Origin: Lachnospiraceae bacterium
GTDB lineage: Bacteria > Bacillota > Clostridia > Lachnospirales > Lachnospiraceae
Assembly: GCA_014239155.1 (NCBI GenBank)
Contig: JAAZZQ010000060.1
Span: 124,001-188,000 of the forward strand
Reading direction: 5' to 3'
Length of the DNA: 64,000 nt
The notes beneath the pieces were generated by a model. That model searched no databases. It was not told the DNA's origin and saw only the letters and a program-made list of their open reading frames with translations. The position numbers and the translations under genes are program-made. Positions 1 through 64,000 of the stretch are shown here, piece after piece. Position 1 is the stretch's first letter. Every line of letters starts with the position of its first letter.

Positions 1-240
1 GAGAAAGACTTAAATCTTTTTGTATACGAGATGGTGATGGATGAGGGAATGATAGAAGATATGCCAATGGAGCCAATAGAGGAGGAGAATTCAAAGAAGA
101 AAATTCCTCTTGTTGGGATTCTTGGCATTGCGGCAGCAGCGATTGCAGTGATTGTGGTTGTCATCACCATTATTTCTAAAAAGAGAAAGGCAAAGAAGCA
201 TAAGGAAGATATGGATTTGCTAGATGAGGATGATGTATAA
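1..240 (+). CDS. C-terminal part of a membrane-anchored extracytoplasmic protein (5' end outside window)
   Basis: The reading frame is open from base 1, so the gene starts upstream; the ATG at 31 is internal and has no good ribosome binding site. What is visible is an acidic stretch (EEE near residue 18 of the part after base 31), a basic KKK, one hydrophobic segment of about 21 residues, a basic stop-transfer patch (SKKRKAKKHK) and an acidic tail. This topology fits a C-terminal membrane anchor with the main body outside the cell. The stop codon overlaps the ATG of the ABC permease (TAATG at 238-242), so the two are translationally coupled. In Firmicutes such permeases often sit beside an adaptor or S-layer-like (COG1361-type) membrane protein, which is my best guess; the diagnostic domain is not in the window. 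Confidence 0.7.
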   Translation, partial: EKDLNLFVYEMVMDEGMIEDMPMEPIEEENSKKKIPLVGILGIAAAAIAVIVVVITIISKKRKAKKHKEDMDLLDEDDV

Positions 241-1616
241 TGAAATTCTTTGATTTATTGCGCATGAGCATTTCCAATCTATGGAAACGAAAACTTCGTA
301 CTGTGTTGACTGTTTTAGGAGTGGTGATTGGTATTACTTCGATAGTCGTTATGGTTGCGCTTGGAAATGGACTCAAGCAGTCAATGTTGGATAACTATGC
401 TAATTACAGTTCTATGACACAGATACAGGTTTCTGGCGGAGGATATTATTTTTCTAGTAGTGGGAGTAATCAGGATGAAGAAAAACGGCTTGACGATGCG
501 TTTGTCCAAGAGCTTCTGGGTATGGAGCATGTTAAGGAAGTCTATCCTAGACTAAATATTTCTGCAATAGCAAAGGTTGGAAAATATGCAGGGCATCTTG
601 ATATTTATGGAATTACCAAGGAAGAATTTGCAACCATGAATGTTTCAATCGGGAAAGGAAAGCTTCCAGATTCAGATACAGAATTGCAGTTTTTCTACGG
701 AAATAATGTGCTTACAAATTTTTATGTGGAGAAAACAAATGTCTATTCTTTTTGGGATACAGGAGAGGCCCCAGATATTGACTTGATGGAAGATGCAATC
801 TTTGTAATCTTTGATACAGACGCGTATTGGCGTTCACAGGGCGGTACAAACGAAGATGGCACACCTGTCAAACAACCCAAGAAATATTTGATAGAAGCAT
901 GTGGTATTATGGAGGGTGAGCTTGGAGAGTGGAATAACAACAATAGCCAAAGTGTTCTCTGTAATATGGAAGCACTAAAGGCGGAATTAAAGCGTATTTT
1001 TAAGAAAAATCCGATTCCAGGACAACCAACTAGAAAAAATGGAAAACCATACAATGAACTTTTTTATTCTGAAATTATTGTTCAGGTTGATGATATGGCA
1101 AATGTGACAGAACTGACAACGTGGCTGAAAGATAGCGGTTACAATGCATATAGTTCCGCAGAGTGGATACAACAGGAGCTTGACACAATGAATATGATAC
1201 AGGCAGTGCTTGGTGCAATTGGAGCAGTTGCCATGCTGGTAGCGGCAATTAGTATCACAAATACCATGATGATGTCTATCTATGAGCGCACGAAAGAGAT
1301 TGGTGTTATGAAAGTGCTTGGCTGTGATATTCGCAATATACAAGGACTATTTTTGATGGAGGCAGGATTTATTGGATTTATTGGAGGTGTGATTGGCGTT
1401 GGTTTTAGTTATGGGTTAAGTGTTATAATTAACAGCCTTGTAGCTGGAAGTGATGCGACAGCCAGTATGGGCATCTCCGGTGCGATCTGCCGGATTCCGC
1501 TGTGGCTGAGTCCGCTCGCAATTGTGTTTGCAATTGTAATTGGTATGGTTGCAGGTTTTATCCCGTCTCTTCGGGCAATGCGGCTAAGTCCGCTTGCGGC
1601 AATCCGCAACGAATAG
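240..1616 (+). CDS. ABC transporter permease, MacB/FtsX family
   Basis: This 458-residue protein has the MacB/FtsX layout. It has one N-terminal membrane segment after MSISNLWKRKLRT (about residues 20-42), a large extracytoplasmic MacB-PCD-like domain (about 45-310) and three C-terminal membrane segments (about 315-345, 370-400, 420-445). The motif NTMMMSIYERTKEIGVMK between the first two C-terminal segments is a hallmark of the FtsX core, and the C-terminus SLRAMRLSPLAAIRNE is typical too. The family does not transport by alternating access; it couples cytoplasmic ATP hydrolysis to extracytoplasmic work such as export or envelope signalling. No ATPase is in the window; it probably lies upstream with the truncated partner. 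The substrate is unknown. Confidence 0.93.
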   Translation: MKFFDLLRMSISNLWKRKLRTVLTVLGVVIGITSIVVMVALGNGLKQSMLDNYANYSSMTQIQVSGGGYYFSSSGSNQDEEKRLDDAFVQELLGMEHVKEVYPRLNISAIAKVGKYAGHLDIYGITKEEFATMNVSIGKGKLPDSDTELQFFYGNNVLTNFYVEKTNVYSFWDTGEAPDIDLMEDAIFVIFDTDAYWRSQGGTNEDGTPVKQPKKYLIEACGIMEGELGEWNNNNSQSVLCNMEALKAELKRIFKKNPIPGQPTRKNGKPYNELFYSEIIVQVDDMANVTELTTWLKDSGYNAYSSAEWIQQELDTMNMIQAVLGAIGAVAMLVAAISITNTMMMSIYERTKEIGVMKVLGCDIRNIQGLFLMEAGFIGFIGGVIGVGFSYGLSVIINSLVAGSDATASMGISGAICRIPLWLSPLAIVFAIVIGMVAGFIPSLRAMRLSPLAAIRNE

Positions 1617-1629
1617 TGTAATATAGGAT

Positions 1630-1660
1630 AAGGGCTTCTCAAAAAGAGAAGCCCTTTTGT
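1630..1660 (+). terminator. Rho-independent terminator after the ABC permease
   Basis: An 11-bp perfect stem (left arm 1630-1640, right arm 1646-1656) with an AAAAA loop is followed by a short T-rich tail. It ends the ABC permease transcript 14 bp after its stop codon. Confidence 0.85.
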
Positions 1661-1744
1661 GTACTTTAAAGCATTCCCAACATATATTAATGTGAAGATA
1701 CAACGTAATGGTCTGCTTGGCAGATCCTTACAGAGGGAATAAAA

Positions 1745-2695
1745 ATGGATAGAGTACGCAGAGTGATTGGCTGTGAACACAGAGAAGTAAAACATTATAC
1801 AGGAAGAGGAATTTATGTAGCCATATTGGACAGTGGTGTGGCAGCGCATCCTGATTTGCGAGGGCGGATTGCTGCTTTTAAGGATTTTGTATCAAACAAG
1901 AATATTGCCTATGATGACAATGGGCATGGAACACATGTGTCTGGAATTTTGGCTGGAAATGGTGCAGTGTCCAAGGGGAAATATCGAGGGATTGCACCGG
2001 AAAGTATGTTGGTCTGCGGCAAGGTGTTGGACAAAGAGGGCGGAGGCAGCCTTAAAAATCTTACTAAAGGATTAATCTGGATATCTGATTTAATTAAGAG
2101 TGTCCCAATTCGGATTCTGAATATATCAATTGAGATGGAGTCAGAGGAAGGAATTGATCCAGATGATTGGGAACAATTTCGAAAATATATTCGTTATTTA
2201 TGGGACAGAAATATTATGATTGTTGCAGCGGCGGGAAATAAAGGACCCAATCCCATGACATTGTCACCTATTGGTGAATGTGGAGGATGTGTTTGTGTGG
2301 GGTGTCATGATGGCGATTACAAGCCAAAACATGGGCGACCCTGCAATGAATATTCCAGCAGGGGACCCGGGAAAGATACTTCGGCTGTCTGCAATCCCCT
2401 CAAAAAACCGGACATTGTGGCACCTGGTACGGATATTGTGTCCTGTGGCGCTCATTTTCGCACAACACCATATATTTCTAAGAGCGGAACTTCCATGTCA
2501 GCACCGATTGTCAGCGGCGCATGTGCACTGTGTTTGCAAAAGTATCCACAGTTGACCAATAAAGAATTACGACGCCTTTTGCTGGGATCTGCAATGGATT
2601 TGGGGCAAAGTTGGGGTGTGCAGGGCGCGGGAATGCTTCGGATAGACAGTTTGCTTGCGCAAGGATATTTTTATACTGGCAGTCCAAAAGACTAA
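1745..2695 (+). CDS. S8 family serine peptidase (subtilisin-like), apparently intracellular
   Basis: This 316-residue subtilase has a complete catalytic triad: Asp29 in AILDSGV, His61 in NGHGTHVSG and Ser250 in SGTSMSAP. The oxyanion Asn lies in AAAGNKGPNP. There is no signal peptide or propeptide; the catalytic domain begins within the first 20 residues, as in short intracellular subtilisins of clostridia. An AGAGGG site precedes the ATG. It stands alone, between a terminator and a structured repeat. The last seven codons and the stop lie inside the repeat described at 2672-2758, so the native C-terminus has probably been replaced by repeat-encoded residues. The substrate is unknown; a general intracellular proteolysis role is inference. 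Confidence 0.95.
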   Translation: MDRVRRVIGCEHREVKHYTGRGIYVAILDSGVAAHPDLRGRIAAFKDFVSNKNIAYDDNGHGTHVSGILAGNGAVSKGKYRGIAPESMLVCGKVLDKEGGGSLKNLTKGLIWISDLIKSVPIRILNISIEMESEEGIDPDDWEQFRKYIRYLWDRNIMIVAAAGNKGPNPMTLSPIGECGGCVCVGCHDGDYKPKHGRPCNEYSSRGPGKDTSAVCNPLKKPDIVAPGTDIVSCGAHFRTTPYISKSGTSMSAPIVSGACALCLQKYPQLTNKELRRLLLGSAMDLGQSWGVQGAGMLRIDSLLAQGYFYTGSPKD

Positions 2696-2758
2696 CCACC
2701 AGTATAATGGGATGCACACAGCTGTATAAGGAAATATACCGCTTTGCGGCTACAGTTC
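2672..2758 (+). repeat. Structured dispersed repeat, copy C1
   Basis: This stretch is homologous to 51573-51660. Both copies contain TATACTGG, then AAAAGACT, CAGTATAATG, ATAAGGAAATAT, CCGCTT and GCGGCT in the same order. It folds as a first hairpin (TACTGG/CCAGTA, 2674-2679 with 2699-2704) and a second one with an inner CCGC-TTT-GCGG stem. The two copies differ at paired positions in ways that keep pairing (CAGCTGTA/TACAGTT here, CAACCGCA/TGCGGTTG there). It overlaps the 3' end of the subtilisin gene. Confidence 0.75.
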
Positions 2759-2940
2759 AGTCTAGTGCTCCGTCCAGACAGAAATTAGAGTTGTGAATCG
2801 CATGGTTTGTGCCAGTGCTAGGTAAAATCCCAACGCAATAGTGAGAAATAGGTGGTTCACGATTCTGATTTCTGGTCGAATGGAGTACTAGGATTTTGCA
2901 TGGTTTGATGCGTTGCAGCTGGGTAAGGTTGAACTGTAAC
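2750..2940. repeat. MITE-like palindromic element M1
   Basis: The element is bounded by TACAGTTCA (2751-2759) and its reverse complement (2930-2938). Inside is a long imperfect inverted repeat (about 2762-2799 with 2854-2891) that would fold into a roughly 38-bp hairpin. The right end (GATTTTGCATGG, then GTTGCAGCT...GAACTGTAAC) resembles the right end of the element at 53426-53575. No ORF is present, so this is non-autonomous. It fills the space between the subtilisin gene and the citrate synthase promoter. Confidence 0.65.
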
Positions 2941-2969
2941 ATTTTATTTGCCGTGAGTATAATTATATA

Positions 2970-2998
2970 TTGACAATAACTGTACATTTGTATACAAT
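2970..2998 (+). promoter_or_regulatory. SigA-type promoter with overlapping palindromic GntR-type operator
   Basis: TTGACA (2970-2975), a 17-bp spacer and TACAAT (2993-2998) form a near-consensus promoter about 75 bp ahead of the Re-citrate synthase gene. The perfect palindrome TTGTATACAA (2988-2997) covers the -10 box. FCD/FadR-type GntR regulators typically bind short TxGTxxxACxA palindromes, and such a regulator is encoded in this operon, so autoregulation is likely (inference). Confidence 0.65.
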
Positions 2999-3072
2999 AA
3001 TACAAAAATGCATTTATGTACTTCTAAGTAAATTACGGGAGTATATGCAGGAAAGACTGAGGAGGAAAAGTG

Positions 3073-4497
3073 ATGGCAGACAACAACGAATATTTTGAAA
3101 ACCGACCTGTTACAATGAATGAACATAACAATCTTTTACAGATTGAGGAACATATGTATCAGTTGCAAGATGTGGAGAAGCCGAATGCATTCCGCAATAT
3201 GTTTCCTTATGATGAGATACCAAAGATACCATTTAATGACAGAGTGGTTCCACACAACATGCCAAAAGAAATCTGGATTACAGATACAACATTTCGTGAT
3301 GGACAACAGTCGAGAGCGCCATATAGTACGGAGCAAATTGTTACAATCTACGATTATTTACACAAGCTTGGCGGTCCGAATGGCATGATTCGACAGAGTG
3401 AGTTTTTTCTGTACAGTCAGAAAGATAGAGATGCCGTTTACAAGTGTATGGAGCGTGGTTATCAATTTCCCGAAGTGACGTCGTGGATACGAGCAAGTAA
3501 AGAAGACTTTAAGCTTGTCAAGGAGATTGGTATGAAACAGACAGGTATCCTTGTAAGTTGTTCAGATTATCATATTTTTATGAAACTTAAAATGACAAGG
3601 CGACAGGCAATGGAGCATTATCTATCGGTGGTACAAGACTGCCTAGAGGAAGGCATTAGTGTGCGATGCCATTTGGAAGATATTACAAGGGCGGATATTT
3701 ATGGATATGTTGTACCATTCTGCCAAGAGCTAATGCGATTGGCAGAGCAATATCAGCTTCCTATTGTGGTGCGCGCCTGTGATACGATGGGATATGGCGT
3801 AAATTACGCAGGTGCAGTTATTCCAAGAAGTGTGCAAGGAATTATCTATGCGTTGCACACACATGCAGGTGTGCCACAGGAATGGATTGAATGGCATGGG
3901 CACAATGACTTTTATAAGGCAGTTACAAACTCCACAACAGCGTGGTTATATGGCTGTTGTGGTGTGAATACATCGCTGTTTGGCATTGGCGAGCGCACTG
4001 GAAATACACCACTTGAGGCAATGATTTTTGAGTATGCACAGCTTAAAGGCACCTTAAACGGTATGGATACAACTGTTATCACAGAGCTTGCAGAGTATTA
4101 TGAGAAAGAGATTGGTTATCGTATTCCAGAAAGAACGCCTTTTGTGGGGAAGAATTTTAATGTCACTAGAGCAGGTATCCATGCTGATGGACTGTTAAAG
4201 AATGAGGAAATCTACAATATTTTTGACACAGAGAAGTTTCTGAATCGGCCTGTATTATGCGCGGTATCCAATACTTCAGGGCTTGCGGGAATTGCGCACT
4301 GGATTAACACCTATTATAAATTTAAGGATGATAAAAAGATTAGCAAGTCTTCAGAACTTGTGGCGTATGTAAAAGCATGGGTCGATACAGAGTATGAGGG
4401 TGGCAGAGTGACTGTTCTCACAGATGATGAGTTGCTTGCTGTGATTGCAGAGGGGTGTGAGACGCTCGGTGTTACATTGGGAAATATGACGAGGTGA
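3073..4497 (+). CDS. Probable Re-citrate synthase (HMGL/isopropylmalate-synthase-like family)
   Basis: This is a DRE-TIM metallolyase of the isopropylmalate/homocitrate synthase superfamily. The signature TTFRDGQQSR (about residues 73-82) and the metal-binding HGHND (about 275-279) are both present. In anaerobes that lack the Si-type enzyme this family supplies Re-citrate synthase, which condenses acetyl-CoA and oxaloacetate to citrate. The assignment rests on genome context (icd two genes downstream, no leu genes) and on the long N-terminal extension before the barrel with NAFRNMFPYDEIPKIPF. The ATG at 3073 is chosen because GGAGG at 3061-3065 is 7 bp upstream; an in-frame GTG at 3070 is possible. 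It starts the operon; its stop is followed by the regulator gene within 5 bp. Isopropylmalate or homocitrate synthase activity remains an alternative. Confidence 0.78.
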   Translation: MADNNEYFENRPVTMNEHNNLLQIEEHMYQLQDVEKPNAFRNMFPYDEIPKIPFNDRVVPHNMPKEIWITDTTFRDGQQSRAPYSTEQIVTIYDYLHKLGGPNGMIRQSEFFLYSQKDRDAVYKCMERGYQFPEVTSWIRASKEDFKLVKEIGMKQTGILVSCSDYHIFMKLKMTRRQAMEHYLSVVQDCLEEGISVRCHLEDITRADIYGYVVPFCQELMRLAEQYQLPIVVRACDTMGYGVNYAGAVIPRSVQGIIYALHTHAGVPQEWIEWHGHNDFYKAVTNSTTAWLYGCCGVNTSLFGIGERTGNTPLEAMIFEYAQLKGTLNGMDTTVITELAEYYEKEIGYRIPERTPFVGKNFNVTRAGIHADGLLKNEEIYNIFDTEKFLNRPVLCAVSNTSGLAGIAHWINTYYKFKDDKKISKSSELVAYVKAWVDTEYEGGRVTVLTDDELLAVIAEGCETLGVTLGNMTR

Positions 4498-4502
4498 CAG
4501 AA

Positions 4503-5183
4503 ATGGGCGAGTATGATGTGAATCAAGATGTATCGGACAAGTATTCGTTGCGGGGGAGAGTGTTTCGGAAGTTGCGGGAAGCGATTTTAAGTGGGACATA
4601 CCAAGAAAATGAAGAATTAAAAGAAGCGGCAATTGCGGAAGAACTTGGTGTAAGTAGAACACCAGTACGCGAAGCGTTTCGACAGTTGGAATTAGAAGGA
4701 TTAATTCGGATTGTGCCAAATAAAGGCGCCTATGTCACAGGTATTTCTATATCAGATGTGGCAGATATCTATGAAATTCGTTCCCTTTTGGAAGGTCTGT
4801 GCGCCAGATGGGCAACAGAGAAGATTACAAAAGAAAAAATTGAGGAGTTAGAAGAGATTATTCTTCTGAGCGAATTTCACCTGTCAAAAGAGCACTATGA
4901 GCAGTTGATTGAGTTGGACAACCGCTTTCACATGCATTTGTATGAGGCATGTGAGAGCAAGATGCTGATACATTTGTTAAAAGATTTTCACCAATATGTG
5001 CAGAAGGAACGGCAGCAGACACTTTCTGACAAGGCGCGAAGTGCGGCGGCTGTGGAGGAGCACAAGAGCATTATGGAAGCCATACGAGACGGCAATGCAC
5101 AACTTGCAGAAAAACTTGCAGACGAACATATTTGTAATGCATATCAAAATATGGTAAAATGTGGTTTGAGCGAAAAACATTAA
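4503..5183 (+). CDS. GntR family transcriptional regulator, FCD (FadR-like) domain
   Basis: It has an N-terminal winged helix (about residues 15-78) with the classic VFRKLREAILSG and LGVSRTPVREAFRQLE recognition region, then an all-helical FCD domain (about 85-220) that binds an organic acid, usually through a metal held by Asp/His residues. The ATG at 4503 has GAGG 8 bp upstream; a GTG at 4494 overlapping the previous stop is less likely. It lies between the citrate synthase and isocitrate dehydrogenase genes, so it most likely senses a TCA or related carboxylate and controls this operon through the palindrome at 2988-2997. Effector and direction of control are not visible in sequence. Confidence 0.92.
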   Translation: MGEYDVNQDVSDKYSLRGRVFRKLREAILSGTYQENEELKEAAIAEELGVSRTPVREAFRQLELEGLIRIVPNKGAYVTGISISDVADIYEIRSLLEGLCARWATEKITKEKIEELEEIILLSEFHLSKEHYEQLIELDNRFHMHLYEACESKMLIHLLKDFHQYVQKERQQTLSDKARSAAAVEEHKSIMEAIRDGNAQLAEKLADEHICNAYQNMVKCGLSEKH

Positions 5184-5201
5184 ATTTAGGAGGAGATAAG
5201 A

Positions 5202-6407
5202 ATGGCAAAGATTCAAATGACAACACCTTTGGTGGAAATGGATGGGGATGAGATGACGCGAATCCTCTGGAAGATGATTAAGGACGAGCTGATTCTTCCA
5301 TATATTGACTTAAAGACAGAGTATTATGACCTTGGATTAGAGCACCGCAATGAGACAAACGATCAAGTGACAGTAGATTCTGCGGAGGCGACAAAAAAGT
5401 ATGGCGTGGCGGTTAAGTGCGCGACAATTACGCCAAATGCAGCTAGAATGACAGAGTACAATCTTAAGGAAATGTGGAAAAGTCCGAATGGAACGATTCG
5501 CGCAATTTTAGATGGAACTGTTTTTCGGGCGCCAATTTTAATCAAAGGAATTGTTCCTTATGTAAAAAATTGGACCAAGCCCATTACAATTGCCCGCCAC
5601 GCATATGGTGACGTCTATAAGAATACAGAGATTAAAGTTCCAGGAAAAGGAAAGGCAGAGCTAGTATTTACAGCGGAGGATGGAACAGAGACAAGAGAGC
5701 TGATTCATAATTTTGAGGGTGCTGGAATTATTCAGGGAATTCATAATACAAAGGAGTCTATTTCCAGCTTTGCAAGGGCTTGTTTTGGCTATGCAATCGA
5801 CACAAAACAGGATTTGTGGTTTGCAACCAAAGATACTATTTCAAAAAAATATGACCATACATTTAAAGATATTTTTCAGGAGATTTATGATGCGGAGTAC
5901 AAGGAACAGTTTGAGAAATTGGGCATTGAATATTTTTATACATTGATTGATGATGCCGTTGCGCGCGTAATTCGCTCTGAGGGAGGATTTATTTGGGCGT
6001 GCAAAAACTATGATGGAGATGTAATGTCGGATATGGTTGCAACCGCATATGGGGATTTGTCCATGATGACCTCTGTGTTGGTATCGCCAAGCGGCGTCTA
6101 TGAATATGAGGCAGCACATGGAACTGTACAGCGCCATTATTATAAACATTTGAAAGGGGAGGAGACTTCCACAAACTCAATTGCGACAATCTTTGCATGG
6201 ACTGGTGCGCTGCGCAAGCGCGGAGAGCTAGACGGCATAAAGGAATTACAGGACTTTGCGGATAAGTTGGATCAGGCATGTATTAAGACCGTTGAGAACG
6301 GAAAAATGACAAAGAGTTTATCTTTGATTTCCACCTGTGAGAATCCAGTGATTTTAAATAGTCTGGATTTTATCAAGGCGATTCGGGAGACATTTGAGAC
6401 ATTATAA
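5202..6407 (+). CDS. icd: NADP-dependent isocitrate dehydrogenase (EC 1.1.1.42)
   Basis: This 401-residue protein belongs to the dimeric type II IDH group shared with eukaryotes. It starts with [15 protein letters not shown] and contains [34 protein letters not shown] (substrate-phosphate loop), the [25 protein letters not shown] metal-binding region and [11 protein letters not shown] near the coenzyme site. It oxidatively decarboxylates isocitrate to 2-oxoglutarate with NADPH formation. An AGGAGGAG site lies just upstream of the ATG, and the gap to the regulator gene is 18 bp. With citrate synthase upstream, it gives an oxidative route to glutamate; aconitase is not in the window. Length and motifs are complete. 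Confidence 0.97.
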
Positions 6408-6429
6408 AAAAGAGTTTGCAAGGAGACGG

Positions 6430-6478
6430 GACTATGCTTTCTGGGAAATTATTTTGTAATTTCCCAGAAAGCATAGTC
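6430..6478. terminator. Bidirectional terminator between icd and the SGNH hydrolase gene
   Basis: A 21-bp perfect stem (left arm 6430-6450, right arm 6458-6478) is flanked by T-rich sequence on the right and serves convergent genes on both strands. The last codons and stop of the minus-strand hydrolase gene (6449-6451) lie in the stem. Confidence 0.85.
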
Positions 6479-7333
6479 TTTTAAGACATTATTCCATATT
6501 TGGTAAGCATGACTATTCTCGTGTACATAGTGGTCAGAACTGTATTCTGGGCGAATGGCATTGTCAGACCCCATCAAATGTTCTGCAATATTAATATAAC
6601 CCCACCCATTTTGAACACAGGCATCTTGTAGCAAGAGATTTGTGGACCGAATGGTTTTGTTGCTTAATCCGCCATTATTGACGTTAGACATCACACAAGG
6701 AATTGAGATGACATATACTTGTAGTTCAGGAGTTTTTGCAGTAATTCTTCCTATAAGAGTCTGTAAATCTGATACAAACTGTTCTGGAGTACTGCTTGTT
6801 AAGTCATTCATGCCAAAGCAGATAAACATTTTGGATACATTGGGTAACTGCGCTACAGAATCTTCAATGAACTGAACTTTTCCTTTATATTTTGGCATAA
6901 TATTGGCATGTGTAGTAAGTGCATTTCTGGAGATAGCAGCCTTGGCGGAACAACTAACTCTTGCCAGAAAATACGTGGTATCTGATGCGATGGAGTCATG
7001 CGTTCTACAATATTCTGAAAAGCCAACTGTAAGTGAGTCCCCTACAAAAACAGAATTTGCAAAAAAGGCATTTTCTGAAACCATTCCGCTTGACAGGATA
7101 TCATTAAATTTCTGCATGTCAATATTTCCATTGTTCAAGTTATCTGCAAGATAGGTGTTTAAACGTGTAATAAGGCTTGCTGAGAGATTTTCATTTGGCA
7201 GAGCTGCACCAGTTATGGGCTGGATAACAGAGAATGTTGGCATGGAGGCTAGTTCCTCAGCATATACTGTTGATGGAGTCAATATTAGCATACATATAAA
7301 AAGCGCGATTACAGAGTTGGTATATTTTTTCAT
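6449..7333 (-). CDS. Secreted SGNH/GDSL-type hydrolase
   Basis: The start at 7333 is preferred: it has an AAAGGAG site about 11 bp upstream and gives a 294-residue protein with a standard signal peptide (MKKYTNSVIALF, hydrophobic core, cleavage after VYA). The longer frame to 7396 lacks this. SGNH blocks are present: GDSLTVGF (nucleophile Ser), CFGMNDLT (block III Asn) and DHYVHENSHAY (block V Asp/His). These enzymes are esterases or lipases acting on acyl or acetyl esters of glycans, peptidoglycan or lipids; the substrate cannot be read from sequence. It is convergent with icd and shares its terminator. Confidence 0.88.
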   Translation of the reverse strand: MKKYTNSVIALFICMLILTPSTVYAEELASMPTFSVIQPITGAALPNENLSASLITRLNTYLADNLNNGNIDMQKFNDILSSGMVSENAFFANSVFVGDSLTVGFSEYCRTHDSIASDTTYFLARVSCSAKAAISRNALTTHANIMPKYKGKVQFIEDSVAQLPNVSKMFICFGMNDLTSSTPEQFVSDLQTLIGRITAKTPELQVYVISIPCVMSNVNNGGLSNKTIRSTNLLLQDACVQNGWGYINIAEHLMGSDNAIRPEYSSDHYVHENSHAYQIWNNVLKDYAFWEITK

Positions 7334-7636
7334 GGCTTCAAAGCTCCTTTCATAAAAAACTAAAGAGTAGTAAACAGCCCTGATATTCAACAACATTTCG
7401 TAATTTAAGTCTTAGATTATTATAAATGCAAAGTGCGATTTAGACAATACCATTCTTATAAAAATATTTCATATTTATTCACACAAATAAAACTATGTAA
7501 TAAAAATTGCCATAAAATTACAATTTATTTAAAAAAGTATTATTATTCTATTAAATAAATTACAATATTACCTTTTATAATTTTGAACACTAGAATATAT
7601 TGGAAATCCATATATTTCTATTTAAAAGTGAAAGAG

Positions 7637-7762
7637 CTGCATCAAGTCAACCACGTAGCGGTTTATGCACGGCTTGATGTATATAACAGGAAGCTGAATG
7701 CTGAACTGTTACGATAAATATTATCAGAAAACATTGACTATTGTGCGGATTCGATATAAAAT
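7637..7762 (+). promoter_or_regulatory. Palindromic repeat and promoter region upstream of cheA
   Basis: The 510-bp gap 7334-7844 has no gene. Its first 300 bp are very AT-rich. At 7638-7677 lies a hairpin (CATCAAGTC...GGCTTGATG) related to palindromes at 53505, 55944 and 61049, followed by GAAGCTGAATGCTGAACTGTTAC, which resembles the ends of the MITE-like elements. TTGACT (7734-7739), 17 bp, TAAAAT (7757-7762) is a plausible SigA promoter for cheA. No flagellar sigma motif was seen. Confidence 0.5.
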
Positions 7763-7844
7763 TGTAAGTAAATGTATTGTGCTTTAGATTGCACTTTACT
7801 AAAAACGTAAGATTAATGGTAATTGTAATGGAAGGGGTGCCCGC

Positions 7845-9983
7845 ATGGCTGAGGAATTCAATTTAGACGGAATGGTGGACATATACATTTATGAGAATGG
7901 CCAGCTTTTGGAAAATCTTGAGGAGATTGTGTTAGAGACCAAGGATGATGACGCATTTGATGAGAACAGTATCAATGAGATATTTAGAATCATGCATACA
8001 ATCAAGGGTTCATCTGGAGTCATGATGTATGATAACATTATGAAAGTGTCTCATAAGCTGGAAGATATCTTTTATTATCTGAGAGAAAATATTGGTATTA
8101 AAGAGCCTCATATGGAACTTACCGATATTGTTTTTCAGGTTATGGACTTTATTAATGGAGAGATGGAGAAAATTAAAGACGGAAACGATCCAAATGGTGA
8201 TAATTCTCAGTTGATAGAGATGATGGATAAGTTCCTCGTGAATTTGAAAGGAGCAATAGATTCGCCTAAGGAGCCAGAGAAAGAGCAGACGCCAGCGTCA
8301 GAAACTTCGACGGGTATGAGTCTTGGACCAAATCAGTTCTATATTGCACCGCAGGTTTCAGGAACAGCAAAATGTTTCCGAATTAAAATTACATATCACG
8401 AAGACACACAGATGAGCAATTTGCGGGCGTATTCCGCTACATATGCCTTGAAGGAATACACAGAAGATGTGCATTATTGGCCGGAGGATATCCTCACTGA
8501 TGAAAGTTCTTCTGAAACAATATTGGCAGAAGGTTTCTTAATGCTTGTGAGAGGCGACTTTACAGAAGACAAACTTCGTGAACTGCTTGATACGACCTCT
8601 GAAATAAGTGATATTTTGATTTCGGAGTGTACAAATGCGGAATTTGAAAGAGGTTTTTCTGGTGAGCCTGTGCAGGAGGAGAGCGTGGAGTCTCCAACGG
8701 CAGATGCAGAAATGCAAAAGAAAGAGGAAGCGCAACCACAGCCGGGTGATTATGTTATTCAGAAGGAAGCCGGAAAAGCAAAACAGATTACAAAGAAAAA
8801 GAAAAAAGAAGTAAAGCAGGCTTTTATGAGTGTCAACATTGATAAGATGAATATGTTGATGGACTTGATGGGTGAGATGGTAATTGCAGAGTCGGTTGTA
8901 CTCCAAAACCCTGATTTGCAAGTGCCAAATCTTGACCTTTCTAATTTTCAGAAGGCAGCGTCACAGCTTTCTAAGATTACAACAGAGATGCAGGAACTCA
9001 TTATGTCTATGAGAATGATGCCGCTTACCAATACTTTCCAGAAGATGAACAGAACAGTGTTTGATATGTCGAGGAAGCTTGGAAAAAATATTGAGTTTGA
9101 GATGATTGGAGATACAACAGAGGTAGATAAAAATATTATTGAAAATATTTCGGATCCATTGATGCATCTGGTTAGAAACTCAGTGGATCATGGAGTGGAG
9201 ACACCCGAAGAGCGTCAAGCTGCTGGAAAGACTGAGCCTGCAAAAGTTACACTCGAAGCGAAGAACGAGGGTGGTAAAGTATGGATTTCTGTCAGAGACA
9301 ATGGAAAGGGGCTTAACAGGAACAAGCTATATAAGAAAGCGTGGGAGAATGGTATTCTTCCAGATAATCGAATTGAGAGTGACTACAGTGACAAAGAAAT
9401 TTTCCAATTTATAACTTTTCCGGGGTTTTCTACCAAGGAAAAGGTGACAGAGTTTTCTGGCCGTGGAGTGGGAATGGATGTTGTGGTCAAGAATATTCAA
9501 AAAATTGGCGGTGTGCTTGATATTGAGTCTGTTGAGGGTGAAGGCACAACAATGACGATGAAGATTCCATTGACAATGGCAATTATAGATGGAATCGTTA
9601 TGCGCAACGGCAATACAAAATTTGTGATGGAAACTGGCGCAATCAAGCAGTTTATCCGGGTAACAGACAATCAACTTATACATGAGCCAAACGGTGAAGA
9701 ATATGTAATGATTCGTGGGGAATGTTATCCGATACTTCGGCTTAGCCAGAAGTATCATCTTGAAGATGCAGTTACAGATGTAGAAGACGGCGTTATGCTT
9801 CTTCTTGAATATGAAGGAAATACGCTTTGTGTATTGATTGACGAGCTAATTGGAACACAGGAAATCGTTGTAAAGCCAATTCCACCATACGTTAAAAAGG
9901 TACATGGCATATCCGGATGTACACAGCTTGGTGATGGCAGTATTGCATTAATTCTTGATGTAAGCGGATTGATGCAGGATTGA
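7845..9983 (+). CDS. cheA: Chemotaxis histidine kinase CheA
   Basis: This 712-residue protein has the full CheA domain order. P1/HPt has the phospho-accepting His51 in MHTIKGSSG. A linker and P2-like region runs to about residue 270. The Lys-rich linker KKKKKEVKQ leads into P3 dimerisation and the P4 kinase (NSVDHGVE N-box, DNGKGL, GRGVGMDVV), and a C-terminal CheW-like P5 domain follows (about 570-712). It autophosphorylates under control of chemoreceptors and passes phosphate to CheY. An AAGGGG site precedes the ATG. No cheW, cheY or flagellar genes adjoin it, so it is either a satellite chemotaxis unit or the main CheA outside the fla/che operon. It is followed by a separate HPt protein. 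Confidence 0.95.
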   Translation: MAEEFNLDGMVDIYIYENGQLLENLEEIVLETKDDDAFDENSINEIFRIMHTIKGSSGVMMYDNIMKVSHKLEDIFYYLRENIGIKEPHMELTDIVFQVMDFINGEMEKIKDGNDPNGDNSQLIEMMDKFLVNLKGAIDSPKEPEKEQTPASETSTGMSLGPNQFYIAPQVSGTAKCFRIKITYHEDTQMSNLRAYSATYALKEYTEDVHYWPEDILTDESSSETILAEGFLMLVRGDFTEDKLRELLDTTSEISDILISECTNAEFERGFSGEPVQEESVESPTADAEMQKKEEAQPQPGDYVIQKEAGKAKQITKKKKKEVKQAFMSVNIDKMNMLMDLMGEMVIAESVVLQNPDLQVPNLDLSNFQKAASQLSKITTEMQELIMSMRMMPLTNTFQKMNRTVFDMSRKLGKNIEFEMIGDTTEVDKNIIENISDPLMHLVRNSVDHGVETPEERQAAGKTEPAKVTLEAKNEGGKVWISVRDNGKGLNRNKLYKKAWENGILPDNRIESDYSDKEIFQFITFPGFSTKEKVTEFSGRGVGMDVVVKNIQKIGGVLDIESVEGEGTTMTMKIPLTMAIIDGIVMRNGNTKFVMETGAIKQFIRVTDNQLIHEPNGEEYVMIRGECYPILRLSQKYHLEDAVTDVEDGVMLLLEYEGNTLCVLIDELIGTQEIVVKPIPPYVKKVHGISGCTQLGDGSIALILDVSGLMQD

Positions 9984-10004
9984 TGGCTGATGGAGGGATA
10001 CTAC

Positions 10005-10355
10005 ATGGATGTAAAACAAAAGAAATATTTGGAAGAAAAGGGATTTGACGTAGATGGAACAATGAAACGTTTCTTAAATAATGAGACATTGTATCTGAAA
10101 TGCCTTAAAAAGTTTCTGGATGATTCAAGCTTTGAAAAGTTGAAAAAAGGCTATGAAAAGGGGAATTGCAAGGAGGCTTTTGAGGGAGCACATACAATGA
10201 AAGGATTTGTATCAAATCTGGGAATTAATGAGATTTATCATCTATTGATTCCTATGGTAGAGAAGCTTAGAGTTCAGGATATGAATCTGGAACAAGAAAT
10301 GAAACAGTTAGAGGCGTTATATGTAGATGCTTATAAAACTATCGAAAGTCTATAA
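10005..10355 (+). CDS. Stand-alone HPt (histidine phosphotransfer) protein
   Basis: This 116-residue, mostly helical protein has the motif GAHTMKGFVSNLG, with His63 as the probable phosphorylation site. Its length is that of one HPt domain. The ATG at 10005 has GGAGG 8 bp upstream; the in-frame ATG at 9990 is inside that Shine-Dalgarno context and is rejected. It lies 21 bp after cheA and is probably co-transcribed, so it may relay phosphate to or from a CheA-linked response regulator. No partner is adjacent; its role is inference. Confidence 0.85.
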   Translation: MDVKQKKYLEEKGFDVDGTMKRFLNNETLYLKCLKKFLDDSSFEKLKKGYEKGNCKEAFEGAHTMKGFVSNLGINEIYHLLIPMVEKLRVQDMNLEQEMKQLEALYVDAYKTIESL

Positions 10356-10410
10356 GATAGGAATGTATGTAGTATGTCTACAGGATTAGTGAAAAACAGG
10401 AGAAATTCCT

Positions 10411-10986
10411 ATGGCAGATAAAACGGATTGGATTGTGGATGGGTTTCAATTTGGGACAGAGAAAGACGCAGAGCTTGCAAGAAATGAACAACAACGGATA
10501 GAACGGTTAGAAGAAAAGTTGGATTATGAAAATCAGGATATGGTAAATGCAGTGTACTATAAGGCGATAAACAATCGGGTATTTAGGACCCCTGTAGGGT
10601 ATGTGTTTCTAAAAAAGTTGCAGCGAATTTTACAAGAAAGTTCAATTTCAGAAGATGCGCCCGCCAACATACCCGTGTATGGTGTCTACAGTATGCGGGA
10701 AAGTGCAAATCCTACCGTTGAGCGGGTTATTGCGAGTAGAAAGCCAGCAAAGCAAAAAACCAAACAGGAATTTTTTAGCAGAAGAACTTCAATCCTTGTC
10801 AATATTATATTGGTATTTTTATTGATTGCAGTGGTTGTGGTATCAACAATAGGATCTGCGCCTACTGTATTTAACTATGAGAGTATGCTGCAAAATCGTT
10901 ATGCAGAGTGGGAACAGCAATTGTCTGAACGGGAACAAGTAATACGCGAAAAAGAAAAGGCGTTATTAGAGACAGATGAGAAATAG
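10411..10986 (+). CDS. Single-pass membrane protein with C-terminal coiled coil, unknown function
   Basis: I do not recognise a family. The 191-residue product has a charged cytoplasmic N-terminal part (about 1-125), one membrane segment (about 129-150, TSILVNIILVFLLIAVVVV) and an extracytoplasmic tail ending in a Glu/Gln-rich helix (EWEQQLSEREQVIREKEKA) that should form a coiled coil. The first part (QQRIERLEEKLDYENQDMV) may also be helical. It follows the HPt gene by 55 bp and precedes a terminator, so it is probably the last gene of the cheA unit. A link to chemotaxis is positional only. Confidence 0.75.
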   Translation: MADKTDWIVDGFQFGTEKDAELARNEQQRIERLEEKLDYENQDMVNAVYYKAINNRVFRTPVGYVFLKKLQRILQESSISEDAPANIPVYGVYSMRESANPTVERVIASRKPAKQKTKQEFFSRRTSILVNIILVFLLIAVVVVSTIGSAPTVFNYESMLQNRYAEWEQQLSEREQVIREKEKALLETDEK

Positions 10987-11109
10987 ACAATAAAAAGGTT
11001 TGTTTTAATATTGAAAAGCAATTTTTTATGACTTGATACATAATAGTTTGATGAAGCCGAGCTGTTAAAGAATAGTAGGAAGAGAGTTTTTACAGATTCT
11101 AAAAAAATG

Positions 11110-11169
11110 AAAAGCTGTTCATAAAGAACTTGCAAAGACAATATGCAGGTTGCCTATGAACAGCTTTTT
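11110..11169 (+). terminator. Terminator after the cheA-HPt unit
   Basis: A 14-bp stem (11110-11123 with 11155-11168) with a 31-nt loop ends in TTTTT. The rest of the 10987-11328 gap shows AT-rich sequence and a degenerate piece of the palindromic repeat (GAAGCCGAGCTGTTA near 11054), but no gene. Confidence 0.7.
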
Positions 11170-11328
11170 GGTTATAAGACAAATAGAAACGGGGGGCTTA
11201 TATGGATAAATAAACCAATTAAGCTTGAATATAAAGTTTGTGAAATAAAAAAAATTATTGGACAATAAAGAGTGTATATTTTCTGTTTATTGAGGATAAA
11301 AAATATAAGGAAAGGATTTGGACTTGGC

Positions 11329-12003
11329 ATGAATAAACTTAAAATATTAGTGGTAGATGACGAAAGCAGAATGCGAAAGCTTGTGAAAGATTTCCTTGTA
11401 AAACAGAATTATGAAGTGATTGAGGCAGGTGATGGAAGTGAGGCGCTTGATATGTTTTTTGAACATCAAGATATAGCACTTATAATACTTGATATTATGA
11501 TGCCCAAGATGGATGGATGGCAGGTTTGCAGAGAAGTAAGAAATTATTCAAAAGTGCCGATTATTATGCTGACAGCGCGCACAGATGAACGAGATGAACT
11601 GCAGGGCTTTCAATTAGGGGTTGACGAATATATTGCAAAGCCATTTAGCCCTAAAATTCTTGTGGCGCGAGTGGAGGCAATTTTGCGCAGGACCAACCAA
11701 ATTACAGAAAATGAAGTGCTTGAGTATGGCGGAATAGCAATTGATAAGGCAGCCCATGTAGTGACAATCAATAGCAAGAATATTGATTTGAGTTTTAAGG
11801 AATTTGAGCTATTATCTTATTTTATGGAAAATAAAGGTATCGCACTTTCAAGGGAAAAAATTCTCAACAGCGTGTGGAATTATGATTATTTTGGCGACGC
11901 TAGAACAATTGATACGCATGTGAAAAAACTAAGAAGTAAGCTTGGAGAAAAGGGTGATTTGATTAAAACAGTCTGGGGAATGGGCTATAAATTTGAAGTG
12001 TAA
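11329..12003 (+). CDS. OmpR/PhoB-family response regulator, orphan
   Basis: It has an N-terminal receiver (ILVVDDE acidic pair, phospho-acceptor Asp in LIILDIMMPKMDGW, LTAR and AKPFSP) and a C-terminal winged helix (about 130-224) with DARTIDTHVKKLRSKLG. The ATG at 11329 starts the receiver fold directly; the upstream extension to 11272 is rejected. No histidine kinase follows; downstream is a terminator and gene debris. Its kinase may have been lost, or be elsewhere. It lies 0.9 kb ahead of the lanthipeptide precursor and could contribute to its control, but nothing in sequence proves this. Confidence 0.92.
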   Translation: MNKLKILVVDDESRMRKLVKDFLVKQNYEVIEAGDGSEALDMFFEHQDIALIILDIMMPKMDGWQVCREVRNYSKVPIIMLTARTDERDELQGFQLGVDEYIAKPFSPKILVARVEAILRRTNQITENEVLEYGGIAIDKAAHVVTINSKNIDLSFKEFELLSYFMENKGIALSREKILNSVWNYDYFGDARTIDTHVKKLRSKLGEKGDLIKTVWGMGYKFEV

Positions 12004-12245
12004 ATGTGATACATTGATTAAAAGACGCATTAAAGAATAATTGATATATAGGTTTGTGTACTTAAAGATAAGAACTGGCCGAAAAAATCATTCTATCGAA
12101 AAAAAAGATTGGTAATGTATAGAAAATATTAATGTTGATAAAGTGTTTAAAGAGTATGGTTTAGAGATAGAACTGATGAAGCCTTATGTATACAAAATAT
12201 TGAATACAAAGAAAGAATTTTATATAACAACATATGAGTTTGCAG

Positions 12246-12277
12246 AAAAAGACGTCCCGACTAGAGGATGTCTTTTT
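12246..12277 (+). terminator. Terminator downstream of the orphan response regulator
   Basis: A 12-bp stem (12246-12257 with 12266-12277, one G-U pair) ends in a T run. The 12004-12925 interval around it holds gene debris and no intact gene. A frame of about 58 codons ends at 12292 and is not recognised. Confidence 0.65.
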
Positions 12278-12396
12278 GTTTGGGGAAAATAAATTAAAAT
12301 TTAGAATATTATGGAGGAATTCAGTCAGATTTATGATATTAAGTCCAGGCATATCAAAACAGAATGTTTACACCAGGAATGGCAGACAAGCGGCAG

Positions 12397-12532
12397 TGTT
12401 CGGGTGGTAAGGCTTGCATTCAACCCATCACTTGGAATGATAACAATAAATGCATTTGCCTGTGCATACAGCATTCTGATACCTGTTCAGGCGGCATACC
12501 TGCCTGCAAAGGGACTAAAGCAGCTTATGTAA
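12397..12532 (+). pseudogene. Remnant of a ParA/Soj-type partition ATPase
   Basis: The final 36 residues of this frame (PSLGMITINAF, then ILIPVQAAYLPAKGLKQL) match the conserved middle of ParA ATPases, where a PSLG..T.NAL helix is followed by IPVQ..YLPAKG..QL. The Walker A part is missing and a stop follows at once, so only a fragment remains. ParA genes of this kind are common on integrative elements and plasmids. Its place just before lanA suggests that the lanthipeptide island arrived on, or replaced, such an element. Confidence 0.6.
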
Positions 12533-12925
12533 AGATATGAATGAGGGGTTTACCGTGCAAGAAAGTAATTTAATTTGAACAAGTTACATTTGGGAAAGTG
12601 GAATAAGCATTTTGGTATGGCGGGCATAGCGGTGTTTATGTCCTGCTTTTTTAATGTTTGTTGCTCTTGAAAGAAAGATAAATGGTTGATGTAGCAAGAT
12701 ATGGGTAATAGTATCTTACATCTGCCCAACAAATGTGAGAATTTCAATTTATGCAAAGAAATAATTACATGAATTATCGATAAAATTACATCAAAGAAGA
12801 AAACGGAAAAATATGTGATAATCTAATAATATCAAAGATAAATAGAAAACAAAATGCAATAGAGTATTAATCAGTTTAGAATAAGTACCTGCACTGTTTT
12901 GCGAAACAATGAAAGGAGAACAATT

Positions 12926-13126
12926 ATGAGAGATTTGAGAAATCCTATCAGCAGAACAAACGCAATGAATTTTGCAGGTAATGTTATGAAAGAGATGCAA
13001 GAGGCTGATTTGAACAGAGTCGCAGCAGGTGCTGGAGAGGCAAGAAATTCTGGAGGTGTTCTTTGTACCGCTACCGCAGAATGTTACTATGGCACACTGC
13101 TTGCATTCTGCTGTCCAAAGGGCTGA
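12926..13126 (+). CDS. Class II lanthipeptide precursor (lacticin 481-like core with mersacidin-type CTxTxEC)
   Basis: The ATG at 12926 has AAAGGAGAA 5 bp upstream, giving 66 residues. The leader ends EADLNRVAAG (26-35), which fits double-glycine-type leaders (acidic -8, Leu -7, Val -4, Ala-Gly at -2/-1), so LanT should cut after Gly35. The core of 31 residues has Ser42, Thr48, Thr50, Thr57 and Cys47, 53, 62, 63. CTATAEC (47-53) is the lipid II-binding TxTxEC ring of mersacidin and lacticin 481 types. The rest, GVL...T...FCC, aligns with lacticin 481 / ruminococcin A. Predicted rings are Thr48-Cys53, Thr50-Cys62 and Thr57-Cys63, leaving Cys47 extra. A -10-like TAGAAT lies at 12877 without a -35, suggesting activator dependence. 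Function (antibacterial) is inference. Confidence 0.92.
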   Translation: MRDLRNPISRTNAMNFAGNVMKEMQEADLNRVAAGAGEARNSGGVLCTATAECYYGTLLAFCCPKG

Positions 13127-13226
13127 TTCTGTGGCATTAATGTAACCGTACAAACATAAGAAAGTTTGCAGATGGTGCAGGTACGTATTGTGAACTGATA
13201 GTAGTAAAATATTTTGGAGGATGGGA

Positions 13227-16200
13227 ATGAAAGAAGCAAGAGGGTATTATATTAGAGAAAGAAAATACGGAGAACAGAATAAGATCAATTTGAAAACATT
13301 GGAATATTGGACAAGAATATTGAAAGATGTAGATCTATCTATATTTCCACAAGTATATAAAATGGATTTGGAAAAAATATTGTTTTCGGATACGATAGAT
13401 GTTATTGATACTGTAGAAACCAAAAGAATACATGAGTTAGAGAGGCAGTTTGAAGAATGGAAAGATCAATATAAAGAAAAAAAGGTAGAGAAAAAAAATA
13501 TATACTTTGAACCATTTTATAACCTTTTTATGCAGTTTGCACTTGATGTATTAAGGGATAATGTGCCGGATTTGAAAGAAGAAGTTATCAGAAGTTTTAC
13601 GGATGCTGTTTTGCAAAAAATAGGCAGTGTTTCTTTAAGAATATTAATTCAGGAATTGCATATTTGTAAAGAAAGTATGTTGTTGCATGGAAATGTAAAG
13701 GAACAGTATGAGGAATATTGTGAAAAGTATTTATCTGATATCGAATACATAGAAGAATTATTTCATATATACCCGGTGTTGAAAAGATTAGTGTTTGAAA
13801 TAGTTTTGCTATTAAGCGAGCGATACCAAGAGTTTATTTTACGTTTTAGAAAAGACATAGGTATGATAAAAGACAAGTTTTCATTAAGTGAAGAAGATAT
13901 GCAAATAACATATTTAAGATCCGATACATCAGATTCGCATAATAAGGGTGAAACTGTATTTATAGTAAGCTTGTCAAATGAAAAAAAACTAGTTTACAAG
14001 TCTCGGTCATTAAAGGCTGAAATTTATTTACAGGAAGTTATCTCGTTTATAGAAAATGGATTAAACTGTAAACTAAAAAAAGTTAATCTTATAGATTGTG
14101 GAGATTATGGATGGGAAGAATTTATTGAAACTAGAGAATGTAATAATAAGCTGGAACTAAAACGGTATTATTATAGGTTTGGAGTTCTCATTTTTATTAG
14201 TTATCTATTAAATGCAAATGATCTGCATGAAGAAAATGTTATTGCGGATGGAGAATACCCTGTGATTATAGACGGGGAAACAATTTTGAATAACTGGATA
14301 ATTTCAGAAGATATGAGTGCACGGGATAGCGTTAATGATATGATAAGAAATTCTGTACTCTTATCTGGCCTATTACCTAAACGGAGTTATACTAAAAAAG
14401 GAAAGGGAATAGATATGAGCGCAATAGGTGGACAAGGCGGACAGGAATTCCCATTTCAGATACCAGAGGTAGTGGATGCATTTACGTCAGATATGCGGTT
14501 GGAATATATAAATCCGAATAAGGGAGAAAAGAATAATCTAGTTAAGCTACAGGGAACATATTATTCTCCATATACATATATGACAGACATTGTTCAGGGG
14601 TTTTCAGATGCATATATTTATTCATATTTGAACAAAATAGAGCTATGCAATTTGATAAAGCAGTTTGCTGATTTGGAAGTTCGGCATTTAGTGCAGGATA
14701 CACAAAAATATGGAATGTTATTACATTTATCATATCATCCAGACTTTATGCAAGATGGGTTCCATAGAGAACTTTTTTTATGTTCTTTATTTAAAAATGT
14801 GTCATTAATAAATAAACCTTATGAAATTGTAGATGCTGAAATAGAGGATATGCTTCATATGGATATTCCATATTTTAAGGTAAAAGCAAATGAAACAATT
14901 TTGAGAAATGGCAGGGGGAAATACATTAAGGATTACTTTTCAGATACATGTATAGAAAAGGTTTGCAAAAAAATTATGCAATTAGATATGGAAGATAAAA
15001 AACAGCAAGAACTGTATATTAGAATTGTACTGGATAATACAGGAAAAACAAGAGGAAGTAGTGGGAAAATATTATATGAGTATAATAAAAATGATATAGC
15101 AAATCATGTCCATAAAACAAATTGTATAAAAGCAGTTCAAAGAATTGCAGACTACTATTTAGAAAAAGCGGTTTGGGGATGTGCTGGTAAAGATGTTAAT
15201 TGGACCGTTACGATGCCTATTGGAGATGATGATGATTTCTTGTGGGATATTCGGGGGATGGCTATATATCTTTATGAGGGATTGGCTGGAATTGCAATTT
15301 ATTTTGCAGCCATGAATAAATATTTTAAGAACGCAAAATATAAAGAAATGCTCAGTGCAATAACAAGAACATTATTTGAATACACAGATGATTTATTGCA
15401 AAATGCAGAATATGAGGGGGATAGTGGATTATTTAGCGGAGAGGCAGGATTAGTATATACATATATTTTTTTGTATCAAATATCAGGCGAATGTGGTTAT
15501 TTGGATTATGCTAAAAAGCATACTAATATACTTATACAATTAATAGAACAAGATCAAAAAAATGATATAATGTATGGCAATGCTGGAGCTATATTAGCAT
15601 TTATAGGAATGTATGATCTAACATTGGAAGAAGAATATTTAGGTGAAGCATTTCGTGCAGGCAGAGTATTAGTTGAGGCGCAGAAAGAAAATGGTGGATG
15701 GCAAAACAACCCTCATATGTGCCCATTAGCAGGGATGTCACACGGTGCAGCGGGCATAATTTATGCATTGGCAAAGTTATGGAAATACAAAAAGGATGAT
15801 ACTATTTTGTTTGCAATAAAGAGGGGATTAGAATTTGAAAACTCTCTATTTGTGCAAGAATATGGGAATTGGAGGGATGAAAGGTATTATAAAGGTAAGA
15901 AAATATCAGAGTCTAACAATTATACATCAGCGTGGTGTCATGGTGCTCCAGGTATACTGTTAAGCAGGCTTCGGAGTCTGAATTTATTGGATGGCGAGAT
16001 GACAGATATTGTTTTGAGGGATATTAGGCGGTCAATTACTACAGTGTATGATAGTTGTATGGGAGGTAATAACTGTCTTTGCCACGGAAATATGGGTAAT
16101 ACAGAGATTGCAAAAGAGTATTGTAAAGTTTTTCATGACGAAAAAATGAAAGAAGACTGTGAGCTGTTAAGGAAAAATTTAATAGAAAAAATTTCTCAAG

Positions 16201-16337
16201 ACGAAAATTTAGGAATCGAACCTTTTTATGGCTTTCAGTCTCTTGGATTTATGAACGGTTTAGCAGGTATAGGTTATTCTATTATGAGAGAGTTAGACAA
16301 TGAGTTACCTTGTGTAATGGCAGTGGATTTGAGGTAA
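13227..16337 (+). CDS. lanM: Class II lanthionine synthetase LanM
   Basis: This 1036-residue bifunctional enzyme dehydrates Ser/Thr of the precursor and cyclises Cys onto the dehydro residues. The N-terminal two thirds are the DUF4135 dehydratase (LVYKSRSLKAE, NANDLHEENVIADGEYPVIIDGE with kinase-like catalytic residues). The C-terminal third is a LanC-like barrel with repeated G-x-x-G segments (LYEGLAGIAIYF, SLFSGEAGLVYTY, GMSHGAAGIIYAL, FMNGLAGIGYSI). Zinc ligands are Cys904 (AWCHGAPG) and Cys952-His953 (LCHGNMGN). The ATG at 13227 is chosen because GGAGG lies 6 bp upstream; the ATG at 13221 touches it. It follows lanA by 100 bp and precedes lanT by 4 bp. Base composition is more AT-rich than the flanking housekeeping genes, as expected for an acquired cluster. 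Confidence 0.97.
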   Translation: MKEARGYYIRERKYGEQNKINLKTLEYWTRILKDVDLSIFPQVYKMDLEKILFSDTIDVIDTVETKRIHELERQFEEWKDQYKEKKVEKKNIYFEPFYNLFMQFALDVLRDNVPDLKEEVIRSFTDAVLQKIGSVSLRILIQELHICKESMLLHGNVKEQYEEYCEKYLSDIEYIEELFHIYPVLKRLVFEIVLLLSERYQEFILRFRKDIGMIKDKFSLSEEDMQITYLRSDTSDSHNKGETVFIVSLSNEKKLVYKSRSLKAEIYLQEVISFIENGLNCKLKKVNLIDCGDYGWEEFIETRECNNKLELKRYYYRFGVLIFISYLLNANDLHEENVIADGEYPVIIDGETILNNWIISEDMSARDSVNDMIRNSVLLSGLLPKRSYTKKGKGIDMSAIGGQGGQEFPFQIPEVVDAFTSDMRLEYINPNKGEKNNLVKLQGTYYSPYTYMTDIVQGFSDAYIYSYLNKIELCNLIKQFADLEVRHLVQDTQKYGMLLHLSYHPDFMQDGFHRELFLCSLFKNVSLINKPYEIVDAEIEDMLHMDIPYFKVKANETILRNGRGKYIKDYFSDTCIEKVCKKIMQLDMEDKKQQELYIRIVLDNTGKTRGSSGKILYEYNKNDIANHVHKTNCIKAVQRIADYYLEKAVWGCAGKDVNWTVTMPIGDDDDFLWDIRGMAIYLYEGLAGIAIYFAAMNKYFKNAKYKEMLSAITRTLFEYTDDLLQNAEYEGDSGLFSGEAGLVYTYIFLYQISGECGYLDYAKKHTNILIQLIEQDQKNDIMYGNAGAILAFIGMYDLTLEEEYLGEAFRAGRVLVEAQKENGGWQNNPHMCPLAGMSHGAAGIIYALAKLWKYKKDDTILFAIKRGLEFENSLFVQEYGNWRDERYYKGKKISESNNYTSAWCHGAPGILLSRLRSLNLLDGEMTDIVLRDIRRSITTVYDSCMGGNNCLCHGNMGNTEIAKEYCKVFHDEKMKEDCELLRKNLIEKISQDENLGIEPFYGFQSLGFMNGLAGIGYSIMRELDNELPCVMAVDLR

Positions 16338-16341
16338 TACT

Positions 16342-18462
16342 ATGAAGGCAGGAAGAAAAGTCCCATTAGTCAGACAGTTGGGAACAAGCGATTGTGGTGC
16401 AGCGTGTCTGACAATGATATTTCAGTATTATGGCTGTAAGGTAAATATTAATAATGTAAAGAGAGAACTGGATGTGGGGCGTGATGGGTTATCCCTTATG
16501 GATATGAAAAAGGTTTCAGAAACATTTGGGTTTAAATTTTTAGTTTATGAGGATTTTGTAGATGAAGGAAATATAATTAGTAACCTGCCCTTGATAATGG
16601 GAACAAAAAATAATCATTATTTTGTAGTTGCAGAAAAAGTAAAAGATGGATACCTGATAAATGATCCAGTAGAAGGAAAAAAAGTTATTACCTTCCATGA
16701 AATAGTGGAGAAGTGTGAGAAGTTTATTGTTAGAGTTTTGCCTACGGTATATGTATCAAAAAGAGTTAAAAACAATATGCCTAAAGTTGCTTTTACCAAA
16801 GTGAGTCCGTTGCTGGTGCTTAAGGCATTAATTCTTACATTACTGACACAATGTATGGTTCTGATTCCTTCATGGATTATACAAATAATTGTAGATTCCG
16901 ATACAAACATAGGGGAATCAGTCGACTATATTAAATATTTTTTTTATGCCATAGGTATTTTGATAATATTTTGTGTGTTTAATCTATTAAAACAGCAAAC
17001 TATATTGACAATACAAAATGGACTTTATTATGATACAATACATAAAATGGTAGATAAATTATTTTATATAAATCTTAAATTTTATGAAAGTCATTCTTCC
17101 GGTGATCTACAGTACAGATTTAATAGTATCAATGAAATATATGACTTTATTTCAGGTTTGCTTATTGCTGTTGTTATTGAAATTATAACTGCTATAATTT
17201 GTGGGTTTGTTATGATGAAACAATCAGTGATTTTGCTTCTTGTGACAGTGGCTATTATTTTTATCCAACTTATTTATATAGGCTGTATTAAGAGAAAATT
17301 AGATGATTTGATAAAGAATTATATGGCAGAGAGAAGCAAATTAGAGGGAAGAATGATTGATACTTTGGTTAATATTCAGCAGATACGTTGTATGCGGTTG
17401 GGTAACAAACTTACTAAAGATTTGAAGAAAAATTATGATTATGTATTATTGATGCTTCGGAAGAGAACCACCGGAAGTAATATTTTATCTTCTGGCATCA
17501 GTGCGATTGAGATGGTTACACCCTTGTTAATTTATATTTTAGGAAATTATTTTGTTGAAACTGGGGCTATGACAATGGGGGGATTAATTGCATTTGTCAC
17601 ATTGTCATCATATTTTTCTATGCCGTTCAATACAGTGGCGATTGTCGTTCCGCAATTGCAAAATTTAAGAGAAACAATTATACGAGTGGAGGAATTTTTG
17701 ACATACAGTGATGAAAAAAATGATTCTGGAAAGGCTCCTATAGAAAAATTTGAAAGTCTAAGGATTGAGGACATAAGTTTTTCATATAATAATAAAAAAG
17801 AAGAGCTGTCCAACATTTCGATAGAGTTGTCAAGAGGTGAAAGGATAGCGATTGTTGGTGCATCTGGAAGTGGTAAATCAACCTTGTTAAAATTGATTAT
17901 GAATTTAATGAGCAACTATAGTGGCAGGATAATGATTAATGACATAAACATAATTGACGCAAAAAGAGAGGATGTTGACAAACTTTTTACAATTGTTACG
18001 CAAACACCCGTTGCGCTCAATGGAACGATAAGGGAGAATATTGATATTGTTGGAAATGTTTCTAGGGATGAAATGGAAAAAGTACTTTCTATATCAGAAG
18101 CAAAAGACTTTGTGGCAGAGTGTCCTATGGGAATAAATACTTATATAGGTGAGAACGGGCAGAATATATCTGGCGGACAGAAACAGAGAATAGCAATTGC
18201 GAGAGCCTTAGCACAGCAACCAGAGGTGGTTGTTTTTGATGAAGCAACGAGTAATTTGGATGTAATTACGGAAAAGAAAATATATGATAATATAAAAAAA
18301 GTGGGTGTTAGCCAGATTGTGGTAACACATAGATTAAATACAGTTCAAGATTTTGATAAAATATATGTAATAGATAAAGGTACAATAATAGAAATGGGGA
18401 CTCATGCAGAGTTAATGGAAAACGAGGGTCTCTACTGCCAAATGGTTAGTATGGAAAATTGA
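16342..18462 (+). CDS. lanT: Lanthipeptide ABC transporter with C39 leader peptidase, LanT
   Basis: This 706-residue AMS-type transporter exports the modified peptide and removes its leader. The N-terminal C39 peptidase has the catalytic Cys18 in GTSDCGAAC, with the His in NNHYFVV and Asp in INDP. A six-helix ABC membrane domain follows (about 160-440). The C-terminal ATPase has Walker A GASGSGKST from residue 506, signature ISGGQKQR, Walker B VVVFDEATSNLD and the switch His in VVTHRLNT. It starts 4 bp after lanM. The C39 domain matches the Ala-Gly leader end of the precursor, so no separate LanP is needed. Confidence 0.97.
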   Translation: MKAGRKVPLVRQLGTSDCGAACLTMIFQYYGCKVNINNVKRELDVGRDGLSLMDMKKVSETFGFKFLVYEDFVDEGNIISNLPLIMGTKNNHYFVVAEKVKDGYLINDPVEGKKVITFHEIVEKCEKFIVRVLPTVYVSKRVKNNMPKVAFTKVSPLLVLKALILTLLTQCMVLIPSWIIQIIVDSDTNIGESVDYIKYFFYAIGILIIFCVFNLLKQQTILTIQNGLYYDTIHKMVDKLFYINLKFYESHSSGDLQYRFNSINEIYDFISGLLIAVVIEIITAIICGFVMMKQSVILLLVTVAIIFIQLIYIGCIKRKLDDLIKNYMAERSKLEGRMIDTLVNIQQIRCMRLGNKLTKDLKKNYDYVLLMLRKRTTGSNILSSGISAIEMVTPLLIYILGNYFVETGAMTMGGLIAFVTLSSYFSMPFNTVAIVVPQLQNLRETIIRVEEFLTYSDEKNDSGKAPIEKFESLRIEDISFSYNNKKEELSNISIELSRGERIAIVGASGSGKSTLLKLIMNLMSNYSGRIMINDINIIDAKREDVDKLFTIVTQTPVALNGTIRENIDIVGNVSRDEMEKVLSISEAKDFVAECPMGINTYIGENGQNISGGQKQRIAIARALAQQPEVVVFDEATSNLDVITEKKIYDNIKKVGVSQIVVTHRLNTVQDFDKIYVIDKGTIIEMGTHAELMENEGLYCQMVSMEN

Positions 18463-18635
18463 TATTAAGAACAGCATAAAGCAGGAATAATAGAAGACGT
18501 TTATAATTCTTGCTTTTGTGTATGTTCTTTTATTTAATTGTAATTGAAAGGATAGTTGCCGCAATCCCACTGGCTTTAGACAGGGGTTAAGGTAGTCAGA
18601 AGTAGGGGTTTGTGATATACTTAATCCATGAGAAC

Positions 18636-18792
18636 ATGAAAATCAAAAACAGACACAAATATTTATTGCAATATCATATTATTTTCGTATGTAAATATAG
18701 AAAGAAACTGCTAATATCAAAACAGATATCAGATGATATAAAGCAGTTTTCTTACGAGATATGCGAAAAACACAATGTAATTATAAAATATA
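18636..18792 (+). pseudogene. tnpA: Truncated TnpA (Y1 HUH transposase), N-terminal part only
   Basis: About 50 residues match the TnpA start (RHKYLLQYHIIFVCKYRKKL, then DIKQFSYEICEKHNVIIKY). The frame breaks before the HUH motif and the catalytic Tyr, where the sequence jumps into tnpB. The fragment cannot be active. Confidence 0.8.
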
Positions 18793-19432
18793 ATGGAACC
18801 AAGTGGAAAATATTATGTATCTGTCCTAGTGGAAACACAGCATGAACAATTGCAACATACAGATGGACAAATTGGACTGGATTTGGGTATAAAAGATCTG
18901 TGTACCACATTAGAGGGAATAAGATACAAAAATCCAAAAACGATAAAGAATTATGAGAAAAAACTTGCAAAACTGCAAAGACAGTTATCGCATAAGGAAA
19001 AAAGAGCCAAAATTATGAGAAACAAAAAAGAAAATAGCGTTATGTTATGAGAAGATTACGAATAGTAGAAAAGATTATCTACATAAGATTTCCCATGAAA
19101 TTATTAGCGAAAATTAAGTGATAGTTTCAGAAAACCTATAGATAAAAAATATGGTAAAGAATCACCATCTGGCAAAAACAATATTAGATGTTTCATGGAA
19201 TGAACTGACAAGGCAATTGGAGTACAAAGTAGAATGGAATGGAAGGAAATACATCAAAATAGATACATTCTATGTAAGCAGTCAGATATGTTCAGGGTGT
19301 GGATATCAGAATAGAGGCACAAAGAATTTGTCAGTCAGGGAATGGATATGTGCTGTTTGCAAGACAGACCATGACAGGGATATCAATGCTGCAAAGAATA
19401 TATTAGAAGAAGGATTACGACGGATAGCATAA
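18793..19432 (+). pseudogene. tnpB: Degenerate TnpB (RuvC-like, IS605 accessory nuclease)
   Basis: The 5' half is deleted. The remainder shows RuvC-I (IGLDLGIKDL), a helical KLAKLQRQLSHKEK region, a frameshift/stop near 19050, RuvC-II (VIVSENL followed by an in-frame stop), and the C-terminal zinc ribbon CSGCG...CAVC with RuvC-III DRDINAAKNIL in the frame 19151-19432. At least two lesions after the deletion show long decay. TnpB proteins are RNA-guided nucleases; this one is dead. Confidence 0.85.
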
Positions 19433-19589
19433 AGGAAATGATATAGGGTAGGGACTGTCCAAATTAACACCTATGGAGATAGTATGTCGAAGAAGCAGGA
19501 AGCCTATTGGCTTTAGACAATGGGTAGTTCACTTTAATACATTATTTGTATATAATATATTAAATTCTAAAATTGGAGATGGAAAATAT

Positions 19590-20282
19590 ATGAATGAAAT
19601 ATTGATTATAGATGATGACAAAGAACTTTGCGCATTGATTAAGAAAAGTGTTTTACAGGAAAGGATAGAAGTTGACTGTTGTTATTCTGGAAAATCTGGC
19701 TTGTTACAACTGAAAGAAAAAGAATACCAGCTTGTGATACTAGATGTGATGATGCCAGGCTGTGATGGATTTGAAACATTAGAACAGATTAGAAAAGAAA
19801 GCAGCCTGCCTATCCTAATGCTTACATCAAAAAATGACAGCATTTCAAAAGTGCGTGGTTTACGGGCAGGGGCGGATGACTATCTGACTAAGCCTTTTGA
19901 CATGGATGAACTGATTGCCCGTATTATGTCATTGATCAGACGCTATACACGTTTCAACAAAAAAGACGGGCAGTCACAAATATTTGATTTTGACGGACTG
20001 ATTATTGACTACAATAACCGATCTATTCATGCAGTAAATGGTGACTATGAATTGCCACCAAAAGAATTTGATGTGCTTTTGCTTCTTGCTAAGAATCAGG
20101 GTAAGATACTCACTAAGCGACAAATCTATGAGAATGTATGGGGGGAAGATTATGTTTATGATGACAATAATATTATGGCGATTATCAGTCGCCTACGAAA
20201 AAAAATAGAAGAAAATCCGGGAAATCCACGATATATACAGACGGTGAAAGGGATTGGCTATCGTTTCAATAGGGAGGTATGA
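19590..20282 (+). CDS. OmpR-family response regulator of the lanthipeptide locus
   Basis: This is a 230-residue receiver plus winged-helix protein. The acidic pair is IIDDDKE, the phospho-acceptor Asp is in LVILDVMMPGCDG, the switch Thr is in LMLTSK and the Lys in LTKPFD. The DNA-binding part ends DDNNIMAIISRLRKKIE. ATG 19590 with GGAGATGG upstream is used; the frame upstream to 19473 reads into insertion-element sequence. The kinase gene follows after 3 bp. Together they probably sense the lantibiotic or envelope stress and drive the lanFEG operon, as LanRK pairs do. Confidence 0.93.
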   Translation: MNEILIIDDDKELCALIKKSVLQERIEVDCCYSGKSGLLQLKEKEYQLVILDVMMPGCDGFETLEQIRKESSLPILMLTSKNDSISKVRGLRAGADDYLTKPFDMDELIARIMSLIRRYTRFNKKDGQSQIFDFDGLIIDYNNRSIHAVNGDYELPPKEFDVLLLLAKNQGKILTKRQIYENVWGEDYVYDDNNIMAIISRLRKKIEENPGNPRYIQTVKGIGYRFNREV

Positions 20283-20285
20283 GCA

Positions 20286-21209
20286 TTGTATACAGAAGCA
20301 GTTACAATTATTGCGTTGGGTGTTGCTTTTGTTTCTGTTTGCGGGGCTGTTTTTATAGTCCGACGTGTAAAAAAGCAGATATTGGAAATGACGGATGTTT
20401 TAGAAGATGTAAAAAGTGGGAATGGGAACAGGCGTATTTTATCGGAAACACATGAGCTTGTAGCTCCTCTTGCTTACGAAATTAATGATATTGTCCTTTC
20501 TTATGAAAGCAAACTTTCTGCCTATCACCAAACAGAAGAAACAAACAGGCTGCTTATGACAAGCCTTTCCCATGATGTACGGACACCACTCACCACGTTG
20601 ATCGGGTATTTGGACGCTGCACATAAGGGAATTGTTACCGGAAAAGAACGTGATGATTATATAGAAATTGCCCGCTGGAAAGCCCATGACCTAAAAGAAT
20701 ATATAGATGTGCTTTTTGACTGGTTCAAGCTGGGTTCAAATGAATTTTCCATGAATATATCTACTGCTGATTTAACAGAGTTGACACGGAACATACTGAT
20801 TGACTGGATACCAATATTTGAAGATGCACAGGTGGATTTTACGATCGATATTCCAGAGCAACCTTTTTGGGTGCAGATTGACCCAGACGGATATATGCGG
20901 ATATTAAACAATCTGATACAAAATGTAATTTCTCACAGTCATGCGGATAAAATCGCAATAGCTTTATCCGGGCAGGGTGGGTATATAGAAATTGTTTTGT
21001 CTGATAATGGGGTGGGCATAGACAAGGAGGACCTAAAGCATATTTTTGAGCGGCTTTATAAATGTGATAAGGGGCGGTCTGAAAAAGGCAGCGGTCTTGG
21101 TCTTTCTATTGTACATCAACTTGTCGAAAAATTAAACGGAACAGTAACAGCAGACAGCGTACCGGGGAAAGGAACGGTTTTCACTTTGCTTTTCCCTTTG
21201 GTGGACTAG
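20286..21209 (+). CDS. Sensor histidine kinase of the lanthipeptide locus (TTG start)
   Basis: This 307-residue kinase has a single short N-terminal membrane segment (about 5-25) and no extracytoplasmic domain, so it belongs with small kinases that read their signal at the membrane or through a partner. The H box is SLSHDVRTPLTTLIGYLDA; the N box is NLIQNVISHSHA; the ATP lid has DNGVGID and GSGLGLSIV. The start is TTG at 20286 after GGGAGGT, only 3 bp from the regulator gene. A terminator-like GGGAGCGGGAG region lies just after the stop (about 21212-21245). Partner and context suggest control of lanFEG. Confidence 0.93.
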   Translation: MYTEAVTIIALGVAFVSVCGAVFIVRRVKKQILEMTDVLEDVKSGNGNRRILSETHELVAPLAYEINDIVLSYESKLSAYHQTEETNRLLMTSLSHDVRTPLTTLIGYLDAAHKGIVTGKERDDYIEIARWKAHDLKEYIDVLFDWFKLGSNEFSMNISTADLTELTRNILIDWIPIFEDAQVDFTIDIPEQPFWVQIDPDGYMRILNNLIQNVISHSHADKIAIALSGQGGYIEIVLSDNGVGIDKEDLKHIFERLYKCDKGRSEKGSGLGLSIVHQLVEKLNGTVTADSVPGKGTVFTLLFPLVD

Positions 21210-21366
21210 CCAGCTCCCGCTCCTCATGGCGGGAGTGATTCTTTTTAAAAGTCTGTTTTTCCCAAATTGCAAGGTTAATGCAAGATTCGTGCAAGGTTAA
21301 TGTAAGGTTAGCGTGATAGAATAGTAGACATAAAGAACTTTTATTTTATAAAAGGGAGGTTTTGCG

Positions 21367-22290
21367 ATGAGCAAATATGTAATTGAAACAAAAAATCTCA
21401 CAAAACAATATGGAACACAGAAAAGTGTTGCAGATCTGAATATTCATGTTCAGAAAGGGCGTATCTATGGTCTGCTTGGTAGAAATGGGGCGGGAAAGAC
21501 AACAACGATGAAAATGTTGCTTGGGCTGACACAGCCTACTTCCGGGGAAGTGATGATATGGGGTAAATCTTTAGCAGCAAACGAAAAGAAACTTCTGCCC
21601 CGCATTGGCAGTCTGATTGAATCCCCTGGCTTTTATCCTAATTTGACCGCTACGGAAAATCTGCGGATTTTTGCTACCTTGCGGGGAGTACCAAACCGTA
21701 ATGCGATTAAGAACGCACTTGATTTGGTAGGTTTGCCCTACAAGGACAAGAAGCTGTTTTCCCAGTATTCGCTTGGTATGAAGCAGCGGCTGGCGATTGC
21801 TCTCGCTGTTATGCACGATCCGGAGCTTTTGATTCTGGATGAGCCGATTAATGGGCTTGACCCAATTGGAATTGCGGAAGTACGATCTTTTATCCGTGAT
21901 CTTTGTAATGAGCGAAGAAAAACAATTCTGATTTCCAGCCATATTCTTTCCGAGATTGCATTACTGGCTGATGATATTGGGATTATTGACCACGGTGCAC
22001 TCTTAGAGGAAGAAAGTCTTGAGGAACTGGAAGCAAAAAGCAGTAAACATATCCGATTTGCGGTTTCTGATACAGCACAAGCAGCAAGGATTTTGGAACG
22101 CAGTTTCCACGAATACCAGTTTACCATACAGGATGATCACAATATGCGGCTGTATAATCTGAATGTTTCCATTGGGAAAATTGTTACCGCTTTTGTGGAA
22201 AATGGCTTGGAAGTGTCGCAGGCGTACACTTGTGAGGAAAGCCTTGAAGAGTATTTCAAGCGTGTAACAGGGGGTGAGGGGATTGCTTAA
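21367..22290 (+). CDS. lanF: Lantibiotic-immunity ABC transporter ATPase, LanF-like
   Basis: This 307-residue BcrA/LanF-type ATPase has Walker A GRNGAGKTT, Q loop SPGFYPNL, signature YSLGMKQR, Walker B LLILDEPINGLDP and switch His SSHIL. In place of the usual Q-loop Glu-Pro, the sequence GSLIESPGFYPN fits the LanF E-loop group, in which this residue replaces Gln and supports export of membrane-active peptides. GGGAGG precedes the ATG. It overlaps lanE by 17 bp. Confidence 0.92.
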   Translation: MSKYVIETKNLTKQYGTQKSVADLNIHVQKGRIYGLLGRNGAGKTTTMKMLLGLTQPTSGEVMIWGKSLAANEKKLLPRIGSLIESPGFYPNLTATENLRIFATLRGVPNRNAIKNALDLVGLPYKDKKLFSQYSLGMKQRLAIALAVMHDPELLILDEPINGLDPIGIAEVRSFIRDLCNERRKTILISSHILSEIALLADDIGIIDHGALLEEESLEELEAKSSKHIRFAVSDTAQAARILERSFHEYQFTIQDDHNMRLYNLNVSIGKIVTAFVENGLEVSQAYTCEESLEEYFKRVTGGEGIA

Positions 22291-23068
22291 GCTTCTTATA
22301 TGCGAGTTTTCAAAACTGAAGAGGAAAAAGTTTATATTGTTGGTGGTTCTTTCCGCATTTCTGTTTCCCGTGCCACTGACAATCATGATGACAACGCCGC
22401 AGGCAGGACAATATGACAGCAAAATAGATCTTTTTAATGCTTATTTTCAGTTTGTCATGGGATATGGGGTAGAGCTGCTTCTGCCATGTATGATTGGAGT
22501 GATTGCAGCCATGCTGTTTTTTATGGAACGGGACAATGATACATTTAAAAATCTGCGTACAATTCCTATAACAAGTACACAGATGGTTTTGGCAAAAATA
22601 ATTATGTTATTCTTTTTTGGAATTATTTTTAGCCTGACGTCGGCGGTTATATCAATTATATGCGGCGGGATAATTGCAGAAGTAAGCAGTATTGCTTACA
22701 GGTTATTTTTTGCACTGGAAATGGGAATTTTTATTACAGCCGGAACACTGCCGTTGGTTGTCCTTGTGGTTTTCTTTAGTAGAACTTATGTGTTTTCTAT
22801 TTTATTGTGTGTTTTTTACAGTGTTTTAAGCCTGACAGCCGAATCATCTTTTGGTGCGCTGCCTAAGCTGATGTGCTGGCTGATGCCGATTCCCCTTACA
22901 ACTCTTTGGAGCGCGGGAAATTTAACTTCACATGGTACTATGGATGGCGTAGGAATGTTGGAAAATTTAATCCCAACCACCTTTCAGACAATCGCCATTT
23001 TAACCGTTATTGCTTTGCTTTCTGTCATATTGATTAATTATATGTATAAAAAGAGGAGAGGTGAATGA
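22274..23068 (+). CDS. lanE: Lantibiotic-immunity permease, LanE-like (MutE/EpiE family)
   Basis: This is a 264-residue ABC-2-type permease with six predicted membrane segments and the opening LLICEFSKLKRKKF typical of LanE/LanG proteins. The start is a GTG at 22274 inside lanF; a TTG at 22283 following GGGGGTGAGGGG is an alternative. It forms the immunity exporter with LanF and LanG, which removes the lantibiotic from the producer's membrane. Confidence 0.88.
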   Translation: MRGLLKLLICEFSKLKRKKFILLVVLSAFLFPVPLTIMMTTPQAGQYDSKIDLFNAYFQFVMGYGVELLLPCMIGVIAAMLFFMERDNDTFKNLRTIPITSTQMVLAKIIMLFFFGIIFSLTSAVISIICGGIIAEVSSIAYRLFFALEMGIFITAGTLPLVVLVVFFSRTYVFSILLCVFYSVLSLTAESSFGALPKLMCWLMPIPLTTLWSAGNLTSHGTMDGVGMLENLIPTTFQTIAILTVIALLSVILINYMYKKRRGE

Positions 23069-23069
23069 T

Positions 23070-23849
23070 ATGTTTCGCATGCTTAAAACCGAAATATGGA
23101 AATTAAGGCGGTATCATATGATATGGGCAGGTGTTTTTCTGATGCTGCTTTCTGTCCTGCTTACACTTTTTTCTTCAACAGCATTGGATGGAACAGTTTG
23201 GACGTTTCCTTTCTTTGTGGAACAGGTAATTAAAAATAATGTTACCACCATTTTTCCCATGTGCATTGCTCTGATTGCCGGATATATCATCGCAAGGGAA
23301 GGGAAAGACGATACACTGAAAAGTATTCTGACAATCCCGATTTCTTATAGCAATTTATTATGGGGAAAATTACTTGTTTGTGCGCTGCTTTCGCTGTTTT
23401 TTGGATTGGTGAGTACTGTATTTACAATAATCGCCAATTTAATAATGGGATTTCCAGGGCTTTCCATAGCATCTGCATTACAGACATTGGTTCAGGTTAG
23501 TTTGAACTGCCTGTTTCTGTATATTGCGGTGATGCCAGTAATTGCGTTTGCCGCCCATATACCAAACGGACATATGATTGGAACAATTATTGCTTTTGTT
23601 TATGGCTATGGCGGTATGTTTGCCTCCGGAAATGCAACGATGTCAAATATTTATCCTGTTACGGCAAGTTTAGGCTTAGTCAGTTACCGAAGTTATGATT
23701 CGTCCGTACATTGGAATGCTTTTATCTGTCTGTTCAGTATGATAGCTGCATTGCTGATTTCTGCTGTTTTTATATTTACAGCAAAAGGTAATGTGCCAGT
23801 TCAGACAAAAAAAAAAAAAAAAAAGACTATAAGAAAAAAAGGCTGGTAA
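23070..23849 (+). CDS. lanG: Lantibiotic-immunity permease, LanG-like (MutG family)
   Basis: This is a 259-residue ABC-2 permease with six membrane segments, starting MFRMLKTEIWKLRRYH. The ATG at 23070 with GGAGAGGTGA upstream is preferred to the GTG at 23061 that overlaps the lanE stop. A run of 18 A residues (23807-23824) encodes a poly-Lys stretch close to the C-terminus (QT, six K, TIRKKGW). Slippage there would change the last residues and the junction with the next gene. The third component of LanFEG. Confidence 0.88.
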   Translation: MFRMLKTEIWKLRRYHMIWAGVFLMLLSVLLTLFSSTALDGTVWTFPFFVEQVIKNNVTTIFPMCIALIAGYIIAREGKDDTLKSILTIPISYSNLLWGKLLVCALLSLFFGLVSTVFTIIANLIMGFPGLSIASALQTLVQVSLNCLFLYIAVMPVIAFAAHIPNGHMIGTIIAFVYGYGGMFASGNATMSNIYPVTASLGLVSYRSYDSSVHWNAFICLFSMIAALLISAVFIFTAKGNVPVQTKKKKKKTIRKKGW

Positions 23850-23865
23850 AATGGAGGATATAGAA

Positions 23866-24249
23866 ATGAAGAAGAAAATGGTTGTTGGAATTACAGTAGT
23901 TACAATACTTGTGGCAGGTTTTATCTGCTTTTGTATATGGTTTCTTTCAGAAGCTGGCAGCACTTATTATTACGCTCAAATTGATAATAATAAAATAGAG
24001 CAAGTTAATTCAAGAGGGGGAGTTATTGACCTACATGGAGGAATGAGTTATTCATATACGTTACCTGCTTATAATGAAAATGGCGATAAAAAAGACATTA
24101 CATTTGGAACATCGAGAGAATTAAAAGAAGCAGCTTTTATTCGTTTAATAGTAATGCCAGTCCGCGGTGTTCTTGAATGGAGCGAAGTACAATATGATGA
24201 GTTGCCTGTGGCGGTACAAAACAATTATACAGCTCCAGGAAATGAGTAA
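23866..24249 (+). CDS. YxeA-family (DUF1093) small exported protein
   Basis: This 127-residue protein has an N-terminal membrane segment or signal (MKKKMVVGITVVTILVAGF) and a YxeA-like domain with TYYYAQID, YSYTLPAYNENGDKKDITF and VLEWSEVQYDELP. ATG 23866 has GGAGG 8 bp upstream. YxeA proteins are often found beside bacteriocin or antibiotic ABC exporters; here it directly follows lanFEG and may be an accessory immunity factor. Its biochemical function is unknown. Confidence 0.82.
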   Translation: MKKKMVVGITVVTILVAGFICFCIWFLSEAGSTYYYAQIDNNKIEQVNSRGGVIDLHGGMSYSYTLPAYNENGDKKDITFGTSRELKEAAFIRLIVMPVRGVLEWSEVQYDELPVAVQNNYTAPGNE

Positions 24250-24295
24250 AGTTGCTTGTGTATTTGCAGTCAAAAATAATAGAAAGGTTGATAAT

Positions 24296-24769
24296 ATGTG
24301 TCATAGGAAAAAATATTTCCTTTTTTTGCCAATGAGTATTGTGATGTTGAGTTTGTCGCTTGTGGGATGTTCAAAGGATGAAATTCTGGATCAATATAAT
24401 AATGTTGTCCAATCAGCCGGAAATGCAGCGCTTACAAGTGATTTTTCTCTTAAAGGAGATCGGACATATGGGGATGATTGTTATACTGGAACTTATATAG
24501 CAGACTATAAAGATTTTTCCAAAACGGAATATCTTTTTGGCGGAACTTCTATTGAACGAGAAAATGGTAAGGACATTTCTGTTTCCTACGACTTGGAAAT
24601 TAACGAGGGAACAGCACAAGTATTTTGGATTTCCGGCAGTGATGATCCGATCATTCTGATTGAAACGAGTGGTAGCTATTCGGAAACAATAACATTACCA
24701 GAGGGAGGAAACTATATCGGTATTACAGGAGATAATTTTACAGGACATTTAGAACTGAATATAGAATAA
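24296..24769 (+). CDS. Lipoprotein of the lanthipeptide locus, possible LanI-like immunity factor
   Basis: ATG 24296 gives 157 residues with a lipoprotein signal (MCHRKKYFLFLPMSIVMLSL, lipobox LVGC near residue 25). The mature part is beta-rich with no family I recognise. It is the last gene of the immunity group, and small lipoproteins here often give extra immunity (LanI), but sequence divergence makes this inference only. The longer frame from 24167 overlaps the YxeA gene and is rejected. Confidence 0.75.
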   Translation: MCHRKKYFLFLPMSIVMLSLSLVGCSKDEILDQYNNVVQSAGNAALTSDFSLKGDRTYGDDCYTGTYIADYKDFSKTEYLFGGTSIERENGKDISVSYDLEINEGTAQVFWISGSDDPIILIETSGSYSETITLPEGGNYIGITGDNFTGHLELNIE

Positions 24770-24799
24770 TAAGTCATAATCATCTGTTGAAAAGGTGGA

Positions 24800-24853
24800 T
24801 TAAAATAGGATTTGAAGCACAAAATGTCTGCTGTGTTTTTAATCCTATTTTAA
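24800..24853 (+). terminator. Stem-loop ending the lanthipeptide immunity operon
   Basis: A 13-bp perfect stem (24800-24812 with 24841-24853) has a 28-nt loop. It ends in TTTTAAATTT rather than a clean T run, so its strength is uncertain. Confidence 0.55.
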
Positions 24854-24949
24854 ATTTATAAGACTTAAAAAATGAGAAGAAAAAGATACTTGAATAAGCG
24901 ATAATGTTACATAAAAAGGTTTGGATGATTATTTTGCGCTACTATAAAA

Positions 24950-25161
24950 GAAGATGAGATAGCAAATATTATATACAATGAAATTAATTTTTCATCAACA
25001 TATATCCAAAAAACAGACATTGATTTCCTAAAATCAAAAGTTGCGGAGGTCTTGGTTTTATGAATAGAATTAAAGTCATTCAAGATTATGTGGATGGAAT
25101 ACTACAATTGAAAGAGAATGCAGATACAAACATTTATATGGCGTTTCACAGGCATGTATAA
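24950..25161 (+). pseudogene. Decayed small ORFs, possibly an HD-domain gene start
   Basis: The 24770-25401 gap has no intact gene. At 25060 a frame of 33 codons begins MNRIKVIQDYVDGIL, which resembles the start of HD-domain hydrolases, but it ends after about 100 bp. A preceding frame (DEIANIIYNEINF...) also ends quickly. Both look like remnants; identification is weak. Confidence 0.3.
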
Positions 25162-25228
25162 TCAAACGAAATAAAGGCAGTTTATGAAAAGGGGCTTTAT
25201 TCTATGTACGGATAAAACCTCTTTATTT

Positions 25229-25312
25229 TATGCATATGGGCGTCCAAATGAAGTATATCAGCAAATCTGATAAACGCTTAGCGCGCAAGTAGGGGAAAAA
25301 TTTTCCCTACTT
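25229..25312 (+). repeat. Two-hairpin terminator repeat, copy B1
   Basis: It begins TATGCATATGGGCGTCC and ends in the stem AAGTAGGGGAAAA / TTTTCCCTACTT (25287-25312). It is related to 35331-35417 (inverted), 59592-59676, 49380-49466 and 57734-57764. The second hairpin should work as a terminator and lies just ahead of the blaI promoter, insulating it. Confidence 0.7.
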
Positions 25313-25332
25313 CATTTCTTACAGATAAAAAC

Positions 25333-25383
25333 TTGACAAAAAGACAACATAATGTTATATTTAAAGACAACATAATGTTGTAT
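25333..25383 (+). promoter_or_regulatory. blaI-blaR1 promoter with two tandem operators
   Basis: TTGACA (25333-25338), 17 bp, TATATT (25356-25361) is a consensus-like promoter. Two direct copies of AAAGACAACATAATGTT (starting 25340 and 25363) are spaced 23 bp apart; each contains the near-palindrome ACAACATAATGTTGT typical of BlaI/MecI operators. One copy fills the spacer and the other covers the transcription start. This arrangement predicts autorepression by the BlaI-like protein encoded next. Confidence 0.75.
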
Positions 25384-25401
25384 ATTGTGGAGGACAAATT
25401 T

Positions 25402-25782
25402 ATGATACAGAAAATATCGGATACTGAGCTTGAAATTATGAAAATTATATGGGCTAATTCGGGGAAGGCAACCTTGTTTCCTTATATTATGGAGGGATTA
25501 GCGGCTAGAGGTAAGCCATGTCAAAAAAATACTCTGATTGTATTGCTGTCGTGGCTGATTGACAAGGGTTTTTTGAGTGCTAGAAAAATTGGACGTCGTA
25601 ATGAATATACCACACTTGTTTCAGAAATGGAATATCAGACTGCACAGACAAAATGCTTTTTGGATAAAATTTATGAAGGAAGCGCAAAAGGGTTGGTCTC
25701 TAATTTGATAATGGGTGACCTGCTGACAGATGAAGAGTACGAGGAATTGAAAAAGTTGCTAGAGAAAGGGAAAGAGAAATAA
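25402..25782 (+). CDS. blaI: BlaI/MecI-family transcriptional repressor
   Basis: This 126-residue penicillinase-repressor-type winged helix has KISDTELEIMKIIWANSG at its start, the recognition region KNTLIVLLSWLIDKGFL and a C-terminal dimerisation helix (LTDEEYEELKKLLEKG). ATG 25402 has GGAGG about 9 bp upstream. It overlaps the BlaR1-like gene by 1 bp. It should bind the tandem operators and be released when BlaR1-type signalling cleaves it. No beta-lactamase gene is beside it. Confidence 0.92.
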   Translation: MIQKISDTELEIMKIIWANSGKATLFPYIMEGLAARGKPCQKNTLIVLLSWLIDKGFLSARKIGRRNEYTTLVSEMEYQTAQTKCFLDKIYEGSAKGLVSNLIMGDLLTDEEYEELKKLLEKGKEK

Positions 25783-27605
25783 TGAATGCTTTTTTGAAAA
25801 TCTTTTTATCTATGTCTTTTTCTGGCGGTCTGCTAATTTTGGTCTTGCTTTTTGGAAAGAGATTTCTGAAAGACAAAGTTAGCCGACAATGGCAGTATTA
25901 TATTTGGCTTGTTGTCATTTTGCGGCTGCTTATTCCATTTAATTTAGAAATAAATTTGATGGGACAAGCTTATCGTGAGGTCGATCAAGCCATTACCCAT
26001 GTTGTGTATATGCCGCATCGACAGATCGCATCGAATCTGTCAGAAGACAGTTTTGCATCTGCTGGGATAGAATCGGACGATGAGAATATAAATGGTTTAG
26101 TAGAAAATTTGACAACAACGCATCAACTTCAAGATATTAGGACGTTGCTGGTCAATTATGCTTGGCTAATTTGGTTTATGGTTGCGTTGGGGTTACTAAT
26201 ACGAAAAATAACAATCTATCAGAGCTTTGCACAGTATATTCATGCTGGATTAACCCCTATTTCTGATATTGGATTGTTAAATCGCCTTTCTGTTGCTGCG
26301 GAGCAGGCGGGAGTAAAAAAGTCAATAGAACTTTGTGTCAATCCGCTGATATCTTCACCATTGTTGATTGGCTTTTTTCATCCATGTATCATACTGCCAA
26401 GAGCAGATATTCAAGAAAAGAATTTTCAATATATCGTTCTGCATGAGCTGATGCATTATAAACGATGTGATATATTTTATAAATGGTTGATACAAATTAC
26501 AATCTGTTTACATTGGTTTAATCCTCTTGTGTATCTTATGGGGCGCGAAATTACCAAAGCTTGTGAATTTTCTTGTGATGAAGCTATCCTTATTAAAGTG
26601 GGAAGTGACAATGCACATGATTATGGAACAACTTTGCTTGACGCTATGGTAACAATTGGGAGATATAAGGAAAACATGGGGGTTGCTACATTAAGCGAGA
26701 ACAAACAGATATTGAAAGAAAGGTTGGGTGCTATTATGAAATTTAGAAAGCAATCGAGAATGGTTCAATTTTTGACCGTTGTTTTAACGTTGTGTGTGAT
26801 TTTGTGCGCAGCCTTTGTTGGTACTTATACAATGGGAACTGTTGTTGATGCAGCATCGAAAGAAACAAATATCACAAGTTTTGACAAAACGAGCAATTTA
26901 TCAACTTTCAATATAAATGCTTTATCTTCTGTATCAGATGAGCAAGTTGAAAAGACAAATGCATTTGTCCAATATATAGAGCGATACTATGAGGCTGGTA
27001 GTCTACCGTTGTTTGAAATCGTTTTTTCTCGATTAGATGAGGAAGCTCAGCGTAAGTGGTTAGACAGAATTTATACAGATGATCAAATTATGTTTTGGAT
27101 CAGCGCCATTGATCAGTTGGAAGAGGACTGTATTTTAATCCAACAGTACGCGGAAAAACTTTATCGGGATGACGATATCACTTACTTTTCCGTTCTGGTG
27201 ATGCATATGAGTGAGGAGGTATTGGAAAAATGGCTGGATAAGGCATTGGAGGATGAAAATTGGGCTTTTCAGTCTGTTCTCTTTGATGCGTTGGATAGAA
27301 ACGATGAATTTGATGAACTGGAAAAGAAACAGGAAAAAGAATGGGAGGAAGCACATATAGCAAACTATCAGGCAGTAGGTGTTACAATAGATGGCAAGAA
27401 TTATTATTATCAGGGAAAATTGGTCCATATTTTTCTGGATATTATACGGTCTGATAGGTCTTTCCACACATTGGATATAAATCCGAAGGGAACTGTCAAT
27501 ATTAAAATTATCCGTGATACGGATAACAAAATTACAGGGGTTGCATATATGACTGAGGCAGAAGTGATAGAGCTGTTAGGTGATATGGTTGATTCAGACA
27601 ATTAA
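25782..27605 (+). CDS. BlaR1-like M56 metallopeptidase sensor with a non-penicillin-binding sensor domain
   Basis: This 607-residue protein has four membrane segments and a cytoplasmic M56 peptidase with HELMH (His221, Glu222, His225), a third ligand region ACEFSCDE and a membrane segment near residues 330-350. BlaR1 and MecR1 normally end in a class D-like penicillin-binding domain with SxxK and KTG. Here the outer part (about 355-607) lacks these and is mostly acidic helices ending in a beta-rich piece (GVTIDGKNYYYQGKLVHIF). It therefore probably senses something other than beta-lactams, perhaps envelope stress or a peptide. Target genes beyond the blaI operon are unknown. Confidence 0.9.
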   Translation: MNAFLKIFLSMSFSGGLLILVLLFGKRFLKDKVSRQWQYYIWLVVILRLLIPFNLEINLMGQAYREVDQAITHVVYMPHRQIASNLSEDSFASAGIESDDENINGLVENLTTTHQLQDIRTLLVNYAWLIWFMVALGLLIRKITIYQSFAQYIHAGLTPISDIGLLNRLSVAAEQAGVKKSIELCVNPLISSPLLIGFFHPCIILPRADIQEKNFQYIVLHELMHYKRCDIFYKWLIQITICLHWFNPLVYLMGREITKACEFSCDEAILIKVGSDNAHDYGTTLLDAMVTIGRYKENMGVATLSENKQILKERLGAIMKFRKQSRMVQFLTVVLTLCVILCAAFVGTYTMGTVVDAASKETNITSFDKTSNLSTFNINALSSVSDEQVEKTNAFVQYIERYYEAGSLPLFEIVFSRLDEEAQRKWLDRIYTDDQIMFWISAIDQLEEDCILIQQYAEKLYRDDDITYFSVLVMHMSEEVLEKWLDKALEDENWAFQSVLFDALDRNDEFDELEKKQEKEWEEAHIANYQAVGVTIDGKNYYYQGKLVHIFLDIIRSDRSFHTLDINPKGTVNIKIIRDTDNKITGVAYMTEAEVIELLGDMVDSDN

Positions 27606-27700
27606 GTGGATTAATGATCTAATTTCATTATTTGTAGATTTGCTAAATAGGAGAGGGAATTTTTTCTATCTTTCTGTGTCGGATGAGTTTGCTATTCCAT

Positions 27701-28323
27701 TTAATATTCTTTTCGTTTAAAAATACAAACAGTTAATGGATACGATAAGATAAACAGCAGCAGTGAAGAAATCATCATAATTATTGCTCCAAGCAAAGGG
27801 GCTGCGTCAGTTATATTGAAAAACATTGCGGCAATGCCAACTGCGCAAAGCAAAGAGATTATTAGAAAAACAATAACTTTATCTTCTCCTGCCAAATAAA
27901 TCAAAGGAATAAATAATGCTCCCATAAAAAAACTTATGCTAATTCCTAATGCAAATAAACTTGCGATTCCTGCGAACTGTTCGAGAGAAAATCCATGTAA
28001 CATAAAAGATAAAGCAATGGTAATCCCAACAAAAAACACTCCGACAATTATCCATAAAAGTTGGTTCAAAAACAAGCTTTTTACAATATCAGTTCTTCTA
28101 ACTGGTAGTGTAAGTTTATATTTTCCCCATTTTGACGAAAATTCATTTCCAATAGCGGTTGCTGCATTTATCGAAAATCCAACAATTCCGATCATAATAA
28201 AATACATTTGTAGCGTTTGCGTTGGAATAATCGTAATGATAATTGCAGTTATGCGCATAAAAGCAAAAAAATTGTTGCGTTTGTCCATACAGCAAGAAAA
28301 CTATTTTTAAGAAGCCCTTTCAT
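27701..28323 (-). pseudogene. ABC-2 type permease, frameshifted
   Basis: The natural start is the ATG at 28323 that overlaps the ATPase stop (ATGA), giving MKGLLKNSFLAVWTNATIF, but the frame ends after 24 codons. The body continues in another frame (27701-28288, 195 residues) with six membrane segments and FSSKWGKYKLTLPVRRTDIVKS, typical of YtrC/ABC-2 permeases. The break is at a run of seven T on the coding strand (28265-28271); one added T restores a single frame. It is either a real frameshift or a sequencing error, but its partner ATPase is damaged too. Confidence 0.8.
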
Positions 28324-29186
28324 ACACGCTCCCCCTTTACCAACATTAAAAATATTTCATCAACCCAAATGTGATCGATCACAACATCTTTGTATTTTCT
28401 CTGTGCACCTTTCCAATCAGAAACCAACACGTCAATCTGAAAATCACGCTTTCGATAGGCAAGCATATCATTGGGGTCTAATGCGAGAAATTGACTTTCT
28501 TTGCAACGCATAACAGCATAGTTATATACCAAATCGTTTTTCGATGTGGTCATAATAAACTTGCCATTATGAATAAAGGTGATATAATCCGCAACCTTTT
28601 CCAAATCACTTGTGATATGGGAAGATAACAAAATAGAATGATTTTCTTTCTGTATAAAGTCAAGAAATATATCTAACATTTCATCACGCACAATAGGGTC
28701 AAGTCCACTGGTCGCTTCATCTAAAATTAAGAGCTGTGGATGATGTGATAGTGCAACCGCAATCGCTAATTTCATTGTCATTCCTCTGGAATATTGTTTA
28801 ATTTTTTGGTTTACAGGTAATTTGAAATCCTGTAAATACTTCTGAAACAAGGTATTGTCTTATTGCTTATAAAGTCCTGTCATAATTTTTGCTAATTGTT
28901 TTGGTGTCCAGCAAACAGGAAAATTGTTACCGTCATAGACAACTCCAATTTTTTCTCTCATATCTGTGTCTGCGTCATACATTTCTTTTCCAAACAGTTT
29001 TATTTTTCCGCTATCCTTTGCAACTGTATTAAGAATACAGCCAATCGTAGTTGTTTTTCCCGCACCGTTTTCTCCAACAACTCCCATAATGACTCCATAC
29101 GGCAAATGAAAGAATATATTTTCCAATGCGAAATTAGATTTTAAAAATGTTTTGGAAACCTGTTGTAATTCTAAAATATTTTCCAC
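28320..29186 (-). pseudogene. ABC transporter ATPase interrupted by an in-frame stop
   Basis: The frame from GTG 29186 to 28320 is continuous (289 codons) apart from one TAA at 28862-28860, after ...GLYKQ and before DNTLFQKYLQDF. Before it is Walker A GENGAGKTT; after it are the signature YSRGMTMK, Walker B LLILDEATSGLDP and SSHIT. A premature stop between Walker A and the signature prevents a functional ATPase unless read through. It belongs to the GntR (YtrA)-controlled ABC group used against cell-wall stress. Upstream, its start overlaps the regulator's end. Confidence 0.85.
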
Positions 29187-29187
29187 A

Positions 29188-29565
29188 TTATTCGTCCTCC
29201 TGGTAAAATAAAGCTAATAATTCCGTCAATTTTTCAAGGGAAATATTGCTCATTCGCCCTATTTTGGCAGCCTCCTGTAAATGTTCCTCAGCAATACGCT
29301 GTTGTTCCTCTTGATAAAATTCTTTGTTCTGCGCTGAAACAAAACTTCCTCTGCCGACTGTCGTCTCGATAAAACCGTCTCTTTGTAAATCCTCATAGGC
29401 TTTTTGGACTGTAATGACACTTACATGAATTGATTTTGCCAAAGCGCGCATTGAGGGGATTGCATCACCTGTCTGTAGTTCGCCGCTCATTATCATTGCC
29501 TTGATTTGTGATGTGATTTGTTCATAAATCGGTTTATTCGCATTGTTGCTGATAATAATTTCCAC
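29188..29565 (-). CDS. GntR-family regulator, YtrA subfamily
   Basis: This 125-residue protein has a winged helix (IYEQITSQIKAMIMSGEL, SMRALAKSIHVSVITVQKAYEDLQRDGFI) and only a short helical tail for dimerisation, the mark of the YtrA subfamily. The start is GTG at 29565 with GGTGGTGA upstream. It leads the operon with the damaged ATPase and permease and should bind the palindrome at 29589-29613. Confidence 0.9.
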   Translation of the reverse strand: MEIIISNNANKPIYEQITSQIKAMIMSGELQTGDAIPSMRALAKSIHVSVITVQKAYEDLQRDGFIETTVGRGSFVSAQNKEFYQEEQQRIAEEHLQEAAKIGRMSNISLEKLTELLALFYQEDE

Positions 29566-29588
29566 ATATTCACCACCTCTTCTTCTTT

Positions 29589-29638
29589 AATGTACTTAAT
29601 GTACAAGTACATTATATCATATTTTCTATTATAGTCAA
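29589..29638 (-). promoter_or_regulatory. Promoter and YtrA-type operator of the GntR-ABC operon
   Basis: On the minus strand, TTGACT (29638-29633), 16 bp and TATAAT (29616-29611) form a good promoter. Immediately downstream is a palindrome with 9-bp arms, AATGTACTT (29589-29597) and AAGTACATT (29605-29613), overlapping the -10 box. YtrA-type regulators bind such GTAC-centred palindromes and repress their own operon. Confidence 0.75.
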
Positions 29639-29639
29639 T

Positions 29640-30133
29640 CTATTAAATAAAATAACAATAACTTTAAGCCTTGTTGTTGCTATATAAAAAATATAGGTTG
29701 GTATAAGGTAGGATTCCGTAGTCGTCGGCATTGGTGGGAATGTGTATAACTGGCTATCTTATAGAGTTGTAAGTAACTCTGTTTGCAGAATGTGGGAGAG
29801 CAGCACTCAATCGAGTGTATAATCTTGCAGTTACAGGGAATGGAATTTGTACAATATTTTTGAAATACAGAAAACAATATAGCCATTAAAAAGGTTTTGA
29901 CAAAGAAAAGGAAATTATTTCAATGAAACAGTTTAAGAAAGTTTGGATTGTTATTGCCAGTGTTATTATTACAAGGATCGTGTAGGAATTTTGTGAAAAA
30001 AGGGAATTTAATGCTGGATTGTAATTTCTTTTTTTGTCATGAATATGATATTTTTGCCATGAATCTGATTTTCAGCTGGAAGAGATTGCAGTATGATTTT
30101 ACTAAAAATGTAAAAATAAATGGAGGAACAAAA
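29640..30133 (+). other. Gene-poor leader upstream of the GH94 phosphorylase genes
   Basis: This stretch holds no intact gene. At 29923 a GGAAATT site precedes a frame of 20 codons (MKQFKKVWIVIASVII...) that looks like a signal peptide cut off by a stop, probably debris of a lost exported protein. TTGACA occurs at 29897 without a good -10. No certain promoter for the phosphorylase genes was found. Confidence 0.35.
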
Positions 30134-32863
30134 ATGCAATCAGAAATGCAGCCAAAACATATTACATTTGAACATGGAAATGAAATTTTTACAATGAACC
30201 ACCCCGATAACTATACATATTTGTATTTTCCAATCGCTGGAGAGCAGGGGATTAAGTCGAGTGTAACCCCCAATTTTGCGGGTGATAGCAAGCTTGACCA
30301 AAATACGTTTATACTTGAGCCAGTGAGCAGTGAAAATCTTCATAATAATAAGTCGTCTAGAAATTTCTGGTGCTGTGTTGAAGGCACGGGTGCATGGTCT
30401 GCGACAGGTATGTCAGCAGAGGCAGAATATGACAAGTATACAGCACGTCAAGATGAATGTTGTGTAAAGGCAGGCTTTATGTGGCAGACCGTGACCAGAA
30501 AATCTTCCAAATATCAATTGAAGTCAACGGTCACAAATTTCGTTCCAGTGGACCACAATGTAGAAATTCTACAAGTTGTTATTGAGAACACAGCGGAGTG
30601 TTCACAAAAAATTACTCCAATTGCTGCGATTCCTGTCTATGGGAGAAGCGCGGATAATATTCGTGATCATAGACATGTTACCTCCCTTTTGCATCAAATT
30701 ACTGTGACAAATCAAGGTATAGAAGTAAAGCCAAAACTTTCTTTTGATGAGAGAGGGCATCAGAAAAATCAGATGACATACTTTGTGTATGGGGTATCAG
30801 GAGATGGTGAATTGCCAGAGCAATTTTTCCCTGTGATAGAGGATTTTATTGGGGAAGGCGGAAGCTTAATTGCACCGCTGGCAATAAAAAATAATATGGA
30901 AGGCATAAAGGCCGGTGTACAGATTGATGGAAAAGAAGCGCTGGGTGGCTTAAAATTTGCCAGTGTAACATTAAAGAGCAAAGAGACAGCGGCATATACA
31001 ATTGTAATTGGTGCAGCAGAGAAAATGGATGCTATATCAGAAATAATTGCTGTCTATGGCAGAGAGGACAAGGTGTATACTGCGCTGGAAGAGACAAAAA
31101 AATATTGGCAGGAGAAGGTGAATGTTTCCTTTCAAACTGGAGATAAGATGACAGATAGTTATCTTCGATGGATTTGTTTTCAACCAATATTGCGGCGGTT
31201 GTATGGCTGTTCTTTTTTGCCGCATCACGATTATGGAAAGGGCGGTAGAGGCTGGAGAGATCTTTGGCAGGATTGTTTGTCGTTGCTATTTATGAATCCT
31301 GATGGTGTGCGTCAAATGATTGTTGACAATTATGGTGGCGTGAGAATAGACGGAACCAATGCAACAATTATTGGTGAGAAGCAGGGCGAATTTAAGGCGG
31401 ATAGAAACAGTATTACGCGTGTCTGGATGGATCATGGCTTTTGGCCATTCTTAACGACAAAATTGTATATTGATCAGACAGGAGATATTGCCATTTTCGG
31501 TGAAAAAGTTCCATATTTTAAAGATAAGCAGGTGCAGAGAGGGCAGGCCTCTGACAGCGATTGGAATGAGGCATATGGTATGCAGCAGAGGACGCAGAGT
31601 GGAGTTGTCTATCAAGGAAGTATTGTAGAGCATATTTTATTACAGCAACTGTGTGCTTTTTATGAGGTGGGAGAGCACAATCATATTCGCCTGCGCAATG
31701 CGGACTGGAATGATGCACTTGATATGGCACCAGACAAGGGGGAAAGTGTAGCGTTTACAAGTGCCTATGCATATAATTTGAGAGAGCTGGCCGCATATCT
31801 TGAAAAATATGAAACAATCACTCAAAAGAGCCATTTGGAGTTGACAGAGGAAATTGCAATTCTTCTTGCAGGAGATATGCAAAAGTATGAGGAGATAGAA
31901 TGGAAACATGCAATATTGAATCAGTATGTGTTAACCTGCACACATAATATATCTGATAGAACAGTTTTGATATCGATCGCGGAGTTAACACAAAATCTTA
32001 GAGATAAGGCAGCATGGATGATGGAACATATTCGCCATAATGAATGGGTGACAGATAAAGCGGGAAATGGTTGGTTAAATGGTTACTATGACAATCATGG
32101 AAATCAGGTGGAAGGTGTACAGAATAATAATGTGCGCATGATGCTTACGAGTCAGGTATTTTCAATAATGAGTGGCACGGCAGATGAAGAAATGACTAGA
32201 AAAATTTGTCAAAGTGCAGACAAATATCTTTACAGAGAAAAAATTGGCGGTTATCGACTGAATACAAAGTTTGATGAAGATAAGTTTGATCTTGGCAGAA
32301 TGTTTGGATTTGCCTATGGAGAAAAGGAAAACGGCGCGGTATTTTCTCATATGACGGTTATGTATGCGAATGCGCTGTATCAGCGAGGATTTGTGGAAGA
32401 AGGTTACAAGGCGCTTCACACATTGCTTGCGACAGCAATGGATTTTGAGACAAGCAAGATTTATCCAGGTGTGCCAGAATATTTTGACGCGTCGGGACGC
32501 GGTATGTATAATTATCTGACAGGTGCTGCAAGCTGGTTTATGCTGACTATGATTACAGAGGTGTATGGCGTTAAGGGAAGTTTAGGGAATCTGGTGCTTG
32601 CGCCAAAGTTGATGGCAGAGCAATTTGACGCAGAGGGGAACGCTGCGATTCAATTAAATTTTTTGAAAAAGACGTTTTTGATTCAATATCATAACCCCAA
32701 TAAAATATCTTACGGTGCATACAAAATTGAGAGTGCCCAGTGTGATAATATAACACTTGAAAAAATGACAGATATGTCATATGCAGTATGCATGAGAAAG
32801 GAAATCATTGAGACACTTGACAGCACGATTCATGTGATTGATGTAGTACTTAGTTCCATATAA
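30134..32863 (+). CDS. GH94 family phosphorylase, candidate laminaribiose/beta-1,3-glucan-type
   Basis: ATG 30134 follows TGGAGGAAC and gives 909 residues; the frame upstream to 29948 has no ribosome site. The domain order is N-terminal beta-sandwich (about 20-300), linker helices, an (alpha/alpha)6 barrel (about 350-820) and a C-terminal jelly roll. The motifs GGRGWRDLWQD and RNADWNDALDMAP (from about residue 522) mark the active site; the Asp in DWND is the general acid in GH94. These inverting enzymes use phosphate to split a beta-linked glucobiose or oligosaccharide into alpha-glucose 1-phosphate and the shortened sugar. At 909 residues it is longer than cellobiose phosphorylases (about 810) and close to known laminaribiose phosphorylases. 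With a GH16 glucanase nearby, beta-1,3 specificity is my inference. It is cytoplasmic and in operon with the next gene (43-bp gap). Confidence 0.88.
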   Translation: MQSEMQPKHITFEHGNEIFTMNHPDNYTYLYFPIAGEQGIKSSVTPNFAGDSKLDQNTFILEPVSSENLHNNKSSRNFWCCVEGTGAWSATGMSAEAEYDKYTARQDECCVKAGFMWQTVTRKSSKYQLKSTVTNFVPVDHNVEILQVVIENTAECSQKITPIAAIPVYGRSADNIRDHRHVTSLLHQITVTNQGIEVKPKLSFDERGHQKNQMTYFVYGVSGDGELPEQFFPVIEDFIGEGGSLIAPLAIKNNMEGIKAGVQIDGKEALGGLKFASVTLKSKETAAYTIVIGAAEKMDAISEIIAVYGREDKVYTALEETKKYWQEKVNVSFQTGDKMTDSYLRWICFQPILRRLYGCSFLPHHDYGKGGRGWRDLWQDCLSLLFMNPDGVRQMIVDNYGGVRIDGTNATIIGEKQGEFKADRNSITRVWMDHGFWPFLTTKLYIDQTGDIAIFGEKVPYFKDKQVQRGQASDSDWNEAYGMQQRTQSGVVYQGSIVEHILLQQLCAFYEVGEHNHIRLRNADWNDALDMAPDKGESVAFTSAYAYNLRELAAYLEKYETITQKSHLELTEEIAILLAGDMQKYEEIEWKHAILNQYVLTCTHNISDRTVLISIAELTQNLRDKAAWMMEHIRHNEWVTDKAGNGWLNGYYDNHGNQVEGVQNNNVRMMLTSQVFSIMSGTADEEMTRKICQSADKYLYREKIGGYRLNTKFDEDKFDLGRMFGFAYGEKENGAVFSHMTVMYANALYQRGFVEEGYKALHTLLATAMDFETSKIYPGVPEYFDASGRGMYNYLTGAASWFMLTMITEVYGVKGSLGNLVLAPKLMAEQFDAEGNAAIQLNFLKKTFLIQYHNPNKISYGAYKIESAQCDNITLEKMTDMSYAVCMRKEIIETLDSTIHVIDVVLSSI

Positions 32864-32906
32864 AATAAGTTCATATAAATTTAATAACCAAAGGAGAGAT
32901 AGAAGA

Positions 32907-35321
32907 ATGCAGTACGGATATTTTGATGATGAGAAGAGAGAGTATGTAATTACCCGACCCGACACCCCTGCTCCGTGGGCAAATTATTTGGGCTCCCCAG
33001 AATATGGAGCAATTATTTCTAACAATGCGGGCGGTTATAGTTTTGCAAAGTCTGGTGCAAACGGCAGAATTTTGCGCTATGTGTTTAATGGATTTGATCA
33101 GCCAGGGCGTTATATTTATCTGCGCGACAATGACAGCCAGGATTACTGGTCTGCGTCATGGCAGCCAGTTGGAAAAGATTTAGATTCCTACCAGAGCAAA
33201 TGTCATCATGGGACAGCATATACCAGAATAGAGGCAGATTACAGTGGTATTCATTCAGAGGCACTTTACTATGTGCCACTTGATAAATCCTATGAAGTGT
33301 GGAATTTAAAAGTAACAAATAATTCTGATACAACAAGAAAGTTAAATATTACTGGATATGCAGAGTTTACAAACAATAATAATTATGAACAGGATCAGGT
33401 CAACCTTCAATATTCAATGTTTATTACAAGAACTGTTTTTGAAAAGGACCGTATTCGCCAGACAATACACGGAAATCTGGATGGACTAGAGGATGGAGAG
33501 GAAGTTGACAACAAACTTGCAATTGACCGTTTCTTTGGACTGGCAGGATCCGAGGTCGCTTCCTACTGTGGAGACCGAGAGAAATTTATTGGACGTTATC
33601 ACGGTTATGGAAATCCTGTAGGCGTAATTAATGGAGATCTTGGCGGAGCGTTAAGCTATAACGAAAATGCTTGTGGCGCTCTTACAACTACATTGACACT
33701 AACAGCAGGAGAGACAAAAGAAATTGTTTTTATTCTGGGAATGAAATACAAGGAGGAAGCGGACAGAATTCTTGAGAGTTATCAAAATCCGTCAGAGACC
33801 TGTACAAAGGAGTTAGAGGAGCTTATTTCCTACTGGCATGAAAAATTGTCCCATTTTCAGGTAAAAACACCAAGCCCAGCATTTGATACAATGATTAATA
33901 CTTGGAATGCCTACAACTGTTTTATGACTTTTATTTGGTCGCGGGCTGCTTCTTTTATTTACTGTGGTCTTAGAAATGGTTACGGCTATCGTGATACTGT
34001 GCAGGATATTCAGGGTATTATTCACTTAGCACCTGAGATGGCAGTTGAGAAAATTCGGTTTATGCTCTCTGCGCAGGTGGATAATGGTGGCGGACTTCCA
34101 CTTGTAAAATTTACACATAATCCCGGGCACGAGGATACACCCGATGACGCTTCTTATGTGCAGGAGACAGGACACCCAGCATACAGAGCAGATGATGCAC
34201 TTTGGCTGTTCCCTACCGTTTATAAATATGTGTCAGAATCTGGAAACTTGGCATTTATCGACGAAGTGATTCCGTTTGCCAACAAGGGCGAAGGAACAGT
34301 GTATGAGCATTTAAAGCGCGCAATTGATTTTTCTATGAATCATTTAGGACCACATGGAATGCCTGCAGGACTTTATGCGGACTGGAATGATTGTCTGCGT
34401 CTTGGAAAAGATGGGGAGTCCTCCTTTGTAGCGTTTCAATACTATTATGCAATGACAATTTTGAAAAAATTTGCTTCTTATAAAAAAGATGACGCTTACA
34501 TAAAATATCTTGATGAGAAACAAGAACAATTGGGCGACTTAATACAGAAACTTTGTTGGAATGAGGACCGATTTATTAGAGGGTTTACAGAAAAAGGCGA
34601 GGTTATTGGAAAACGGACAGACAAGGAAGCAAACATGTGGTTGAATCCGCAGAGTTGGGCTGTTATCAGTGGATTTGCTACAGATGCGCAAGCAGATTCA
34701 GCATTAAATCTGGTAAATGAACGATTAAACACAGAATACGGTGCAATTCTTATGGATCCTCCTTATCATGTGGATGCGTTTGATGGTGCGCTGGCGGTGA
34801 TTTACAATGCGGGTGTCAAGGAAAATGCAGGTATTTTCTCACAGTCTCAGGGGTGGATTATTCTTGCGGAAGCGCTGCGAGGACATGGAGAGCGGGCATT
34901 TAATTATTTTATGGAAAATGCGCCTGCTGCCCAGAATGACAGAGCAGAAATCCGCAGGTTGGAACCCTATTGTTATGGTCAGTTCACTGAGGGAAAAGCA
35001 AGTCCGCATTTTGGACGCTCTCACGTGCATTGGCTGACAGGCACCGCTTCGACAGTGATGGTTGGGTGTGTCGAGGGAATCCTTGGTATGCGCCCTGACT
35101 TTGGTGGATTGAAAATTGCGCCTTCCGTGCCCAAGGATTGGGATCACTTTGAAATTGACAAGGACTTTAGAGGAAAGCATCTTCATATTGTTGTCCAAAA
35201 TCCCGACCACGTTGAGTCTGGCTGCAAATCTTTGAAAGTAAACGGTCAGGAGATGGAAGGAAATTATATTCCAGCAGACATTCTTAAAGTAGAAAATGAA
35301 ATAGAGTTGTTTTTGTCATAA
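32907..35321 (+). CDS. cbp: Cellobiose phosphorylase (GH94)
   Basis: This 804-residue protein begins MQYGYFDDEKREYVIT, with the FDD...REYVIT..DTP.PW.NYLG opening of classical cellobiose phosphorylases. The active-site segments NGYGYRDTVQDIQG, HNPGHEDTPDDASY and YADWNDCLRLG (general acid Asp) are present, and it ends with a jelly roll. It converts cellobiose plus phosphate to glucose 1-phosphate and glucose. GGAGAG precedes the ATG. Because it is paired with a longer GH94 enzyme and a GH16 glucanase is downstream, it may handle the beta-1,4 part of a mixed-linkage glucan; related beta-glucobiose specificities cannot be excluded. Confidence 0.9.
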   Translation: MQYGYFDDEKREYVITRPDTPAPWANYLGSPEYGAIISNNAGGYSFAKSGANGRILRYVFNGFDQPGRYIYLRDNDSQDYWSASWQPVGKDLDSYQSKCHHGTAYTRIEADYSGIHSEALYYVPLDKSYEVWNLKVTNNSDTTRKLNITGYAEFTNNNNYEQDQVNLQYSMFITRTVFEKDRIRQTIHGNLDGLEDGEEVDNKLAIDRFFGLAGSEVASYCGDREKFIGRYHGYGNPVGVINGDLGGALSYNENACGALTTTLTLTAGETKEIVFILGMKYKEEADRILESYQNPSETCTKELEELISYWHEKLSHFQVKTPSPAFDTMINTWNAYNCFMTFIWSRAASFIYCGLRNGYGYRDTVQDIQGIIHLAPEMAVEKIRFMLSAQVDNGGGLPLVKFTHNPGHEDTPDDASYVQETGHPAYRADDALWLFPTVYKYVSESGNLAFIDEVIPFANKGEGTVYEHLKRAIDFSMNHLGPHGMPAGLYADWNDCLRLGKDGESSFVAFQYYYAMTILKKFASYKKDDAYIKYLDEKQEQLGDLIQKLCWNEDRFIRGFTEKGEVIGKRTDKEANMWLNPQSWAVISGFATDAQADSALNLVNERLNTEYGAILMDPPYHVDAFDGALAVIYNAGVKENAGIFSQSQGWIILAEALRGHGERAFNYFMENAPAAQNDRAEIRRLEPYCYGQFTEGKASPHFGRSHVHWLTGTASTVMVGCVEGILGMRPDFGGLKIAPSVPKDWDHFEIDKDFRGKHLHIVVQNPDHVESGCKSLKVNGQEMEGNYIPADILKVENEIELFLS

Positions 35322-35330
35322 GAAAGTACA

Positions 35331-35443
35331 ATCGAGTAGGTAAAGTTACTTCCCCTACTCGCGCGCTGGGTGTCCGTCAGCTTTGCTGACATGATTCATT
35401 TGGATACCCATGTGTATAATAAGAGCGCTTGCTGCAACAAGCG
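35331..35443 (-). repeat. Two-hairpin terminator repeat, copy B2, and adjacent hairpin
   Basis: Read on the minus strand, this copy (35331-35417) has ACATGGGTATCCAAATGAAT, a TCAGC-AAA-GCTGA hairpin, GACACCCAGCGCGCGAGTAGGGGAA and a terminator-like stem with TACCTACTCGATT. A further hairpin GCGCTTG/CAAGCGC lies at 35424-35443. It separates the convergent cellobiose phosphorylase and AraC-type regulator genes and probably ends both transcripts. Confidence 0.7.
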
Positions 35444-35479
35444 CCCTGTGTAAAAAGTGAAAAAAAGAAGAGAGATGAA

Positions 35480-36223
35480 CTACCATGTTTTGTGATAATG
35501 ACGGTCACGATATTTCTTGGGAGTGAGACCAACATATTTTTCAAAGGTTTGGATAAAATGACTTTGCGAGGAGAACGCAAGGTAATTGGCAATATCAATT
35601 AAACTATAGTCGGAGTATTTGAGAAGGTTTTCAGCCTTCTCAATTTTTTTCTCGCGGATATAATCGCTGATAGAAACACCAAGATTTTGTTTAAAGAGGC
35701 GCGACAGATAGCTTGGTGACAGTGTCGTGTAGTCTGCCAGTTCATTGATGGTGATCCGCTCGTTAATATGGCTGTAGATATAATCTGTGCAAAGCATAAT
35801 CGGTTTGGAAAGAATTGTGTTTTTTTGTAACACAAGCATTTTTCCTGTGAAGTCAAGCACCATATCTTGATGTAAATCTGCGATAGCTTGAATCGTAGTG
35901 CAGGAGTCCATTTTTAAGATATAGAAATCGCTAAGCCGATAAGCTTGTTCTAGCTCTAGCCCTCCCTCTACACAATGTCGTGTGATAAGAGCGACTGTGA
36001 CAATAAAATGATATTTTTGATTTGTCAGTGGGTTTTTGGATAACACTCCCATTCCTTCAGGATTGGTAAAATCACCCTGATTTAGATTTTCTCGGACAAA
36101 TTCCATATCACCGCTTTTAACAGCAGTATAAAAGGAATATTCTTCCTCCATTGGACGATGATATGCTTCTGATTCATTATCATACAGCTCTCGTCGATAC
36201 CATTCGCTTCTTAAACTGTTCAT
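35480..36223 (-). CDS. AraC-family transcriptional regulator
   Basis: This 247-residue protein has an N-terminal helical sensor part of unknown type (about 1-145) and a C-terminal pair of helix-turn-helices (ITINELADYTTLSPSYLSRLFKQNLGVSISDYI and LIDIANYLAFSSQSHFIQTFEKYVGLTPKKYR). AAGGAGG precedes the ATG. It is divergent from the sugar-binding lipoprotein gene, across a region with a perfect 18-bp palindrome, so it is likely the local activator of the transport, chemoreceptor and glucanase genes, and perhaps of the GH94 genes. Confidence 0.92.
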   Translation of the reverse strand: MNSLRSEWYRRELYDNESEAYHRPMEEEYSFYTAVKSGDMEFVRENLNQGDFTNPEGMGVLSKNPLTNQKYHFIVTVALITRHCVEGGLELEQAYRLSDFYILKMDSCTTIQAIADLHQDMVLDFTGKMLVLQKNTILSKPIMLCTDYIYSHINERITINELADYTTLSPSYLSRLFKQNLGVSISDYIREKKIEKAENLLKYSDYSLIDIANYLAFSSQSHFIQTFEKYVGLTPKKYRDRHYHKTW

Positions 36224-36274
36224 AGTTTTCCTCCTTCATAACCAAAAATTTAATTCTTTTTTCCACATTTTTTA

Positions 36275-36386
36275 ACATAATTATAATTATGTCATGATTT
36301 TGATATTTTTACAACTGATTTTATATAAGAAATATACAATGTGCACTATAATCAGTCTTGTAAGTTCGATGTAACGATTTTGTTAC
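36275..36386. promoter_or_regulatory. Divergent control region: perfect palindrome and inverted repeat
   Basis: ACATAATTATAATTATGT (36275-36292) is a perfect 18-bp palindrome. TATAAT at 36347-36352 is a good -10 box without a matching -35, as expected for an activator-dependent promoter reading right. GTAAC (36371-36375) and GTTAC (36382-36386) form an inverted repeat just after it. All lie between the divergent AraC-type and lipoprotein genes. Confidence 0.5.
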
Positions 36387-36420
36387 CTAAAAAAATAATA
36401 GACCAAGGGAGGAATTTAAG

Positions 36421-37878
36421 ATGAAGAAAAAAATCATTAGCAGTTTATTGGCAGTGTCTATGATTATGACAGCGCTTACAGGATGCGGGGGAGGCGATAA
36501 GCCGTCCAATGATGCACAGGGGGCAGCCACATCATCCGGCAATGAAACAGCGGCGCCGTCATCATCTGGCAATGAGGATGCAGCAGAACCAGCACCTGCA
36601 ACGGACGAAGGAAAAGTCATTAATATTTATAGTTTTAATGATGAGCTTCGCACACGTATCACGGCAGTTTATCCTGAGATTGAGAGCACGTCAGAAGACG
36701 GGACTTCCTCAACCTTAAAGGATGGAACAGAGATTCGTTGGATTATCAATCCAAATCAAGATGGTGTATATCAGGATAAGCTTGATGAGGCGCTTGGTAA
36801 TCAGTTGACCGCAGCCGATGACGATAAGGTTGATATTTTTGCGGCTGAGCTGGATTACATTGTCAAGTACACGGATGCAGATATTGACGCTGCAATGCCA
36901 CTTGAGTCTTTGGGAATCAATCCTGATACCGATCTGGCAGATCAGTTTGAATTTACAAAGACTGTTGCAAGCGATCAGAATGGTGTGATGAGAGCTTCCA
37001 CATGGCAGGCATGTCCGGGTGTTCTAGTGTATCGCCGTGACATTGCAAAGGAAGTTTTTGGCACAGATGATCCTGTAGAAATTGGTAAAAAGACGCAAGA
37101 CTGGGATACGATGAAAGCGACAGCAGAGGAGTTGAAAGCAAAGGGATATTATGCATTCTCAAGCTATGCAGATACATTCCGTACATATAACAATAGTATG
37201 GAAGAAGCATGGGTAGCACCTGGAGAGACGGTTATTCGAGTTGACCAGAAGATTCTTGACTGGGTTGAGGATTCTAAAGAGTGGAAGGAAGCAGGCTACT
37301 TTGACCCTACTGTAAAGGGGCAGTGGAATTCAGACTGGTTTACAGCAATGAGTTCTAGCGCTAAGGTATTTGCATTCTTGTTCCCAGCATGGGGAATTGA
37401 CACACAGTTGAAACCAAACTGGGATGGTGAAGAAGGCGCATGGGCTGTTACAAATGCACCATTGTCATATAATTGGGGCGGAACATTCGTTCTTGCGGCA
37501 GAAGGAACAGACAATCCACAGCATGTAAAGGATATTCTTCTTGCATTGACAGCAAACAAGGACAATCTGACAAAGATTTCAAAAGAGTATGCAGATTTTA
37601 CAAATGCGAAATCTGTTATGCAGGCAGCAGCACAAGATGACGCTTTTGCATCAGATTTTCTGGGTGGGCAAAATCCGTACACTTACTTTACACCTGGCGC
37701 AGACGCAATCAAGATGGCTCCACTGTCAGCATATGATCAGGGATGTGTAGAATTGATTCAGAATACATTTGGTGATTATCTTCAGGATCAGATTGACTAT
37801 GACAAGGCAAAAGAAAACTTTGAGACAGCAATTAGAGAGCGCTATCCTGAAATCACAGAGATTCAGTGGCCAGAATAA
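36421..37878 (+). CDS. Carbohydrate ABC transporter substrate-binding lipoprotein
   Basis: This 485-residue family 1 (MalE/UgpB-like) binding protein has a lipoprotein signal (lipobox LTGC, Cys about 22), a Ser/Pro/Ala-rich linker (about 25-60) that tethers it to the membrane, and two lobes with the typical DYIVKYTDADI, LVYRRDIAKEVFG and WGGTFVLAAEGTDNP segments. GGGAGG precedes the ATG. It binds sugar or oligosaccharide and delivers it to the two permeases that follow. In this locus the ligand is probably a beta-glucan oligosaccharide (inference). Confidence 0.93.
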   Translation: MKKKIISSLLAVSMIMTALTGCGGGDKPSNDAQGAATSSGNETAAPSSSGNEDAAEPAPATDEGKVINIYSFNDELRTRITAVYPEIESTSEDGTSSTLKDGTEIRWIINPNQDGVYQDKLDEALGNQLTAADDDKVDIFAAELDYIVKYTDADIDAAMPLESLGINPDTDLADQFEFTKTVASDQNGVMRASTWQACPGVLVYRRDIAKEVFGTDDPVEIGKKTQDWDTMKATAEELKAKGYYAFSSYADTFRTYNNSMEEAWVAPGETVIRVDQKILDWVEDSKEWKEAGYFDPTVKGQWNSDWFTAMSSSAKVFAFLFPAWGIDTQLKPNWDGEEGAWAVTNAPLSYNWGGTFVLAAEGTDNPQHVKDILLALTANKDNLTKISKEYADFTNAKSVMQAAAQDDAFASDFLGGQNPYTYFTPGADAIKMAPLSAYDQGCVELIQNTFGDYLQDQIDYDKAKENFETAIRERYPEITEIQWPE

Positions 37879-37938
37879 AACCATTGACTGCGGTGCATTT
37901 GTGCACCGCAGTATTTAGAAAGAAGGGAGAGATAGCTT

Positions 37939-38889
37939 ATGAAACAAAAACGTAAAAAGATAGACTACTCGAAGTGGGGATATATTTTTATTCTTCCGTT
38001 TTTTGCATGTTTCTTTATTTTTTCGCTCATCCCATTGATCGATACAATCCGATACAGCTTTTTTGAATATTATCGTTCTGGATTGAAGCAAATTGGTCCT
38101 AATTTTATCGGGATGGAAAATTATGCCAGTCTGCTGCAATCCGATATGTTAAAATATGCAGGAAATACTTTGATTTTGTGGCTGATTGGCTTTGTTCCGC
38201 AAATTGTTATCGCACTTTTGCTCGCTTCTTGGTTTGTAGATGCGCGGCTTAAGATTCACGGCCAGCAGTTCTTTAAGGTAGTAATTTATCTGCCCAATCT
38301 AATTATGGCTTCTGCGTTTGCAATGTTGTTCTTCACATTGTTTTCAAACAAGGGACCTATCAATTCTATTCTGTTGTCTATGGGTCTAACAGAAAGTCCA
38401 ATTGATTTTATGGGGACTGTATTTGGCACAAGGTCATTGATTGGCGTAATGAACTTTTTAATGTGGTTTGGAAATACGACAATTATGCTGATGGCGGCAA
38501 TTATGGGTATTAGCCCAGATATCTTTGAGGCGTCAGAGATTGATGGCTGTAATAGTATACAGAGATTTTTCTACATAACCCTTCCAATGATTCGTCCAAT
38601 TCTTGCATACACATTAATTACTTCAATTATTGGTGGTCTGCAAATGTTTGATGTACCACAGATTTTAACGAATGGTCAAGGTAGTCCAGACAGAACATCT
38701 ACAACATTGATTATGTTCCTCAACAATCATTTAAAGAGCAAGAATTATGGTATGGCGGGTGCGTTATCTGTTTATCTGTTTATCGTGAGCGGTATCTTAT
38801 GCTTTATTGTATATAAGATAACCAATGATGATGATCCAGATGGTTCTAAGGCAGCTGCAAAGAAGAGAAAAAGGATGGAAAGGAGATAA
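37939..38889 (+). CDS. Sugar ABC transporter permease, MalF/UgpA type
   Basis: This 316-residue protein has six membrane segments and the EAA loop EASEIDGCNSIQRFFYITLPMIRP, where the permease docks to the ATPase. It starts MKQKRKKIDYSKWGYIFILPFF after AGAAGGGAG. A strong GC-rich inverted repeat (GCGGTGCA/TGCACCGC, 37890-37910) lies in the 60-bp gap after the binding protein, possibly tuning the ratio of binding protein to permease. Confidence 0.93.
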   Translation: MKQKRKKIDYSKWGYIFILPFFACFFIFSLIPLIDTIRYSFFEYYRSGLKQIGPNFIGMENYASLLQSDMLKYAGNTLILWLIGFVPQIVIALLLASWFVDARLKIHGQQFFKVVIYLPNLIMASAFAMLFFTLFSNKGPINSILLSMGLTESPIDFMGTVFGTRSLIGVMNFLMWFGNTTIMLMAAIMGISPDIFEASEIDGCNSIQRFFYITLPMIRPILAYTLITSIIGGLQMFDVPQILTNGQGSPDRTSTTLIMFLNNHLKSKNYGMAGALSVYLFIVSGILCFIVYKITNDDDPDGSKAAAKKRKRMERR

Positions 38890-38893
38890 GATA

Positions 38894-39739
38894 ATGAAAT
38901 CAAAAGGATATAATAGTTTTCGTACTATTTTTGCACATGTATTACTTGTTATACTGTCATTTATGTGTCTGTTTTTCTTCTATATCCTGTTTGTCAATTC
39001 GACACGTTCCCATGCGGATTTACAGAAAGGGTTTTCTGCATTGCCCGGGAGCCATTTTTTGACAAATTTAAAAAATGTGACAAATGATGGAACCTTTCCA
39101 ATGGTGCGCGGTATTATAAACAGTTTGATTGTCTCTGGCTGCTCAGCGGCAATCTGTACTTATTTTTCCGCTTTGACTGCATATGGACTTTATGCCTATG
39201 ATTTTAAATTAAAAAAGATTGCATTTACATTTATTATGGCGATTCTTGTAATGCCAACGCAAGTTACAGCAATGGGATTTCTGCGTTTGATAACAAAGAT
39301 GGGTATGAATGATTCTCTGCTTCCTCTGATTATTCCTTCAATTGCATCACCCTCTGTATTCTATTTTATGTACAGTTATTTACAGTCATCGCTTCCACTC
39401 TCATTAGTTGAGGCGGCAAGAATTGATGGCTCCAAGGAATTTCGTACTTATAACCAGATTGTTCTCCCAATTATGAAACCGGCGATAGCAGTGCAGGCAA
39501 TCTTTACCTTTGTGGGATCTTGGAATAATTACTTCGTTCCAGCGCTGGTAATCCAGTCAAAGGATAAGATGACCGTGCCAATTCTTATCGCGCTTCTTCG
39601 AGGAGCTGATTATATGAATCGTGATATGGGAAAAATATACATGATGATTATGGTGGCAATTGTTCCAATTATTCTTGTATATTTGATTCTCTCAAAGTAT
39701 ATTATCGCAGGTGTGACACTCGGCGGTGTCAAAGGATAA
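38894..39739 (+). CDS. Sugar ABC transporter permease, MalG/UgpE type
   Basis: This 281-residue protein has six membrane segments and the EAA loop EAARIDGSKEFRTYNQIVLPIMKP. ATG 38894 has AGGAG just upstream and lies 4 bp after the first permease; the longer frame from 38825 overlaps that gene. No ATPase gene follows; as in many Firmicutes a shared MsmK-like ATPase probably energises the importer. Confidence 0.93.
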   Translation: MKSKGYNSFRTIFAHVLLVILSFMCLFFFYILFVNSTRSHADLQKGFSALPGSHFLTNLKNVTNDGTFPMVRGIINSLIVSGCSAAICTYFSALTAYGLYAYDFKLKKIAFTFIMAILVMPTQVTAMGFLRLITKMGMNDSLLPLIIPSIASPSVFYFMYSYLQSSLPLSLVEAARIDGSKEFRTYNQIVLPIMKPAIAVQAIFTFVGSWNNYFVPALVIQSKDKMTVPILIALLRGADYMNRDMGKIYMMIMVAIVPIILVYLILSKYIIAGVTLGGVKG

Positions 39740-39758
39740 ATCTGTGCAATGAAATGAA

Positions 39759-39787
39759 CGCCCCAACGGCCTTGGCTGTTGGGGTGT
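39759..39787 (+). terminator. Intercistronic hairpin between permease and second binding protein
   Basis: A 12-bp GC-rich stem (CGCCCCAACGGC / GCTGTTGGGGTG with one G-U) is followed by TCTT only. It may be a weak terminator or an RNA-processing site that sets the level of downstream genes. Confidence 0.6.
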
Positions 39788-39818
39788 CTTAAAAATAAAA
39801 AGAATCAGGAGGTGTGTT

Positions 39819-40787
39819 ATGGTGCGGAAAAAATACAGGATGCTTTTGGCGGTGGCAGTGCTTGTATCGTTTGGAACCGGGTGTCAGTCAAAAGATGCAA
39901 ATAGAAATACACAAATCTATTACTCCGCGATTGAAGACGGGGATTATTATGAGGGATGGGCAAGTCAACTGCAGGAGCAGGCAGCGGCATGTGGTGCTTC
40001 CTTTGATGTAGGATACGCCCAGAACTCTGTGGAGACACAAGATGCGCAGATAAAGAGCGCCGTTGCAAGTGGATGCGATGTGTTTCTGTGTGGTCCAGTC
40101 TCGCCAGACACAGCGACGGAGATCAAGGCAGCGGCAGGGAACACACCGATTGTCTTTATTAACAATGCGCCGGAGGATAAGGTATTGGAGAAGAATCGCT
40201 ATATTTATGTGGCATCGGATGAATATATGGCAGGGCAATATCAGGCAGAATATATTCTGGAAAAGTTTAGCCAAAAACAAGAAATCAATATTGTAGTGCT
40301 GAAGGGACCAAAGGATGCATCAGGCGCGGTTGGCAGAACAAAAGGACTCAAACAAACGCTGAAAGCCAGTGGAAAGAAAATTAATTATGTTTTTGAGGAT
40401 TATGCTGATTGGAATAATGAGAAGGCACAAGAATTGATGGAGTTGTTTTTAAGAACAGGGCAGCCTGTTGACTGTGTGGCGGCAAACAATGATGATATGG
40501 CGCTTGGTGGTCTAGCGGCATTTGAGCAGGCAGGATTTAACACAGATGAAATATTGTTTTTGGGGGTAGATGCTTCTGCGGGCGGTTGTCAGGCAATTGT
40601 AGAGGGAAGAATGGATTTCACAGTCTATCAGCCCACTACAGCACAGATTACTTCCGCTGTGGAGGCGGCGGATAGACTGGCTTCGGGCAAGTCGATTGCA
40701 GATATGGAAGGTGCATCGGAGGATGGGAAATATATTTTGATACCATTTGAGAAAGTGGATAGCCAAAATGTGACACAGTACCAATAG
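39819..40787 (+). CDS. RbsB-like sugar-binding lipoprotein (type 1 periplasmic binding fold)
   Basis: This 322-residue protein has an N-terminal signal with Cys in GTGCQSK (a weak lipobox) and a periplasmic-binding-protein type I fold: QIKSAVASGCDVFLCGP, TPIVFINN, YVASDEYMAGQYQAEYIL, VVLKGPKDA, RTKGLKQ, VDCVAANNDDMALG, LFLGVDA and MDFTVYQPTTAQ. These are signatures of ribose/galactose-type binding proteins. AGGAGGTG precedes the ATG. No transporter of the RbsAC kind is present. The chemoreceptor gene starts 30 bp downstream, so it probably presents a sugar to the receptor, as ribose- and galactose-binding proteins do with Trg (inference). Confidence 0.92.
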   Translation: MVRKKYRMLLAVAVLVSFGTGCQSKDANRNTQIYYSAIEDGDYYEGWASQLQEQAAACGASFDVGYAQNSVETQDAQIKSAVASGCDVFLCGPVSPDTATEIKAAAGNTPIVFINNAPEDKVLEKNRYIYVASDEYMAGQYQAEYILEKFSQKQEINIVVLKGPKDASGAVGRTKGLKQTLKASGKKINYVFEDYADWNNEKAQELMELFLRTGQPVDCVAANNDDMALGGLAAFEQAGFNTDEILFLGVDASAGGCQAIVEGRMDFTVYQPTTAQITSAVEAADRLASGKSIADMEGASEDGKYILIPFEKVDSQNVTQYQ

Positions 40788-40817
40788 GCTTGTATAGGAA
40801 AGCGTGAGGAACAAATT

Positions 40818-43316
40818 ATGACAGGGAAGACAAAATTTATATCCATAAAAGTAAAGCTCTTGGGGATTATCCTGCCTGTGATTATCGTTATTATGACAGT
40901 TCTCACAGGGTTGTCTTATTATGTATCAAAAAATGTAATTCAGTCGAATGCACATGATTTGTTACAGACATCAGTGGAGAGCCAAGCTTCTGAGATGGAG
41001 GCATGGCTGGAGAGGAATCTTGTGTCTGCCGGTGTCGCAAAACAGGCTGTTGAGGAAATGGAGTTTGATGATGCGCAGTTACAGGATTTTTTGGATTCTT
41101 ATTACAATTATGACAATAACTATTCTGAGGGATTTTATATTGCAGATATGGACGGAACGCTTCTTCGGGCAAAGCCTGTGAAAAGTGTCGCGCTAAGAGA
41201 GCCAGACGCAGAGGGAAATTATTTAAATAATGGAAATTTTGCGGTTGCGGAGAGCCTGACAGACGATAGGGATTGGATGTTTTTAACGGCATTGGAAGGT
41301 GAGGCACAAGCACAGATTCAGGAAAACGAGGTTTCTTTTGACATCACCAATGAGGGGACAGTGGATTACAGTGTACAGTTTGTGCAGCCGAATGTTCCTG
41401 TGAAAAAGGACGCAGTGTATACAGTCCGTTTTGACGCCTATGCGGATGCGGATCGGACAATGAAAGTCAGTGTCACAGCGCCAGATAGGGAATATAAGCG
41501 CTATCTTGAGGATACTGTTGTTTCTCTGACCACGGAAAAGCAGACATATTCTTATGAGTTTACTATGACAGATTATGATGATGCGAATGCACGCATGGAA
41601 TTTAATCTTGGTGCGGCGGGTTCGACAGCAGGTGTGAAGGTTGGCAACGTGTCGATTGTCATGAGTAAACAGCCACGTTCTACAGAAAATATTGAGAGTG
41701 TGTCAAAGACAGATGTGACGCAGACAGAGTGGTTCCGTGATGGACTGACTCGGGTGAATGTGGGATTTACCAACGCTTATACAAATGAAAATGGAATACC
41801 AGTCATCAGTGCCTGTGGGATGTTGCGTACAGCATCAAACAATGTACGTGTTATCTCGATGGATTTGTCATTGGATAAGGTTAGTGTCTATGTCAATAGT
41901 TTTGTAAAGATGGAGAACGCCGAAGCGTTTTTGGTAAATGCAAATGATAATACAATTCTTGCGTCGCGCGATAAAACAATGATTTCCAAGAAAATGGACG
42001 AGGTGGACAATGTTTTTATAAAAGATATTGCAGCTAAAATTTCTCAGGGGGAGATGGAACTGACAGAAATAGATGGAAACATTACTGTTTTTCAAGAAAT
42101 TTCGGGTACGGATTGGGTGCTGGTATCCTATGTTCCAGCGGCTATCGTATATCGTGATTTAAATGGTATTAGAAATATTATGATTCTTTTTGGTGTTGCT
42201 TCTGTGTTGGCGTTAACTATATTGATTGAACGAATTATCCATGTGGTGATTCATCCAGTGCGTGGTCTAACAGAAGTAATTAGGAATATGACAGGAGGTA
42301 ATTTTACTTCTTACAATGCTGTGAAAAGCAGTGATGAAATTGGCGTGATGAGTCGGTGTGTTGAACAGTTTATTGCCACAATGCGTGGTATGATTGCCTC
42401 CATAGATAATGTATCACACACACTGCACGCTCAGGCGGATAATAGCAAGAATGTGTCCAGTCAGATGTTTGATGCATCAAAAAATCAGAATCAATCAATG
42501 AAGGATTTAAACACAACAGTCGAACAGCTTTCTATCTCCGTCAATGAAATTGCACAGAGTGCAACAACACTGGCTTCTCTTGTGGCAGAGACCAAGGAGG
42601 ACGGTGATGGCATGAATGGCAGGATGAAGGAGACCGTCAGCATTTCTCAGAAGGGGAAAGAGGTTATGCAAGGTGTGGATATGGCCATGCAAAGCATTGA
42701 TAATTCTGTGCGTCAATTGCAGCGTGCAATTGATGAGGTAGGAAATGTGTCAGGTGAAATTACCAATATTACAAGAGTAATTGGCGATATTGCAGATGAG
42801 ACCAATCTGTTGTCGCTAAACGCTTCCATTGAGGCAGCGCGCGCGGGCACAGCAGGAAAAGGATTCACTGTGGTAGCGTTGGAAATTGGCAAACTGGCGC
42901 AGACAAGCATGGAGTCAGTGAAACATATTGATAAGCTTGTTTTAGAGATACAAGCACTAATTGGAGATGTTATCGAGCAGGCAAACGACAGTGTGGGGAA
43001 TATTAACAACAGTAGTGCATTGATTGGAAATGCGGTGACAACATATGACACAATTTTTGAGAATATTGTCGTGGTTGGAGAACTGACACAGCAGATGATA
43101 CAGAAGGTGGAGCAGGTAGAGGATGTCGCGCGAAATGTAGCAGCAATCTCGGAGGAGCAAGCAGCAAGTTCACAGGAAATACTTGGCTCATCGGATATTT
43201 TGGTAGAACAGGCGGATAATCTGATGACTAATAGTGAGATTGTGGCAAAGGAATCCGAGGAGCTAACCACATCAGCTGAGGCGTTGGAGTCACAAATTCG
43301 GATGTTTCAAGTATAG
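40818..43316 (+). CDS. Methyl-accepting chemotaxis protein with a carbohydrate-binding module inside its sensor domain
   Basis: This 832-residue chemoreceptor has a membrane segment at about 14-34, an extracytoplasmic sensor (35-450), a second segment (about 451-475), HAMP and a long MCP coiled coil with the hairpin tip [18 protein letters not shown]. The sensor reads as a dCache-type domain split by an inserted CBM4/9-like module at about residues 125-285, which starts [17 protein letters not shown]. This module aligns over its whole length with one in the GH16 glucanase encoded next (shared [22 protein letters not shown]). The rest of the sensor ([25 protein letters not shown]) is Cache-like. 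It likely signals to CheA on binding polysaccharide or its fragments, and it follows the RbsB-like gene by 30 bp. Confidence 0.93.
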
Positions 43317-43399
43317 TGCCTTGTAGGAAGCTGTATCAGTTATTTTTCTACAACGCCTAAAAGACTTTCAGAGTCTATTTTTTCAAAAGAAGGAGGTGG

Positions 43400-43435
43400 A
43401 AAAACAAAAGTCTGCAAGGTAACTGTAAACAAGCA
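43400..43435 (+). pseudogene. Remnant of a bacterial Ig-like (Big_2) domain end
   Basis: After a GGAGGTGG sequence, the bases at about 43398-43431 encode GKTKVCKVTVN, matching the end of Ig-like repeats in the next gene (GKSTVCKVTVK near 44050). It is out of any gene and followed by a stop within about 20 codons. It is probably a scar of a deletion or duplication. A weak hairpin (AGACT/AGTCT, 43362-43376) with a T run precedes it. Confidence 0.45.
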
Positions 43436-43473
43436 GTTTTTTAATGAGCTGCCCTATAATCTAAGAAAGGAAA

Positions 43474-46400
43474 ATGCAGGTGAAAAAGAAAGTACATAGG
43501 TCAATAAAGACATTGATTCTAACAGTTGTATTTGTACTTCTCGTGGGAGGAGGAGGGATAGCCACCTGGGCGGAAAACAATATCTCTATTAATATCTCCA
43601 GCCATACAATCAATATTGGTGACGAGGAGAATCCGCTGATACTCTGGATCAATAATTTGCCAGAAGGCAAAAAGACCAAATGGGTCTCTTGGAATGAAAA
43701 TATAGCAACTGTGGATCAAGAAGGGGAAAAAGGTGTAGTGACAGCACTTCGCAAAGGAAAAACCATTATTTCATCAGGAATTGGTTTTCCGCGCGAGACA
43801 TGTCTTGTCACGGTGGTGGAACCAAGTATTAAACTAAATAAAACATCGGCTGTTATTTATTGTGCGCCAACGAAAGAGAATACAAAAGCTGTTTCTAGTG
43901 GTGATACAATACAGTTGAAGGCGACGGTAAAGGGCGCGGATAAAAATACACTGTGGAGTAGTAGCAACAAGGCAGTTGCCACTGTGGATACAACAGGAAA
44001 AGTGACTTCTGTTTCCGCAGGAACGGCGAATATTACCGCGACGGCAAATGGAAAATCAACCGTTTGCAAAGTGACTGTGAAGGATAATGCGCTCTCGCTC
44101 AACCTTAATGAAATGCAATTAAGCACAAAAGGTACAGGAAGTTCTATAAAACTTGTTCCAGTGATTGTCGGTGCAACTAAAAAAGTGACATGGACAACAT
44201 CAGATGCAACGATTGCAACCGTAAAGGGGGGTAAGGTCACAGGAAAGAAAACTGGAGAGGCAGATATCACTGCGACAGCAAACGGTGTTTCAGCAAAATG
44301 CCATGTCAAGGTAGAGGAAGGCTTAATCTCTATTAATGAGGAGCATGTGCAGCTTTATATGACAAAAAATAATACTGCCGAGACAAAGCAATTGAAAACA
44401 AACGCCTCAAAAACGGATACTGTTGTGTGGAGTAGCAGCGATGAGAAGATTGCGACAGTGGACAGTAAAGGTATGGTGTTGGCAAAGGGTGCAGGAACTG
44501 CTATAATTACTGCAGTATGCGATGGCAAAGCAGATACCTGTATGGTCAAAGTGACAGATACAGCAACATCAATTGCGGAGAGAATTGTTCATTTAAAGAC
44601 AAAAGGTACTGCAAAGACTTATACATTGGATTGTCGCGTAACAGGACGAAAAAATGCTGTAAAATGGAAAAGTTCTGATACAAAAGTGGCTTCTATAAGC
44701 AAGGGAAAGATTACAGCAAAGAAGCCTGGAACTGCGATTATTACAGCGGAGGCAAACGGCGTCACGGATAAGGTTCTTGTGACAGTACAAGAATTTACAC
44801 CCTCCATAACCTTAAATCAAAGTGAGTATATGCTTTACACAAAGGGAAAAGGAAATACAGTTACAATAAAGGCAGTTGTGGATGGAACAAATAAAAAGGT
44901 AGTATGGGACAGCAGTAACAGAGATGTTGCAGAAGTAAATGCAAAGGGCAAAGTCACTGCAAAAAAAGCGGGTAGGACTCTAATAACAGCAAAGGCAAAT
45001 GATGTGACTGCCAAGTGTTGGGTTCGCGTGAAAGAATCTAAAGTAACGCTTGAGAAGAAGTATTATTTGTTAAACGTTGGTGATACAGAAGTATTAGCGG
45101 CGGATGTTATCGGTGCAAGTCAATCCATAACATACAAGTCATCAAACACCAAAGCAGTTGGGATTAAAAAGGGTGTTATTACAGCCAAAAAGGATGGAAG
45201 TGCTACAATCACTGTGACAGCAAATGGTATTAAAGAAGAGTGTTACGTTGTGGTGACAGATTGCAAAGAACATGATTGGAAATTGGCAGAAGGTGCAGAG
45301 AAAGAGAAGGAAGATATTGTGGCGACTTGTGAGGAAAGAGGACTTACCACATATATCTGTACCAAATGTAACGGAAAAAAACAGGAAATTGTCGAGCCGT
45401 TAGGACATCAGTTTGGGAGGTGGACAGTGACAGTTAAGGCGACAGAAAATGCAGCAGGTTTGGAAAGACAGATTTGTAAACGATGTGATGTAGAGAATAC
45501 CAGAAGTATCCCTGCAAAAGGGAAAAGCGATATTGCGGAGGCATATAAGCTTGTCTGGGAAGATGAATTTGACGGGGATAAACTCAATCTCAATGACTGG
45601 AATTTTGAGTACCATGAACCCGGCTGGGTGAATGCAGAGTTACAAGAGTATGTGGATTCTGAGAAAAATACTTATGTCAAAGATGGAAAACTTTACATTC
45701 AGGCACTAAAAGAAATAAGAGACGGAAAAGCCTATTACACATCAGGAAGAATTAACACAAAAGGAAAGAAGAATTATCAGTATGGAAGATTTGAAGTAAG
45801 AGCAAAAGTTCCAAGCGGAAAAGGATTTTTGCCTGCCTTTTGGATGATGCCAGAAGATGAAAGTTATTATGGACAGTGGCCAAAGTGTGGTGAGATTGAT
45901 GTGATGGAGGTTCATGGAAGTGCGCTTTCCACAACATATGGAACCCTTCATTTCGGGGAACCACATACACAGAAGCAAGGCAGTTATACCTTGGCAGAAG
46001 AACAGCCAAATTTTGGACAGGATTTCCATATCTTTGCGTGTGAGTGGGACCCTGACGAGTTTCGATTCTATGTGGATGATGTACTGTTTTATACAGTCAA
46101 CGATTGGTTTACCCAAAAACCTGGATTTGGGAAAGTAGCTTATCCTGCACCATATGACCAGCCATTTTATATGATACTGAATTTGGCTGTCGGCGGTAGT
46201 TGGGTAGGATACCCAGATGAGGACGATAAGTTTGAAGAAAATGCACAGTTTGTTATTGATTATGTTCGGGTATATCAAAAAGATAATTATGATACAGACG
46301 TCGACAAGCCAGAAAATGAAGTAAAGCTTAGAGATCCAGACGAGACAGGAAATTATATTGTCAATGGCGATTTTGCAAAAGTGGAGGATTTAACCAAGGA

Positions 46401-49296
46401 AGACTCCAACTGGCAGATACTTTTTGCTAATGGCGGCGCTGCAACAGCAGAAATATTTGATAATGCATTGCATATTACATCAACAAATGCTGGCACAGTA
46501 AACTATGGCGTGCAGGTAGTGCAGGCAAATCTGCCAATGGAAAATGGTGCAAAGTATAAGCTTACTTATGATGCGTATGCAGAGGAAGCACGCACTATGA
46601 TTACGGGAATATCCGCTCCTGATAGGGGATATATCCGCTACTTGGAGGATAAAACAGTAAATTTGACCACCGAGAAACAGACATATGAACATATTTTTGA
46701 TATGACTGCGGACAGTGATGCAAATGGCAGAGTAGAATTTAATCTTGGAAATCAAGGTTCGATTGCGAAAGTTCATATTAGCAATGTGAGACTAGCGAAG
46801 GAAGGCGATGCTGAAAAAGAGGAAAAAGGCGTTTTACCTGATGGCAATTATGTTTATAATGGACAATTTAATGAAGGCAATGAGCCAGGAAGACTGCGCC
46901 TTGCGTATTGGGATTGGGATATTAGACAATGTAAAGGTGCAAGTGTATCCGTTACAAATGACAGCATACGCGAATTAAAGGTTGTTGTGCCAGAGTCTGT
47001 AAATGGGCTGGACAATGTATCTGTATATCAAGAGGACATTGCGATTTCTGGCAAAAAGAAATATATTCTCAGTTTTGATGCCTATGCAGATGGAAATAAG
47101 ACCATACAAACAACTGTGGCAGGAAAAACTTTTGACAGTGCATTGACAACAGATAAAACAAGCTATAAATACGAGTTTGAGACACCAGCGGATTTGAGTG
47201 GAAGCGAGATTTGCTTCTTACTTGGAAATGCAGGTACAACATATATTGACAATGTGTGTGTCCGGGAAGATTGTATGATTGTCAATGGAGACTTTTCTAA
47301 CGGATTACTGGGTTATGAAGTATATGTGAATGACGCGGCAAAAGTTTCGGATTATATCGTAGATTCGTTAAATGAAAAAGATGCATTTTCTATGGATATT
47401 ACGGACACAGGTGATCAGGATTGGTATATTCAATTAAAACAGAGTGGCATTAAGCTTGAAAAAGACAAGTGGTATAAATTCTCATTTGATGCCAAGTCAA
47501 CAGTAGACAGAGAGATTATGTATGCGCTGCAAAGAGATGGCACAAGTGATGATAACTGGACACCTTACTCTGGGCAGCCAAAGGCGGCGTTGACAGCAGG
47601 ATTCCAGACATTTGAAAAAGTATTTCAAATGAAATCAGATACAGATGCAAATACAATTCTTAGTATCTCTATGGGAGCTGTTGGTGGAAAACAAATTGCG
47701 CAAAAGCACACAATTGTAATTGATAATATTAATTTGGAAGAGACAGAAGCTCAGGAGGAGCCAGTAGAACCACCAGTAGAGCCAGGAGAGAATATGATTC
47801 AGAATGGTGACTTTGAAGCGAGTGATGCGCACTGGGTAAATGCAGTGACACCTCCAGGTGAAGCTGAGGTAAGTTTTGCAGAGGGGAAAGCAGTTTATCA
47901 TATATCCAATGTTGGAACAGAGGATTGGAATGTACAGTTAAAACATGCTGAGCTTTTAACACTGGAACAAGGTGCATCTTATCAAGTTCAAATGAGGATA
48001 AAGTCTACTGAGTCAAGAACAGTAAAATATGCGTTCTTAAATCCGGCATATGATTGGTATGGGGGAGAAGATCTTATATTAAGCGCCAATGAGGAAAAAG
48101 AAGTGGATTTTACATTAAATGTAGAAAAGCCTACAGATAATGAGATTACATTTGTTATCTCAATGGGGCAGATTAAAGATAACGAGACCCAAGAATTTAT
48201 TCCTACACCATCATCAACAATTGAAATTGATGATATTCGTGTTGTGAAAATCAGCGGAGGTGGAGATACGCCAGAGAATCCAGACGATCCTATAACAGAG
48301 AATATGATTCAAAATGGCGATTTTGCGAATGAGAAGGAAAACTGGACAGATTATGTGGATAGCGCAGCGGCAGCAACAACTGATTTTATACAAAATAAAG
48401 CGCGATATGAAATCACGAAAGCTGGAACCGCAGACTGGAATGTGCAGTTAAAACAGGAAGGTCTTACAATGGAAGCAGGCGCATCATACAAACTAGAAAT
48501 GAAAATAGGAGCTTCCATAGACAGAGATGTGAAAGTGGCATTTATGGGAGCAGGTGATGCATGGCATGGAGGAACAGATATTCGTCTGACAAAAGATAAG
48601 TTAAAGTCTGTAAGCCGTATTATTAAACTGGAAGACAAAGAGATCACAGGAACAATAGCATTCCAGATTTCGCTAGGTCAGCCAGACGGCGCTGAACTTG
48701 CAGCACATGCAATAGAGATCTCAGATATTCGTCTCACAAAGGTTGAGAGTGGAGCAGATGCAGGTGAGGAGACAGAGACAGACCAAATTATTACCCCGCC
48801 AGAGAATAAGGAAGGAGAATCCAATCCAGAAGATACCAACATGCAAGACAAAAAGCTAGATTCCGAGGAGGATTCTAATTTAGAAACAGATACAACAAGT
48901 GATGCGGAGGAATCAGAGTCTGCTACGCAAGAAGAAGAGACAGAATCTACAACAGAAGAACCTTCAGAGACAGAAGAGACAGAATCTACAACAGAAGAAC
49001 CTTCAGAGACAGAAGAGACAGAATCTACAACAGAAGAAGTAGAGAGTACAGAAGAATCTTCAGAGACAGAAGAGACAGAATCTACAACAGAAGAACCTTC
49101 AGAGACAGAGGAAACAGAATCTACAGAAGAATCTTTGGAGACAGAAGAATCAGAGAATACAGAAGAATCTTTAGAGACAGAAGAGATAGAATCTACAACA
49201 GAAGAAGAATCTTTGGAGACAGAAGAATCAGAGAACACAGAAAAAACTTCAGAGATAGAAGAATCAAAGCGTACAAAAGAATCTTCAAACAAATAA
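43474..49296 (+). CDS. Giant secreted GH16 beta-glucanase (laminarinase/lichenase type) with Ig-like and CBM4-type modules
   Basis: This 1940-residue protein has a signal peptide (to about residue 33), then seven Ig-like Big_2 domains (about 35-595; each with W/Y..S, VATVD, GKVTAKK.G.A.ITA), a Cys-rich segment with paired CxxC (about 597-685), and the GH16 catalytic domain (about 690-940). The active site is GEIDVMEVHG with nucleophile Glu807, Asp809 and acid/base Glu812; the loop before it and FRFYVDD fit beta-1,3 or 1,3-1,4 glucanases. Five CBM4/9-like modules follow (about 950-1110, 1120-1265, 1268-1425, 1441-1592, 1610-1757), each opening with N(G)xF. The tail (about 1780-1940) is Thr/Glu-rich repeats with no LPxTG or membrane anchor. 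It would release oligosaccharides outside the cell for the importer and GH94 enzymes. An AAAGGA site precedes the ATG. Confidence 0.92.
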   Translation: MQVKKKVHRSIKTLILTVVFVLLVGGGGIATWAENNISINISSHTINIGDEENPLILWINNLPEGKKTKWVSWNENIATVDQEGEKGVVTALRKGKTIISSGIGFPRETCLVTVVEPSIKLNKTSAVIYCAPTKENTKAVSSGDTIQLKATVKGADKNTLWSSSNKAVATVDTTGKVTSVSAGTANITATANGKSTVCKVTVKDNALSLNLNEMQLSTKGTGSSIKLVPVIVGATKKVTWTTSDATIATVKGGKVTGKKTGEADITATANGVSAKCHVKVEEGLISINEEHVQLYMTKNNTAETKQLKTNASKTDTVVWSSSDEKIATVDSKGMVLAKGAGTAIITAVCDGKADTCMVKVTDTATSIAERIVHLKTKGTAKTYTLDCRVTGRKNAVKWKSSDTKVASISKGKITAKKPGTAIITAEANGVTDKVLVTVQEFTPSITLNQSEYMLYTKGKGNTVTIKAVVDGTNKKVVWDSSNRDVAEVNAKGKVTAKKAGRTLITAKANDVTAKCWVRVKESKVTLEKKYYLLNVGDTEVLAADVIGASQSITYKSSNTKAVGIKKGVITAKKDGSATITVTANGIKEECYVVVTDCKEHDWKLAEGAEKEKEDIVATCEERGLTTYICTKCNGKKQEIVEPLGHQFGRWTVTVKATENAAGLERQICKRCDVENTRSIPAKGKSDIAEAYKLVWEDEFDGDKLNLNDWNFEYHEPGWVNAELQEYVDSEKNTYVKDGKLYIQALKEIRDGKAYYTSGRINTKGKKNYQYGRFEVRAKVPSGKGFLPAFWMMPEDESYYGQWPKCGEIDVMEVHGSALSTTYGTLHFGEPHTQKQGSYTLAEEQPNFGQDFHIFACEWDPDEFRFYVDDVLFYTVNDWFTQKPGFGKVAYPAPYDQPFYMILNLAVGGSWVGYPDEDDKFEENAQFVIDYVRVYQKDNYDTDVDKPENEVKLRDPDETGNYIVNGDFAKVEDLTKEDSNWQILFANGGAATAEIFDNALHITSTNAGTVNYGVQVVQANLPMENGAKYKLTYDAYAEEARTMITGISAPDRGYIRYLEDKTVNLTTEKQTYEHIFDMTADSDANGRVEFNLGNQGSIAKVHISNVRLAKEGDAEKEEKGVLPDGNYVYNGQFNEGNEPGRLRLAYWDWDIRQCKGASVSVTNDSIRELKVVVPESVNGLDNVSVYQEDIAISGKKKYILSFDAYADGNKTIQTTVAGKTFDSALTTDKTSYKYEFETPADLSGSEICFLLGNAGTTYIDNVCVREDCMIVNGDFSNGLLGYEVYVNDAAKVSDYIVDSLNEKDAFSMDITDTGDQDWYIQLKQSGIKLEKDKWYKFSFDAKSTVDREIMYALQRDGTSDDNWTPYSGQPKAALTAGFQTFEKVFQMKSDTDANTILSISMGAVGGKQIAQKHTIVIDNINLEETEAQEEPVEPPVEPGENMIQNGDFEASDAHWVNAVTPPGEAEVSFAEGKAVYHISNVGTEDWNVQLKHAELLTLEQGASYQVQMRIKSTESRTVKYAFLNPAYDWYGGEDLILSANEEKEVDFTLNVEKPTDNEITFVISMGQIKDNETQEFIPTPSSTIEIDDIRVVKISGGGDTPENPDDPITENMIQNGDFANEKENWTDYVDSAAAATTDFIQNKARYEITKAGTADWNVQLKQEGLTMEAGASYKLEMKIGASIDRDVKVAFMGAGDAWHGGTDIRLTKDKLKSVSRIIKLEDKEITGTIAFQISLGQPDGAELAAHAIEISDIRLTKVESGADAGEETETDQIITPPENKEGESNPEDTNMQDKKLDSEEDSNLETDTTSDAEESESATQEEETESTTEEPSETEETESTTEEPSETEETESTTEEVESTEESSETEETESTTEEPSETEETESTEESLETEESENTEESLETEEIESTTEEESLETEESENTEKTSEIEESKRTKESSNK
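48937..49260 (+). repeat. In-frame tandem repeat encoding a Thr/Glu/Ser tail
   Basis: A 39-bp unit (13 codons, ETESTTEEPSETE) is repeated exactly at 48937-48975 and 48976-49014 and then in variant forms to about 49260. Repeats this similar invite slipped-strand changes in copy number, always by whole codons. Confidence 0.85.
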
Positions 49297-49331
49297 AATA
49301 TAGTATTGTATAAAAATAGTACTCTAAAAGC

Positions 49332-49374
49332 AAAAGACAGTGTAAAGGCAAAAAGGCTTTTATACTGTCTTTTT
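49332..49374 (+). terminator. Terminator after the GH16 gene
   Basis: A 16-bp stem (49332-49347 with 49357-49372, one mismatch or G-U) is followed by a T run. Confidence 0.8.
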
Positions 49375-49379
49375 ATGCG

Positions 49380-49466
49380 CAGACCTGCGCAGAGGAAATA
49401 TGCCACTAACGTGGCGCGCAGGTCGCTAATCGAGTAGGGAAGCCTTATCTTCCCTACTCGATTAGC
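49380..49466. repeat. Two-hairpin terminator repeat, copy B4
   Basis: The first hairpin has GACCTGCGC (49382-49390) pairing with GCGCAGGTC (49416-49424), enclosing GCCAC-TAAC-GTGGC. The second is a perfect 18-bp stem around TAATCGAGTAGGGAAG (49425-49442 with 49449-49466). The sequence of hairpin 1 differs from other copies but the two-level fold is kept, and the GAGTAGGG core of hairpin 2 is shared. Confidence 0.75.
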
Positions 49467-49571
49467 GTCTGATGATGAAAAAAATTAGTACCTATATTTC
49501 TAAAATTATGTTATAATTAACTTCTATTGTATTATAGAAGATAAGAGTGAAAAAATCTATTTGGAGATAAA

Positions 49572-50333
49572 ATGTTAGGAATTTATTTTACCGGAACAGG
49601 AAATTCTCAATATGTTTTGGAAGTTTTCTTAAAGAAGTATGATAAGACAGCACATATTTGCACTTTGACAGACAAGGATATAACCCATTACATAAGGAAT
49701 AGTGAAGAAATAATATTTAGTTATCCTGTACAGTTTAGCAATATTCCCAAAATATTAAAAGATTTTGTGGATAAAAACTATGGGTTATGGCAGAAAAAAC
49801 ATATTTTTGTAATTGCCACAATGGGACTGTTTAGTGGAGATGGCGCTGGTATACTCGCACGTAGATTACAAAAATATGGAGCACAGATTGAAGGTGGCTT
49901 GCATCTAAAAATGCCAGATAGCATTGCGGACGAAAGGGCTTTAAAACGCTCTTTGGAAAGAAATAAAGCGCTAGTTCGGGCAGCAGAACAGAAGATTGAC
50001 AAGGCAGTGAAAAAGCTAAAATGTGGAGATCCACCACAAGAAGGAATCGGTTTTCTATCTTATATGGCAGGATTGCTTGGGCAGCGATTATATTTTTATC
50101 ATAAGACACAGTGTTATTCCGACAGGTTAAAAATAGATACACAAAAGTGTGTTGGCTGTGGGAAATGTGCAACACAATGCCCAACCCAAAATATCCATAT
50201 CGAGCAAAATACTGCAAAGGCATCAAATCAGTGTACGATGTGTTATCGCTGTGTTAATCTTTGCCCACAACAGGCAATAACACTGTTAGGAAAAAAAGTA
50301 GTAGCACAAGGAACGATAGAAAAATACTTATAA
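49572..50333 (+). CDS. EFR1-family ferredoxin (flavodoxin-like plus two 4Fe-4S clusters)
   Basis: This 253-residue protein has an N-terminal flavodoxin-like domain (YFTGTGNSQYV phosphate loop, YPVQFSNIPK) and a C-terminal 2[4Fe-4S] module: CVGCGKCATQCP and CTMCYRCVNLCP. This layout is that of EFR1 proteins, common in Clostridia and thought to move electrons in redox metabolism. It is monocistronic; TATAAT at 49512 is a likely -10. Donor and acceptor are unknown. Confidence 0.93.
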   Translation: MLGIYFTGTGNSQYVLEVFLKKYDKTAHICTLTDKDITHYIRNSEEIIFSYPVQFSNIPKILKDFVDKNYGLWQKKHIFVIATMGLFSGDGAGILARRLQKYGAQIEGGLHLKMPDSIADERALKRSLERNKALVRAAEQKIDKAVKKLKCGDPPQEGIGFLSYMAGLLGQRLYFYHKTQCYSDRLKIDTQKCVGCGKCATQCPTQNIHIEQNTAKASNQCTMCYRCVNLCPQQAITLLGKKVVAQGTIEKYL

Positions 50334-50360
50334 AATAAATAAAAGTAGGAGAGAATTAAA

Positions 50361-50921
50361 ATGCAGTTTAAAGCAATTACCAAGAGAGAAGAAGGAAAAT
50401 TTATTACACGTTATGACATTGCATATGAGACAGTGGACCATCAGGAGAAGATTTATGAGATTATTAGTCGCAATAAGGCATTGGATTCTCTTGAGGCACT
50501 CAACGGCAGCAAGCCAGATTCTGTTGTGATTATTGCAACAGACGAAAGTGGTGAAAAGCTGTTACTTAACAAAGAGTTTCGCATGGCGGTTGGTGATTGG
50601 GTCTATAATTTTCCAGCAGGACTGATTGACGCAGGTGAGGAACCCTATGAAAGTGCAAAGCGTGAGCTGTGGGAGGAAACAGGGCTTGAACTGTACGAAA
50701 TTGATGATTTTATTGGTGCAAGCTACAGTGCAGTAGGATTTAGCAATGAGATTAATGTCTGTGTAGTAGGGAAGGCACGAGGAAATTTTAAACCAAGTAC
50801 CTCCGTTGTAGAAGAGATCGAGCCCGGATGGTATACAAAAGCAGAGCTGAAAGAACTGTTAAAGACAGCACGTTTTGCTGCAAGAACACAGGCATATAGC
50901 TATCTTTGGAGCAGGATGTAA
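50361..50921 (+). CDS. NUDIX hydrolase (ADP-ribose pyrophosphatase-like)
   Basis: This 186-residue protein has a full Nudix box, GLIDAGEEPYESAKRELWEETG..., matching GX5EX7REUXEEXGU. The upstream strands (YEIISRNKALDS, LLLNKEFRMAVGDWVYNFPAG) resemble ADP-ribose / nucleoside-diphosphate-sugar pyrophosphatases. It cleaves X-P-P compounds with Mg2+. GGAGAG precedes the ATG, 27 bp after the EFR1 gene. Confidence 0.93.
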   Translation: MQFKAITKREEGKFITRYDIAYETVDHQEKIYEIISRNKALDSLEALNGSKPDSVVIIATDESGEKLLLNKEFRMAVGDWVYNFPAGLIDAGEEPYESAKRELWEETGLELYEIDDFIGASYSAVGFSNEINVCVVGKARGNFKPSTSVVEEIEPGWYTKAELKELLKTARFAARTQAYSYLWSRM

Positions 50922-50945
50922 GTGTTGGCTTATAGGGATAATTTT

Positions 50946-51542
50946 CTAAGAATATTTCCTAATTTTTAGAGAAATACCTCTATCGTCAGCAACTTTTTGG
51001 CAGGCAGCGATTTCGTCTTCGGGTAGTATATCTACAATGGAGAACTGCGTATGCTGAAATTCTGCTTGTGACAGGGAAGCAAATTCGAGCAGTGCTGGGT
51101 ATGCATTTTTAAATTGTGGTCTTGTGACAGCTTCGTATTTTTCTGCTGTAGGTGCATTTAAACTGATGGATACGTTGTCAATTACCGCCGCAAGTTCTGG
51201 TATAATATTTCGATTATGGTAAAGATTGCCAAGTCCATTTGTGTTGAGGCGAATAGAAATGGAGTGTTTTTTCTTGACATAGGCGGCGCTTGCGAGTAGG
51301 TTGTCAAGTGCACAAGTAGGTTCACCATAGCCACAAAACACCAGTTCATTATAATTGGTAAAGTCAAAATCATCAATTGCTTTTTTAATTTCGGCAAGAG
51401 TTGGCTCCGTTTTGTGCCATAGGGTTTCGGCATCACCAACAGCGCCTTTCAATGAGCGGATGCAAAAAGTACAGTTGCAATTACAACGATTTGTGATGTT
51501 GGCATAAACTTGATTTTTGTATGTATATAAAATATCAGCCAT
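50946..51542 (-). CDS. TatD-associated radical SAM protein
   Basis: This 198-residue protein has the CX3CX2C radical SAM cluster motif in TNRCNCNCTFCIRS and short TIM-barrel strands (LVFCGYGEPT, IRLNTNGLGN, VSISLNAPT). This compact form matches the TatD-family-nuclease-associated radical SAM group in clostridia. No tatD gene adjoins it here. The reaction is unknown. An AAAGGAC site lies upstream of the ATG on the minus strand. Confidence 0.88.
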   Translation of the reverse strand: MADILYTYKNQVYANITNRCNCNCTFCIRSLKGAVGDAETLWHKTEPTLAEIKKAIDDFDFTNYNELVFCGYGEPTCALDNLLASAAYVKKKHSISIRLNTNGLGNLYHNRNIIPELAAVIDNVSISLNAPTAEKYEAVTRPQFKNAYPALLEFASLSQAEFQHTQFSIVDILPEDEIAACQKVADDRGISLKIRKYS

Positions 51543-51572
51543 GATAAATTGTCCTTTCTAATAAAAATTAAT

Positions 51573-51698
51573 TATACTGGCGGTCGAAAAGACTGACCGC
51601 TCAGTATAATGTGATGCGCACAACCGCATAAGGAAATATGCCGCTTCGCGGCTGCGGTTGGCGCGATACTCACGGCAGATTTCATCTGTCGTGAGTAT
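51573..51698. repeat. Structured dispersed repeat, copy C2, plus a long hairpin
   Basis: 51573-51660 is the partner of the copy at 2672-2758. Its outer stem CAACCGCA/TGCGGTTG and inner GCCGC-TTC-GCGGC are perfect. The following hairpin (51666-51680 with 51684-51698, around CTCACGGCAGAT) resembles the GCCGTGAGTATA sequence at 2950-2961 after copy C1, so the family may extend this far. It lies between two minus-strand genes. Confidence 0.75.
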
Positions 51699-51721
51699 AA
51701 AAGTGTAAAGATGTGGTACTA

Positions 51722-52264
51722 TTACAAATTTAAGAATTTCGTTTTGAGACGGGTTTTGTCAAGTGCAAACCCGAATATTATAAAAAATATTGCGCTGCCA
51801 CCAGACTGTATCAAACTGCCAGACATGGAGGCAATCAGTGCAGTCTGTGTGCCAAAGAGCAGAGATTCGGCAAAAAAATAGCCAATACTTGAGATAAAGT
51901 ATGCAAGGATTGTGGCTACAATATTGCGCGGTGTAATAATCTTTGTAGATTTACAAGTAAATGGAAGTGCAATGAATATTTTTATAATGATTGTCGCAGG
52001 CACCCATATGGGAGAAGTCAGTAAGTCGGCAACAACGCCACCAATAGCTGCCGCTGCCAGTGCATAAGGGGTGGGGAGTAGTGTGGCAGCAAGGTAGATA
52101 ATAGAATCGCCAAAATGGATATATCCTCCATTGATACCAGTTGGAATATGGCAGATGTAAGCTGTCATAATGGTTATCATCGCTGCCATAAGTCCCGTAA
52201 GTGTCAAATTTTTTAGTTTGTTTTCTTGTTTTTCGCCCGTTCTAGGCAGTGTGCGTGATGTCAT
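51722..52264 (-). CDS. ECF transporter S component (TIGR04002-like), probable vitamin B6-type substrate
   Basis: This 180-residue membrane protein has about six segments and the S-component pattern LTLTGLMAAMITIMTAY..., GGYIHFGDSIIYLAATLL and AAAIGGVVADLL. It binds a vitamin and works with a shared ECF energising module encoded elsewhere. It is 71 bp downstream of the pyridoxamine kinase gene on the same strand, so pyridoxal/pyridoxine uptake followed by phosphorylation is the likely role (inference from context). Confidence 0.87.
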   Translation of the reverse strand: MTSRTLPRTGEKQENKLKNLTLTGLMAAMITIMTAYICHIPTGINGGYIHFGDSIIYLAATLLPTPYALAAAAIGGVVADLLTSPIWVPATIIIKIFIALPFTCKSTKIITPRNIVATILAYFISSIGYFFAESLLFGTQTALIASMSGSLIQSGGSAIFFIIFGFALDKTRLKTKFLNL

Positions 52265-52335
52265 AAATTAGTTTCCTTTCTGCTTTAATATAGTCTCTCA
52301 GAGTCTTATATCTGCCATAATAGTAGGCATAGCGT

Positions 52336-53184
52336 TTATAATAGTAAATGCAAGTATTTCTCAAAATAAATGCCATGATTTTTTGGAATATTGTCTTTGG
52401 CGGCTTCTTCGATTGCAGGTGATAAAAACTGAACTGCTTTTTCCATTGCGTTTTCAATAGACAATCCATTGACTAGACTTCCTATAATGATAGAAGCAAA
52501 TAAATCGCCAGTTCCCGAAAAACTTTCTCCTTGATAGGGTGTTTCTAAATAGAAATGGTTTTTGGCTGTGACAGCAAGGTTTCCAACAAAAGCACAATCC
52601 GGCTGTTTGCGCACAATGCCAGTAATAACAATTGTTTGATTTGTCAGTGCCCGTGGAAGAAGCTTGCGTGCAGTGTCTTCTACATAAGATAAATAGTCTT
52701 TGTCAGAAGCATGTTTTGTCAAAACATTATAATCTATGTCGGCGAGAAGGCACAATTCTGTCAGATTTGGAGTGATGACGCTGGCGTGTCGGGTCAGCTC
52801 TTTCATACAATCTAAAAGCTCATCAGTAAAGATGCGAATACGCCGCCCGTTGTCTCCCATAACAGGGTCTGCAAGATAAAGTGTATTATCTGTATGAAAA
52901 TTTTCTAAGAAATACAGGACATTGTGCATTTGTGCAGCACTTCCAAGATAACCGGAGTAGATGCCATCAAAGGATTCTTGCATTTTTTTCCACTCTTGTG
53001 TAAAATAATTCATTCTGTCTGTAAAATCATCACAATAATAACTTGAAAATCCTGTCTGCGCAGATAGAACTGCTGTTGGCAAAGGGCATGCCTGTATTCC
53101 AAGAATGGATATTACAGGAATTGCTGCAGTTAATGAGCATTTTCCAAAACCAGACAAATCATTGATAAGTGCTATTTTTTTCAT
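52336..53184 (-). CDS. pdxY: Pyridoxamine kinase / pyridoxal kinase (PfkB superfamily)
   Basis: This 282-residue protein opens IALINDLSGFGKCSLTAAIPVIS and has TAVLSAQTGFSSYYCDDFT, DPVMGDNG (metal and phosphate site), ITPNLTELCLL and the anion hole SGTGDLFASII with catalytic Asp. It phosphorylates B6 vitamers to their 5'-phosphates. The gene order with the ECF S component suggests a B6 salvage operon. Confidence 0.92.
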   Translation of the reverse strand: MKKIALINDLSGFGKCSLTAAIPVISILGIQACPLPTAVLSAQTGFSSYYCDDFTDRMNYFTQEWKKMQESFDGIYSGYLGSAAQMHNVLYFLENFHTDNTLYLADPVMGDNGRRIRIFTDELLDCMKELTRHASVITPNLTELCLLADIDYNVLTKHASDKDYLSYVEDTARKLLPRALTNQTIVITGIVRKQPDCAFVGNLAVTAKNHFYLETPYQGESFSGTGDLFASIIIGSLVNGLSIENAMEKAVQFLSPAIEEAAKDNIPKNHGIYFEKYLHLLL

Positions 53185-53227
53185 TTTATGAGTATCCTTT
53201 CGCAGATAGTATGTGAATTTGCAGTGT

Positions 53228-53271
53228 GCGGGTCAACTCTGCTGACAGATTACGGATTCGCACACCAGCAA
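53228..53271 (-). repeat. Hairpin related to the first half of the two-hairpin repeat
   Basis: GTGTGCG (53231-53237) pairs with CGCACAC (53265-53271). Read on the minus strand, TGTCAGCAGAGTTGAC and the surrounding bases resemble the TGTCAGCAAAGCTGAC part of copies B2 and B3. The GTAGGG terminator half is missing. It lies in the leader of the pyridoxamine kinase gene; no riboswitch was recognised. Confidence 0.45.
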
Positions 53272-53425
53272 TAAACGAATAATCACACTATATATAAAAA
53301 GTGTCAGTATGAAAAGATACAATTTTTAGAAAAATTACAGGGTCAGTTTATTTTATGTTTAATTTGATTGTATAACAGTAGAGTTGATTTGTATATTGCA
53401 GGAGGATACAAATAGTATTTATAAA

Positions 53426-53575
53426 GTTACAGTTCAGCTTAGGACTTTGCACTTGCTGCAAATTATGGCTTATATAAGCCACGTAAGAAAGCATAGTGGT
53501 TGAGATGCAACAAGCCATCGCGCAGCGATTTTGCATGGCTTGTTGCGTTACAGTTCGGCAAGGCTGAACTGTAAC
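53426..53575. repeat. MITE-like palindromic element M2
   Basis: This 150-bp element starts GTTACAGTTCAGCTTAG and ends AAGGCTGAACTGTAAC, so the ends are inverted repeats of about 16 bp with one mismatch. Internally it holds the palindrome GCAACAAGCCAT / ATGGCTTGTTGC (53505-53548) and a subterminal hairpin GTTACAGTTC/GAACTGTAAC (53547-53575). The remainder of the 53185-53643 gap has no gene. Confidence 0.7.
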
Positions 53576-53643
53576 TTTATAAAATACAACAAAAGAGGCA
53601 TGGAGTCACAATCTATATAATATATTGAGTATTAAGGAGAATT

Positions 53644-54213
53644 GTGCAAATTAAGGTGTATGTTATGGATGAGAGTATGAAAAAAATTGTAAGTAACTGT
53701 GATTTTTCAGGAGCCAAGCCGGCAATAATGGAGTTGCCATATCCGCCAGTTCAAGTGCATGAAAAAAATCAAGCGTATGCAGATTTAATCAGTATCAGCT
53801 ATTGTGGAATGGTATCTGAGATGTCTGCAATTATGCAGTATATCAACAATGAGAATCGCATGTTTTGTGAGCGTTGCCCAATGGGCAAAACGATTCTTGG
53901 CATGGCAATGGCAGAGATGATGCATATGCAGAAACTGGGAGAGTTAATCTCTCTACTTGGTGGAAATATCTGTTATGTCACGAAACAGTCTGGAGGGCGC
54001 CAGTGGATGTGGACACCACAATGTCTGACATTACCAGAAAAGATTGGTGAGATGTTACAGGCAGATTTGGAGAGTGAACAGGCGGCAATCAATCAGTACA
54101 ATATGCATATTAGAATGATTCAAGACAACTATGTGACTGCACTGTTAAAACGCATTATACAAGATGAGCAGTATCATATTATGCTGTTGCGCTCAATGAT
54201 GGATATGCTATAA
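53644..54213 (+). CDS. Ferritin-like domain protein
   Basis: This 189-residue four-helix-bundle protein has two metal-binding pairs: Glu in VSEMSAIMQYINNEN with AEMMHMQ (ExxH), and Glu in LESEQAAINQY with DEQYH (ExxH). That is the ligand set of ferritin/rubrerythrin-like di-iron or di-manganese proteins. A Cys pair (CERC, about 81-84) lies between. The start is GTG 53644 with AAGGAG 4 bp upstream; ATG 53665 after AAGGTG is also possible. Members act in oxygen or peroxide defence or spore coats; the exact role is unknown. Confidence 0.82.
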   Translation: MQIKVYVMDESMKKIVSNCDFSGAKPAIMELPYPPVQVHEKNQAYADLISISYCGMVSEMSAIMQYINNENRMFCERCPMGKTILGMAMAEMMHMQKLGELISLLGGNICYVTKQSGGRQWMWTPQCLTLPEKIGEMLQADLESEQAAINQYNMHIRMIQDNYVTALLKRIIQDEQYHIMLLRSMMDML

Positions 54214-54342
54214 AATTAGGATAGCACCATCATTGATTTTCGTTTGAAATTGTTCTAAAATCGTTTTAAAATGTTGAAAAAGGTATGGTTTCAGAACGAA
54301 ATCCCTATTTGAGACAGCGGATAAAGTACGGGAGATGTTACT

Positions 54343-54807
54343 ATGGAATACTTGGAGATTATCTTAAAAAACATTAAGAAAAGTTATTTAGATCAGATTG
54401 TTGGAGGATATATTATACTGGATAAGACAGATATTATATCCTCTTATTTTTTTGATAAAGAAAATAACAAGAATCTTAGCTATGCAGAGATAAAAAGTTT
54501 GGAAGTTTATTTTAATGAGTGTAATACATGTACACTTTATGCGAAAAAAATTCAAATTGGCATTGAACTAGAAGATGTTTTAATTTTAATTGACAGTGAT
54601 GGAAAAGATGCGGAACTTACACTGAATTTCCCAGAAAAACAATTAAGTTTTCTGGGACAAAATGCGTTAAAAGAGAACCTCGACAGACTAATTTCGCATG
54701 TAGTTCAACTTTGTAAATGCTGTGAGATTCCGAATTGGATTATGGGTTATGAACCCGCCAAGGACAGCGACATGAAAATAATAGAATGGAAAGAATGCTA
54801 TTTTTAA
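54343..54807 (+). CDS. Hypothetical protein
   Basis: This 154-residue soluble protein is not recognised. It is acidic, with an alternating beta pattern (GGYIILDKTDIISSYFF, IGIELEDVLILIDSDG) and a Cys-rich spot (NECNTCTLY; QLCKCCEIP). An ATG follows GGGAGATG. It overlaps the end of the convergent lacI-type gene by 4 bp. Codon use is like its neighbours, so it is probably expressed. Confidence 0.7.
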   Translation: MEYLEIILKNIKKSYLDQIVGGYIILDKTDIISSYFFDKENNKNLSYAEIKSLEVYFNECNTCTLYAKKIQIGIELEDVLILIDSDGKDAELTLNFPEKQLSFLGQNALKENLDRLISHVVQLCKCCEIPNWIMGYEPAKDSDMKIIEWKECYF

Positions 54808-55823
54808 ATATTTTCAAAGATGCGAATATCAACAGCCGTATAATAATATTCTCTGTCGGGAAGTTCTCCAGAAGTGAGATAATTAAAAAGCAAATCAAGG
54901 GGTTTTTGTCCCTGAATACGAGGCTGCTGGCAGATAATTGCAGATAAGATTCCTTTTTGTAAAAAGTGTTCTGTGGTGTCTGCTTTGTCATAGGCGATAG
55001 CACATAGCTGTCCAGCAAGACCAAGAGAATCAATAGCGCGGCAACCGCCATATACACCTCCAGCCGCAAAAAAGAGTGCATTAATCTCAGGGTGCTCTCT
55101 TAAAAGTTTGGAGGTCTGCTCATAGCTCTCAATTTCATCATCATGTGTCTCAACAATGGATACAATGTGCATACGTTTCTGATAGGGGATTAAAGCTTCT
55201 GTAAATCCAGCGATGCGTTCCGTGTGACATAGTATATCCGAGGACCCAGTGATAATTCCAATCTGAACTATATCATGCGTCATAAGTCTTAACAGACCTG
55301 CGGCAGTCTTGCCGCTTTTGCTGTAATTGCTTCCAACATAAGCAATGCGCTTTGATTTTTCAATATCCGTATTTAAAGTTATGACAGGAATCCCTTGTTC
55401 GTAAAGTGTGTTGATGCGCAGACGGATGCGGTCATCATTTTGCGGCGCAAGTGCAATGCCATTTACTTCTTCATGAACTAATTCATCAATTGCGCACAGT
55501 TGGGCGTCTACATTGATGGGAATTTGCTTGACAAGAACAGTGCAGTTGTATCCAGCCAAGTCCTGCGCTTTTTCATTTACCCCTTTTAGAACATCAGCAA
55601 AAAAAGGGTTGTCTGCCAAAAATAAAATAACGCCAAGCTTGATCTTCTTTTTTTGGGCAGCAAGCGCTAACCCGGCTTTGTTTGGCTTATAGTCAAGAGC
55701 TTTGGCAATGTCTTTAATTTTTTCGGCGGTGACAGGATTGACAGAACCCCGGTTGTTGAGTACACGGTCAACAGTTCCACGAGAAACACCAGCGAGTGCA
55801 GCGATTTCTTTTATAGTTGCCAT
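54804..55823 (-). CDS. LacI-family transcriptional regulator
   Basis: This 339-residue protein has an N-terminal helix-turn-helix and hinge (TIKEIAALAGVSRGTVDRVLNNRGSV, YKPNKAGLALA) and a sugar-binding type I fold (LGVILFLADNPFFADVLKGV, GIALAPQND, IAYVGSNYSKSGKTAAGLL). AGGAGG lies upstream of the ATG. It is divergent from the isomerase gene, and two operator-like palindromes lie between them, so it probably represses that gene until a sugar binds. Confidence 0.93.
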   Translation of the reverse strand: MATIKEIAALAGVSRGTVDRVLNNRGSVNPVTAEKIKDIAKALDYKPNKAGLALAAQKKKIKLGVILFLADNPFFADVLKGVNEKAQDLAGYNCTVLVKQIPINVDAQLCAIDELVHEEVNGIALAPQNDDRIRLRINTLYEQGIPVITLNTDIEKSKRIAYVGSNYSKSGKTAAGLLRLMTHDIVQIGIITGSSDILCHTERIAGFTEALIPYQKRMHIVSIVETHDDEIESYEQTSKLLREHPEINALFFAAGGVYGGCRAIDSLGLAGQLCAIAYDKADTTEHFLQKGILSAIICQQPRIQGQKPLDLLFNYLTSGELPDREYYYTAVDIRIFENI

Positions 55824-55916
55824 AGATAAATTCCTCCATAGGATTTCTCATAAAGTATGAACTGAGAGTTTCTTAGGTTTAGTATATAGGGAACGATTTG
55901 AAAATGCAAGCAAAAT

Positions 55917-56126
55917 ATTGCACGTGCACGCTCAAAATGTAACAGAAAGCCATGTATAATCGCCTCGCGATGACTTGATGCTTTTTTGGCAAAGAACCAT
56001 ATATTAAACATATTGCATAATGATTTTTATGGATATTGACGAAAATAGAATATTGTAAAAGTTCTACTTGATTTTTGATGCAATACAAACTATTATGGAA
56101 TTAGCAAATAGGCGTGCACGAGCACA
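55917..56126. promoter_or_regulatory. Divergent region with two LacI-type operator copies and a palindromic repeat
   Basis: The motif GCGTGCACG(T/A)GCA occurs twice, inverted: as its reverse complement at 55917-55933 (TTGCACGTGCACGC) and directly at 56112-56125 (GCGTGCACGAGCAC). Both contain the central CG-type palindrome expected of LacI-family sites, one near each gene. Between them, 55944-55985 is an inverted copy of the CATGGCTT palindrome seen at 53505 and 61049. The rest of 55824-56193 has no gene. Confidence 0.65.
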
Positions 56127-56193
56127 TAACAGCGATTTGACAGTTGGATTGATACACAGCAATGATGCAGTATAAAATAAGGAGGATTTTAAA

Positions 56194-57678
56194 ATGAACA
56201 ATTTACCACAAGTAAAAGTAGGGATTGTGGCGGTGAGCCGTGACTGTTTTCCAGAGAGTTTGTCTGTGAACAGAAGAAAGGCATTAGTGAAAGCATATGC
56301 GGACAAGTACGGCATGGATGGCATTTATGAGTGTCCAGTTTGTATTGTGGAGAGCGAAATTCATATGGTGCAGGCACTTGAGGATATCAAGAAAGCAGGC
56401 TGCAATGCACTCTGCGTATATCTTGGAAATTTTGGTCCTGAGATTTCAGAGACATTGCTTGCAAAACATTTTGATGGTCCTTCTATGTTTGTTGCAGCGG
56501 CTGAGGAGACACAGAATGACCTTGTGGGCGGACGCGGTGACGCATACTGCGGCATGTTAAATGCAAGTTATAATTTGAAGCTTCGCAACATTAAGGCATA
56601 TATTCCTGAATATCCAGTAGGGACAGCGGAGGAGTGCGCTGACATGATTCATGAGTTTATGCCAATTGCAAGAGCGATTGTTGGACTAAATGATTTAAAG
56701 ATTATTTCCTTTGGTCCTAGACCACTCAATTTCCTTGCATGTAACGCACCGATTAAACAGCTTTACAACATTGGCGTTGAGATTGAAGAGAACTCCGAAC
56801 TTGATCTTTTTGAAGCATTCAAGAAACATGATGGTGACGAGAGAATTCCTGCAAAGGTAAAAGAGATGGAGGAGGAGCTTGGCAAAGGCAATATGAAGCC
56901 AGAAGTTCTTCCAAAACTTGCACAGTATGAGCTAACTTTGCTGGACTGGGTAGAAGCACATAGAGGATACCGCAAGTATGTTGCAATTGCTGGAAAGTGC
57001 TGGCCGGCATTCCAGACACAGTTTGGTTTTGTTCCTTGCTATGTAAACAGCCGTCTGACAGGCATGGGTATTCCTGTATCTTGTGAGGTTGATATCTATG
57101 GCTGCCTAAGCGAGTTTATTGGTACTTGTGTGAGTCAAGATGCAGTTACTCTGCTTGATATCAACAACACGGTACCAGCAGATATGTACAATGAGTCTAT
57201 CAAGGACAAGTTCAATTATACACACAATGATACCTTTATGGGATTCCACTGTGGAAATACCAATACCAAAAAGTTGAGTTTTTGCAGCATGAAGTATCAG
57301 ATGATTATGGCAAGAACGCTTCCTGAGGAGGTTACACAGGGTACTCTTGAAGGTGATATTATTCCTGGAGATATCACATTCTATCGTTTACAGTCCACAG
57401 CAGACTGCAAGCTTCGCGCGTACATTGCGCAGGGTGAGGTTCTTCCTGTAGCAACAAAATCATTTGGAGGTATTGGTGTGTTTGCAATTCCTGAGATGCA
57501 GCGTTTCTATCGCCATGTATTGATTGAGAAGAATTATCCACATCATGGTGCAGTTGCGTTTGGGCACTTTGGAAAGGCATTGTTTGAGGTATTTAAATAT
57601 ATTGGCGTTCCTGTTGAGGACTTAAATTACAATCAGCCAAAATCACTGCCATATCCAACAGAGAATCCATTTGCGTAA
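56194..57678 (+). CDS. L-fucose/L-arabinose isomerase family protein
   Basis: This 494-residue protein has the FucI/AraA-like fold: a first domain with VKVGIVAVSRDCFPESL, a middle domain with VYLGNFGPEISETLLAKHF, and a C-terminal beta domain. Candidate metal ligands are Glu in CEVDIYG, Asp in LLDINNT and His in GFHCGNT. Such enzymes isomerise aldoses to ketoses with Mn2+. No kinase or aldolase gene adjoins it, so the substrate is uncertain. GGAGG precedes the ATG. Confidence 0.9.
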   Translation: MNNLPQVKVGIVAVSRDCFPESLSVNRRKALVKAYADKYGMDGIYECPVCIVESEIHMVQALEDIKKAGCNALCVYLGNFGPEISETLLAKHFDGPSMFVAAAEETQNDLVGGRGDAYCGMLNASYNLKLRNIKAYIPEYPVGTAEECADMIHEFMPIARAIVGLNDLKIISFGPRPLNFLACNAPIKQLYNIGVEIEENSELDLFEAFKKHDGDERIPAKVKEMEEELGKGNMKPEVLPKLAQYELTLLDWVEAHRGYRKYVAIAGKCWPAFQTQFGFVPCYVNSRLTGMGIPVSCEVDIYGCLSEFIGTCVSQDAVTLLDINNTVPADMYNESIKDKFNYTHNDTFMGFHCGNTNTKKLSFCSMKYQMIMARTLPEEVTQGTLEGDIIPGDITFYRLQSTADCKLRAYIAQGEVLPVATKSFGGIGVFAIPEMQRFYRHVLIEKNYPHHGAVAFGHFGKALFEVFKYIGVPVEDLNYNQPKSLPYPTENPFA

Positions 57679-57733
57679 AGTGTGGTGGACAGAATTTTTA
57701 CATAAAATTGTTTTAAGTGAAAATTAAGGTATA

Positions 57734-57770
57734 AATCGAGTAGGGGAAAACTTTTCCCCTACTTTTTTGT
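57734..57770. terminator. Terminator, copy B5 of the GTAGGG stem family
   Basis: A 12-bp stem (AGTAGGGGAAAA 57740-57751 with TTTTCCCCTACT 57753-57764) preceded by AATCG and followed by TTTTTT. Only the terminator half of the two-hairpin repeat is present. It sits between convergent genes. Confidence 0.85.
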
Positions 57771-57775
57771 TTTCG

Positions 57776-58339
57776 TTACTCAATTTCTTTTAGTTTTTTC
57801 TTTCCACTGCTCATGGTTTTTATTGTCAATATTGTGAGTTTCCAGAAGAACCAACCAATCAAAAATAAAAGTATTCCAATCAGAATTGAAATTGGCAGAA
57901 AAGCAGTGGCACTCATTGCATAGGAGTTTATTTGAATGCCAATTTGTGCAAGATCATATCCTAATAAATATGCTATATATTTGATAATTCCTGCAATTGG
58001 GCAAAGAGCCGCAGCAAAGATAAATGCAATCCCGCAAATACTAGTAAAAGGCAGAATGAACATACCACTAAGCCCAGCAAGACTGTAAAAAGCAATCATT
58101 GCGCTTAATTTGTGCCAGTTAAACTGACTGTTTTTAGAAATGGACTCGCCCAAATAAGCTTTTGCAAGTTCCTTTGGATTTCCAAGTCGCTCTATAATCT
58201 GCGCAGGAGCGACACCATTATGTTCTAATTCTAATATTTCACTTTGCATTTCTTTTACAATATCAACACGCTCGGAGACAGGCAGCGGCTTAAGGTATTT
58301 ATCAATTTGTTCCAGATAGCTGTTTAATGTTTTTTCCAT
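57776..58339 (-). CDS. HAAS/DUF1700-family membrane protein
   Basis: This 187-residue protein starts with a helical HAAS domain (LNSYLEQIDKYLKPLPVSERVDIVKEMQSEI, NPKELAKAYLGES), followed by four or five membrane segments. Such proteins are almost always encoded next to a PadR-like regulator, as here (3-bp gap), and are thought to work with it in sensing membrane stress. Molecular function is unknown. Confidence 0.9.
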   Translation of the reverse strand: MEKTLNSYLEQIDKYLKPLPVSERVDIVKEMQSEILELEHNGVAPAQIIERLGNPKELAKAYLGESISKNSQFNWHKLSAMIAFYSLAGLSGMFILPFTSICGIAFIFAAALCPIAGIIKYIAYLLGYDLAQIGIQINSYAMSATAFLPISILIGILLFLIGWFFWKLTILTIKTMSSGKKKLKEIE

Positions 58340-58342
58340 ATG

Positions 58343-58675
58343 TTATTCTCCTTTGATTTCCTTGATGGTACTTGTCAAATTGTCCCACTCATCAGACATT
58401 GCGGCCAAATATTCCAACCCTTTTTCTGTGATTGTGTAATATTTTCGTGGTGGTAATCCTTCTGTGCTTTCCTGCCATGAGGAGGAGATAAAATCTTCTT
58501 TTAATAATCTTCGTAATAGTGGGTAGATTGTGTTCTCCTTTGCCGCCACAATTGGATAATTTTCTAATGTGCTGATTAACGCATATCCATAAGTGGGTTG
58601 TTTTTTAATTAATAGTAAAATACAAAATTCAAGCGTCCCCCTTTTTATCTGGGATTTCCAATCGTCAAGGTTCAT
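58343..58675 (-). CDS. PadR-family transcriptional regulator
   Basis: This 110-residue winged helix has RGTLEFCILLLIKKQPTYGYALI, NTIYPLLRRLLKEDFI and the wing GLPPRKYYTITEKGLEYL. It is the PadR-s1 short type. GGAGGTAT precedes the ATG. It is co-transcribed with the HAAS protein gene and probably represses this pair and another membrane-stress gene. Confidence 0.93.
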   Translation of the reverse strand: MNLDDWKSQIKRGTLEFCILLLIKKQPTYGYALISTLENYPIVAAKENTIYPLLRRLLKEDFISSSWQESTEGLPPRKYYTITEKGLEYLAAMSDEWDNLTSTIKEIKGE

Positions 58676-58766
58676 ATACTATACCTCCTGTTAATATATC
58701 GTACCACACAGTATATCTAAAGTCAATAATATTTTGTTGCCCGCTTTATATAGTTGTTAGAATATT

Positions 58767-58899
58767 GTTACTGTTCACTGCGTTTCAGTAACAGGTAAAA
58801 ATCCATGCAAAATCACCTTCGGTGATGGATTTTTACTTGAATGCGATACGCTTTCAGACGGAATTAGCAGTGAGTGCTAATTCCTGTCTGAACAGTAAC
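58767..58899. repeat. MITE-like palindromic element M3
   Basis: The ends are GTTACTGTTCA (58767-58777) and TGAACAGTAAC (58889-58899), perfect inverted repeats, and the flanks AATATT (58761) and AATATT (58902-58907) extend the symmetry. Inside are two hairpins: GTAAAAATCCAT / ATGGATTTTTAC with inner CACC-TTC-GGTG, and CAGACGGAATTAGCA / TGCTAATTCCTGTCTG. The rest of 58676-59041 has no gene. Confidence 0.7.
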
Positions 58900-59041
58900 A
58901 GAATATTCAATAAAATATAATTAAATTATATATAAGTATAGTTTGATAATTGAAGTTTTTTGCTATCTATGATATGATTTTGTCATAGTAATATAAGCAA
59001 ACAGTTTGGAAGGTTTTAGAGAGCAGGTAAGGAGTTAGAGA

Positions 59042-59260
59042 ATGAAAGTAAGTTATAACAAACTATGGAAATTATTAATTGACAAGAATATGAAAAAGAT
59101 GGATTTGCTTGAAGCAGCTCGGATGAGCCCAAATACCTTGGCAAAATTGGGAAAAAATGAAGATGTTTCTATGGATATTCTTAGACGTATCTGCGAATAT
59201 TTACAGTGTGATATTGGCGATATTATGGAAATGGTTCCTGAGAATTTAGAGATAAAGTAA
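59042..59260 (+). CDS. Cro/C1-type HTH protein
   Basis: This 72-residue protein is a single helix-turn-helix domain (LWKLLIDKNMKKMDLLEAARMSPNTLAKL, SMDILRRICEYLQCDIGDIMEMV) of the small XRE/HTH_26 type. GGAG lies upstream. It is near the BREX genes but separated from them by a repeat and gene debris; it could regulate the next small gene. Confidence 0.88.
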   Translation: MKVSYNKLWKLLIDKNMKKMDLLEAARMSPNTLAKLGKNEDVSMDILRRICEYLQCDIGDIMEMVPENLEIK

Positions 59261-59279
59261 TTTACAAAGAGGTTAAAGT

Positions 59280-59570
59280 ATGTTAGCGTTTTATCATTAT
59301 CCTTTCGTGCAAAATCAAAATTTTAGAGCGTACACAAAAGAGGATTTGTCTGATAGTTCTAAGGTAGAAAAATTGTTTGATTATTGTCAGATACTTGAGG
59401 CATATATTACAAAATCAGGCTGGGATTATTTGATTCAGAGGTATGGATACGAAGGGCTTTATCATATTGATCAAAAAAGTGGTTGGTTTAACGCAGAAAA
59501 TTTAGAGGAATTTAAACAATGCGTTGACGCAGAAGTAGAATACTGTATCGTAGCAGGTCTGAATGCATAA
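59280..59570 (+). CDS. Hypothetical small protein downstream of the HTH gene
   Basis: This 96-residue product is not recognised. It is acidic, rich in Tyr and Cys, with GWDYLIQRYGYEGLYHIDQKSGWF in the middle (first 20 residues quoted region is aromatic-rich). AGAGGT precedes the ATG, 19 bp after the HTH gene, so the two may form a small two-gene unit, perhaps toxin-antitoxin-like; no evidence beyond arrangement. Confidence 0.55.
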   Translation: MLAFYHYPFVQNQNFRAYTKEDLSDSSKVEKLFDYCQILEAYITKSGWDYLIQRYGYEGLYHIDQKSGWFNAENLEEFKQCVDAEVEYCIVAGLNA

Positions 59571-59591
59571 GAAACCATTTAGAGATAATTC

Positions 59592-59676
59592 TATGCACAT
59601 GGGCACCCAAGGGAATTTTGTCAGCGAAGCTGACGGGTGCCCAGCGCAGGGAAGTCTTGTCTTCCCTACTCGATTG
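59592..59676 (+). repeat. Two-hairpin terminator repeat, copy B3
   Basis: It opens TATGCACATGGGCACCC; TGGGCACC (59600-59607) pairs with GGTGCCCA (59636-59643), enclosing GTCAGC-GAA-GCTGAC. The second stem is AGGGAAG/CTTCCCT and the copy ends CTACTCGATT. The left arm of stem 2 lacks the GAGT part, so this copy is slightly degenerate. Confidence 0.75.
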
Positions 59677-59689
59677 GTAAGTTACAGAG

Positions 59690-59738
59690 GTAGAAAATGA
59701 TATTGGAGATATTATGAAAATGAAAGATGAGGAATAAT
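59690..59738 (+). pseudogene. 3' remnant of a second HTH gene
   Basis: TTACAG followed by GATATTGGAGATATTATG encodes DIGDIMKMKDEE and a stop. This matches the end of the HTH gene at 59042-59260 (LQCDIGDIMEM). The body of the gene is missing. It suggests a duplicated HTH gene directly in front of brxA that has been lost, with the repeat B3 at the break. Confidence 0.6.
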
Positions 59739-59741
59739 TGA

Positions 59742-60350
59742 TTGAAAAGAAAGAAGTATAGTGCAGGAGCTGTAAAGTTTTCCTTGTGGTTTGTGGAATT
59801 TCGCAAAGAAGTTCAGCTCTTGGCGCAGGGGCGAACATTTGATGAAATAAAGGCGCTTAGCATTGAGCAAAATATATTTGGCGCATCGACGCCAGCCAGA
59901 GCAGCAATGATTCAATCTACATTAACTGCGAGGATTAAAAACATGGATTCAAGTTTCTACCCTCTTTTTATGGATAGCGATGTAGCTACACAAAAATTAT
60001 ATGCACTGACAGGAAGCTTTGCCCATGATACCTTATTTTTTGATTTTATGTATGAGGTTGTCAGAGAAAAAATGGTTATTGGCATAAACACGCTTACGAA
60101 CGCAGATATTCGTATATTTTTTAAGAACAAAAAGACACAAGATGAAATTGTAGCAAAATGGACAGAGCAGACGCTGCAAAGGCTTTGCATAAACTATAAG
60201 GCACAACTTTATGAGGCAGGTATCCTTGACAACAAGACAAGAAATACAGAACGTCAGATATTAAAGCCGATTCTTGATCCAGTATTAAAGCACTGGCTAG
60301 AAGACTATGGATATGGACAGGTAGTCAAAGCCTTAGAAGGGATACGATAG
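59742..60350 (+). CDS. brxA: BREX system protein BrxA (DUF1819)
   Basis: This 202-residue protein has the BrxA/DUF1819 profile: YSAGAVKFSLWFVEFRKEVQLLAQG at the start, FGASTPARAAMIQSTLTAR, FFDFMYEVVREK and ILKPILDPVLKHWLED at the end. The start is TTG at 59742, 4 bp after a remnant stop, with GAGGAA upstream. BrxA is a small DNA-associated component of BREX phage defence. It begins the operon seen here. Confidence 0.9.
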   Translation: MKRKKYSAGAVKFSLWFVEFRKEVQLLAQGRTFDEIKALSIEQNIFGASTPARAAMIQSTLTARIKNMDSSFYPLFMDSDVATQKLYALTGSFAHDTLFFDFMYEVVREKMVIGINTLTNADIRIFFKNKKTQDEIVAKWTEQTLQRLCINYKAQLYEAGILDNKTRNTERQILKPILDPVLKHWLEDYGYGQVVKALEGIR

Positions 60351-60453
60351 ATTCGGTTGAAAATGTCTAAAAGGAATAAAATGACAAAGAAAGGAGCGGC
60401 TTATAAGCCGTCAGCTTAGAGAACAAAAGTTCTAAAGGCTTGGGAATTAGATA

Positions 60454-61029
60454 ATGTCTAATTTTAGTGAACGTCTTGACAAGATGGAGGAAGCAGTTCG
60501 TAAGCCTTCCTTTCGACAAAGCAATGGTCGGGCAAATGAAGTGAATTATTGGATATTTGATTATCCGCCAGAGAGGGAATTAGAAGTGCGTTCGCGCATC
60601 GAGCATATGCAAAATAGAAATCTCAAGGGCGGAGAAGCGTTTGACTTGGTGGTCTTTGATTTGTATGACATTATTATTGATTTTCTCGAAGAAAATAGTT
60701 TTATGGAAAATTGCTACCAGTTTGAAAAGAAAAAAGGGATAGAACGGATTGCAAAAGCAGTCAGCAATGCAATGAAGATAAATGACGAGGATAGTTATAT
60801 TGTACAGTATATCAAAGAAAATACGCCGGAGAATGCAGTCGTTTTTTTGACAGGAGTTGGAAAATGTTTTCCTATTTTGCGCTCTCATAAGGTGCTCAAC
60901 AATTTGCATCAGGCGTTTGTGAGAGTTCCGGTGGTGATGTTTTTTCCAGGGATATATAACGAGCAGGAATTAATTTTGTTTGGCGAGATAAAAGACGACA
61001 ATTATTATAGAGCGTTTAAATTGGTATAA
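60454..61029 (+). CDS. brxB: BREX system protein BrxB (DUF1788)
   Basis: This 191-residue protein has the DUF1788 features NYWIFDYPPERELEVRSRIEHM, FDLVVFDLYDIIIDFLEE, NAVVFLTGVGKCFPILRSHKVLNNLH and PVVMFFPGIY. It is a core BREX component of unknown activity. It lies 103 bp after brxA. The gap contains a short hairpin GGCTTATAAGCC and no clear ribosome site. Confidence 0.92.
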   Translation: MSNFSERLDKMEEAVRKPSFRQSNGRANEVNYWIFDYPPERELEVRSRIEHMQNRNLKGGEAFDLVVFDLYDIIIDFLEENSFMENCYQFEKKKGIERIAKAVSNAMKINDEDSYIVQYIKENTPENAVVFLTGVGKCFPILRSHKVLNNLHQAFVRVPVVMFFPGIYNEQELILFGEIKDDNYYRAFKLV

Positions 61030-61048
61030 GAATGTACAAGGGAAATAT

Positions 61049-61259
61049 ATCAAGCCATCACGAAGTGGTTTTGTATGGCTTGATGTTACTATTCACAGCT
61101 TCTAGCTGCTCATAGTAACGGCATTTGCGCATTCTAAGTCGCCTGCGGCGAGGCGCAAATGCTTATATAATTTACTGTATTGGGTCGTAAATGCGCAGTT
61201 CGACTGTGAATAGTAACGGCTTAATACCTACGACAGGAAGCCGAGGACAAAACTGTTAC
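61049..61259. repeat. Palindromic repeat plus MITE-like element M4 between brxB and brxC
   Basis: 61049-61085 is the palindrome ATCAAGCCAT / ATGGCTTGAT with inner CAC-GAA-GTG. 61085-61217 is bounded by the perfect 14-bp inverted repeat GTTACTATTCACAG / CTGTGAATAGTAAC and contains the hairpin GCATTTGCGC / GCGCAAATGC around CGCC-TGC-GGCG. It ends with AGGAAGCCGAGGACAAAACTGTTAC, like 7690-7713. The element may weaken or process the operon transcript. Confidence 0.7.
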
Positions 61260-61290
61260 AATTTGGACAAAGCAAGAATGGAGGATTAAA

Positions 61291-64000
61291 ATGCAGATTA
61301 AAGAGATGTTTGCCAAACCGATTGATCGAGAGATTCAAGGTGTTATTATTGTAGGTCAAGGGGAAGAGGCAGGAGTTTTGCAAGAGCTTGAAGAATACGT
61401 CGTTACAAGAGAACTGCAAAAGCATTTTGCGGATTTTTTTGAGGCATATCAGAAAGGGATTGTGGGGAATACGAATGAAATTGGAGTGTGGATCTCTGGT
61501 TTCTTTGGAAGTGGTAAATCTCATTTTTTAAAAATACTATCTTATATTCTTGACAATAAGGAGATTGATGGAAAGAGAGCCATTGATTTCTTTGAACAAG
61601 ACCATAAAATATCTGACAAAATAGTAATGGAGAACATGAAACTGGCGGCAAAGACGCCGACCGATGTAGTGCTTTTTAATATTGATTCTAAAAGTGACAG
61701 CGACAGCAAACAAAATAAAGGTGCGATTGTCAAAGTGTTTTTAAAGGTATTTAATGAGATGAGAGGTTTATGTGGCAGTTTGCCCCATCTTGCTGATTTG
61801 GAGAGTCAGCTTATGGAAACAGATCAATATGAGGCATTCAAGCAAGCATTTGCAGACGAATGTGGTTCTGTGTGGGAGAAGTCGCGTCATAAGTTTGATT
61901 TTATCCAAGATGATGTGGTTGAGGCTCTTGTAAAGATTGGTTTTATGAGTGAAGCGGCTGCAAGAAACTGGTGTGAGAAAGCAACAGAAACGTATCATAT
62001 TAGCATTGAGGATTTTGCAAAACGTGTGAAGGAATATATAGATAAAAAGGGCAATAACCATCATGTTGTGTTTATGGTGGATGAAGTGGGACAGTATATT
62101 GGCGATGATTCTAACTTGATGCTGAATCTCCAGACGGTGAGAGAGGAACTCTCCAAGGAATGCAAAGGCAAGGCATGGGTTATTGTGACAAGCCAGCAAG
62201 ATGTAGATTCTATTATGACAGTTAAGGGGAACGATTTTTCTAAAATTCAAGGGCGTTTTGCGACAAGGCTTGCACTCTCTTCTGCAAATGTAGATGAAGT
62301 GATTAAGAAAAGAGTATTGGAGAAAAATAATATTGGTGCACAGACTTTAAGGCTTCTCTATGCGCAGAAGGCAACAATTATCAAAAATCTTATTGTGTTT
62401 AATGATGGTGTGGAAAAGAAACTTTATGCCAATGAAACGGATTTTGCACTATGTTACCCGTTTGTGCCATATCAGTTTCAGCTCCTTGCAAGTGTGCTGA
62501 CCTCCATTCGCACACATGGCGCATCTGGCAAACATTTATCTGAGGGAGAGCGTTCGATGCTTGCGCTCTTTAAAGAGTCGGCAGTTCAGATCATGAGTGC
62601 GTCGGAGGGGGCAATTGTGCCATTTCACCGATTTTATGATGCCTTGGAGAATTTTCTGGATCACAGCCATAGAGGTGTTATTATTCGCGCTTATGATAAC
62701 AGTAAAATTAACCCAGAAAAAAGAACTTCCAATGTATTTGCTATCAATGTATTGAAAACTCTTTTTATGATAAAATACATACTTGAGATTGAGGCAAATG
62801 TGGACAATATTACAAGTCTTATGATTGATGACATTGATACAGATCGCATTGCTTTGAAAGAGGAGGTTTTGTCAGCGTTAAAAACACTTCATCAACAGAT
62901 GCTAATTCAAAAAAATGGTAGTATTTATGTGTTTCTGACAAATGAAGAACAAGAAATCAATCGTGAGATTGACTGTCAAAGTGTGGAGATGACAGAGGTT
63001 GTTGAAAGGGTATCCGAGATGATTTTTGAGGATATTTTATCGGAAAAGCGGTATCGTTATTCTGCACCTGCCAAAAATCCTGCGTTTCAGGGGCGCTATA
63101 CATTTGCATTGAATCAGACAGTGGATGACAAACCTTATAAATCCAATCAGAATTATGGTGTGGGGCTTCGCATTCTGACACCGTGGTATGAGGGCGGGAA
63201 TGATGATGCAACGCTTCGCATGATGTCAGGGACAGGGAGAGAGGTACTTGTACTTTTGCCAAACGATTCGGCATTTCTTGACGAGCTAAAAACTTACTTA
63301 AAGATTGAGAAATTTTTGCGGTTTAATACAGCATCACGACTTCCCAAATATGAGACGATCAAAGAGGCAAAGCGTGTGGAAATGCGTGAGCGCAACGCAA
63401 ATGCAAAACTCTATCTGACAGAAGGATTGCGGGAGGCAGCAATCTATGTAAATGGCGATATAGTACATCTATCTGCAAAGGAAGTAACGGGGCGCATTAA
63501 TGAAGCGATTGGTCGATTAATCCAGATCGTCTATCACAAACTGTCATATATTGATGTCGCAATGGATGAAGCGGCTGTGCGCAAGATGCTTCAAACCAAC
63601 AATCAGGTTCGCTTGAATCTTGACAAAGAGACAGAGCCGAATATTCATGCGCTTGATGATGTGCTTAACTATATTAAAAATAATACAAATATTCATATTA
63701 AGACTTCCATGAAAACTATAAAAGACCATTTTATGAGTGTGCCTTATGGTTTTGTTGAGGAGGATGTCTATTGGCTGGTTGCGAGACTGTTTTGGCGCGG
63801 TGAATTAAATTTTACTGTAAATGGGGCAGTTGTGACACGAATGAATCAATCTGGTGATGAGATTGCAGATTATATTATCAAGAAACAGTATGCAGATAAG
63901 CTCTTGATGGAGGTGAGGGTCCATGTACCGGAGAAGGATAAGAAGGCAGTACAAAAAGTAGCAAAGGAATTGTTTGGAACATCTGTAATATCGGAAGATG
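61291..64000 (+). CDS. brxC: BREX system P-loop protein BrxC (3' end outside window)
   Basis: An open frame of 903 codons runs from the ATG at 61291 (GGAGG 6-7 bp upstream) to the window edge. It starts MQIKEMFAKPIDREIQGVI, the usual BrxC opening. Walker A is GFFGSGKSH (residues 70-78) and Walker B is VVFMVDEVGQYI (near 260-270). The protein is a large AAA-like ATPase that is a core BREX component; full length is about 1200 residues, so about a quarter is missing. Genes for PglX, PglZ and BrxL would be expected beyond the window. Confidence 0.93.
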   Translation, partial: MQIKEMFAKPIDREIQGVIIVGQGEEAGVLQELEEYVVTRELQKHFADFFEAYQKGIVGNTNEIGVWISGFFGSGKSHFLKILSYILDNKEIDGKRAIDFFEQDHKISDKIVMENMKLAAKTPTDVVLFNIDSKSDSDSKQNKGAIVKVFLKVFNEMRGLCGSLPHLADLESQLMETDQYEAFKQAFADECGSVWEKSRHKFDFIQDDVVEALVKIGFMSEAAARNWCEKATETYHISIEDFAKRVKEYIDKKGNNHHVVFMVDEVGQYIGDDSNLMLNLQTVREELSKECKGKAWVIVTSQQDVDSIMTVKGNDFSKIQGRFATRLALSSANVDEVIKKRVLEKNNIGAQTLRLLYAQKATIIKNLIVFNDGVEKKLYANETDFALCYPFVPYQFQLLASVLTSIRTHGASGKHLSEGERSMLALFKESAVQIMSASEGAIVPFHRFYDALENFLDHSHRGVIIRAYDNSKINPEKRTSNVFAINVLKTLFMIKYILEIEANVDNITSLMIDDIDTDRIALKEEVLSALKTLHQQMLIQKNGSIYVFLTNEEQEINREIDCQSVEMTEVVERVSEMIFEDILSEKRYRYSAPAKNPAFQGRYTFALNQTVDDKPYKSNQNYGVGLRILTPWYEGGNDDATLRMMSGTGREVLVLLPNDSAFLDELKTYLKIEKFLRFNTASRLPKYETIKEAKRVEMRERNANAKLYLTEGLREAAIYVNGDIVHLSAKEVTGRINEAIGRLIQIVYHKLSYIDVAMDEAAVRKMLQTNNQVRLNLDKETEPNIHALDDVLNYIKNNTNIHIKTSMKTIKDHFMSVPYGFVEEDVYWLVARLFWRGELNFTVNGAVVTRMNQSGDEIADYIIKKQYADKLLMEVRVHVPEKDKKAVQKVAKELFGTSVISED

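Follow-up and report, generated by a model that had tools for sequence, protein, structure and literature searches.

Bacterial sensing of polysaccharides, as against small sugars, is an open problem, on which a receptor encoded in a Lachnospiraceae MAG from a gut bacterium may bear. The window analysed here is a stretch of 64,000 nucleotides of contig JAAZZQ010000060.1 (assembly GCA_014239155.1), whose own numbering is used below; in it a methyl-accepting chemotaxis protein (MCP) carries a carbohydrate-binding module (CBM) and lies beside a GH16 enzyme with modules of the same family. How did such a module come to sit in a chemoreceptor, and what could it do there? On balance we lean towards a reading in which an older sensor, composed of a dCache MCP and an MglB-like protein, gained a CBM4 module and became a two-input β-1,3-glucan chemoreceptor.

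Architecture of the receptor and its inserted module

The receptor is encoded by an intact open reading frame at 40818..43316 (+ strand, 832 aa). Pfam places a HAMP region and an MCPsignal domain at 42234..43181 (+), the latter with 105.8 bits to PF00015 (cut-off 34.6) and the former with 22.6 bits, below the cut-off of 25; HAMP likewise scores 23.6 bits in the receptor L040 and exceeds the cut-off in the receptors L047 and L045 and in the CBM-less MCPs L048 and L049. The sensor itself comes in two parts, both on the + strand. The first (aa ~38-118, 40929..41171) is recognised from the alignment, the ectodomain model and Foldseek, and the remainder (aa ~295-446, 41700..42155) from Foldseek matches to PctA and Mlp37, with the Pfam profile MCP-like_PDC_1 below its cut-off, which among five others scanned was exceeded only in L048. 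The model of the ectodomain (aa 1-469) is of moderate quality (pLDDT 68.5, pTM 0.51, residues 121-162 mostly under 50); it keeps Cache elements on either side of the CBM and matches PctA, Mlp37 and CtaA with Foldseek E values of 1e-8 to 6e-8. Its fold matches are led by dCache receptors, CBM4 and the MCPB-MCPC model 9a69, and the PDB matches include 1gui, a CBM4, as well as dCache receptors such as PctA. From this predicted structure we assign the ectodomain to the tandem Cache fold of dCache chemoreceptors. PctA, Mlp37 and CtaA share with the window MCP a Cache fold, an MCP signalling domain and probably a HAMP, but they contain no inserted CBM and their ligands are amino acids and other small molecules.

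The module (aa 134-265, 41217..41612, + strand) matches PF02018 with 54.3 bits against a cut-off of 25.9, and the whole genome has six such matches, one in this MCP and five in the GH16 enzyme of the window. Modelled alone, the module reaches a pLDDT of 79.9 and a pTM of 0.79, and a fold search with this model ranks 1gui, from the laminarinase Lam16A, first (TM 0.74/0.80); 1gui is also the nearest solved structure by sequence (3.9e-13), and all of the closest solved structures are CBM4. With a profile score above the curated cut-off and a β-sandwich fold, the segment belongs to CBM4 (Pfam CBM_4_9).

Where the module sits is evident from MCPs that do not have it. In their alignment rows the first Cache strands lead directly into a W(F/Y) segment, whereas in 13 CBM-containing MCPs ~170 extra residues separate that segment from the first strands of the distal Cache (the 13 were aligned with 11 CBM-less MCPs, those of the 17 then available that passed a motif filter). 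In the window MCP the inserted segment spans aa ~119-294 (41172..41699, +). Searches with the window MCP showed the same pattern, in that its two Cache pieces matched sister MCPs of ~670 aa separately, ~175 residues apart, and one uninterrupted sister sits on contig C40 of the same genome. A CBM4-type module is thus inserted into the distal Cache loop of the receptor, which confirms the original prediction that it interrupts a Cache-like sensor. Structure prediction bears out the β-sandwich and the presence of Cache on both sides, although the moderate quality of the ectodomain model leaves the placement of the module on the Cache tentative. According to one report, CBM4 termini lie close together, which makes insertion into a loop structurally easy, and a CBM4 has apparently been inserted into an enzyme module, EngU of GH148 (PMC5725463). 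EngU and the window MCP are alike in that a formerly contiguous domain is interrupted; the host domain is a glycosidase in the former and a Cache in the latter.

Five residues of the module (Y184, Q187, R213, Y226 and Y229) are invariant across 11 receptors and align with W, Q, R, W and Y of 1gui; we take these 1gui residues to line the binding cleft. D223 aligns with a His of 1gui, and two of the aligned positions have Tyr in the receptor modules where 1gui has Trp, a difference that counts against reading the protein as a glucan receptor.

Origin, spread and constraint of the module

The neighbouring enzyme (43474..49296, +, open reading frame intact) is of laminarinase type, with seven Big_2 domains, a GH16 catalytic part that matches the laminarinase 3azx (7.8e-56), five CBM_4_9 modules and a C-terminal tail (48700-49290) that by eye is an acidic Glu/Ser/Thr repeat in which no sortase motif was seen. 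Its first CBM_4_9 (aa 945-1107, 46306..46794, +) is a paralogue of the receptor module: MCP residues 102-280 and GH16 residues 934-1107 are identical at 88 of 180 positions (49%, BLASTP E 1e-44), and both modules exceed the CBM_4_9 cut-off. The original prediction had read this relationship, and the shared sequence islands and their order, correctly. The other four modules of the enzyme have 27-31% identity to that of the receptor, over part of their length; the one that the receptor module resembles is placed directly after the catalytic domain. This paralogy is old, because at the DNA level the best matching piece reaches only 65% over 274 nt (E 1e-9).

A further part of the prediction, that the module arose by copying inside the locus, is not supported with the present GH16 gene as the source. 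In a tree of 49 modules (13 receptor, 29 first enzyme and 7 other modules), that of the window enzyme falls in an enzyme-only clade of 19 rows (95/90) with no receptor module inside, and GH16 modules of other genomes are closer to that of the receptor (up to 67% identity, vs 52% for the window enzyme); recent copying from the neighbour was accordingly rejected. A single clade of the 13 receptor modules is not rejected in this tree (p-AU 0.511), but just 3% of 200 bootstrap trees recover it. Their nearest relatives are the GH16-associated first modules, and the preamble LRxPDxxGNY precedes 10 of the 13 receptor modules, 14 of the 29 first enzyme modules and none of the 7 others. The preamble counts and the module tree thus make an enzyme module of the first-GH16-module type the probable source, though one other than that of the present neighbour. 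The direction of transfer would have been from enzyme to receptor, because the enzyme form is more widely spread.

Searches recovered 22 loci with 17 distinct CBM-receptor ectodomains, among which two pairs are more than 95% alike. Fifteen belong to Lachnospiraceae (nine in records assigned to the family and six in genomes searched within the family of the window), while L042 and L047 come from unclassified records; at least four genera (g1, g30, g77 and g193) are represented in the searched genomes. Full-length matches numbered 4 of 299 in the family draw, 9 of 38 in the genus draw, where one further possible receptor is interrupted by a contig end, and 11 of 194 among relatives. In the class and phylum draws, in which at most four candidates were scored per genome and misses are possible, the genome's own receptor was the only match (1/391 and 1/398); the draws overlap and are not additive. 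The prospect of similar fusions elsewhere, raised in the original prediction, is borne out by the 17 distinct receptors, which form one group, and finds no second case: across 36 regions that surround CBM_4_9 matches (most of the frames being 550-1000 aa long, and three regions reaching a contig end), the CBM profile matched 15 ORFs and the MCP-signal profile one, and among the matches listed no ORF had both.

We constructed MCP and lipoprotein phylogenies from 12 pairs with the CBM, leaving out L043 and L126-L129, and 17 pairs without it. With the module columns removed, a 100/100 branch divides the 12 CBM-MCPs from the 17 CBM-less MCPs, and under midpoint rooting the former are nested inside these sisters, which favours one gain. 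The module would thus have been gained by the receptor rather than lost in the sisters.

The module is also under purifying selection about equal to that of the Cache, while the linker downstream of it drifts. In comparisons with L038, L039 and L040, dN/dS is 0.075, 0.058 and 0.097 for the CBM and 0.079, 0.056 and 0.113 for the Cache (a fourth comparison was saturated in dS), ratios that are approximate because synonymous sites are near saturation throughout; the 12-residue linker after the module (285-296) is 17-25% identical in four comparisons. That the insertion is neutral or vestigial and simply tolerated, as the ease of loop insertion with close termini could allow (PMC5725463), is very improbable in light of a module dN/dS as low as that of the Cache, of the invariant residues common to the receptors and 1gui, and of the persistence of the module in 17 distinct receptors, with at least four genera among the searched genomes.

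The proposed lipoprotein partner and the surrounding locus

Directly upstream of the MCP, a gene at 39819..40787 (+), which ends 30 nt before it, encodes an MglB-like sugar-binding lipoprotein (PF13407, 156 bits; PDB 8fxu, 1.2e-28; 93 bits with the NCBIfam MglB profile, under its cut-off of 420) that we propose as the partner of the receptor; the original prediction had overlooked this gene. An MglB-like gene lies just upstream of all 17 distinct CBM-receptors (in L043 the contig holds the gene end only) and just downstream of the MCP in all 17 CBM-less pairs, which come from 16 regions (L048-L062 and L067) chosen among family-search matches; the lipoprotein gene thus precedes that of the MCP in the CBM clade and follows it in the pairs without the CBM. 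A binding-protein gene is therefore paired with its receptor, as in the MglB-Trg type. One of the genomes holds two MCP-lipoprotein pairs ~8 kb apart (L056, 3965-6985 and 14582-17621). In E. coli, MglB presents sugar to the MCP Trg, and the lipoprotein may similarly contact the receptor ectodomain. In all 29 aligned partners a signal-like segment ends with a Cys that follows G or S, as in lipoproteins.

The partner appears to have changed along with the receptor. In the lipoprotein tree a 100/100 branch likewise sets the CBM-clade partners apart, and their stem is long (0.57). The mirror-tree correlation between MCP and lipoprotein is 0.92 for all 29 pairs; taken separately, the CBM clade gives 0.93 and the rest 0.73, and none of 2000 permutations was as high in any of the three sets; this congruence is equally expected from co-inheritance of the two genes as neighbours. 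Fourteen positions separate the two groups of partners, defined as those with one residue in at least 80% of the CBM-clade partners and one in at least 70% of the others. At position 167, which is aligned in firm register to a His of MglB that we take to be a ligand contact, all 12 CBM-clade partners have Ala whereas all 17 CBM-less partners have His. Changes also occur at positions 41, 43 and 44, which presumably fall in the MglB segment that holds sugar contacts; for 41-44, the register relative to MglB may be off by one residue. We read these differences as a likely change of partner ligand when the pair entered the glucan locus.

These observations bear on whether the CBM signals at all. 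Sensing could be performed by the lipoprotein and the Cache alone, with the CBM as a non-signalling concentrator or tether for glucan fragments, much as CBMs on enzymes act as concentrators; the lipoprotein pairing exists without the CBM in all 17 CBM-less MCPs, and the linker C-terminal to the module evolves fast. We nevertheless consider this rather doubtful, as the module is inserted in a distal Cache loop instead of at an end and the partner differs at recognition positions in the CBM clade alone.

The genes further upstream fit a β-glucan utilisation locus, with one departure. GH94a (29948..32863, +; its true start is probably downstream, the match beginning at aa 77) is of laminaribiose phosphorylase type (PDB 6ggy, 5e-293), and GH94b (32907..35321, +) matches an N,N'-diacetylchitobiose phosphorylase over its full length (PDB 8bou, 1470 bits), a match that displaced an earlier label of cellobiose phosphorylase. 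They are followed by an AraC-type regulator (35480..36223, -) and by an ABC importer (36421..39739, +) with two permeases and a putative binding protein (36421-37878), which has no Pfam match and was labelled by eye and position. A scan for promoter- and terminator-like sites gave counts within ~2 standard deviations of those in shuffles. Across 13 CBM-receptor loci with flanks (L037-L047, L063 and L064), a GH94a homologue is present in all 13 and a GH16 gene accompanies the receptor in 7; around L041 and L042, ~10 kb of sequence in each direction contains no GH16, and the contig ends near the receptor in L043, L044, L045 and L063.

With its chitobiose-type phosphorylase the locus presents a mixed substrate picture, and one guess is that laminarin-type and chitobiose-type enzymes together would suit fungal cell walls. 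The module might accordingly bind another glycan (chitin-oligosaccharide, cellulose or mixed-linkage glucan) in a locus aimed at fungal walls or mixed material; GH94b speaks for this, as does the inclusion of cellulose- and xylan-binding modules in CBM4, seen in the structure matches and in PMC3975366. We think it unlikely, given that the best match in both sequence and fold is the laminarin-binding CBM4-2 and that GH16 and GH94a are of laminarin type. That the receptor CBM reads β-glucan is plausible from sequence and modelling, because its nearest solved relative is this laminarin-binding module and the locus is of laminarin type. CBM4-2 of Lam16A is described, in the same source, as binding the middle of a single β-1,3-glucan chain (PMC3975366).

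A proposed model for glucan sensing

In the scheme that we favour, the ancestral sensor consisted of two genes, for a dCache MCP and an MglB-like sugar-binding lipoprotein. A single CBM4 insertion in a Lachnospiraceae ancestor would have placed a module like those found after GH16 laminarinase domains in the membrane-distal Cache, in the loop past its first strands, and the two genes would then have been fixed in a β-1,3-glucan utilisation locus. Extracellular laminarinase activity would free soluble β-1,3-glucan chains; the CBM would bind such a chain beside the Cache, and the re-specialised lipoprotein would bring it a second, smaller sugar. Ligand binding would shift the Cache, the HAMP and the signalling domain, and output through CheA and CheW would bias swimming towards the glucan. 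Both the ligand and the sign of the response are what we infer. The receptor ectodomain in Lachnospiraceae presumably lies at the membrane beneath the monoderm wall, where large or insoluble glucan probably could not reach it, so that soluble chains are the more likely ligand than bulk polymer. It is possible, and we suggest it tentatively, that the CBM truly signals, measuring the polymer while the co-evolved lipoprotein measures a breakdown product, and that cells compare both inputs.

The genome has chemotaxis and flagellin genes, with 37 MCPsignal, 5 CheW-domain and 11 flagellin matches. A CheA with Hpt, P2, H-kinase_dim, HATPase and CheW domains is encoded in the window at 7845-9983, with by eye no further chemotaxis gene adjoining it, and another CheW-domain ORF of 729 aa lies on contig C61. 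Elsewhere in the window, 13221-18462 is a probable lantibiotic cluster, with a LanM-type lanthipeptide synthetase (DUF4135, LANC_like) and, after it, a C39-peptidase ABC transporter, and beside the cluster at 19473-23849 are response regulator, kinase and ABC genes, assigned by eye. A receptor that mainly controls adhesion or locus expression, and not swimming, would recall the MCP-type genes among regulators of Roseburia and E. rectale polysaccharide loci described in PMC5320581; given its complete MCP signalling domain, and the flagellins, CheW and CheA that the genome encodes, we regard this as quite improbable.

Several known systems come close to the proposed receptor. CBMs serve as extracellular glycan sensors on a membrane signalling protein in the RsgI anti-sigma factors of Clostridium thermocellum; unlike the window MCP, these control sigma factors and gene expression, not chemotaxis, and their CBM is not known to lie inside a Cache. 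CBM4-2 of the Thermotoga Lam16A (1gui) and the modules of GH16-CBM4 laminarinases are of the same family as the receptor module but are carried by enzymes, whereas here the module is carried by a signalling protein. A binding protein presents sugar to an MCP in the MglB-Trg system and is proposed to do so in that of SPH1118, and here an MglB-like gene adjoins the MCP. SPH1118 of Sphingomonas A1 is pectin-binding, with a proposed MCP contact, and the part of that report at hand, in contrast to the window MCP, speaks of no receptor CBM (PMC7055323). Strong chemotaxis to laminarin has been reported, and in the part of that source at hand a SusD-type route is raised as a possibility without a receptor being named (PMC10700628). 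Among titles and abstract openings on chemoreceptors with CBM, laminarin or Cache and on CBM4, no CBM inside an MCP was described; the architecture may sit unremarked in domain databases. What seems new is a dCache receptor with a putative binding-protein partner that probably acquired an enzyme-type CBM.

This receptor has a polymer-binding module within its own sensor, the CBM-less sister in the same genome is a natural control, and CBM-receptors are also present in records with strain names (L039, L041 and L047), so that polysaccharide sensing becomes directly testable. For the bacteria that carry it, the receptor may let cells steer towards the β-glucan they eat.
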